From Micromonospora sp. CPCC 205371 (lineage in GTDB: Bacteria > Actinomycetota > Actinomycetes > Mycobacteriales > Micromonosporaceae): a DNA stretch of 36,304 bases. Below the pieces are notes generated by a model. It was given only the letters and a program-made list of their open reading frames with translations, was not told the origin of the DNA and ran no database searches. Within the stretch, counting starts at the first letter, position 1. The number at the start of each line of letters is the position of its first letter. A program made the translations under genes and the position numbers. The stretch spans positions 1-36,304 of the forward strand of contig NZ_JAIBNX010000017.1 in assembly GCF_026130045.1 (NCBI RefSeq). The letters are read 5' to 3'. Shown here one piece after another: positions 1-36,304 of this stretch.

Positions 1-78
1 GACCGGAGGGGGGGGGGGAGCGAGGCGACGGGGGAAGGCGTCGCCTTCGGCGCCGCGCGACCGAGCGAACGGCAGGCC
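1..78. other. Low-confidence window edge upstream of glyA
   Basis: No gene is recognisable here. The stretch starts with a long G run and contains a small hairpin (GAAGGC at 34-39 pairing with GCCTTC at 43-48). The glyA reading frame is open through the whole stretch, but no ATG, GTG or TTG is present in frame. The composition (G homopolymers, GC-rich short words) and the missing glyA start suggest either a repeat-like intergenic segment or poor base quality at a contig edge. Confidence 0.35.
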
Positions 79-1341
79 GGGAGTACGTTCTGGGGTCCGG
101 ACTTTGCCCAGCTTGAGGCTGTCGATCCGGAGATCGCCCAGGTGGTCCTGGGCGAGTTGGAGCGGGTGCGCTCCGGGCTCCAGCTGATCGCGAGCGAAAA
201 CCTCACGTCGCCGGCCGTCCTGGCGGCGCTCGGCTCGACGCTCACCAACAAGTACGCCGAGGGGTACCCCGCTCGGCGGTACTACGGTGGCTGCGCCGAG
301 GTGGACAAGGCCGAGGCGCTGGGCATCGAGCGGGCCAAGGAGCTCTTCGGCGCCGAGCACGCCAACCTCCAGCCGCACAGCGGTGCCAGCGCCAACCTGG
401 CCGCGTACGCCGCACTGCTCCAGCCGGGCGACACGGTACTGGCGATGGACCTGCCGCACGGCGGGCATCTGACCCACGGCAGCAAGGTGAACTTTTCCGG
501 CAAATGGTTCGCCACGGTCGGATACACCGTCACCCGCGACACCGAGCTGATCGACTACGACGAGGTACGCGAGCTCGCGGTGGCTCATCAGCCAAAGATG
601 ATCATCTGCGGTGCGACCGCGTACCCGCGGCTCATCGACTTCGCGCGGTTCCGCGAGATCGCCGACGAGGTGGGCGCGTACCTGCTCGTCGATGCCGCCC
701 ACTTCATCGGCCTGGTGGCGGGCAAGGCGATCCCGTCGCCGGTGCCGTACGCCGACGTCGTGACCTTCACCACCCACAAGGTCCTGCGCGGCCCGCGGGG
801 CGGCATGATCCTGTGCCGCGGAGGCCTGGCGCAGCGGGTCGACAAGGCGGTCTTCCCGTTCGTGCAGGGCGGCCCGCTGATGCACGCGGTGGCCGCCAAG
901 GCGGTCGCGCTGCGCGAGGCGGCGCTGCCGGAGTTCCAGACGTACGCCGCCCAGGTGGTGAAGAACGCGCAGGCGTTGGCCGCGGGGCTGGAAAGTGAAG
1001 GTATGCGCCCGGTGTCGGGCGGCACCGACACGCACCTGGCGTTGATCGACCTGCGCGACCTCGGCGTGACCGGGCGTGACGCGGAGGCGAGCTGCGACGC
1101 GGCCGGAATCACGTTGAACAAGAACGCGATCCCGTACGACCCGGAGAAACCGATGGTGGCTTCCGGGGTACGGGTCGGCACGCCGAGCGTCACGACGCAG
1201 GGCATGCGCGAGGGGGAGATGCGCCAGATCGCGTCGCTCATCTCGCGGGCTGTGCGGGCCGACGGCGACTCGGATGAAATCGGCCAAATAAGGGCAGAAG
1301 TGGTAGATCTGGTACACAAATTTCCGGCGTATCCGCGATGA
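79..1341 (+). CDS. glyA: Serine hydroxymethyltransferase (start codon not visible)
   Basis: PLP-dependent enzyme that interconverts serine plus tetrahydrofolate with glycine plus 5,10-methylene-THF in the cytoplasm, feeding one-carbon metabolism. Clear family blocks are the LQLIASEN segment, the NKYAEGYPARRYYGG block, the PHSGASAN block and the PLP-lysine motif TTHKVLRGPRGG (Lys codon at 778-780). The first usable codon, GTG at 142, would delete about 20 residues. Homology-like sequence (FWGPDFAQLEAVDPEI) runs in frame upstream to about position 79, where GGG sits at the place a start codon is expected. With this start the length would be 420 residues, normal for the family. The GGG may be a base-call error for GTG, or the gene may start at 142. 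The stop overlaps the next gene's start (ATGA), implying translational coupling to the atp cluster. Confidence 0.9.
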   Translation, partial: GSTFWGPDFAQLEAVDPEIAQVVLGELERVRSGLQLIASENLTSPAVLAALGSTLTNKYAEGYPARRYYGGCAEVDKAEALGIERAKELFGAEHANLQPHSGASANLAAYAALLQPGDTVLAMDLPHGGHLTHGSKVNFSGKWFATVGYTVTRDTELIDYDEVRELAVAHQPKMIICGATAYPRLIDFARFREIADEVGAYLLVDAAHFIGLVAGKAIPSPVPYADVVTFTTHKVLRGPRGGMILCRGGLAQRVDKAVFPFVQGGPLMHAVAAKAVALREAALPEFQTYAAQVVKNAQALAAGLESEGMRPVSGGTDTHLALIDLRDLGVTGRDAEASCDAAGITLNKNAIPYDPEKPMVASGVRVGTPSVTTQGMREGEMRQIASLISRAVRADGDSDEIGQIRAEVVDLVHKFPAYPR

Positions 1342-1757
1342 ACAATGACCGACGGTGGCGCCTGCGCCATCTGCCCGTGTTGCTCGTCGCGTCAGCGGTC
1401 GCGATGGTCGGCGCGGCCGTCGTGGGCGGCCTGACGCGCGGCGCAGCCGGTGCGGTCGGCGCGGCGGTGGGAGTGGCGCTCGTCACGGCCAGTTACACGC
1501 TTTCCACTGTGGTCCTCGCATGGGCCGACGCGATCAACCCACAGCTCGTTCTGCCCTTTGGGCTGGGCATCTACGTAGCGAAGTACAGCCTGCTCGGCGG
1601 CGTGATGATGATCGTCGCGACGGCCGACTGGGCCGGCTTGGTGCCGATGGGCTGGGGCGTCGCGGCGGGCGTCGTCGCGTGGACCGGCGTGCACATCTGG
1701 TGGATTACGAAAATCTGGCCGGCTAGCCGGGGCCCGGGAGTGGCGATCGAGGAGTAG
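1338..1757 (+). CDS. AtpI-like ATP synthase accessory membrane protein
   Basis: A 139-residue hydrophobic protein with about four predicted membrane segments (roughly residues 12-32, 36-62, 70-92 and 98-122) and short polar ends. Its position directly before the F1Fo operon, its size and its membrane layout match the ATP synthase subunit I (AtpI/UncI) group, which assists c-ring assembly in other bacteria. The primary sequence of this group diverges fast, so the assignment rests mostly on context. The ATG start overlaps the glyA stop by four bases. A 90-105 base gap without a hairpin separates it from the next gene. Confidence 0.65.
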   Translation: MNNDRRWRLRHLPVLLVASAVAMVGAAVVGGLTRGAAGAVGAAVGVALVTASYTLSTVVLAWADAINPQLVLPFGLGIYVAKYSLLGGVMMIVATADWAGLVPMGWGVAAGVVAWTGVHIWWITKIWPASRGPGVAIEE

Positions 1758-1862
1758 CGTACGGGCACAGACGACTCCAGTATCCCCGGCGCCCGCACAA
1801 GTGCCTTGCGTGGGGGGTGAGTCCTATCCGCCGGTAACGCGCCTGATATGGTTCGCCGCGTC

Positions 1863-2075
1863 ATGGCCGGTGACCAACCCCCCCAACAACCTGACGGCGG
1901 AGCCGGTCAGGGATGGGTGGCGATTGGATACCTCATTACCGGTATCGCGGTGTGGGGTCTCATCGGTTGGCTGGTCGATCGTTGGCTCGATCTCGGCGGG
2001 GTTCCCATCGGGATCGGAGCAATGGTCGGCGCGGCGGGTGGCGTCTACCTGATCGCCCGCCGGCTCGGCGCCTAG
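1863..2075 (+). CDS. AtpZ/AtpI-family small membrane protein
   Basis: About 70 residues: a short polar N-terminus, then two membrane helices separated by a conserved-looking GWLVDRWLD turn and a closing basic ARRLG end. This two-helix hairpin with a polar loop is typical of the AtpZ-type small proteins encoded at the head of bacterial atp operons, which have been proposed to help in ion handling or c-ring assembly. ATG at 1848 is an alternative start that adds five residues. Neither start has a clear Shine-Dalgarno sequence, and TATGGT at 1847-1852 could be a -10 box lying just before 1863. It ends 10 bases before atpB. Having both an AtpI-like and an AtpZ-like gene here is plausible but not proven. 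Confidence 0.65.
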   Translation: MAGDQPPQQPDGGAGQGWVAIGYLITGIAVWGLIGWLVDRWLDLGGVPIGIGAMVGAAGGVYLIARRLGA

Positions 2076-2085
2076 AGGAGGATCA

Positions 2086-2865
2086 ATGAGCGTACGGAGT
2101 CTCGCGAGCGAAGTCCCGTGGCCACCGAGCGTTGACGACTTCTACCTGCCCTCCGTGGTCGACGGCGCCTACCCCTGGTTGACCAAGGTCACGATCCTGG
2201 TCTGGATCGCAGCCGCGGCTCTGATCGTGTTCTTCCTGGTGACCTACCGCAATCCGCAGCTCGTGCCGACCAAGAGGCAGTGGCTGGCCGAGTCGGTCTA
2301 CGGCTTCGTGCGGAACAACATCGCCAAGGACATGATCGGGCACGAGGGTGTGCGTTTCGCGCCGTACCTGACCACCCTGTTCTGCTTCGTCCTGCTCACC
2401 AACCTCTTCGGGATCATCCCGGGCATCCAGATGTCGCCGAACTCGCACATCGCGTTCCCGACGATCCTCGCGGTGATCAGCTACGTGCTCTTCAACTACG
2501 TGGGCATCCGCCAGCACGGCTTCGCCAAGTACATGAAGGCGTCCCTGATCCCGCCGGCGCCGTGGTACATCCTGCCGCTCCTGGTGCCGATCGAGTTCGC
2601 ATCGACGTTCCTGTTCCGGCCGTTCACGCTGGCGGTCCGTCTCTTCGCCAACATGTTCGCCGGCCACATGATCCTGCTGGTGTTCACGCTCGGCGGCTTC
2701 GTGATGCTGAACTCCAGCGCACTGCTGGCGCCGGTTTCGCTGGTGTCCTGGCTGATGGCGATCGCGCTCACCTTCCTGGAGGCGCTGGTGGTCATCCTGC
2801 AGGCGTACGTGTTCACGGTCTTGACCGCCAGCTACGTGCAGGGTGCTCTCGCCGAACAGCACTGA
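2086..2865 (+). CDS. atpB: F1Fo ATP synthase subunit a
   Basis: Membrane stator subunit that forms the proton half-channels beside the c-ring. The 259-residue length is normal for actinobacteria. Five to six membrane segments are visible. The essential arginine is in the motif LAVRLFANMFAGH (Arg185, codon 2638-2640), followed by the usual C-terminal helices with QAYVFTVLTASY. The start is supported by a strong Shine-Dalgarno sequence (AGAGGAGG) just upstream. It opens the core order B-E-F-H-A-G-D and is followed by a 63-base gap with a hairpin before atpE. Confidence 0.97.
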   Translation: MSVRSLASEVPWPPSVDDFYLPSVVDGAYPWLTKVTILVWIAAAALIVFFLVTYRNPQLVPTKRQWLAESVYGFVRNNIAKDMIGHEGVRFAPYLTTLFCFVLLTNLFGIIPGIQMSPNSHIAFPTILAVISYVLFNYVGIRQHGFAKYMKASLIPPAPWYILPLLVPIEFASTFLFRPFTLAVRLFANMFAGHMILLVFTLGGFVMLNSSALLAPVSLVSWLMAIALTFLEALVVILQAYVFTVLTASYVQGALAEQH

Positions 2866-3156
<291 letters not shown>

Positions 3157-3183
3157 CCAGCCATCCCTGACCGGGAGGTAGTC

Positions 3184-3720
3184 ATGTTCGTTTTCGCCGC
3201 CGAGGGGGGCGAGGAGCACAACCCGATCATCCCGATCTGGCAGGAGATCGTGGTCGGCACGGTCGCTTTCGCGATCCTCTGCTACGTGCTGATGAAGTTC
3301 GTGTTCCCCCGCATGGAGCAGACCTTCAAGGCTCGGGTCGAGGCCATCGAGGGTGGGATCAAGCGGGCGGAGTCGGCGCAGGCCGAGGCCAACCAGCTCC
3401 TCGAGCAGTACAAGGCCCAGCTGGCCGAGGCGCGCACCGACGCCGCCCGGATTCGCGACGACGCGCGCGCTGACGCCGAAGGCATCCGGCAGGACGTCTT
3501 GGCGAAGGCCCGCGAAGAGTCCGACCGCATCATCGCGGCCGGCAAGGAGCAGCTCGCCGCCGAACGTCAGACCATCGTCCGGGAGCTGCGTGCCGAGGTC
3601 GGCACCATCGCGGTCGACCTGGCGAGCAAGATCGTGGGTGAGTCGCTGGCTGACGAGGCCCGCCGCAAGGGCACCGTCGAGCGGTTCCTGAGCGATCTCG
3701 AAAGCGCCGGGGCACGCTGA
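3184..3720 (+). CDS. atpF: F1Fo ATP synthase subunit b
   Basis: Peripheral-stalk subunit: one N-terminal membrane helix (about residues 18-38) followed by a long charged coiled coil rich in Ala, Glu, Lys and Arg (residues 40-150) that reaches up to the delta subunit on F1. The 178-residue length is normal. A GGGAGG Shine-Dalgarno sequence lies just before the ATG. The stop overlaps the atpH start by one base (TGATG), indicating translational coupling of the two stalk genes. Unlike mycobacteria, b and delta are separate polypeptides here. Confidence 0.96.
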   Translation: MFVFAAEGGEEHNPIIPIWQEIVVGTVAFAILCYVLMKFVFPRMEQTFKARVEAIEGGIKRAESAQAEANQLLEQYKAQLAEARTDAARIRDDARADAEGIRQDVLAKAREESDRIIAAGKEQLAAERQTIVRELRAEVGTIAVDLASKIVGESLADEARRKGTVERFLSDLESAGAR

Positions 3721-4541
3721 TGCAGGCCGCCAGCCGGGAGTCGTACACCGCCGCCGCCGAGCGGCTGGAGGCGTACGTCCGCCGGGCCAAGCCCGAAACC
3801 ATCGCGGGCGCCGCCGACGACCTGCTCGCCGTGGCCGACCTGCTGCGGCGCGAGCCGCGGCTGCGCCGGGCGCTCTCCGACCCGGCCCGTCCGGTCGAAG
3901 ACCGCACCGAGCTGGTCCGCAGCCTGCTCGGCGGCAAGGTCGGCGACGCCAGCCTCAAACTGGTGGCCGCGCTCGTCGACGGCCGCTGGTCGGCGCCGAT
4001 CGAGCTGCTGGAGGCCAGCGAGCGGCTGGGCGTCGAGGCGCTGCTGGCCAGCGCCGATCGCGCCGGCGACCTCGGCGAGGTCGAAGACGAGCTGTTCCGC
4101 TTCGGCCAGCTCGTCGCGGGCGATCCGCGACTCGCGGGTGCGCTGGGCGACGTGGTCGCGCCGTCGGCGCAGCGGGCCGAGCTGGCCCGGGCGCTCCTGT
4201 CCGGCAAGGCCAAGCCGGCCACCGTCCGGCTGGTCGAGGTGGCGCTCGGTGGCTTCGGCGGGCGCTCCTTCGATGCCGCGCTGACCCGCCTGGTCGAGCT
4301 GTCGGCCGAGCGGCGTGACCGGCAGGTCGCGTACGTCACCGTCGCGGCCCCGCTCAGTGACGAGGATGAGCGCCGCCTGGGCGCCAAGCTTTCGGAACTG
4401 TACGGTCGAGAGGTCTCCGTCAAGCAGTTGGTACATCCGGAGATCCTCGGCGGGATGAGCGTCCAGGTCGGTGCCGACCTGTACGACGGGACGGTCCTGC
4501 GCCGGCTCACCGACACCCGAAACGCGCTCGCGAAGCGCTAG
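3720..4541 (+). CDS. atpH: F1Fo ATP synthase subunit delta, long form with duplicated N-domain
   Basis: Connects the b-subunit stalk to the top of F1. At 273 residues it is about 95 longer than the E. coli protein. The extra length is explained by an internal duplication: residues about 33-112 and 122-200 both follow the pattern D/E-PRL-x2-AL-x-D-x4-P-x3-R-x-EL-x-R-x-LL-x-GK, so the helical N-domain occurs twice before the usual C-terminal part (about 203-273, with LSELYGREV and the GGMSVQVGADLYDGT block). The gene is coupled to atpF by TGATG. Long delta proteins are usual in actinobacteria; the duplication reading is my own alignment by eye. Confidence 0.95.
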   Translation: MQAASRESYTAAAERLEAYVRRAKPETIAGAADDLLAVADLLRREPRLRRALSDPARPVEDRTELVRSLLGGKVGDASLKLVAALVDGRWSAPIELLEASERLGVEALLASADRAGDLGEVEDELFRFGQLVAGDPRLAGALGDVVAPSAQRAELARALLSGKAKPATVRLVEVALGGFGGRSFDAALTRLVELSAERRDRQVAYVTVAAPLSDEDERRLGAKLSELYGREVSVKQLVHPEILGGMSVQVGADLYDGTVLRRLTDTRNALAKR

Positions 4542-4577
4542 ACCCAACGTCGAACCCCAGAGCAGAGGAAGCAGAGG

Positions 4578-6224
4578 ATGGCCGAGCTGACCATCTCGTC
4601 GGAGGAGATCCGCGGCGCTCTTGAGCGCTACGTCTCCTCCTATTCGCCCGACATCTCCCGCGAGGAGGTCGGCACCGTCGCCGATGCCGGTGACGGCATC
4701 GCGCACGTTGAGGGCCTGCCCTCGACCATGGCCAACGAGCTGCTGGAGTTCGAGGACGGCACGCTGGGTGTGGCGCTGAACCTCGACGTCCGCGAGATCG
4801 GTGTCGTGATCCTCGGCGAATTCGCCGGTATCGAGGAGGGCCAGCGCGTCAAGCGCACCGGCCGGGTGCTCTCCGTGCCCGTCGGCGACAAGTTCCTGGG
4901 GCGCGTGGTCAACGCGCTCGGCGAGCCGATCGACGCCATGGGCGACATCGAAAACGAGGGCTTCCGCGAGCTGGAGCTGCAGGCGCCGAACGTGATGGCC
5001 CGGCAGGGCGTCAGCGAGGCGCTGCAGACCGGCATCAAGGCCATCGATGCGATGACCGCTATCGGCCGGGGCCAGCGCCAGCTCATCATCGGCGACCGCA
5101 AGACCGGTAAGACCACGGTCGCGATCGACACGATCCTCAACCAGCGGGCCAACTGGCAGTCGGGTGACCCGAAGAAGCAGGTGCGCTGCATCTACGTCGC
5201 GATCGGCCAGAAGGCGTCCACGATCGCGTCGGTGAAGGGCATCCTCGAAGAGCACGGCGCGATGGAGTACACGACCATCGTCGCGTCGCCCGCGTCCGAC
5301 CCGGCCGGCTTCAAGTACATCGCCCCGTACGCCGGCTCGTCGATCGGCCAGCACTGGATGTACGGCGGCAAGCACGTGCTCATCGTCTTCGACGACCTGA
5401 GCAAGCAAGCCGAGGCCTACCGTGCCGTGTCGCTGCTGCTGCGCCGCCCGCCGGGCCGTGAGGCGTACCCGGGTGACGTCTTCTACTTGCACTCCCGGCT
5501 GCTGGAGCGCTGCGCCAAGCTCTCCGACGAGATGGGTGCCGGCTCGATGACCGGTCTGCCGATCATCGAGACCAAGGCGAACGACATCTCGGCGTTCATC
5601 CCGACCAACGTCATCTCCATCACCGACGGCCAGATCTTCCTGGAGTCGGACCTGTTCAACCAGGGCGTCCGGCCGGCGATCAACGTCGGCACCTCGGTCT
5701 CCCGGGTCGGTGGCGCCGCACAGGTCAAGCCGCTACGCAAGGTCGCCGGCCGGCTGCGGCTGGACCTCGCTCAGTACCGTGAGCTGGAGGCGTTCGCCGC
5801 GTTCGCCTCGGACCTGGACAAGTCGTCCCGCGCCCAGCTCGACCGCGGTGCTCGCCTGGTCGAGCTGCTGAAGCAGCCGAACTACTCGCCGTACCCGGTC
5901 GAGGAGCAGGTGGTGTCGGTGTGGGCCGGCACCGAGGGCAAGCTCGACGACATTCCGGTCGGCGAGGTTCGGCGCTTCGAGGCCGAGTTCCTGGAGTTCC
6001 TGCGCCACTCGTACAAGGGCACGCTCCAGTCGGTCGCCGACAACAACTGGGATGACGACGTCATCTCCACGCTCGACGAGGCGATCGCCAAGTTCAAGCA
6101 GATGTTCCTTGCCAAGGAAGACAAGCACCTTGGCAAGGAGGCGGAGGCGAAGGCTCTCGAGGGCGAGGAGAACCACGAGACGGTCACCCGGTACCGCAAC
6201 GCTCCTCCGCCCGAGAAGCAGTAG
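4578..6224 (+). CDS. atpA: F1Fo ATP synthase subunit alpha
   Basis: Non-catalytic nucleotide-binding subunit of the F1 hexamer. The 548-residue length fits actinobacterial alpha subunits, which have a longer C-terminal tail than E. coli. The P-loop GDRKTGKT lies at residues 172-179. The family signature [14 protein letters not shown] is present. The C-terminal extension after about residue 510 is highly charged (Lys/Glu-rich). A purine-rich AGAGGAAG lies upstream of the ATG, in a 36-base gap after atpH, and atpG follows nine bases after the stop. Confidence 0.98.
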
Positions 6225-6233
6225 GGACGATCG

Positions 6234-8611
<2,378 letters not shown>

Positions 8612-8628
8612 TCCACGAGCATTCGGTC

Positions 8629-8661
8629 GCAGGCGTTCACCGGTTTCCGGTGGGCGCCTGC
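8629..8661 (+). terminator. Strong stem-loop after atpD
   Basis: The arm at 8629-8643 (GCAGGCGTTCACCGG) pairs with 8647-8661 (CCGGTGGGCGCCTGC) around a TTT loop: 15 pairs, two of them G-U. The following bases are only mildly T-rich. It probably acts as a terminator or partial attenuator that lowers read-through from the atp operon into the LCP gene and atpC. That role is inference from structure and place. Confidence 0.75.
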
Positions 8662-8708
8662 AACCGTTCTTGGCTGCCATCCGTCTTCCTAATTAGGGAA
8701 CGGAGGCA

Positions 8709-9821
8709 ATGTTGCGAAGATCGTCCGGCAAGCGCCGCCGCCTGCCGCGGTGGGCACTGGTCTGCACGGTGTTCGGTGCGCTGCTCATGCTGAGCAGCGG
8801 CGGCTTGCTGCTCGGCCAAGAGGTGCTGCTCGCCCGTTACGAGGGTGCGGTCGAGACCGCCGACCTCTTCGGCGACGAGGCGGCCGCGGCCGAGCCCAAG
8901 AAGAGCGACATCAAGGGTCCGCTGACCATGTTGCTCGTGGGCATCGACCCGCGCGCCAGCGACCCCAACAAGCCACCGCTCGCCGACTCGATCTTGATCC
9001 TGCACGTGCCCGAGGAGCTCGACCGGGCGTACCTCTTCTCCCTGCCGCGCGACCTCATCGTCGAGATCCCGAGCTTCCCGAAGGCGGAGTTTCGCGGCGG
9101 CAGGGACAAGCTCAACTCGGCCATGGCGTACGGCAGCAAGGTGCCCGGTCAGGTGAGGCCTGACCCCGCCCGCGGGTTCGAGCTGCTCTCCAAGACGATC
9201 AGCAACTACACCGGCATCAAGCGCTTCGACGCCGGCGCGATCATCAACTTCGACGGGTTCCGGAAGATCGTCGACGCCATGGGCGGCGTGACGATGACGC
9301 TCGACATCGACGTCCGGTCGGAGCACCTGCGGCCTGATGGCAAGGGCCGGACGGGCAACCCGAACGGCGAGGGCTACATCGGACCGCAGAAGGTGTACAA
9401 GAAGGGCACCCATCACCTGAAGGGCTGGGAGGCTCTCGACGTCGTGCGGCAGCGCAAGACGGTGGGCGGCGACTACGTGCGCCAGAAGCACCAGCAGCAG
9501 TTCATCAAGGCGATGGTCAACCAGGCGTTCAGCAAGGACGTGGTGACCAACCCGCTCAAGCTCGACAAGGTGCTGCGCGCCGCGGGCGAGTCCGTGGTCT
9601 TCAACGGGCGCGGTCACAGCGTCGTCGACTACGGCCTGGCGCTGCGCGACATCCGGTCAAGCTCGATCACGATGGTCAAGCTGCCGGGGCGGTCGATCGT
9701 CACCGGCGGTGACTACAGGGGCGAGGAGTTGCAGCCGGGCGCCAAGGACTTCTTCGCGTCGGTGGTCGACGGCACCGTCGACGAGTTCGTGGTGGCTCAC
9801 CCTGATTTCATCAACAAGTAA
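8709..9821 (+). CDS. LCP (LytR-CpsA-Psr) family cell-wall glycopolymer ligase
   Basis: Membrane-anchored enzyme family that transfers glycopolymers from lipid carriers onto peptidoglycan. The 370-residue protein has a basic N-terminus, one membrane helix (about residues 15-37) and an extracytoplasmic LCP domain. Hallmarks seen are [20 protein letters not shown] (binding arginines and aspartate) and the later [12 protein letters not shown]-x5-DYVRQKHQQ block. GGAGG lies just upstream of the ATG. A ten-base palindrome CCTAATTAGG (8688-8697) sits in its leader and could be a regulator site. Its placement between atpD and atpC is odd: the product has no role in ATP synthesis, so the location probably reflects insertion into the operon or shared growth-linked expression. 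Confidence 0.92.
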
Positions 9822-9836
9822 CGCTCACCACCCTCT

Positions 9837-9866
9837 TTGGGTCGGCGGTTCGGGCCCGTCTAGACT
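9837..9866 (+). promoter_or_regulatory. Candidate internal promoter for atpC
   Basis: TTGGGT (9837-9842) and TAGACT (9861-9866) are separated by 18 bases. TAGACT is the same -10 hexamer seen before meaA and the aldehyde dehydrogenase gene. Transcription starting near 9873 would leave a leader of about 25 bases carrying AAGGAG before the atpC GTG. This would let atpC be expressed despite the upstream hairpin and LCP gene. Confidence 0.55.
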
Positions 9867-9898
9867 CGATCCAATCCCCCGGGTGCAAGGAGACAGTG

Positions 9899-10192
9899 GT
9901 GGCACAGCAGCTTCACGTCGAGCTCGTAGCCGTCGAGGAGAAGGTCTGGACCGGCGAGGCCGAGATGGTCGTCGCCCGGACCACCGAGGGTGAGCTGGGT
10001 GTCCTGCCTGGCCACGCGCCGCTCCTCGGCCAGCTGGCCGAGCCCGGTCAGGTGCGCATCAAGCTCGCCGGTGGTGAGCAGATCACGTACGACGTGGCCG
10101 GCGGATTCCTCTCCGTCACGGGCGAGGGTGTAACGGTCCTTGCCGAGAGCGCCACGCCGGCGTCCCCGACGTCTCCCGCCGCGACGCACTGA
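9899..10192 (+). CDS. atpC: F1Fo ATP synthase subunit epsilon
   Basis: Rotor and regulatory subunit that binds gamma. The 97 residues comprise the N-terminal beta-sandwich with the family block [14 protein letters not shown] and the [16 protein letters not shown] strand. The C-terminal helical hairpin that inhibits ATP hydrolysis in E. coli is largely missing, replaced by an Ala/Pro/Ser tail; short epsilon subunits are common in actinobacteria. Two GTG codons are adjacent (9896 and 9899). The second is preferred because AAGGAG (9887-9892) is then six bases away and the N-terminus reads [12 protein letters not shown]. It is separated from atpD by the LCP gene. Confidence 0.95.
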
Positions 10193-10204
10193 CTCCGGCC
10201 GCCG

Positions 10205-10726
10205 ATGCAGATCTTGGAGTGGATCGGATTCGGCGTACTAGTCCTGCTCGCCGCGCTGGCGGTCCTCTTCATCCGCCGTGCGCTGATTGCCGGCGCCGGC
10301 AGCATCAGGCTCAACCTTCGCGTGTCCACGCTGCTCGTCGGGCGTGGCTGGTCACCGGGGTTCGGCCGGTTCGTCGGTGACGAGCTGCGCTGCTACCGGA
10401 TCTTCAGCTTCGCGATCCGCCCGAAGCGGGTGCTGTCGCGGCACGGGCTCGTGGTCGAGCGCCGGCGCAGCCCCGAGGGCCAGGAGCGCTTCTCGATGCC
10501 GTCCGACTGGGTGATCCTTCGCTGTCTCAGCCACCAGGCCCCGGTCGAGATCGCGATGGCGAAGTCGACGGTGACCGGGTTCATGTCGTGGCTCGAGGCC
10601 GCCCCTCCCCGGGCGGTCTCGTCGTTTCTGGGCCCTTCCCCGTCCCCCCCCCCTGCCTGGGTCCGCGGGTCGCGCCCGGCACCCATACCACGTCGCCGTC
10701 CGGGTTTGCCGTTCTCGCCAGGATGA
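10205..10726 (+). CDS. DUF2550-type membrane protein
   Basis: A protein of unknown function that follows atpC in actinobacteria. It has one N-terminal membrane helix (about residues 5-25) and then a basic cytoplasmic beta-rich domain with RVLSRHGLVVERRR and SHQAPVEIAM, ending in [12 protein letters not shown]. Family-like sequence stops near residue 138. The remaining 35 residues (Pro/Arg/Ser-rich) run antisense into the adenosyltransferase gene and are probably not a real domain. A ten-C homopolymer at 10644-10653 lies in this tail, so the true stop may be obscured. Confidence 0.8.
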   Translation: MQILEWIGFGVLVLLAALAVLFIRRALIAGAGSIRLNLRVSTLLVGRGWSPGFGRFVGDELRCYRIFSFAIRPKRVLSRHGLVVERRRSPEGQERFSMPSDWVILRCLSHQAPVEIAMAKSTVTGFMSWLEAAPPRAVSSFLGPSPSPPPAWVRGSRPAPIPRRRPGLPFSPG

Positions 10727-11228
10727 ACAGCAGATCCGACAACCTGTTGAGATACTTTGCCGGGAGAGTACTGGTTCGTGCGGGGTCCGCCTCGATCAGC
10801 GCCCACGCCTTCCGCTCGGCCCGCCGGGCGGTCGTGCGCGCCACATGAAGCAGGGCGGCGCCCGGCGTGCCGCCCGGCAGTACGAAGGAGTTCAAAGTGG
10901 ACAGCCGGTCGTTGAACTCGTCGCACCAGCCTTCGAGGCGCGTCACGTACTCCTCTGTGACCCGCAGCGCGATCTCCGACTCCAGGTCGGGGTTGCCCAG
11001 GTCGGCGCCCGCGTCGAAGAGGTCGTGCTGCACCCGGGTCAGCACGGCGCGCACCTCCTCGGAGAGCTGGCCGAGCGCCAGTGCCACCCCGATGGCCGCG
11101 TTGCACTCGTCGACGTCGGCGTATGCGGCGATGCGCGGATCGGTCTTCGGCACCAGCTCGTTGTTGACGAGCCGGGTCGAGCCGGTGTCGCCGGCCTTCG
11201 TGTAGATGCGGGTCAGGTGCACGGCCAT
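10581..11228 (-). CDS. PduO-type cob(I)alamin adenosyltransferase
   Basis: Transfers adenosyl from ATP to cob(I)alamin to make adenosylcobalamin. Family motifs are the N-terminal [18 protein letters not shown]-binding segment, [16 protein letters not shown], the RTTARRAER basic block and the [12 protein letters not shown] helix. The start chosen is ATG at 11228, giving 215 residues; longer readings overlap murA and have no homology-like sequence. TAGGCT lies seven bases before the ATG, a leaderless-promoter arrangement. The last 30 or so residues after WVPG are Gly/Pro/Arg-rich and overlap the convergent DUF2550 gene. Its product would serve the B12-dependent MeaA mutase encoded about 4 kb away. 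Confidence 0.9.
10644..10653. repeat. Ten-C homopolymer in two convergent gene tails
   Basis: A run of ten C falls in the overlapping 3' ends of the DUF2550 and adenosyltransferase reading frames. Such runs are prone to length variation or miscalls and would shift both tails. I checked runs one shorter or longer: neither creates a nearby stop in the frames I read, so it does not simply explain the long tails. Confidence 0.5.
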
Positions 11229-11271
11229 GAGCCTCAGCCTAGAACCACCCGCTGCCTCTACGATTGCCGGC
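11229..11271. promoter_or_regulatory. Compact divergent leaderless promoters
   Basis: The 43-base gap holds TAGGCT on the - strand (bases 11241-11236), seven bases before the adenosyltransferase ATG. On the + strand it holds TACGAT (11259-11264), seven bases before the murA GTG. Both fit TANNNT boxes for transcripts starting at or next to the start codon. Neither gene has a Shine-Dalgarno sequence. The -35 regions would lie inside the opposite gene. Confidence 0.5.
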
Positions 11272-12552
11272 GTGGATGTGATCCAGGTACACGGCGGTGC
11301 CCGGCTGGCCGGTGACGTGTCGGTGGTGGGTGCCAAGAACTCAGCTCTCAAGCTGATGGCGGCGGCTCTCCTCGCCTCGGGCGAGTCGGTGATCACCAAC
11401 GTTCCCCGGATCACGGATATCGCGATCATGGCTGAGGTGCTGCGCCGGCTCGGCTGCTCTGTCTCGTACGACGAGGGCGACGTCACGATCGAGGTTCCTG
11501 ACGAGCCCGGCACCGAGGCCGACTACGACCTGGTACGCCGCCTGCGCGCCTCCATCTGCGTGCTCGGGCCGCTGCTGGCCCGGCGCGGGTACGTGCGGGT
11601 GGCCCACCCGGGCGGCGACGCGATCGGCTCGCGCGGGCTCGACATGCACGTCGACGGGCTGGCCAGGATGGGCGCCGAGATCTCCGGCGAGCACGGGTTC
11701 GTCATCGCCTCGGCGCCGCGCGGGCTGCGTGGCGCGACGATCTGGCTGGACTTTCCGAGCGTCGGCGCCACCGAAAACCTGCTGATGGCCGCCGTGTTGG
11801 CGCGGGGCGAGACGGTGATCGACAACGCTGCCCGCGAGCCCGAGATCGTCGACATCTGCGCGATGCTCACGTCGATGGGCGCCCGGATCGAAGGCGCCGG
11901 CACGTCCACCCTGTACATCCAGGGCGTCGACGGTCTGAGCCCCGTGCGGCACGCCACGATCGGTGACCGCATCGTGGCCGGCACCTGGGCCTTCGGCGCG
12001 GCGATGACCCGCGGCGACGTGACGGTGAGCGGGGTCGACGCGGCGTGGCTGGAGATCGCGCTCGACAAGGTGGTGGCGGCGGGCGGTCTGGTGGAGTCGC
12101 AGCCGGACGGCTTCCGGGTGCGGATGGACCGCCGGCCGACCTCGGTCGACGTGGTCACGCTGCCGTTCCCGGGCTTCCCGACCGACCTGCTGCCGATGGC
12201 GATCGGGCTGGCGGCGGTCAGCGACGGAGCGTCCCTGATCACCGAGAACATCTTCGATGGCCGCTTCATGTTCGTGAACGAGATGGCCCGGCTGGGCGCC
12301 GACATCCGCACCGACGGCCACCACGCGGTGGTACAGGGGCGGGAGCGGCTGTCGAGCGCGCCGGTGGCGGCCACGGACATCCGCGCCGGCGCCGGGCTGG
12401 TGATCGCCGCGTTGTGCGCCGACGGGATGACCGAGGTGTCGCGCGTGCACCACATCGACCGGGGCTATCCCGGCTTCGTGGCAGATCTCCGGCGCCTTGG
12501 CGTCAAGGTCGAGCGCGTCGAGGCCCCAGAAGACCCCACGTTCACGTTCTGA
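11272..12552 (+). CDS. murA: UDP-N-acetylglucosamine 1-carboxyvinyltransferase, Asp-type
   Basis: First committed step of peptidoglycan synthesis: adds enolpyruvate from PEP to UDP-GlcNAc in the cytoplasm. The 426 residues have the EPT fold, with GAKNSALK near the N-terminus, GGRLxG-like early strands and the closing [10 protein letters not shown] helix. The loop normally reading Cys-x-I-G-x-R-P has Asp116 in place of Cys ([13 protein letters not shown]). A Cys-to-Asp change at this site is known in mycobacterial MurA and removes the residue that fosfomycin alkylates. The start is GTG 11272, beginning VDVIQVHGG. The longer reading from 11206 overlaps the divergent gene and lacks family similarity. 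It converges with the next gene, three bases away. Confidence 0.96.
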
Positions 12553-12555
12553 CCG

Positions 12556-13404
12556 TCAGTACTCGTAGAAGCCCCGGCCGGTCTTGCGGCCCAGGTCGCC
12601 GGCCGTCACCATGCGCTGGAGCAGCTCCGGAGGGAAGAACTTCTCGTCGGCCGTGTCGGTGTAGATGTTCTTCGTCGCGTGCAGCAGAACGTCTACGCCG
12701 GTCAGGTCGGTCGTCGCCAGCGGGCCCATCGCGTGCCCGAAGCCCAGCTTGCACGCCACGTCCAGGTCTTCCGGACTGACCACGCCCGCCTCGACCAGCT
12801 TGACCGCCTCGACCACCAGCGCGGCGATCAGCCGGGTGGTGACGAAGCCGGCGACGTCGCGGTTGACCACAATGCACGTCTTGCCGATCTCCTCGGCGAA
12901 TGCCTTGGCCGTCGCGAGTGCCTCGTCGGAGGTCTTGTACCCGCGTACCAGCTCGCAGAGCTTCATCATCGGTACCGGCGAGAAGAAATGGGTGCCAACG
13001 ACCCATTCTGGCCGTTGTGTCACCGCGGCGATCTGTGTGACCGGGATAGCGCTGGTGTTCGTGGCCAAAACCGCGCCCGCCTTGCACACCTTGTCGAGCT
13101 GCCGGAACACCTCGTGCTTGATCTCCAGCCGCTCGAACACCGCCTCCACCACGATGTCAGCCTCGGCCGCCGCGTCGAGATCGGTCGTCGTCGCGATCCG
13201 GCCGATGGCCGCGTCCACGTCGTCGGCGCCGATCACGCCCTTCGCGGCGAACTTCGACAGCGACGCGCGGATGCCGTCGACCCCGCGCTTCAGCGCCGCG
13301 TCGTCCAAGTCGCGGATGGTCACCTGCCAGCCTGCCTGAGCCGCCACCTGCGCGATGCCCGAACCCATCAGACCGGCCCCGATGACCGCCAGTCGCCCCG
13401 CCAT
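12556..13404 (-). CDS. 3-hydroxyacyl-CoA (3-hydroxybutyryl-CoA) dehydrogenase
   Basis: NAD(P)-dependent oxidation or reduction between 3-hydroxyacyl-CoA and 3-ketoacyl-CoA. The 282-residue single-unit form starts with the Rossmann loop GAGLMGSGIA, then has NTSAIPVTQI and the catalytic His in GTHFFSPVPMMKLCELV. Its C-terminal dimerisation domain has GFGHAMGPLATTDLTG and ends GRKTGRGFYEY. The start ATG has GAGGAGG just upstream. It may supply C4 units for the ethylmalonyl-CoA route (MeaA is nearby) or work in beta-oxidation or butanoate use; the sequence alone cannot decide. A second, fused double version lies at 33762-35552. Confidence 0.93.
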   Translation of the reverse strand: MAGRLAVIGAGLMGSGIAQVAAQAGWQVTIRDLDDAALKRGVDGIRASLSKFAAKGVIGADDVDAAIGRIATTTDLDAAAEADIVVEAVFERLEIKHEVFRQLDKVCKAGAVLATNTSAIPVTQIAAVTQRPEWVVGTHFFSPVPMMKLCELVRGYKTSDEALATAKAFAEEIGKTCIVVNRDVAGFVTTRLIAALVVEAVKLVEAGVVSPEDLDVACKLGFGHAMGPLATTDLTGVDVLLHATKNIYTDTADEKFFPPELLQRMVTAGDLGRKTGRGFYEY

Positions 13405-13479
13405 GTGTCCTCCTCGAATCGTTCCCTGTGGAACTCTAAACGACCATTCAGGGTGACCTTGAAGTGTCACACTGTCGCC

Positions 13480-13809
13480 ATGGCCATCAGCGACGGCTGG
13501 TACCTCGCGGGGCCGGTGATCGCGCTCGCGGTCGTCGGAGTGCTCGCCGTGGTGTTGCGCCGGGCGCTGGGGCAAGACGCGGTGCGGCACGAGCCCGCAC
13601 CGGTGCTGGACGACTTCGGGCTGCTGCGGGTCGCCGCGCTGGCAGACCGCTTGGATACGGCTGCCGGCGTGCGAAGCGCGCTGACTCAGGCCGGCATCCG
13701 GTCGACAATGGCGGTCGGGATGGACGGCTTGATCCAAGTGTTGGTCTTCCCTGACGACGCGGCTCGGGCTCGCCAGGTTCTGGACCACCCCGCGCCGCCG
13801 CCCGCCTGA
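13480..13809 (+). CDS. Small membrane-anchored DUF2007-like protein
   Basis: A 109-residue protein with an N-terminal membrane helix (about residues 7-26) and a soluble C-terminal domain. In that domain, LADRLDTAAGVRSALTQAGIRST followed by a GLIQVLVFPDDAARARQVL strand-helix resembles the DUF2007 'putative signal transducing protein' fold. The function is unknown. A longer open frame runs upstream but is antisense to the dehydrogenase gene. ATG at 13480 is chosen as the first start after that gene. No Shine-Dalgarno sequence is evident. The end faces the ABC permease gene four bases away. Confidence 0.7.
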   Translation: MAISDGWYLAGPVIALAVVGVLAVVLRRALGQDAVRHEPAPVLDDFGLLRVAALADRLDTAAGVRSALTQAGIRSTMAVGMDGLIQVLVFPDDAARARQVLDHPAPPPA

Positions 13810-13813
13810 TGCG

Positions 13814-14593
13814 TCAGCGGTCCAGAGACCAGCGGAACGTACGTAGGCAGAGCACCAGGCCGATCACGCACCACGCCACGAGGATCAGCGCCACCTTGCC
13901 CAGTTCCCATGAGCCCGCCGGTTCCTGAGCCGCGAAGCTCTCGGGCAGGAAGACCGAGCGCAGCCCCTGGCACATCCACTTCAGCGGGAACAGGGCCGCG
14001 ACCTGCTGCATCCACGTCGGCAGGTCGGTGAAGACGAAGAACACCCCGGAGATGAACTGCAGGACCAGTGCCACCGGCGTCGCCGTCGCCGTGGCGCCGC
14101 GCGCGTTGCGTGACACCGACGAGAACGCGATGCCGCACAGCGTGCACGCGGTCAGTCCCAGCAGGGTCACCCAACCGAACGTCAGCCATTTACCCACCGT
14201 GGAGGGCAGTTCCAGACCGAAGAGCCCCACGGACACCACGAGCAGCAGCGCGATCTCCACCACCGCGATCGCCGTCACCATGATGACCTTGCCGGCGAAA
14301 TATGCCCATTTGGGCATCGGCGTCCCGCGCAACCGCTTCAGCACACCCCGATCCCGCTCGATCGGTATCTGGATCGCGAGGCTCTGGAACCCCACGGTCA
14401 TCAACCCGGTCGCGATCATGCCGGTGACGAAGTACTGCGTGAAGCTCACGCCCGGCGTGATGTCCCACGTGAAGATCGACGCGAAGATCAAGATCATGAT
14501 GACCGGGAAAGCCATCGTGAAGACGACCGACTCCCGGCTGCGCAAGAACTGCTTGATCTCCAGTGCGCCCTGCCGCTGAGCCAGCCCGATCAC
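13814..14593 (-). CDS. ABC-2 type exporter permease
   Basis: Six-helix permease (259 residues) of the DrrB/ABC-2 type. It has a cytoplasmic N-terminus with a KQFLRSRESVVFTMAFPV entry helix, the RDRGVLKRLRGTPM coupling-helix motif typical of drug and polysaccharide ABC-2 exporters, and closing helices around residues 220-250. The GTG start overlaps the stop of the ATPase gene by four bases (GTGA), so the two are translationally coupled and form one transporter. The substrate is not identifiable. Confidence 0.92.
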   Translation of the reverse strand: MIGLAQRQGALEIKQFLRSRESVVFTMAFPVIMILIFASIFTWDITPGVSFTQYFVTGMIATGLMTVGFQSLAIQIPIERDRGVLKRLRGTPMPKWAYFAGKVIMVTAIAVVEIALLLVVSVGLFGLELPSTVGKWLTFGWVTLLGLTACTLCGIAFSSVSRNARGATATATPVALVLQFISGVFFVFTDLPTWMQQVAALFPLKWMCQGLRSVFLPESFAAQEPAGSWELGKVALILVAWCVIGLVLCLRTFRWSLDR

Positions 14594-15435
14594 GCCTTCT
14601 CTCCGATCATCCGCAGGTAGACGTCTTCGAGCGTCGGCCGGGTCACGGTCAGTCCCGGTACCTCGCCGCCGAAGCGCGCGGCCAGTTCGACCACGAGCGC
14701 CGTCGGCGTCTCGCTCTCGGCCGCCTCGACAGCTCCCTCTTTGGTACGCCAGGCGACCGTCGCCGGAGCCCGATGGCGATTGCCCAGCCGGCTCGGCGGA
14801 GCCACCTCGACCAGTTCGCCCCGGGCGATCACCCCCACCCGGTCGGCGAGCGCCTCCGCCTCGTCCAGGTAGTGCGTGGTCAGCAGGATTGTCGTACCGG
14901 CGCCCGCCAGGTCACGGATCAGCTCCCAGAACTCGCGGCGCGCCTCCGGGTCGAAGCCGGTCGTCGGCTCGTCGAGAAAGAGCAACTCGGGCCGGCCGAC
15001 GATCCCGAGTGCCACGTCGAGGCGGCGCTTCTGCCCACCGGAGAGGGTGCGGGTACGGGAGCGTGACTTCTCGGTGAGCCCCACCCGGGCGATCACCTGG
15101 TCAGGGTCGTCGGCGCCGGGGTAGAAGCCCGCGAAGTGGCGCACCACCTCGCCGACGGTCAGCTCGTCGAACTCGCCGGTGCCCTGCAGCACGATGCCCA
15201 CCCGGGCCCGCCAGGCGGCGCCCGCCTTGTCGGGGTCCTCGCCGAGCACGCGTACGTCTCCCGCGTCCCGCCGGCGGTACCCCTCCAGGATCTCCACCGT
15301 CGTCGTCTTGCCGGCGCCATTGGGCCCCAGCAGCGCGAAGACCTCGCCCTTGCGTACCTCCAGGTCCAGCCCGGCCACGGCCGTGACGTCGGCGTACGCC
15401 TTGCGCAGCCCGTGCACGGAGATCGCGGAATCCAT
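14590..15435 (-). CDS. ABC transporter ATPase, DrrA-like
   Basis: Nucleotide-binding subunit of the exporter (281 residues). Walker A GPNGAGKT is at residues 37-44, then the Q-loop (VLQGTGEFDELTV), the LSGGQKRR signature, the Walker B segment LLFLDEPTTG and the H-loop TTHYLDEAEALADR. A C-terminal extension ends in PTLEDVYLRMIG, typical of DrrA-type ATPases. ATG at 15435 is preferred to GTG at 15441 because TAGTGT lies exactly six bases before it, a leaderless -10 arrangement. It precedes and overlaps the permease gene. Confidence 0.93.
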   Translation of the reverse strand: MDSAISVHGLRKAYADVTAVAGLDLEVRKGEVFALLGPNGAGKTTTVEILEGYRRRDAGDVRVLGEDPDKAGAAWRARVGIVLQGTGEFDELTVGEVVRHFAGFYPGADDPDQVIARVGLTEKSRSRTRTLSGGQKRRLDVALGIVGRPELLFLDEPTTGFDPEARREFWELIRDLAGAGTTILLTTHYLDEAEALADRVGVIARGELVEVAPPSRLGNRHRAPATVAWRTKEGAVEAAESETPTALVVELAARFGGEVPGLTVTRPTLEDVYLRMIGEKA

Positions 15436-15441
15436 GGGCAC

Positions 15442-15447
15442 ACACTA
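15442..15447 (-). promoter_or_regulatory. Leaderless -10 box for the ABC ATPase gene
   Basis: TAGTGT on the minus strand, six bases before ATG 15435, matches TANNNT with transcription expected to start at or near the start codon. There is no Shine-Dalgarno sequence. Confidence 0.45.
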
Positions 15448-15500
15448 TGGACCGCCCTGCTGTGCGGTTTTTCACCGACCCTAGTGACTTAACGGTAACT

Positions 15501-15506
15501 TAGACT
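15501..15506 (+). promoter_or_regulatory. Leaderless -10 box for meaA
   Basis: TAGACT followed by six bases and then ATG 15513. The short AT-richer stretch upstream contains ACTTAACGGTAACTTA, in which ACTTA occurs twice, a possible regulator site. No convincing -35 hexamer is visible. Confidence 0.5.
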
Positions 15507-15512
15507 CCGGAC

Positions 15513-17513
15513 ATGGAGAGCCGTCTGCCGGAGCGCGACCGCCCATGGGTGATGCGGACCTACGCCGGGCACTCCTCGGCCGCCGCGACCAACGCCCTCT
15601 TCCGCCGCAACCTGGGCAAAGGGCAGACCGGGCTGTCAGTCGCCTTCGATCTGCCCACCCAGACCGGGTACGACCCCGACGACGTGATGGCCGCCGGTGA
15701 GGTGGGTCGGGTCGGGGTGCCGGTGGCGCACCTCGGAGACATGCGGGCCCTCTTCGATGGCATCCCGCTCGCCGACGCCAACACGTCCATGACGATCAAC
15801 GCGACGGCCATGTGGCTGCTCGCTCTCTACGTGGTGGCCGCCGAGGAGCAGGGTGTGCCGGCCGCCACGCTCGCTGGCACGACGCAGAACGACATCGTCA
15901 AGGAGTACCTGTCTCGCGGCACGTACATCTTTCCGCCCGCGCCGTCGCTGCGGCTGACCACCGACACGATCGCCTGGACGGTCACCAACTGTCCCAAGTG
16001 GAACCCCATCAACGTGTGCTCGTACCACCTCCAGGAGGCGGGCGCGACGCCAGTGCAGGAGGTCGGGTTCGCGCTGGCGACCGCCGTGGCGGTACTCGAC
16101 GCGGTGCGCGACGGCGGTCAGGTGCTGCCCGAACGGATGGGCGATGTCGTGCAGCGAATCTCGTTCTTCGTCAACGCCGGGGTGCGCTTCGTCGAGGAAC
16201 TCGCGAAGATGCGGGCGTTCGCCGCGCTGTGGGACGACCTGACCCGCGAGCGGTACGGCGTTGCCGACCCGAAGCAGCGCCGATTCCGGTACGGCGTGCA
16301 GGTGAACTCGCTCGGCCTGACCGAGGCGCAGCCGGAAAACAACATCCAGCGGATCGTGCTGGAGATGCTCGGCGTGACGCTCTCTCGCAGCGCACGGGCT
16401 CGTGCGGTGCAGCTTCCGGCGTGGAACGAGGCGCTCGGCCTGCCACGCCCGTGGGACCAGCAGTGGTCCCTGCGGATGCAGCAGGTCCTCGCGTACGAGT
16501 CGGATCTGCTGGAGTACCCGGACCTCTTCGACGGCTCGCACGTCATGGAAGGGCTCGTATCGTCCATCGTGGACGGAGCACGGATCGAGCTGGAGAAGAT
16601 CCTGGACCTCGGTGGCGTGGTGGCCGCCGTGGAGACCGGGTACCTCAAGAGCGCGCTCGTGTCGTCGCTCGCCGACCGGCGCCGCCGCATGGAGACGGGT
16701 GCCGACGTCGTGGTGGGCGTCAACCGGTTCCAGGAGACCGAGCCGTCACCGCTCACCGCAGCCGGTGCCGAGGCGATCGAGCAGGTCGACCCGGCCGTCG
16801 AGCAGGCCGCCGCGGCGGCGGTACGGCAGTGGCGAGCCGGGCGCGATCAGTCCGAGGTGGACGCGGCCCTGGCTGTACTGCGCGAGAAGGCGGCCAGCAC
16901 GGCGAACCTGATGGACGCGACGCTCGCCTGCGTGCGGGCCGGCGTGACCACGGGGGAGTGGGCCGGGGTTCTGCGCGAGGCGTTCGGCGAGTACCGGGCG
17001 CCGACCGGGCTGTCCGCCGCAGCGGTGTCCACAAGCGACACGACGCTCTCCACCGTGCGGGAACGCGTCCGGCGGACCGCCGACGAACTCGGTGCAGGAC
17101 GGCTGCGCCTGCTGGTCGGCAAGCCCGGCCTCGACGGCCACTCCAACGGTGCCGAACAGATCGCGGTGCGCGCCCGGGACGCCGGCTTCGAGGTGGTGTA
17201 TCAGGGCATCCGGCTCACCCCGGCGCAGATCGTGGCGGCGGCCGTCGAGGAAGACGTCGACCTGGTTGGGCTCTCCGTGCTGTCCGGATCGCACCTGGCG
17301 GCGGTACCGGCGGTGCTGGACGGGCTGCGGGCCGCTGGCCGTGCCGACCTGCCCGTGGTGGTCGGCGGCATCATTCCCCAGGCGGACGCCGGCAAGCTCC
17401 GCGATGCCGGGGTGGCGCGGGTCTTCACGCCGAAGGACTTCGCGCTGAACGCGATCCTCGACGACCTGGTGACGGTCGGGCGGGGGGCCAACGCCCTCCC
17501 GCACGACTCCTGA
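15513..17513 (+). CDS. meaA: Ethylmalonyl-CoA mutase (MeaA/Ecm), B12-dependent
   Basis: Adenosylcobalamin-dependent carbon-skeleton mutase converting ethylmalonyl-CoA to methylsuccinyl-CoA in the ethylmalonyl-CoA pathway for acetyl-CoA assimilation. The 666 residues form one chain: an N-terminal TIM barrel with FDLPTQTGYDPD, TSMTINATA, GTTQNDIVKEYLSRGTYIFPP and CSYHLQEAGATPVQE, and a C-terminal B12 domain with the cobalt-ligand motif D-x-H-x2-G (His543 in KPGLDGHSNGAEQIA). The SNGAEQIA wording and the single-chain length favour Ecm over methylmalonyl-CoA mutase (usually G-H-D-R-G and about 730 residues); the exact substrate is still inferred. It starts leaderless. Its last 313 bases are overlapped by the open frame of the convergent GH43 gene. 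Confidence 0.9.
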   Translation: MESRLPERDRPWVMRTYAGHSSAAATNALFRRNLGKGQTGLSVAFDLPTQTGYDPDDVMAAGEVGRVGVPVAHLGDMRALFDGIPLADANTSMTINATAMWLLALYVVAAEEQGVPAATLAGTTQNDIVKEYLSRGTYIFPPAPSLRLTTDTIAWTVTNCPKWNPINVCSYHLQEAGATPVQEVGFALATAVAVLDAVRDGGQVLPERMGDVVQRISFFVNAGVRFVEELAKMRAFAALWDDLTRERYGVADPKQRRFRYGVQVNSLGLTEAQPENNIQRIVLEMLGVTLSRSARARAVQLPAWNEALGLPRPWDQQWSLRMQQVLAYESDLLEYPDLFDGSHVMEGLVSSIVDGARIELEKILDLGGVVAAVETGYLKSALVSSLADRRRRMETGADVVVGVNRFQETEPSPLTAAGAEAIEQVDPAVEQAAAAAVRQWRAGRDQSEVDAALAVLREKAASTANLMDATLACVRAGVTTGEWAGVLREAFGEYRAPTGLSAAAVSTSDTTLSTVRERVRRTADELGAGRLRLLVGKPGLDGHSNGAEQIAVRARDAGFEVVYQGIRLTPAQIVAAAVEEDVDLVGLSVLSGSHLAAVPAVLDGLRAAGRADLPVVVGGIIPQADAGKLRDAGVARVFTPKDFALNAILDDLVTVGRGANALPHDS

Positions 17514-20500
17514 TCGGTCCGGCAGTTTGTGGTGATCACTACGCTGCCGCCGCCTATCGCGGTGCTGCCGTCAGCGGAGCGGCTGTCGTAGACCACCTCG
17601 TCGGTGGCCTTATCGGTGATCTTGATCCAGAAGCGGTCCTTGCCCGCGCCACGCTTCGCCTCGTCGTTGAGCGTGACCATGTAGGCGTACTCGCGACCGT
17701 TCATCGTGCCCACACCGTTGTACTGCGCCCGCGGGCCGGTGAGCACCAGCCGCTGGTACGAGGTGGCCTCGAAGGTCAGGTCTCCGGCCTGGAGCCGCAG
17801 CGCGATGCCGCCCTTGGCGGCAGCCGTGCCGCCGGTGACACCGAAGACGGCGCGCCCGCCCGGCGTGTCGATCCAGCCGCTGCCGGTGACGTACGGCTTG
17901 CTCGGGTCGAACACCACCGCGTAGGCGAACGTCGCGCTCGACGAGCCGCCCCGGTAGTCGGCGACCGTCACGGTCGGCTGGTAGACGCCCGGTGCCGAGT
18001 AGACGTGCGTCGCCTTGCACGTGCCGCCGTCGGCGGTGCCGACCGTCGTGCTGCCGTCCTTCCAGTCCACAGTGCACCGGTGGAAGTCGGCTCGGTTGGC
18101 GTCGCTGTACGGCACGGACAGCGCGACCGGGGTGCCGAGGGCCACCGGTGCCTCCGGACCCGTCACCACACCGGCGACCGGTGCGGCGTTGACGACCGGG
18201 TCGACGCTCTCCAGCGTCGGCACCACCTTCACGATGTCGCCGTCCGCGTCGAACTCCAGGCGGTCGATCGTCGTCTCGCGGTGCGTGCCGTCGCCGCCCG
18301 GGATCGCGAACCGGTGGTACGCGATGTACCACTCGTCCGTGCCCGGCACCTGGACAACCGAGTGGTGCCCCGTGCCCTTGATGCCAAGGGACAGGTCCTT
18401 CTGCAGGATCAGGCCCTTCCGGTCGCTCCACGGGCCGAGCGGCGAGCTAGCCGTCGCGTACGCCACCTGGTAGTTCTCGTCCCGGGTGTCGTTCTCCGAC
18501 CACATGAAGTAGTAGACGCCGTTGCGCTTCACCACGAACGAACCCTCGTTGTAGTTCGTCGGGTGATACGTGCGCACCTGCGCCGGGTCGAACGACACCA
18601 TGTCGTCGTTCAGCGGCACCTGGTACGAATTGCCGTTGCCCCAGTACAGGTAGGACTGTCCATCGTCGTCGGTGAAGACCGCCGGGTCGATCATCTGACC
18701 GCTGTAGGTGCCGGCGGGTACCAGCGGGTGGCCGAGCGCGTCCTGGAACGGCCCGGTCGGCGAGTCGGAGACGGCCACACCGAGGTGCTTGCGGGTGTCG
18801 CCGGTCGCCATGCCACCGCTGAAGTAGAAGTAGTACTTGCCGTCCTTCCCGCGCGCGATCGTCGGCGCCCAGGCGCTGTTGTCGGCCCACGTGACATCCG
18901 GACCGAGGTCCAGGGTGACGCCGTGGGCCTCCCAGGGGGGCATGTCGGTCGACGGGAACGCCTTGGACTGCGTACCCCTCCCGCCGGCGAAGCCGTCCGT
19001 CGTGGCGTACATGTAGAACTTGCCGTCGAACACCGCGATGTTCGGGTCGGCGTACAGCCCCGGCAGCACCGGGCTGCGCATCACGCGTGCCGTGACGGTC
19101 CACGTGCGGGTGTCGCCGTCCGAACCGGTCACCGTGTACGTCACCGGGTTGGTGAAGTCGCGGACCGCACCCGATGCCGGGCTGATCGTCGCGCCCCTGG
19201 CCAGTACGAAGTTTGGGGCCAGGGCCTTCAGATCGGTGCCCTCCTTGACGGGCAGTACCACCCGGCTGTTGGCGTCGTCGACCAGCGCGTCGACCTTCAG
19301 TTCGGGCAACGACACCTCGGCCAGCGCCGTCGTGTTGCCAGCCAGTTCCAGCACCTCCGATGTGGGCAATGCGCGGCGGTAGATCCGGAAGTCGTCGACC
19401 TCACCCGCGAAGTAGGGGTCCGCGCCGTACAGCGACCGTCCGATGTAGCCGGTGTAGCTCTTGGCCGCGTCGTACAGGTCGGACGGCTTGGCGGTCACGT
19501 TCGTGGCGCGGGCGACCGGAACACCGTTGAGGTACAGCACACCCGTCTTCGCGGCACCGTCGATCGTGACGGCCACGTGCTGCCATTCACCGCCCTTCAG
19601 CGCGGCGCTCGACGGCATGCTCGACTCCGCCTGCCAACTGCCGGTCGTGATCGCCGAGTACAGGACGCGGCCACCGTTGGACGGCGAGGCGAACAGGTAC
19701 TTGTTGTTGTCTGGTCCGAGCCCGAAGAGCCACTGGTTGACCGTGGTCGAGGCACTCCATTTGACGTGCGTCGCCACCGTTACGCTCTCCGCGCCGCCCA
19801 GTACGCCGTTGGGGATCGTGACGTACGGCGCGGTCGTCGAGGAACTAGACCCGCCCGACATCTGGAACGAGCCGCCCTCGACACCGGTGCCGAACGCGGG
19901 CGTCCGGGCGTACGTGCCGTGGTAGCCGTGACCCGACGAGTCCCGGGCGATGTTGCCACCCGTCTCGTCGAACCTGTAGCGCACCACCAGGTCGTTGGGG
20001 ATGTCCGGGCCATCGGTCGAGACCGTGACGGTTGCGGTTGCCCGCACCGTGTCGCTGCCCGCGACAGCCCCGCTGACCGTGAACGTGCCCACCGACTGGT
20101 ACGCCGACGGCGGCACCGCGTCCCAGGTGACCGAGGCGGGCCGGTCGATCCCGTCGGCGTACCGGGCGATGACAGTCGCCGGCAGCACCGGAGCGTTGCC
20201 GACGCGGGTCTCCACGGCCACACCTTCCGCGCTCTCGACGAGCTGGTCAGCCGCGTACGCCCGCAGCAGCCGGTCGTACTCGGCCTGCGTCACCGGCAGC
20301 ACCGTGCCGTGCCGCGGCCGGGACGGCAGGCTGTATCCGGTCGACATCTTCCAGACGCCGGAATCCAGATCGGTCGACTCGAACGGGATGTAGCCCCGGC
20401 CACCGAACTCGTCGATGAACAGGTACCACTTCTCCTCGGTGTTCGACTTGAAGATGGTCGGGCCCTCACCCTGGCTGATCGAGTCTTTGCCGATGCAGTC

Positions 20501-22456
20501 GGCGACGAAGCTCCAGTTCAGGTTGAGCAGCGTGGTCGACTTCTCTTCGAGAATGAACTTGCTGCACGGCGTGGTCGACGTGTTGTTGCGCTCGTCCTTG
20601 GTGAAGCGATAGTACGTGCCGCCGTGCTTGACCACAGTGGAGTCGATGACCGAGTAACCGGGGTCGACCCACACCTTCGGCTCGCTGAACGTGTAGAAGT
20701 CGCGCGTCGTCGCGTACAGCATCTTGTTGTACGTATTGCCGGTGTGGTTCGGGTCGTCGGCGGCGTAGAGCTTCGAGGCCCAGAAGACGACGTACGCGCC
20801 GAGCCCTTCGTCGTAGTACGCCTCAGGCGCCCAGGTGTTGCCGGCGGTGTCTGGTGAGACCTTCACCAGGCGCTGGTTCGTCCAGTTCACCAGGTCGGTC
20901 GACTCCCACACCATGATGGACTTGCTGCCGGTGCGCTGCGCGGCGTCCCAGTTGCCGTTGCCGTAGATCCGCAGGTCGGTCGCGATCTGGTAGAACTTGT
21001 CACCCTCCGGCGAGCGGATGATGAACGGGTCGCGCAGGCCCTTCTCGCCCAGCGTCGAGGTGAGCACCGGGTTGCCGCCGTTCAGCTCACGCCAGCGCAG
21101 CGGGTCGTTGCCGTGGCTCAGTCCGAAGTAGACCTGCTCGCCGTTCGAGGTGCCCTCGCCGGTGAAGTAGCTGAACATGTACCCCTTGAGCGCGGCGGGA
21201 ACGGGCAGCTCCGGCACCTTCGCGGTGAACGTGCGGGTGGCCGTCGCGTCGTTCTTGCGTACCGTCGCCGTCAGCTCCACCGTGGCGTCGCCCGCGCCCG
21301 GCGCTGGCCGGGTGACCTCGCCGGTCGTGGAGATGATCGCCGGGGCGTCGGACGCCCAGGTGACGGTGGTGCCATTGGCGCCCGTCGTGGGCAGGGTCAG
21401 GTTTCCGCGTACGTCATCGACGCTGCGCACCACCAGCGCGGCTGCCGCGTCGGCGGCGAGCTGCTCGTCGTCCACCTGCGCGAGCACCGTGACGTCGAAG
21501 CTCTTCGTGTCCGTGACCGCTCCTCTCCTCAGCGTCGCGGTGAGCGTGGCGTGGGCGTCCGGTTGCCCGTACGCCGGCCGCGTGATCACGCCGGAGTTCG
21601 ACACTACGGCCGGAGCACTGCTGCTCCACGTGATGCTCGACCCATACGTGCCGGTAATGGGGAGCGTCAGGTTTGCGGTCACCGCGGAGGTGTCGCCGAG
21701 GTCGAGCGCGGCGCTGTCCTGCGTGACCGCCTGCTGGGCCATTGGTTGGGCGAGCTGCTGCACCTCGGTGTCCGCGATCGCGCGGTCGTACACCCGGAAG
21801 TCGCGGATCTTCCCGTTGAAGTACCGGTCGCCGGGGTACACCGAGCGCCCGATGTAGTTGGCGGTGGTGACGCCGCCGCCGATCGAGCCGGGCGTGATGG
21901 TGACCGCGGTGTTGCGGCCCACCTCGACGCCGTCCTCGTAAAGGATGCCGGTGTTGCCGGTCTGGGTGTACGCGACGTGCTTCCAGACGCCGCGGGTGAG
22001 GTTGCGGCCCACGGCGGGCCGGGTGTTCTGCTCGGTCGACCAGTTGCCGCTCGCGATCGCTGAGCGGAACTGGTCACCCGTCGTGAAGAGGTACCCGTTG
22101 CCGGCTGTGCCGCTGGTGTTGCCGAAACCGTAGATGAAGTACGGGGTGCCCTGGGCGGGGTCGATCAGCAGGTCCATCGAGACAGTGATCGAGTTCAGGC
22201 CGCTCATGACGTTGTCGGGCACCTTGATGTACGTGTTGGTGCCGTTGAAGCCGAGGCCTTCGGCGCCGGTCCACGTGGCGGTGCCGTTGACGGTGCCGTC
22301 CCGGCCGTTGCCGGAGGAGTCGGTCGCCACTGATCCCGAAGCGGCGTCCAACTTGTACCAGACTGCGAGACCGTCGGTGATGTCCGCTTGCGCCGCGCCG
22401 GCGGGCGCGACGACGAAAGCCGCGGCAGCGGCCGCGGTGGCTAGGAGAGCGCGCAT
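17201..22456 (-). CDS. Secreted multidomain glycoside hydrolase with two GH43 modules
   Basis: About 1,750 residues. Order, numbered from an upstream ATG at 22483: signal peptide to about 33 (hydrophobic Ala run, cut after AAQA); LamG-type domain 34-246; two Ig-like repeats 247-430; first GH43 five-blade propeller 430-745 (Asp in LRDPFII, Asp in VIDSTVV, Glu in GEGPTIF); Ig-like 745-825; second LamG 826-1045; linker domain to 1130; second GH43 1131-1440 (LYADPNI, MIDPAVF, YNEGSFV); then a PKD-like domain and a beta-rich C-terminal domain. GH43 enzymes are typically arabinases, arabinofuranosidases or xylosidases, so plant arabinan or arabinoxylan is the likely target. ATG 22456 gives the cleaner signal peptide. 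Family-like sequence seems to end near 17540; the last ~103 residues are antisense to meaA and look spurious, so the stop may be lost. A LacI-type operator sits at its start. Confidence 0.9.
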   Translation of the reverse strand: MRALLATAAAAAAFVVAPAGAAQADITDGLAVWYKLDAASGSVATDSSGNGRDGTVNGTATWTGAEGLGFNGTNTYIKVPDNVMSGLNSITVSMDLLIDPAQGTPYFIYGFGNTSGTAGNGYLFTTGDQFRSAIASGNWSTEQNTRPAVGRNLTRGVWKHVAYTQTGNTGILYEDGVEVGRNTAVTITPGSIGGGVTTANYIGRSVYPGDRYFNGKIRDFRVYDRAIADTEVQQLAQPMAQQAVTQDSAALDLGDTSAVTANLTLPITGTYGSSITWSSSAPAVVSNSGVITRPAYGQPDAHATLTATLRRGAVTDTKSFDVTVLAQVDDEQLAADAAAALVVRSVDDVRGNLTLPTTGANGTTVTWASDAPAIISTTGEVTRPAPGAGDATVELTATVRKNDATATRTFTAKVPELPVPAALKGYMFSYFTGEGTSNGEQVYFGLSHGNDPLRWRELNGGNPVLTSTLGEKGLRDPFIIRSPEGDKFYQIATDLRIYGNGNWDAAQRTGSKSIMVWESTDLVNWTNQRLVKVSPDTAGNTWAPEAYYDEGLGAYVVFWASKLYAADDPNHTGNTYNKMLYATTRDFYTFSEPKVWVDPGYSVIDSTVVKHGGTYYRFTKDERNNTSTTPCSKFILEEKSTTLLNLNWSFVADCIGKDSISQGEGPTIFKSNTEEKWYLFIDEFGGRGYIPFESTDLDSGVWKMSTGYSLPSRPRHGTVLPVTQAEYDRLLRAYAADQLVESAEGVAVETRVGNAPVLPATVIARYADGIDRPASVTWDAVPPSAYQSVGTFTVSGAVAGSDTVRATATVTVSTDGPDIPNDLVVRYRFDETGGNIARDSSGHGYHGTYARTPAFGTGVEGGSFQMSGGSSSSTTAPYVTIPNGVLGGAESVTVATHVKWSASTTVNQWLFGLGPDNNKYLFASPSNGGRVLYSAITTGSWQAESSMPSSAALKGGEWQHVAVTIDGAAKTGVLYLNGVPVARATNVTAKPSDLYDAAKSYTGYIGRSLYGADPYFAGEVDDFRIYRRALPTSEVLELAGNTTALAEVSLPELKVDALVDDANSRVVLPVKEGTDLKALAPNFVLARGATISPASGAVRDFTNPVTYTVTGSDGDTRTWTVTARVMRSPVLPGLYADPNIAVFDGKFYMYATTDGFAGGRGTQSKAFPSTDMPPWEAHGVTLDLGPDVTWADNSAWAPTIARGKDGKYYFYFSGGMATGDTRKHLGVAVSDSPTGPFQDALGHPLVPAGTYSGQMIDPAVFTDDDGQSYLYWGNGNSYQVPLNDDMVSFDPAQVRTYHPTNYNEGSFVVKRNGVYYFMWSENDTRDENYQVAYATASSPLGPWSDRKGLILQKDLSLGIKGTGHHSVVQVPGTDEWYIAYHRFAIPGGDGTHRETTIDRLEFDADGDIVKVVPTLESVDPVVNAAPVAGVVTGPEAPVALGTPVALSVPYSDANRADFHRCTVDWKDGSTTVGTADGGTCKATHVYSAPGVYQPTVTVADYRGGSSSATFAYAVVFDPSKPYVTGSGWIDTPGGRAVFGVTGGTAAAKGGIALRLQAGDLTFEATSYQRLVLTGPRAQYNGVGTMNGREYAYMVTLNDEAKRGAGKDRFWIKITDKATDEVVYDSRSADGSTAIGGGSVVITTNCRTDQESCGRALAPRPTVTRSSRIAFSAKSFGVKTRATPASRSLPASAWGMMPPTTTGRSARPAARSPSSTAGTAARCDPDSTESPTRSTSSSTAAATICAGVSRMP

Positions 22457-22468
22457 GTCCCGTCCAGG

Positions 22469-22482
22469 TGTTAGCGTTAACA
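22469..22482. promoter_or_regulatory. LacI-family-like operator of the GH43 gene
   Basis: TGTTAGCGTTAACA is a near-perfect palindrome (arms TGTTA/TAACA, central CG) of the shape bound by LacI-family sugar repressors. It lies just upstream of ATG 22456 and downstream of the predicted transcription start. A second half-site, TGTTAAC (22503-22509), overlaps the -10 box. No regulator gene is in the window. Sugar-responsive repression is inference. Confidence 0.65.
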
Positions 22483-22501
22483 TTTCCCCCCGATTGCGGA
22501 A

Positions 22502-22530
22502 GTGTTAACCACCGGCGTGTCGCCCGTCAA
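22502..22530 (-). promoter_or_regulatory. Promoter of the GH43 gene
   Basis: On the minus strand TTGACG (bases 22530-22525) is followed 17 bases later by TAACAC (22507-22502). The -35 is a strong match, the -10 a weak one. The -10 overlaps the TGTTAAC half-site, so a repressor bound there would block RNA polymerase. Confidence 0.5.
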
Positions 22531-22560
22531 GAGGGGTCGCCCACCCACGCCCCGCATCTC

Positions 22561-22566
22561 TACCGT
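22561..22566 (+). promoter_or_regulatory. Leaderless -10 box for the Rpn-type gene
   Basis: TACCGT lies seven bases before ATG 22574 and fits TANNNT. There is no Shine-Dalgarno sequence. Confidence 0.35.
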
Positions 22567-22573
22567 GCGTGCC

Positions 22574-23465
22574 ATGCCCAGTGCAGAGCACGAAACCCCC
22601 ATCGCCTTACTCAAGCTGGACCCCAGTGTGGCGGTCTGGCTGCTGGCGAACGTGTTCGATGTCAAGGTTCCCGACTATCACCACGCTCGCGCGGAGGCGA
22701 CGGACGTGCGGGTGCTGGTCCCGCGCACCTTCCACGCCGACGGCATTTTCGTGTTTCGCGACCCGGCCGACGAGCCGCAGATTGCGGTCGTGTTCGAGGT
22801 CCAGCGCGAGTGGGACATCAGAAAGCGGCGCACCTGGGAAGCTCTACACAGCCCAGCTCGAAGCCGAGCTGGACGTCGACGCCGCGCTGCTCGCGCTCTG
22901 CCCTGATCCGGCGATCGCTCGCCGGTACCGCGACCTGTTCGCCTTCGAGAGTCTGAGCCTGGTGTTGCGGCCCTTCGTTCTCACGTATGACGACGTGCCG
23001 CTGGTCGTCGATGTGGAGCTGGCTCGGGCGAAGCCGGCGCTGGCCGTCTTCTCGGCCATCTGCCACCTCAACGATGCCGAGGTAGAGACCGCTTTCCCCG
23101 CGCTGGCGGAGGCCCTGCGAACACTCGGCCCGACGGAGGCGGACGCGTACTATGACGTTGTACTCTCTGGGTTGCCGGTGGCAGCCCGGACTCGCTGGGA
23201 GGCGTTCATGACCACCGCCATGAACTACGAGTTCAAAAGCGACTTCGCCAAGCACTACCTGGGCCTCGGCAAGGCGGAAGGCAAGGCGGAAGGCAAAGCG
23301 GAAGGCGAGGCGCGGGCGGTGCTGATCGTGCTCGAAGGGCGCGGCGTGGCTGTGCCTGACGACGTTCGTGACCAGATCCTCAGCTGCACCGACCTGGACC
23401 AGCTCGGCACCTGGCTGCGCCGCGCCGGCAACGCGACGACCATCGACGACGTCATCGGCAGGTAG
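22574..23465 (+). pseudogene. Frameshifted Rpn/YhgA-like PD-(D/E)XK nuclease-family gene
   Basis: The first frame (22574 to about 22838) encodes MPSAEHETPIALLKLD, then DGIFVFRD and VVFEVQREWDIRKRRTW. The second frame (about 22839-23465) continues with KLYTAQLEAELDVDAALLALCPD and a C-terminal tail rich in Gly-Lys-Ala-Glu repeats. Removing one G from the GGG at 22836-22838 restores one protein of about 296 residues with the order usual for the actinobacterial Rpn/transposase-like family (D-x-n-E-V-Q nuclease core, then a helical tail). The change is either a real single-base insertion that inactivates the gene or a sequencing error. Family members in E. coli promote RecA-independent recombination; the role here is unknown. 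A truncated second copy of the tail follows. Confidence 0.8.
23268..23315 (+). repeat. Tandem 12-base repeat encoding G-K-A-E
   Basis: Four consecutive 12-base units starting GGCAAGGCGGAA (units at 23268, 23280, 23292 and 23304, the last two diverging) lie inside the Rpn-type gene and encode GKAE GKAE GKAE GEAR. Copy number could vary by slippage without breaking the frame. Confidence 0.75.
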
Positions 23466-23503
23466 GTCTTGGCGCGCACTCGCGAGGCGCGGTGCGCAAG
23501 GTT

Positions 23504-23528
23504 TTGGCCGGTGGGGGATTACGGCCAA
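23504..23528. repeat. Inverted repeat between the two Rpn-type copies
   Basis: TTGGCCG (23504-23510) and CGGCCAA (23522-23528) are inverted around 11 bases. It could be a weak terminator, an operator, or a trace of the duplication. No T-tract follows. Confidence 0.35.
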
Positions 23529-23541
23529 TCAGTTCAATGGG

Positions 23542-23547
23542 TAGACC
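23542..23547 (+). promoter_or_regulatory. Possible leaderless -10 box of the truncated copy
   Basis: TAGACC lies exactly six bases before ATG 23554, one base off the TAGACT seen elsewhere in the window. Confidence 0.3.
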
Positions 23548-23553
23548 ATTCCC

Positions 23554-23808
23554 ATGAGCTACGAGTTCAAAAGCGACTTCGCTAAGCACTACATAGGGAT
23601 TGGCAAGGCCCGGGGCGAGGCCCGGGGCTGGGCGCGAGCGGTGCTGATTGTGCTCGAGGGGCGCGGTGTGGCGGTGCCTGACGACCTTTGCAAGCAGATC
23701 CTCGACTGCACCGACCTCGACAAGCTCGAAACCTGGCTACGACGCGCCGCCACCGCGACAACTGTCGACGCGAGCAGGTCGGCGGCCTGGCTAGCGGGCG
23801 AAGAGTAG
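23554..23808 (+). CDS. Truncated duplicate of the Rpn-type C-terminal tail
   Basis: 84 residues closely matching the last ~85 residues of the preceding gene: MSYEFKSDFAKHYIGIGKA against MNYEFKSDFAKHYLGLGKA, then RAVLIVLEGRGVAVPDD and LETWLRRA against LGTWLRRA. The nuclease core is absent and the GKAE repeats are reduced to a short GEARG stretch. It looks like the remnant of a tandem duplication. A start codon and a -10-like TAGACC at the right distance leave open that it is expressed, for example as a tail-only partner. It overlaps the end of the convergent membrane-protein gene by 18 bases. Confidence 0.6.
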   Translation: MSYEFKSDFAKHYIGIGKARGEARGWARAVLIVLEGRGVAVPDDLCKQILDCTDLDKLETWLRRAATATTVDASRSAAWLAGEE

Positions 23809-24480
23809 TGACAGGGCGCAGCCGGCGCACAGGCCGCCCAGGACCGTCAGGCCGGTTGCGCCGGTGTCGAGGCGGCTGTTGAACTGGCGGTCGACCCAGA
23901 TCGCGGCCACCGGCACGCTGGTGAACGGTGCGACGAGAAACGCCAGCCAGCCCAGCAGTCGCAACGGCCACTGCAGCCCGGTGTCGAAGTGTGCGATGGT
24001 CACCAGCCCGCCCGCCACCAGGCCGGTCATGGTGGCGCCGAGTGCGCCGAGCGGTGGTAGGAGCGGCAGTATCCAGCGCGGCAGCGGAGGCCGGGGCGCG
24101 CCCCGGCGGGCCTGGTCCATCCGGCGGGCGGGGCCGTCGAGGAGTTCCCCCGCAGCCATGGCGGGAGCGGGACTGGCCGGGAGCAGGTCGACCGGCGTGG
24201 GCGGCGGCAGGTCACCGAGGCGGCGGCCGCGCCATCCGCGTACCCGGCGAAGCTCGTCCCACAGGCGGGTCGCCTCCCGATCGGCCTTGACCACGGCGGT
24301 GGCCGCGGCACCGGCTCGCCGGTCGGCCTCGCCGGCTTGGGCGTTGGCGAGCGCCAGCTCGGCCGCGGCGACCGCAGCGCCGTCCTGGTAGGAGCGTTCC
24401 GCGTTGGCCAACTCGGCGTCCCGCCGGTTGGCCGCGGCGGCGAGGGCGCCCACCAACCGCCGGTAGTCGTCAGCAGTCAT
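23791..24480 (-). CDS. Coiled-coil membrane protein of the FtsK-type operon
   Basis: 229 residues of unrecognised family. Residues 1-85 are Ala/Glu/Arg-rich and predicted helical or coiled coil. Residues about 90-135 form a Pro-rich linker with basic patches. Three membrane segments follow at about 139-160, 170-195 and 207-226, ending LSLLFAR. It is the last gene of the four-gene operon, and its ATG lies inside the end of the ATPase gene (11-base overlap), so it is translated with it. It is a plausible membrane anchor or pore component for the ATPase; that role is inference from context. Confidence 0.75.
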   Translation of the reverse strand: MTADDYRRLVGALAAAANRRDAELANAERSYQDGAAVAAAELALANAQAGEADRRAGAAATAVVKADREATRLWDELRRVRGWRGRRLGDLPPPTPVDLLPASPAPAMAAGELLDGPARRMDQARRGAPRPPLPRWILPLLPPLGALGATMTGLVAGGLVTIAHFDTGLQWPLRLLGWLAFLVAPFTSVPVAAIWVDRQFNSRLDTGATGLTVLGGLCAGCALSLLFAR

Positions 24481-27064
24481 AGGGGATGATGACCTCCGGT
24501 GCCCGGTGCACCGAGCGGTCGAAGAAGAGGGCCCGGCGCGGTCGGGGGTACCAGGCCGGGCCGCCCGGTTGCGGGCTGAGCGGCGCCAGCTCGCTGCCGT
24601 GTACGTCGAGCGCTACCCAGGCGCCCATCGCGTCGAAGCGCGCACCGACACCGCCCAGGTCGTCACGCAGCCGGGAGACGCCCCGCCACCAGCCCAAGAC
24701 GTGGGTACGCCGTTCGGGACCGCGGGTCAGCACGGTGCGCAGCCCGGAGAGGTTGCCGGCGTCCCACGCGTACCCGAAGACGTAGTGCGGCTCGTCGGCC
24801 GCCGCCTCCGCGAGTTCGTCGCAGAGTGCGGCGATCAGGTCGGGCGCGGTGTCGGCGTCGTACCAGCGGGCGCCGGGCAGCGCCGCGTGCAGCAGGCCCG
24901 CGGCGGAGGAGGCGTCGTCGTCGAGACAGACGATGCTGTACCGGGCGGGTTTCCCGGACGCGGCCAGTGACCGCCCGGCGGCGCCCAGGATCGCGCACGC
25001 CTCGGCGGTCCGGGTGCCGATGACGGCGAGGTTGCGTCCGGGCGCCCGGGGCAGCCGCAGCACCGCCGGACGGGGCCGCACATCGATCGTCTCGCCCAGA
25101 ACGGCCCCGCCCAGGGCGGCCGCGTCGAACGACTCCGGCAGCGTGGGGACCGCGTCGCCGTCGAAGAGGCGTGGTGGCTCCAGTCCTTCCGGCCGGGCGT
25201 GCCACAGCTTCTCCTGCAGCGCACGCCACGTGGTCCGGTCGCTGGCGTCAGGCAGCCGCACGATCCGGTTGGCGGTGGAGACCCCCGAGTCGGCGTTGAC
25301 GACGGCGTGAAAGCGCGGGATCACGTCTGCGGCCAGGTTCGTGTCCGCCAGGATGCGTCGCGCCTTGGGCAGGCCGATCCGCAGCGTGAACTGGGCGACC
25401 AGCGCCGACCGCCCCCAGAGCGCCTCGATGCCCGACACGTCCTGCGACGCGAGCACCAGGTGGATGCCCTGCGAGCGCCCTCGGCGGGCGAGGTCTTCGA
25501 GCAGGCTGACCGCCTCGTTGGCGAGCGCGTCGCGGCCGGCGAGCAGCACCTGGAACTCGTCGATGACCGCCACGATCCGTGGCCAGTGACCACTCGGGTC
25601 TTCGGCGCGTAGCTCGGCGAGCTTGGTGGCCTCGTGGCGCTTGGCCTCGGACGCCCGGCGGCGCAGTTCGTCGCCGAGGTGGCGCAGCAGGGCCAGTCCG
25701 AACTCCCGATCGCTGTTGACGTTGACACCGACGAGCCGCACCTGGGGCAGCCAGCTCGGGTCGCGGCGTCCCGGTGCGAACCGGGCGAACGACACACCCT
25801 CCTTGAAGTCCAGCAGGTACAGCGCCAGCTCGTCGGGGGAGTACCTGGCGGTGAGCGCGCCCAGCCAGGCGTAGATCAGGTTGGTCTTGCCCGACCCCGA
25901 CGGCCCGCCGATCAGCGCGTGCGGCGGGTCGTCGCCGAGCAGTACCTCGACCAGGTCACCGTCCGGGCCGTCGCCGAGCGGGGCGACCAGGCCGCTGGCG
26001 GAGCACTCGTTCCACAGCTTCTCGGGCAGCAGGTCGGCGAACTCGGCGGCGGGAGGGCCGGCGTTCATCAGATCGGCGAGTTCGCGGCAGACGGCGGCGA
26101 TCCGATCGGCGGGCGGCGCCGGGTCGAGCTTGACGGGCAGGTCACCGGTGATGTCGCAGCTCGCCGTGGCGGCGCTTACGGCGATCCGCTCGACCGTCGC
26201 GTGCGTCTCGATCGGCAACCCGCGAGCCAGCACGTGAACGCCGCACGCCACACCGGTGCGAATGATCCTGTCGAGCTGCGCGCGCTGCCCATTGGTCAGG
26301 CTGCCGGCGGTCGCCTCGTCGCCCAGCAGCACGACGAGCCGCCACGGCTCGGGCCGGCGGGCGGCGGTGGCGGCCGTCAACTCGGCCAGCGACGCGTACT
26401 CGCCCGCCAGCACGCTCTCGTTGATGCGGCGGATCTGTTCGACCAGGTCGTCGAGCATGCCGGTAAGGCCGCCGGGCCCGACGAAGGTGAGCAGGTCCGC
26501 GTTGCCCAGCGGTGCGAACCCGGCGAGGCTCCCGCCGAGCTGCTCCGGGTCGTACACGGTCAGCCGCACCTCGCCGGGGCGGGTGCTGCCGAGTACCCGC
26601 AGCAGCAGGGCGGCGATCACACCGTCCACTCTGGAGGCGTCACCCGTGAGGGACAGGTGCGCGTGGTCCAGCAGTGGCACCAGCGCGGGCAGCGCCGGCT
26701 CGTACCCGAGCGTCCCGATCCGCAGTAGGCCGGGGCGCCGGCCGCGCTCCGGTTCGGTCGGGCGCCAGGCGCTCCACGACGCGCCCGCCGCACCGGGCGC
26801 GCACGCCGCCGCGATTGCCGTGAGGTCGGCCGACAGCGTGGCGGTCTGCTGCTGGAAGCGGTCCTGGATCGCGCGCCGCGCGGCTTCCCGCTCGGCGGCG
26901 AGCGCGATGAGCCGGTCGGCGTGCGCGTCGTTCGCCTCGTCGCGGTGGCGGTGGGCCTCCACCCGCGCGGTCTCCGCCGCGCCGAGTGCCGCCAGTGTCA
27001 GCCCGCGCGCGAGTGCGAGGTCGCGTCGCACATCGGCCACGAGGCCGGCTCTGGCGCTAGCCAC
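24470..27064 (-). CDS. FtsK/SpoIIIE-type ATPase with three RecA-like segments
   Basis: 864 residues. An N-terminal coiled coil (about 10-85) precedes a first RecA-like segment (about 120-300) without a usable P-loop. A central ATPase follows with Walker A GGPSGSGKT (Lys393), FtsK-type LLDFKEGVSF, Walker B AVIDEF (Asp502-Glu503) and the sensor-like LASQDVSG. The C-terminal RecA-like segment has a degenerate nucleotide loop (LAVIGTRTAEA). One active and two degenerate domains recall EccC/EssC of type VII secretion, although no transmembrane segment is visible here. GTG 27064 is chosen: it overlaps the upstream stop by eight bases and has AAGGAG upstream; the longer reading from 27160 is antisense-like Arg/Ser/Pro sequence. 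The substrate (DNA or protein) is unknown. Confidence 0.88.
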   Translation of the reverse strand: MASARAGLVADVRRDLALARGLTLAALGAAETARVEAHRHRDEANDAHADRLIALAAEREAARRAIQDRFQQQTATLSADLTAIAAACAPGAAGASWSAWRPTEPERGRRPGLLRIGTLGYEPALPALVPLLDHAHLSLTGDASRVDGVIAALLLRVLGSTRPGEVRLTVYDPEQLGGSLAGFAPLGNADLLTFVGPGGLTGMLDDLVEQIRRINESVLAGEYASLAELTAATAARRPEPWRLVVLLGDEATAGSLTNGQRAQLDRIIRTGVACGVHVLARGLPIETHATVERIAVSAATASCDITGDLPVKLDPAPPADRIAAVCRELADLMNAGPPAAEFADLLPEKLWNECSASGLVAPLGDGPDGDLVEVLLGDDPPHALIGGPSGSGKTNLIYAWLGALTARYSPDELALYLLDFKEGVSFARFAPGRRDPSWLPQVRLVGVNVNSDREFGLALLRHLGDELRRRASEAKRHEATKLAELRAEDPSGHWPRIVAVIDEFQVLLAGRDALANEAVSLLEDLARRGRSQGIHLVLASQDVSGIEALWGRSALVAQFTLRIGLPKARRILADTNLAADVIPRFHAVVNADSGVSTANRIVRLPDASDRTTWRALQEKLWHARPEGLEPPRLFDGDAVPTLPESFDAAALGGAVLGETIDVRPRPAVLRLPRAPGRNLAVIGTRTAEACAILGAAGRSLAASGKPARYSIVCLDDDASSAAGLLHAALPGARWYDADTAPDLIAALCDELAEAAADEPHYVFGYAWDAGNLSGLRTVLTRGPERRTHVLGWWRGVSRLRDDLGGVGARFDAMGAWVALDVHGSELAPLSPQPGGPAWYPRPRRALFFDRSVHRAPEVIIPYDC

Positions 27065-27926
27065 CGACCTTCTCCTTCTCCGCCAGCTCCTTGATGACCA
27101 TGGCCAGCTCGTCGGCGTTCCGGCCGGTGGCGCCGAGGAGGGCGGCCACGAGGACCGCACCGGTGACCGCGGAGTCGACCGGGTGGACCGGCGCCTCTAC
27201 GGTCGGCGGCGGCGCGTGGCAGGCCCGGGCCAGCAGTTCGTCGACCACGACCTCGTCCACCGCGGGCAGCAGTGGACGCACCCGGGGGAGCGCGGCGCGG
27301 CGTACCTCCGGCAGGTCTTCGGCCTGCGGCGGGTGACCGAGCAGTTCGGCGGCGAGGTACCGCAGCGGCGCGGCCCCCACCGCGGACAGTCCGAGCCCCA
27401 CCGCCGGGCCGGCGCCGATCAGCTCGCGGCGCAGCTTCCCGCGGTCTTCGGCGAGCGCGGCCCGCGCGCAGCGGTGCAGCAGCTCGGGGCTGCTCAGAGC
27501 GCCCCCGCCACGAGCTCCGGTTTGGTCTCCCGTTTGATCGGTCAGCCGGTCGATGGCCTCCGCCCAGAAGTTGCCGAGCTTCGGTGGCTCCTGCTCGCGC
27601 CGGGTTCGGCGCGGGCCGGCCGGTGCCAGCGCCGCCCGCCAGTCCCGGTCCGGCGGCGGTACCGCCTCGCGGGGCAGGCCGATCGACTGGAGGTACCCGG
27701 TCAGGGCCTCGCGTGCGGCGAGCATGGCGCCGGCGGCATGGTCGAGGTGCTCACCCGCCGCGGTCAGCGACGGTGTCGGCGCCACCGTCGCGCTGGCCTG
27801 TGTCACCCAGGCGAGCAGGCCGTGAGCGCTGCGCAGCCGGTCAGCCGCCGAGGCGACCTGCCCGATCGGCAGCTCCTCGCCGACCTCCTGGATGCGATAC
27901 GCCAGCGCGTGCAGCAGCGAACTCAT
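27057..27926 (-). CDS. Unrecognised soluble protein of the FtsK-type operon
   Basis: 289 residues, Ala/Leu/Pro-rich, without signal peptide or membrane helix. Residues 1-85 are predicted helical (ALAYRIQEVGEELPIGQVASAADRL and AGAMLAAREALTGYL). A Pro/Arg-rich linker with RRTRREQEPP follows at about 95-115. The C-terminal half is helical with LPAVDEVVVDELLARA and ends in charged ELAEKEKVGG. The ATG lies four bases after the preceding small gene's stop, and its own stop overlaps the ATPase start. It could be an adaptor or chaperone for the ATPase; this is inference. Confidence 0.75.
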   Translation of the reverse strand: MSSLLHALAYRIQEVGEELPIGQVASAADRLRSAHGLLAWVTQASATVAPTPSLTAAGEHLDHAAGAMLAAREALTGYLQSIGLPREAVPPPDRDWRAALAPAGPRRTRREQEPPKLGNFWAEAIDRLTDQTGDQTGARGGGALSSPELLHRCARAALAEDRGKLRRELIGAGPAVGLGLSAVGAAPLRYLAAELLGHPPQAEDLPEVRRAALPRVRPLLPAVDEVVVDELLARACHAPPPTVEAPVHPVDSAVTGAVLVAALLGATGRNADELAMVIKELAEKEKVGG

Positions 27927-27930
27927 GGCT

Positions 27931-28191
27931 TCAGAGCGCCGCGGCGTACTGCTGGGCCTGTTCCATCGCGCCGAGCGTGGCGGTCAGGCAGTCCTCGAGC
28001 TCGGTGGCGGCCTGAGCGAGCGCGGCCTGGGCGGAGGTGACCGACTCGTGCCCGCTGCCCTCGACCGCCGCCGCGAGGCTGATCTGTGCCTCGCCGAGCT
28101 TCTCGTTGGCGGCCCGGACGGCCTCCTGGCCTTCCTGCACGTGCGTCATCGCGGCGTCGATGGCCGCCTTCACCTCGGCAACACTCGCCAA
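27931..28191 (-). CDS. Small helical-hairpin protein, first gene of the FtsK-type operon
   Basis: 86 residues with no Trp and no Pro, almost entirely Ala/Glu/Gln/Leu heptad-like sequence. Two long helices (about 3-42 and 50-86) flank a turn with EGSGHES. Size and helix-turn-helix hairpin layout recall WXG100 (Esx) proteins, the small partners or substrates of EccC-type ATPases, but the WXG motif itself is absent. The start is TTG 28191 with a G-rich Shine-Dalgarno sequence (GGGGGG) upstream, and TAAAAT about 30 bases further upstream is a -10 candidate. High expression of a small first gene would suit a substrate or structural subunit; this is inference. Confidence 0.75.
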   Translation of the reverse strand: MASVAEVKAAIDAAMTHVQEGQEAVRAANEKLGEAQISLAAAVEGSGHESVTSAQAALAQAATELEDCLTATLGAMEQAQQYAAAL

Positions 28192-28382
28192 CGGAACCCC
28201 CCTTTAGGTATGAAACAAGGGGATTTTAGGCCATTTATTGCTGAGCTCGGTCACGTATGGCTGCGTGGCGTTCACAGTGTGTCGCAGGGGGTTCCTGTGT
28301 TGCGTCGGTCACACTGGCATCGGCGGTGCGTGGGATACATTTGTTAAACAGACGGTAAAATTTCCGCAAAAGATAGCTTCCC
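28192..28382. promoter_or_regulatory. Divergent promoter region, AT-richer than its surroundings
   Basis: This 191-base gap separates the FtsK-type operon (-) from the dehydrogenase operon (+). It contains a minus-strand -10 candidate TAAAAT (ATTTTA at 28223-28228) and a plus-strand TAAAAT (28356-28361). It also has an inverted repeat CAGTGTG (28275-28281) / CACACTG (28310-28316) and a short palindrome TGTTAAACA (28342-28350). No good -35 boxes were found. The repeats could bind regulators of either operon. Confidence 0.5.
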
Positions 28383-29471
28383 GTGGATGTGCGCCATATG
28401 CAAGACACCGACCCGCTTCCGATGGGACGGATCGTCCAGCTCTCCGGGCCTAAGCTGGTCGAGGTAGTGGATCAACAGCCGACCGCGATGAAGCCCGGCC
28501 AGGTGCGGGTCCGGACACGATACTCCGGCATCTCCGCGGGCACGGAGCTGACCGCGTACCGCGGCACCAACCCGTACCTCAACCGCACCTGGGACCCCGA
28601 CCGCCGGCTCTTTCTCGACGGAGGCGCGGCGCACGTCGACTACCCGATCGCCGGACTCGGGTACTCGGAGGTCGGCGTGATCCTCGAGGTCGCCGACGAC
28701 GTGCGGGACGAGCCCGGCATCCCCGAGGTCGGCGACGTGGTCTGGGGCATCTGGGGTCACCGCAGCGAGGCCCTGCTGCCGGCGGACCGGTTCCTGTACC
28801 ACACCATGCCCGAGCACCTCGACCCGATCGCGGGGACCTTCGTGCGGGCGGGCGCGGTGGCGCTCAATGCCGTGCTCGCCGCCGGCATCCATCTCGGCGA
28901 GACTGTTGTGATCTTCGGCCAGGGCGTGATCGGTCTGCTCGCCACGCGCCTCGCCACGCTCAACGGTGGTGAGGTCGCGGCCGTCGACGCGCTGCCCGTG
29001 CGGCTCGACAAGGCCAAGGAGTACGGCGCGCTGATGACCCTGAACGCCGCCACCGGCTCGGCCGCCGAGGAACTGCGGCAGGTCACCGGCGGGCGGGGGG
29101 CGGACGTCGCCATCGAGATCAGCGGCTCGTACCGGGCGCTGCACGAAGGCATACGCTCGGTCGGTCAGGGGGGCCGGGTGGTGGCCGCCGGCTTCTACCA
29201 GGGCGACGGCGTCGGGCTGCGGCTCGGCGACGAGTTCCACCACAACCGCGTCGAGCTGATCTCGTCGCAGATCAGCGGCGTGCCGCCGGTGGCCTCCGGG
29301 CGGTGGGATCAGGACCGGCTGAACCGGACGTTCCTCCGGCTGGTCGCGAACGGGCAACTGGACCCGGTCGGGCTGGTCAGCCACGTCGTGCCGGTCGAGC
29401 GGGCGGCTGAGGCGTACGAACTGCTCGACCAGCGGCCCGCCGAGGCCCTGCAAGTGATCCTGGAGTTCTGA
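28383..29471 (+). CDS. Zinc-type MDR dehydrogenase without the catalytic Cys
   Basis: Medium-chain dehydrogenase/reductase (about 357-362 residues). It has an N-terminal GroES-like fold with YSGISAGTELTAYRG and a Rossmann domain with FGQGVIGLLATRLA followed by the acidic strand end AAVDALPVRLDKA. A late GGRVVAAGFYQG block is typical of polyol and sugar dehydrogenases. The position usually held by the zinc-ligand Cys is Ser (YSGIS), so catalytic zinc binding as in alcohol dehydrogenases is doubtful. The start is GTG 28383 or ATG 28398; neither has a strong Shine-Dalgarno sequence. The stop overlaps the next ATG (TGATG). The pair suggests oxidation and isomerisation of a sugar or cyclitol. Confidence 0.85.
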   Translation: MDVRHMQDTDPLPMGRIVQLSGPKLVEVVDQQPTAMKPGQVRVRTRYSGISAGTELTAYRGTNPYLNRTWDPDRRLFLDGGAAHVDYPIAGLGYSEVGVILEVADDVRDEPGIPEVGDVVWGIWGHRSEALLPADRFLYHTMPEHLDPIAGTFVRAGAVALNAVLAAGIHLGETVVIFGQGVIGLLATRLATLNGGEVAAVDALPVRLDKAKEYGALMTLNAATGSAAEELRQVTGGRGADVAIEISGSYRALHEGIRSVGQGGRVVAAGFYQGDGVGLRLGDEFHHNRVELISSQISGVPPVASGRWDQDRLNRTFLRLVANGQLDPVGLVSHVVPVERAAEAYELLDQRPAEALQVILEF

Positions 29472-30265
29472 TGGTGAAGATCGCCTGTCAGGAGCAGTTG
29501 CTGCCGGGTACGACGCTCCAACGGAAATGGGAGTTCGCCGTCGCGGCCGGATACGACGCGATCGAGCTGCGCGGCCACGGCGCATACGCCTTCCGCCAGC
29601 GCCTGCCCGAGCTGCGGCGCGCGATCCGCGACGGGGTGATCCTGCCGACCGTGTGTGTCGACATGCGGCATTTCTTCGGCGCTTTCGACCGGGAACTGCG
29701 GCGCGACGCGCTCGACCAGATGAAGTCCCAGCTCTCCGTGATCGCGGACATCGGCGGGCGGGGCGCGGTCACCCCGGCGTCGTACGGGATGTTCTCGCTG
29801 CGGCTGCCGCCGTTCACACCGCCCCGTACGGCCGAGGAGGACCGCGAGGTGCTCCTGGACGGCCTGACCGAGCTGGGCAAGCACGCCGAAAAGGAGGGCG
29901 TGCGGCTGTTCCTGGAGCCGCTCAACCGGTACGAGGACCACATGGTCAACCGGCTGGACCAGGCCATGGACTTGATCCGGACGGTGGGTTCAGACGGGCT
30001 GTCCATCGCCGCCGACACGTACCACATGAACATCGAAGAGGACGATCCGGCGGCCGCTCTGCGCGCTGCGGGTCGCCTCGTCGGCCACGTACAGGTCAGC
30101 GACTCCAACCGACTCCAGCCCGGCGCCGGCCACCTCGACTGGCACGGCATGCTCTCCGCGCTGTCCTGTATGGGTTACGACGGCTTCCTGGCCGTCGAGT
30201 GCCGCCTCCGGGGTAACCCCGCCGAGGCGGTCGCGGGCATCCCCGCGTTCCTCCGATCGCGCTGA
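29471..30265 (+). CDS. Sugar phosphate isomerase/epimerase-type TIM barrel
   Basis: 264-residue member of the AP-endonuclease-2 / xylose-isomerase-like TIM-barrel group. Metal-site residues are recognisable: Glu149 in FLEPLNRYE, Asp182 and His185 in AADTYHMN, His206 in GHVQVSD and Glu243 in AVECRL. Many relatives are isomerases or epimerases of sugars or inositol derivatives (IolE/IolI-like); the substrate is not clear here. It is translationally coupled to the MDR dehydrogenase gene by a one-base TGATG overlap and converges with the DUF4126 gene five bases away. Confidence 0.87.
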   Translation: MVKIACQEQLLPGTTLQRKWEFAVAAGYDAIELRGHGAYAFRQRLPELRRAIRDGVILPTVCVDMRHFFGAFDRELRRDALDQMKSQLSVIADIGGRGAVTPASYGMFSLRLPPFTPPRTAEEDREVLLDGLTELGKHAEKEGVRLFLEPLNRYEDHMVNRLDQAMDLIRTVGSDGLSIAADTYHMNIEEDDPAAALRAAGRLVGHVQVSDSNRLQPGAGHLDWHGMLSALSCMGYDGFLAVECRLRGNPAEAVAGIPAFLRSR

Positions 30266-30270
30266 GCGTT

Positions 30271-30879
30271 TCAGACGCGGAAGCCCGCTGCTCGCGCGGC
30301 CTGTCGCTCCCGCTTTCGGTTACGCCGGCGGCGCAGCACCCAGGGCACGAAAAGCACCATGCCCACCAGGAAAACCAGCACCAGCACAGGTAGCAGGATG
30401 GCGACCAGCGACATCGTCACGCTGGTGACGTCTTCCGCGGTGCTCGCCACCGGTGCGCCGACACCCGCCGTCGACGCGTTGATGACGCCGCGCGACAGCG
30501 ACTTGACCCCGTGTACGCCGAACGCGATCGCCACACCCGCGACCACCGGTATCCACTGCTTCGTGTCGCCCGGGTCGCTCACCATCACGGTCTCCGAGCC
30601 GGCGCCCGCGCCGAACGCCAGCCCGCCCGCCGTCGGCCGCACCACGGTCTGGAGCATGTCGTTGACGTGGTCGACGACCGGCACCTTGTCGGCCACGATC
30701 TCCACGAGCAGAAGCACCGCGAGGATGGCCATGACCCAGCCGTTGCTGAGCCATCGCCACCCGTCGGGCAGGTCCAGGAGATCGGTGTATCGCGCCAGCA
30801 CACCCATCGTGAGCAGCGGAATGTAGGCGTTGAGCCCTGCGGACGCGGCCAGGCCGGTCCCCGTGAGCGCTTCCAGCAC
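30271..30879 (-). CDS. DUF4126 integral membrane protein
   Basis: 202 residues starting at GTG 30879, reading VLEALTGTGLAASAGLNAYIPLL, the usual family N-terminus. About five membrane segments surround the HVNDMLQTVVRP loop, and the C-terminus is very basic (RRRRNRKRERQ). The function is unknown. Upstream in-frame sequence to 31029 is polar, repeat-like and not homologous. It shares an intergenic region with nucS, and a stem-loop lies in that gap. Confidence 0.82.
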   Translation of the reverse strand: MLEALTGTGLAASAGLNAYIPLLTMGVLARYTDLLDLPDGWRWLSNGWVMAILAVLLLVEIVADKVPVVDHVNDMLQTVVRPTAGGLAFGAGAGSETVMVSDPGDTKQWIPVVAGVAIAFGVHGVKSLSRGVINASTAGVGAPVASTAEDVTSVTMSLVAILLPVLVLVFLVGMVLFVPWVLRRRRNRKRERQAARAAGFRV

Positions 30880-30929
30880 GTGTCCAGCATCGCACTCCCC
30901 CGCCAGCAATTCTGGCCCTCGCTCCGCTC

Positions 30930-30958
30930 GGCCGGCTCGCGCGCCTTTGGCGCCGGCC
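30930..30958. repeat. Compound stem-loop in the DUF4126-nucS gap
   Basis: Inner arms GCGCC/GGCGC (30941-30945, 30949-30953) with a TTT loop sit inside outer arms GGCCG/CGGCC (30930-30934, 30954-30958). The surrounding bases (GCTCCGCTCGG and similar short words) resemble on the other strand the first 80 bases of the window, so this may be a copy of a dispersed intergenic repeat. Confidence 0.35.
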
Positions 30959-31034
30959 TGTAGACCCCAGCCGCTCCGGTCGCTTCGCTCCCTGCGCTTT
31001 GCGGGGTCTGCGGCCGGCGGCGCGCTCACTTGGT

Positions 31035-31040
31035 TAGTCT
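31035..31040 (+). promoter_or_regulatory. Leaderless -10 box for nucS
   Basis: TAGTCT lies exactly six bases before GTG 31047, in a TANNNT leaderless arrangement. There is no Shine-Dalgarno sequence. An upstream TTGGTT is too close to be a -35. Confidence 0.5.
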
Positions 31041-31046
31041 CTTCGG

Positions 31047-31706
31047 GTGCGGTTGGTGATTGCGCGATGCTCGGTGGACTATGTCGGACGGCTCTCGGCG
31101 CATCTGCCGCCAGCGACCCGACTACTCATGATCAAGGCTGACGGGTCGGTGTCGATCCACGCCGACGACCGGGCCTACAAGCCACTCAACTGGATGAGCC
31201 CGCCGTGCCGCCTGGAAGAGGCCCCCGGAGTGTGGCGGGTCGTCAACAAGGCCGGCGAAGAGCTGCGCATCCTGCTGGAGGAGATCTTCCAGGACGTCTC
31301 GTACGACCTGGGCGTCGACCCCGGGCTCCAGAAGGACGGCGTCGAGGCGCACCTCCAGGAGCTGTTGGCCGCCAACCCGACCGAGTTCGGTGACGGGTAT
31401 GTGCTGGTCAAGCGGGAGTACATGACCGCGATCGGGCCGGTCGACCTGCTCTGCCGCGACGGTGCGGGCGCCGCGGTGGCGGTCGAGATCAAGCGGCGGG
31501 GCGAGATCGACGGTGTCGAGCAGCTCACCCGCTACCTCGAACTGCTCAACCGCGATCCGCTGCTATCGCCGGTCGCGGGCATCTTCGCGGCCCAGGAGAT
31601 CAAGCCCCAGGCGCGGGTGCTCGCCGAAGACCGCGGCATCCGGTGCGTGGTCGTCAACTACGACAAGCTCCGCGGCATCGAGCGGGATGAGCTGACGCTG
31701 TTCTAG
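31047..31706 (+). CDS. nucS: Mismatch-specific endonuclease NucS (EndoMS)
   Basis: Non-canonical mismatch repair nuclease of actinobacteria and archaea, which lack MutS/MutL in this role; it cuts both strands at mismatches. The 219-residue protein has an N-terminal DNA-binding and dimerisation domain ([15 protein letters not shown], then WMSPPC) and a C-terminal RecB-like nuclease core with Asp133 (GPVDLLC), Glu147 and Lys149 (VEIKRR), plus the GVEQLTRY helix. The C-terminus ends in Leu-Thr-Leu-Phe, a likely sliding-clamp contact. The start is GTG 31047, supported by the leaderless -10 box. Confidence 0.95.
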
Positions 31707-31717
31707 GGCTAAGGGCC

Positions 31718-31745
31718 GGAGCCCGCTCCGGGGGTAGCGGGCTCC
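31718..31745. terminator. Perfect stem-loop between convergent nucS and the TM2 gene
   Basis: GGAGCCCGCT (31718-31727) pairs perfectly with AGCGGGCTCC (31736-31745) around an eight-base loop. There is no T-tract on either side. Placed between two convergent genes, it is a likely bidirectional terminator. Confidence 0.75.
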
Positions 31746-31758
31746 AGCGTGCCCTCGC

Positions 31759-31977
31759 TCAGGCAGCCTTGGCGTTGACCGCGGCGACCTGCTTCGGCAG
31801 CGTGAACAGGTCGATCAGCAGGCCGATGCCCAGCCAGCCGAACGTGAAGATGTAGCTGATCGCACGACCGGTCTTGCCCAGGTAGAACTGGTGGACGCCG
31901 ATCACGCCAAGGAAGAACCAGAGCAGGTACGCGGTGCCAACGCTCTTCTGCGCGGGGGCCGCGACGTCAGTAGCCAC
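31759..31977 (-). CDS. TM2-domain small membrane protein
   Basis: 72 residues with two membrane helices and the TM2 signature LGVIGVHQFYLGKTGRAISY, then GIGLLIDLFTLP. The function of bacterial TM2 proteins is not settled. GTG 31977 is chosen because family-like sequence begins there. A much longer open frame extends upstream but is antisense to the aldehyde dehydrogenase gene. AGAGG about ten bases upstream is a weak ribosome site. Confidence 0.8.
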   Translation of the reverse strand: MATDVAAPAQKSVGTAYLLWFFLGVIGVHQFYLGKTGRAISYIFTFGWLGIGLLIDLFTLPKQVAAVNAKAA

Positions 31978-32096
31978 AGAAAGTACGCCTCTCAGCGGGA
32001 TTGAAGATGGACGACGGGCAAGATACTCCCTTCGCCCGCGTCCCGCTGCCCCGTTGAGCACTATGGACACTGCGGTGATTAGTCCACTACGGACGG

Positions 32097-33602
32097 TCAG
32101 TTTCCGCGGCCGTACATGAACTTGACGAGCTTGACGATGCGGTCGACCTGAGCCGGCGTGCGGTCGAACGTCATGGCCGGCAGCAGCGACGGTCCGCGCC
32201 GGCGAGTGACCGCCTTGGATCGGCCGAACTCGCGCAGGCCGTCGTCGCCATGAATGCGCCCGAAGCCGGAGTCGCCCACGCCGCCGAACGGCAGGGTGGA
32301 CATGCCGACGAACGTGAGCGTCGAGTTGACCGCGCTCATACCCGAGCGCAGCCTGCGGGCGATCGCCACCGCGCGCTGCCGGCCGAACACCGAGCCGCCC
32401 AGCCCGTACGGGACGGCGTTGGCGCGGGCGACCGCGTCGTCGGCGTCGCGCACCCGGGTGATCGTGAGGGTGGGGCCGAAGGTCTCCTCGCGGACCGCAG
32501 CCGAGTCTTCGGGTACATCCACCAGGATGGTCGGCTTGACGTAGGGCGGCTGCACGGCCTCGGGGCCACCCAGTACGGCCCGGCCGCCGCGCGCGATGGC
32601 GTCGTCGATGTGCCGGCGGATGATGTCGATCTGGGAGGGCATCGTGATCGGGCCAAGGTCGGCGCCCTCGCCCGCTCCCACGGTCAGCTTGCTGGCGCGC
32701 TCCACCACCTTGGCGACGAAGGCGTCGTAGACCGGCTCGACGGCGTACACCCGCTCGATGCCGATGCAGGTCTGACCGGCGTTGGTCAGCCCGCCCCACA
32801 CGCACGCCTCGGCCGCCTTGTCCAGATCGGCGTCCGCGTCGACGATCATCGCGTCCTTGCCGCCCGCTTCCAGTAGCACCGGCGTCAGCGACTCGGCGCA
32901 GGCCGCCATCACCTTCTTCGCCGTCGCGGTCGAGCCGGTGAACGCCACCTTGCCGACCCCGGACCGGCACAGCGTCGCGCCGACGTCGCCGAGACCATGT
33001 ACCGCCTGGAAGACCGGCTGCTCGGGCACCGCCCGCGCGAAGGAGTCGACCAGCCACTGCCCGACGGCCGGGGTGTACTCGCTCGGCTTGAACACCACGG
33101 CGTTTCCGGCGGCCAGCGCGTAGGCGATCGAGCCGACCGGCGTGAGCACCGGATAGTTCCACGGGCCGATCACGCCGATCACGCCGTACGGCTGGTACTC
33201 CAGGTGCGCGGAGAACTCGGCCAGTACCAGCCGGCTGCGCATCCGGCGTGGCCCCAGGACCCGGCGGGCGTTGCGGGTGGCCCAGTCGATGTGCTCGATC
33301 GCGGAAACCGCCTCGACGATGGCCTCCGCGACCGGCTTGCCGCCCTCCTTGTTCGACAGCTCAGCCAGCGTGGTGATCTCGTGCGCGAGCAGCGCCCGCC
33401 AGCGCAGGAGGCGCTCCTTGCGGCCGGAAAATCCGAGCCCCGCCCACCAGAGGCTGGCCTCGCGTCCCCGCTCGACGGCGCGCGCCACGTCGTCAGGGGT
33501 CGCCACCGCGAAGCGGGCGGCTTCGGCGCCGGTCGCCGGGTTGGGGGGGGCCAGGTCGCCGTCTTCGGTCCGGGGCACCCCCGGGCTGTGGCCCGCCCGC
33601 AT
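32097..33602 (-). CDS. Aldehyde dehydrogenase family enzyme
   Basis: NAD(P)-dependent oxidation of an aldehyde to an acid. The 501-residue protein has the NAD-site blocks GVIGVIGPWNYP and VVFKPSEYTP, then FTGSTATAKKV, the catalytic Glu245 in LLEAGGKD and the catalytic Cys279 in NAGQTCIG. The closing PFGGVGDSGFGRIHG block is typical of the succinate-semialdehyde / ALDH3-like branch. The exact substrate is unknown. TAGACT lies exactly six bases before the ATG, so it is probably leaderless. It is divergent from the fused dehydrogenase gene across a 159-base gap. Confidence 0.92.
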   Translation of the reverse strand: MRAGHSPGVPRTEDGDLAPPNPATGAEAARFAVATPDDVARAVERGREASLWWAGLGFSGRKERLLRWRALLAHEITTLAELSNKEGGKPVAEAIVEAVSAIEHIDWATRNARRVLGPRRMRSRLVLAEFSAHLEYQPYGVIGVIGPWNYPVLTPVGSIAYALAAGNAVVFKPSEYTPAVGQWLVDSFARAVPEQPVFQAVHGLGDVGATLCRSGVGKVAFTGSTATAKKVMAACAESLTPVLLEAGGKDAMIVDADADLDKAAEACVWGGLTNAGQTCIGIERVYAVEPVYDAFVAKVVERASKLTVGAGEGADLGPITMPSQIDIIRRHIDDAIARGGRAVLGGPEAVQPPYVKPTILVDVPEDSAAVREETFGPTLTITRVRDADDAVARANAVPYGLGGSVFGRQRAVAIARRLRSGMSAVNSTLTFVGMSTLPFGGVGDSGFGRIHGDDGLREFGRSKAVTRRRGPSLLPAMTFDRTPAQVDRIVKLVKFMYGRGN

Positions 33603-33608
33603 GCCGGG

Positions 33609-33614
33609 AGTCTA
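33609..33614 (-). promoter_or_regulatory. Leaderless -10 box for the aldehyde dehydrogenase gene
   Basis: TAGACT on the minus strand followed by six bases and ATG 33602, the same hexamer and spacing as at meaA. The rest of the gap to 33761 holds a GCCACC/GGTGGC inverted repeat (33686-33702) and no further gene. Confidence 0.5.
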
Positions 33615-33761
33615 AACCCGCACGTTACCCGCCGGTAGCCGCTCCTGCGCCCTGATCACGGGCAGGGGTGGGAGTGGTGAAGTTTGCCACCGGGAGGGTG
33701 GCGCTCGGGTGGTACGTGGCAGACTCGCGCGCAGAGCCTCAACGACCGTTTAGGGGTAGCC

Positions 33762-35552
33762 GTGGCGCGCGAGTTCAGGACCGTCGGCGTTGTTGGTCTG
33801 GGCACCATGGGCGCTGGGATCGTCGAGGTTTTCGCCCGCAACGGGGTCGACGTACTGGCGGTCGAGATCAATGAGGCGGCTCTGGAACGAGGGCGCAGCA
33901 GGCTCACGGGATCGACCGACCGGGCGGTCGCGAAAGGGAAGCTGAGCCCCGAAGACCGCGACGCGCTTCAGTCGCGGATCAGCTTCGCCGTTGGGCTGGA
34001 GGCGCTGCACGACGTCGACCTGGTCATCGAGGCGGTGCCGGAGAAGCTGGAGCTGAAGCGGCAGATCTTCGGCGAGCTCGATCGCATCTGCAAGCCCGCC
34101 GCGATCCTGGCCACCAACACATCGTCGTTGAGCGTCACCGAGATCTCGGTGGCCACCCACCGGCCGAACCAGGTGATCGGCATCCACTTCTTCAACCCGG
34201 CGCCGGTGATGAAGTTCGTCGAGATCGTGCGCACCGTGGTGACCGCGCCCGAGGTGGTGGCTGACGTCGAGGCGCTGTGCACGCGGCTCGGCAAGGTCGA
34301 CGTGACCATCAACGACCGGGCCGGGTTCATCGCGAACGCTTTGCTGTTCGGGTACCTCAACCACGCGGTGTCGATGTACGAGGCGAAGTACGCGACGCGG
34401 GAGGACATCGACGCGGCCATGAAGCTCGGCTGCGGGCTGCCGATGGGGCCGCTCGCGCTGATGGACCTGATCGGCGTCGACACGGCGTACGAGATCCTCG
34501 ACACGATGTACCGCCGGGGTGGGCGAGACCGCCGGCACGCGCCCGTGCCTCTGATCAAGCAGATGGTCACGGCGGGACTGCTCGGCCGGAAGTCGGGACG
34601 GGGCTTCTACACCTACGAGAAGCCGGGTTCGCCTGTCGTCGTACCCGATGAGCAGACGCCGAATGCGGCGGAGTCGGCGGCTGCCGAAGGTGCGCGCGGG
34701 ATCGCGACCGTCGGTGTCGTGGGGTCCGGCGCCATGGCCATCGGGATCATCGAGGTCTTCGCGAAGGCCGGCTACCAGGTCGTCTCGGTGACCCGCGGCG
34801 GCGAGAAGTCCGCGCTAGTCTGCGAGGCGGTGAAGAAGTCGCTCAACAAGGGCGTCGTGCGCGGCAAGCTCACCGAAGCGGACCGAGACGCGGCGCTCGG
34901 CCGGGTGACCTGGTCGACGAACCTCGACCACCTCGCCGACGTCGACCTGGTCGTCGAGGCCGTGGTCGAAGAGTTGAGCGTCAAGCAGGCGCTCTTCGCG
35001 TCGCTCGACGAGATCTGCAAACCCGGCGTCGTGCTGGCGACCACCACGTCATCGTTGCCGGTGATCGAGTGCGCGATGTCGACGCATCGGCCGGCTGACG
35101 TCGTCGGGCTGCACTTCTTCAACCCGGCGCCGGTCATGCCGCTGGTCGAGATCGTGCGCACGATCCGCACGTCACCGGAGGCGGTGGCGACCGCTCGCGC
35201 GGTGGTCGCGGCGCTCGGTAAGACCGGCGTGGTGTGCGCGGACCGGTCGGGGTTCATCGTCAACGCTTTGCTTTTCCCGTACCTGAACGACGCCGTCAAG
35301 ATGCTCGAAGCCTCGTACGCGACCGCCGACGACATCGATCACGCCATGAAGCTGGGCTGCGGCTACCCGATGGGACCGTTCGAGCTGCTCGACGTCGTCG
35401 GGCTCGACGTGTCGCTGGCCATCCAGCGAGAGCTGTACCTGGAGCTGCGCGAGCCCGGGTTCGCGCCAGCGCCCCTGCTCGAACACCTCGTCACCGCCGG
35501 TTACCTCGGCCGCAAGGTAGGCAGGGGCTTCCGCGACCACACCGACCGGTGA
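33762..35552 (+). CDS. Tandem-fused double 3-hydroxyacyl-CoA dehydrogenase
   Basis: 596 residues made of two complete 3-hydroxybutyryl-CoA dehydrogenase units joined by a flexible Pro/Glu/Ala-rich linker (about residues 288-315). Unit 1 has GLGTMGAG, TNTSSLSVTEI, the catalytic His in GIHFFNPAPVMKFVEIV and the closing GRKSGRGFYTY. Unit 2 repeats the order from GSGAMAIG (residues 321-328), TTTSSLPVIEC, GLHFFNPAPVMPLVEIV and GRKVGRGFRDH. Unit 2 departs at the nucleotide loop (third Gly to Ala) and at the Asn of NTSS (now Thr), while keeping the catalytic His. GTG 33762 is chosen because the fold begins there; earlier frame sequence is not homologous. It likely acts in fatty-acid or butanoate metabolism. 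Confidence 0.93.
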   Translation: MAREFRTVGVVGLGTMGAGIVEVFARNGVDVLAVEINEAALERGRSRLTGSTDRAVAKGKLSPEDRDALQSRISFAVGLEALHDVDLVIEAVPEKLELKRQIFGELDRICKPAAILATNTSSLSVTEISVATHRPNQVIGIHFFNPAPVMKFVEIVRTVVTAPEVVADVEALCTRLGKVDVTINDRAGFIANALLFGYLNHAVSMYEAKYATREDIDAAMKLGCGLPMGPLALMDLIGVDTAYEILDTMYRRGGRDRRHAPVPLIKQMVTAGLLGRKSGRGFYTYEKPGSPVVVPDEQTPNAAESAAAEGARGIATVGVVGSGAMAIGIIEVFAKAGYQVVSVTRGGEKSALVCEAVKKSLNKGVVRGKLTEADRDAALGRVTWSTNLDHLADVDLVVEAVVEELSVKQALFASLDEICKPGVVLATTTSSLPVIECAMSTHRPADVVGLHFFNPAPVMPLVEIVRTIRTSPEAVATARAVVAALGKTGVVCADRSGFIVNALLFPYLNDAVKMLEASYATADDIDHAMKLGCGYPMGPFELLDVVGLDVSLAIQRELYLELREPGFAPAPLLEHLVTAGYLGRKVGRGFRDHTDR

Positions 35553-35592
35553 GCGTGTCAACAGGGCCGTGCGGTCGGGGCGTCTGTCGGGT

Positions 35593-36093
35593 GTGACCTT
35601 CGAGGAGTACGTGCTGACCCGCGGCCCCGCGCTGGTGCGGCTCGCCCGGTTGCTCGTCGGCGACGACCACCGCGCCGAGGATCTCGTCCAGGATGTGCTC
35701 GCGCGGGCATATCCGCGGTGGGCGCGGATCTGCCGCACCGACCAGCCCGACCTGTACCTGCGCCGGATGCTGGTCAACGCGCGCAACTCGTGGTGGCGCC
35801 GGCGCACGAACCACGAGTTCGCGGTGGCGGAGCCGACCGAGAGCGCGCGGCCCGGCGCGGGCGGCCCGGCCGCGGGGCGGGGCGCCATGTGGCGGGTCGT
35901 CGCGGCGCTCGCGGGACGCCCGCGGGCGGTCCTCGTCCTGCGCTTCTACGAGGACCTGGACGACGCGACCATCGCGGGGATTCTCGGCTGTTCGGCGGTC
36001 ACGGTCCGCACGCACGCGATGCGTGCACTGGCCACGCTCCGCGGTCGGGTCGGCGACGCCGGCTGGCCGGTGCGAGAGGAGAGCAGGAGATGA
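35593..36093 (+). CDS. SigE-family ECF RNA polymerase sigma factor
   Basis: 166-residue ECF sigma factor of the actinobacterial SigE family. Region 2 has ALVRLARLLVGDDHRAEDLVQDVLARAYPRW and YLRRMLVNARNSWWRRR. Region 4 has RPRAVLVLRFYEDLDDATIAGILGCSAVTVRTHAMRAL with a helix-turn-helix. GTG 35593 is chosen (VTFEEYV is the usual family start); GTG 35569 would add eight residues. No Shine-Dalgarno sequence is evident. The stop overlaps the next gene's ATG (ATGA), the arrangement common for a sigma factor and its cognate membrane regulator. Confidence 0.9.
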   Translation: MTFEEYVLTRGPALVRLARLLVGDDHRAEDLVQDVLARAYPRWARICRTDQPDLYLRRMLVNARNSWWRRRTNHEFAVAEPTESARPGAGGPAAGRGAMWRVVAALAGRPRAVLVLRFYEDLDDATIAGILGCSAVTVRTHAMRALATLRGRVGDAGWPVREESRR

Positions 36094-36304
36094 CAATCGA
36101 CGTTGAGGACGAACTCGCCGCGGTGATGCGTACCCGAGCGGACCATGAGGTGGACGCGGATGCCCTGCTGGGTGGCTCGCTGGCGCGGGGCCGCAGGCGG
36201 CAGCGGCACCGCCGGATCGGGATGGCGCTCGCGGGGGCGAGCGTTGCCGGGGGGGCCACGGCGGGGCCGGCGGGGGGGGCGCGCGGCATGGGCGGCGCGG
36301 GGGG
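36090..36304 (+). CDS. Sigma-factor partner protein, N-terminal fragment (cut by window end)
   Basis: Begins at the ATGA overlap with the sigma gene and has AGGAG upstream. The visible ~71 residues start MTIDVEDELAAVMRTRADHEV, then a basic cluster RGRRRQRHRR followed by a small-residue hydrophobic run that could start a membrane helix. This layout fits proteins co-encoded with SigE-family sigma factors (possible anti-sigma or membrane-bound regulator). The last 60 bases contain long G runs, so the translated end is not reliable. Confidence 0.6.
   Translation, partial: MTIDVEDELAAVMRTRADHEVDADALLGGSLARGRRRQRHRRIGMALAGASVAGGATAGPAGGARGMGGAG

Follow-up and report, generated by a model that had tools for sequence, protein, structure and literature searches.

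The window analysed here, a stretch of 36,304 nucleotides from Micromonospora sp. CPCC 205371, carries on its minus strand a run of four closely packed genes, designated P0001 to P0004, whose positions and principal features are as follows (aa, amino acids; TM, transmembrane; D1, the intact ATPase domain of P0003).

28192..28205, minus strand: purine-rich AAAGGGGGG, a probable ribosome-binding site immediately 5′ of the P0001 TTG, read from the sequence only
27931..28191, minus strand: P0001, 86 aa, TTG start, a probable WXG100-like helical hairpin, as judged from weak profile matches
27057..27926, minus strand: P0002, 289 aa, an apparently hairpin-like N-terminus and a conserved C-terminal domain
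24470..27064, minus strand: P0003, 864 aa, GTG start, a TM-less EccC/EssC-like ATPase
25883..25909, minus strand: Walker A motif of D1, GGPSGSGKT, residues 386-394 of P0003
25556..25573, minus strand: Walker B motif of D1, VAVIDE, residues 498-503 of P0003
23791..24480, minus strand: P0004, 229 aa, a coiled coil (by eye) and then three TM helices

P0001 and P0002 are separated by a 4-base gap, P0002 and P0003 overlap by 8 bases, and P0003 and P0004 by 11 bases; the placement, sizes, gap and overlaps that an earlier note had given for four packed minus-strand genes have all been confirmed from the sequence. Comparison of four copies of the operon (the window, L009, L012, and L097) by the NG86 method gave dN/dS values of 0.02-0.07 for P0001, 0.21-0.37 for P0002, 0.11-0.21 for P0003, and 0.27-0.46 for P0004, so that all four ORFs evolve as genes, with dN/dS far under 1 in each, and P0001, having the lowest values, is the best conserved among them. 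Antisense ORFs of up to 594 aa lie across the operon and were passed over by the codon model. The neighbours scanned in the window are housekeeping or metabolic genes, with dehydrogenases, a TIM barrel, DUF4126, NucS, an ABC transporter, 3HCDH, GH43, and two ORFs without matches, while an ATP synthase operon and MurA were recognized by eye farther from the operon. Two plus-strand ORFs of 227 and 84 aa at 22782-23808 have no Pfam match at 0.001, and the 84-aa ORF shares 18 bases with the end of P0004.

Profile and structure comparisons mark P0003 as a TM-less relative of the type VII secretion ATPases EccC and EssC. Against curated families it matches EccCa (TIGR03924) at 3.5e-25, EssC at 1.2e-14, EccCb at 6.8e-10, and FtsK at 0.0043, all under the full-length cut-offs; the TIGR03924 match covers residues 123-543 with 88.9 bits vs. 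a cut-off of 509 and begins at profile position 180, the segment preceding D1 being aligned with the part of EccCa that lies ahead of its first ATPase domain. The best PDB match is Thermomonospora EccC 4nh0 (3e-21; profile 7.3e-40), and the closest named matches, in Phytohabitans suffuscus and P. maris, are ATPases 83% identical to P0003. An FtsK_SpoIIIE domain was detected at E 1.4e-15, and the domain scan of P0003 gave no match to the FtsK gamma domain. No TM segment was found (maximum 19-residue hydropathy 1.27). In D1, G387 of Walker A and D502 of Walker B are invariant in a 21-row alignment, and P388, G390, G392, K393, and T394 are conserved at 90% or above. Since the EccCa alignment, the Walker motifs of D1, a C-terminal fold without a P-loop, and a weak D0-D1 similarity all agree, the layout of P0003 is an N-terminal coil, a degenerate D0, an intact D1, and a degenerate D2, which upholds the earlier description of one intact and two degenerate RecA-like segments, D1 by its whole motifs, D2 by fold, and D0 by the EccCa match. 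The similarity of the pre-D1 segment to D1 is weak and seen in some relatives (best 9e-5, in L086). Structure models were built on alignments limited to the sequences of the window and L009-L012 and are poor, with a mean pLDDT of 43.6 for P0002 and 46.0 for P0003, and that of P0003 was used only for its confident C-terminal domain; there, residues 667-859 lack a P-loop and superpose over about 170 residues on FtsK, EssC, and EccC motors at Z about 13, followed by other RecA-like folds, many at Z 10-11. A long N-terminal helix at residues 2-87 is predicted by the same low-confidence model. Two PADLOC matches of P0003, mad8 (8.7e-16) and SspH (1.2e-14), were set aside, both falling inside the FtsK-type ATPase domain.

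P0004 has three 19-residue segments with a mean hydropathy of at least 1.6, placing TM helices at about residues 144-162, 176-194, and 210-228; the membrane protein of coiled coil and three helices described earlier is thus recovered, its helices by hydropathy and its coil by eye. Window P0004 has no match in Pfam, and one of 32 homologues touched EccB at 0.036, alongside many unrelated families.

P0001 probably forms a hairpin akin to those of WXG100 proteins but lacking their tryptophan, its two-helix shape being drawn from weak family matches. It resembles WXG100 (PF06013) in its length, in a weak but full-length match (E 0.15), in a turn glycine placed by eye, and in a conserved C-terminal tyrosine, and differs from it in having no tryptophan and in scoring 12.8 bits, under the Pfam gathering threshold of 27.3. 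The equivalent of the WXG motif, by eye, is V43-E44-G45 (28057-28065), of the form hydrophobic-x-Gly, and the C-terminus is YAAAL (27934-27948); G45-S46, Y82, and L86 are invariant over 25 rows. Neither the WXG tryptophan nor YxxxD/E is found in P0001, the WxG motif is absent from P0001 and P0002 alike, and P0001 has no TM segment (maximum 19-residue hydropathy 0.76). For the window protein, DUF1090 (0.0099) and the exonuclease VII small subunit (0.027) score ahead of WXG100, all under cut-off. Among the homologues Pfam most often returns WXG100 (15/25 at E <= 0.1, best 9e-5), followed by the exonuclease VII small subunit (10/25, best 0.0027) and DUF6244 (7/25, best 0.0099), and since these last two also match, coiled-coil composition adds noise to the P0001 matches. 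Residues 1-82 of P0002, ending in YLQSI, align with the P0001 profile to its end (P 1.4e-4, probability 53%), and a P0002 profile in turn finds P0001-type hairpins (4.8e-5 in L143), which suggests that the P0002 N-terminus is itself hairpin-like over about these residues. The C-terminal domain of P0002 is conserved in a 23-row alignment, and none of the Pfam toxin families matches it; on both grounds a reading of window P0002 as a polymorphic toxin was rejected.

The operon is widely kept in its own family. P0003 matches 183 of 200 Micromonosporaceae genomes at E <= 1e-30; the best match is <= 1e-200 in 171 of them and weaker in 12 (a diverged paralogue or an incomplete genome), and 17 genomes have none. 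P0001 is present in 173/200 (E <= 1e-5), namely all 171 with the close ATPase together with G002 (7e-9) and G059 (82% complete), and P0002 in the same 171, so that the 29 genomes without a close ATPase hold P0001 in two cases and P0002 in none; the identity of these sets comes from by-eye comparison of listed genomes, with unlisted negatives obtained by elimination. Co-occurrence, which had been put forward as a sign of a real system, is thus nearly perfect at the genome level (171/171 with both partners). Such counts are inflated by relatedness, yet genera g43 and g32 each mix set-bearing genomes with one lacking the set.

Gene order was read from 35 loci of Micromonosporaceae, each selected for its close ATPase. 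A P0004 homologue directly follows the ATPase in all 35 and is its constant membrane partner in this family, while P0001 precedes it in 25 and P0002 in 23, with two further cases of P0002 in frame with the ATPase (L083 and L098); P0001, P0002, and P0004 are all called in 24. The genes were called by a codon-usage caller, on which the counts depend: it called no ATPase in L100 and L101, shortened window P0003 and P0001, and missed P0001 in L080 and P0002 in L073, both of which were found by tblastn. Among the ten loci without a called P0001, L070 lies at a contig edge, L080 has the gene by tblastn, and L011 and L105 are the same locus, leaving seven distinct loci, all of the window type and four of them in genus g30, with the ATPase and P0004 only. 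All seven genomes carry P0001 and P0002 elsewhere, and therefore an ATPase without its partners, which the earlier note had named as evidence against a joint system, occurs by locus (8/35, seven distinct) and not by genome. A protein of 438-458 aa, membrane by eye, takes the place of P0001/P0002 upstream of the window-type ATPase in L010, L011, L095, L096, and L102; this replacement occurs in five of the seven partner-less loci, mostly in genus g30. The source genome itself has at least three copies of the system, in the window, apparently split over contigs C188 and C204, and on C180. Single frames joining P0002 to the ATPase occur in L083 (1241 aa, 6592-10317), L098 (1171 aa), and L205 (1265 aa, genome G164, 1060-4857); that of L098 is probably a frameshift, because at its junction the normal P0002 tail reappears in a shifted frame, and the other two, joined through a low-complexity tail, may be real; no argument here is built on such fusions. 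In L206-L209 the four genes are separate and, judged by size, ordered as usual.

Outside Micromonosporaceae, P0003 as a query matched 24 of 396 phylum genomes at 1e-20, including two Micromonosporaceae and many EccC-looking ones, whereas the diverged member L151 matched 51 of 345 class genomes (13 of 127 genera) at 1e-30, and relatives of the L092 ATPase were found in 3 of 61 genomes of its family. In a tree of D1 domains (47 rows, midpoint-rooted only), 26 system ATPases picked from 76 loci group with one further row (L062) at support 94/89, and 12 EccC/EssC-type domains group separately (83/87); the FtsK row sits on a long branch and its placement is uncertain, and P0003 D1 is not near the EccC copies of its own genome. 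The further row, from genome G572, is an ATPase whose D1 falls within the system group.

A P0001 profile searched against 1258 proteins of 79 loci gave 16 matches outside the core Micromonosporaceae loci at E <= 1e-5, of which 15 lie near a called ATPase and on its strand, 14 at +2 and one at -1; the 16th, L140, is a source-genome copy at a contig end. Family f91 supplies 11 of the 14 genes second after the ATPase and diverged Micromonosporaceae copies the other 3, and weaker matches (E 0.0009 to 1) are system hairpins mixed with a few unrelated proteins. A second signature is the C-terminus: when proteins of 75-105 aa lying within four genes of the ATPase and on its strand were compared with others, a terminal Yxxx[LI] was found in 44 of 63 (25/26 in core loci and 19/37 in other loci) vs. 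2 of 70 short proteins elsewhere, both of these being system members. The weak WXG100 matches, the genomic position, and this tail support the earlier view of the 86-aa protein as a partner of the ATPase.

A trio of ATPase, coil/TM protein, and hairpin recurs widely, and not everywhere. Of 41 non-core Actinomycetota loci with a called ATPase, 18 have a short Yxxx[LI] neighbour and 23 have none, the latter including the third-type copies L139, L148-L150, and L153-L155 as well as L197, L198, and L203, and also L093, L099, L143, L152, L200, and L201, whose hairpins end otherwise; in L093, L200, and L201 a protein containing Trp matches WXG100 below threshold. Eleven f91 loci (L189-L196, L199, L202, L204) consist of the ATPase, a second protein, with TM segments in three of three tested, and an 87-aa hairpin. 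No TM was found in the single neighbour tested at each of L158, L092, and L099, and no trio in L146 or L147. L099 (genome G352, 4182-11715) has the ATPase relative beside a JAB protease (5.4e-9) and a ThiF/E1-like protein (1e-28), which make up a ubiquitin-like conjugation set, along with a 157-aa protein without a Pfam match and a 93-aa hairpin-like protein.

Some of these relatives adjoin genes of the Hsp70 system. The fullest case is L151 (genome G121), where DnaK (1.6e-113), DnaJ-TPR (1e-7), and GrpE (3.3e-17) accompany a core of ATPase, a coil protein with one TM, and an 86-aa hairpin (WXG100 0.019), and where a P0002-like hairpin protein ends in an EndoU RNase domain (2.3e-8, above cut-off). 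EndoU was seen in this one relative only, and the contig could be foreign, because G121 is listed at 12% contamination. L092 has DnaK and GrpE by Pfam, a J-like gene by eye, the ATPase, and three hairpins of 81-85 aa; in L091 a DnaK C-terminus was recognized by eye, alongside DnaJ-TPR; in L188 DnaK is accompanied by two hairpins and a protein that matches TPR below threshold, and Pfam shows neither DnaJ nor GrpE there; a DnaJ-TPR gene occurs in L186 and, by clustering, a DnaJ-like gene in L152. A search for further Hsp70-linked loci at E <= 1e-80 returned 2 of 22 and 1 of 7 genomes, all three known beforehand, and therefore it did not show diversity in the effector slot. In L186 (genome G801, 8048-10828) a stop codon splits the ATPase into ORFs of 711 and 210 residues, the L151 and L187 copies being single ORFs.

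Among described systems the nearest is the TM-less EssC-like ATPase that accompanies WXG100 proteins in CoCoNuT loci; it has an N-terminal coiled coil instead of the FHA and TM parts, three ATPase domains with the central one alone active, and two WXG100 proteins, one without WxG, and has been proposed as part of defence (PMC11090510). For a stand-alone form of such an EssC-like system the same paper cites Anantharaman et al. 2012 (PMC11090510). Matched by that description and not by sequences, P0003 is alike in lacking TM segments, in its N-terminal coiled coil, and in its sole active central domain, but the window operon differs in that both partners lack WxG, a dedicated coil/TM gene is present, and the set is kept in most genomes of a family; no VWA, McrB-type GTPase, or coiled-coil nuclease is among the scanned window neighbours. 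With EccC/EssC proper, P0003 shares the alignment of its pre-D1 segment and D1 with EccCa and its helical partners, but the operon departs from ESX and T7SSa/b in having no TM in the ATPase, one active domain, no WxG, Yxxx[LI] instead of YxxxD/E, and a separate D1 group, and none of EccB, EccD, EccE, or mycosin is among the scanned window neighbours. ESX substrates carry YxxxD/E, a signal extended to HxxxD/ExxhxxxH (PMC3935865). The earlier argument that missing WXG and TM speak against an ESX system stands for canonical ESX, but the CoCoNuT class, as far as its description goes, shares both a TM-less ATPase and one WXG100 protein without WxG. The Hsp70-linked relatives recall the GAP1-N2 GTPase conflict systems, in which a chaperone set (HSP70, GrpE, DnaJ fusions) stands in an operon with NTPases; in that paper the term WXG is absent from the main body and FtsK-HerA appears in the reference list only (PMC7159879). 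From FtsK/SpoIIIE DNA translocases P0003 differs by the lack of a gamma domain match and of N-terminal TM helices. In the Micromonospora lupini genome paper, several FtsK/SpoIIIE genes are listed as eccC, among which a P0003-type ATPase may be included (PMC4182475). The literature search found no description of the four-gene operon.

What is established is the homology of the motor, the ATPase-P0004 neighbour pair in Micromonosporaceae, the co-occurrence by genome, and the tail signature of the P0001 family. Beyond this we propose that a membrane-docked type-VII-like ATPase acts on hairpin clients, probably moving or loading them, a prediction that in our judgement is about evenly poised between right and wrong. 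P0003 would be an EccC/EssC-type motor, probably hexameric, without a TM anchor of its own, and its N-terminal coiled coil would bind that of P0004, docking the motor at the membrane. Its dedicated clients would be the hairpin protein P0001 and the hairpin-bearing P0002, which are expected to pair as WXG100 proteins do; the C-terminal Yxxx[LI] would mark them, as a counterpart of the ESX YxxxD/E signal, and ATP hydrolysis would load or move hairpin proteins across or into the membrane. The "pared-down type VII-like module" of the earlier note was largely right in anatomy (an EccC/EssC ATPase, a WXG100-like partner, and a membrane partner), transport staying a proposal. In Micromonosporaceae the operon has the look of a function inherited vertically, not of a mobile defence island, and P0001 is so strongly conserved that in this family it is more likely a working partner than a weapon. 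In rarer relatives an Hsp70 set and, in one case, an EndoU RNase are coupled to the core, and therefore its general task is probably the handling of helical-hairpin cargo, including toxic cargo; the fusion in L151 means that the P0002-like slot can carry a toxin elsewhere. More tentatively, and in our view with a somewhat smaller chance of being right, these loci may form a separate type-VII-like translocase lineage, with a TM-less motor, a coil/TM anchor, and tryptophan-less hairpin cargo bearing a Yxxx[LI] address tag, kept by most of one family and having Hsp70-coupled branches elsewhere, one of them with a hairpin-toxin fusion.

Several observations weigh against translocation of clients. 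No channel component or mycosin was seen among the scanned neighbours, the top conservation of P0001 is unusual for an exported effector, seven loci have the ATPase and P0004 alone, and 23 of the 41 distant loci are without a Yxxx[LI] neighbour; at the level of sequence, P0001 lacks the WXG tryptophan and YxxxD/E and in the window scores better with two other families, and the conserved C-terminal domain of P0002 has no match among Pfam toxin families. The Hsp70-system genes beside some relatives fit cytosolic work equally well. The main alternative is that the ATPase, held at the membrane by P0004, remodels or sequesters hairpin-tagged proteins inside the cell (in stress, cell death, or the release of anti-phage effectors), with Hsp70 help in some branches and no export. 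We regard this as possible though rather doubtful: the chaperone genes adjoining six ATPase relatives (L151, L092, L188, L091, L186, L152), the EndoU RNase on the P0002-like protein of L151, the lack of channel genes among the scanned neighbours, and the defence role proposed for CoCoNuT-linked relatives (PMC11090510) all suit it, but a membrane protein adjoins the ATPase in 35/35 core loci, the motor and hairpin are related to export partners, the set occurs in 171/200 genomes among housekeeping genes, unlike defence islands, and the Hsp70-linked branch is sporadic (1/7 and 2/22 genomes). That P0003 instead hands P0001 and P0002 over to a canonical EccB/D/E channel encoded elsewhere draws on three further contigs of the source genome with multi-domain EccC-like ATPases (C151, C143, C460), but is improbable given that P0001 lacks YxxxD/E, that P0003 has its own membrane partner, and that its D1 is not near those copies in the tree. 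Least probable of all, an FtsK-type DNA pump with helical accessory proteins, the DNA-handling option of the earlier note, gains from the FtsK_SpoIIIE domain and from a degenerate C-terminal domain that fits FtsK motors as well as EccC (Z 13.5), yet has nothing in its favour beyond shared FtsK ancestry, with EccC/EssC profiles far ahead of FtsK (3.5e-25 vs. 0.0043), no gamma domain match, and WXG100-like partners.

If the proposal of a membrane-docked motor with hairpin clients is true, the half of type VII secretion made up of motor and substrates would be a free-standing module in most Micromonosporaceae (171/200), often in several diverged copies, and a small four-gene system in non-pathogens would let one ask what a minimal EccC-type machine does. 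It would also lend itself to studying how hairpins lacking WXG and YxxxD/E are recognized and why Hsp70 is linked to some relatives.

The third diverged ATPase copy has surroundings of its own, adjoining FolE/FtsH/HPRT-like genes in most of L139 (source genome, C180), L141, L143, L148, L150, L153, L155, L090, L145, L149, and L154; the other flank of the first seven of these shows, by eye, a VirB4-type secretion/conjugation-like cluster. In L090 (genome G003, 7947-10766) the paralogue has a degenerate D1 P-loop, its frame remaining open.
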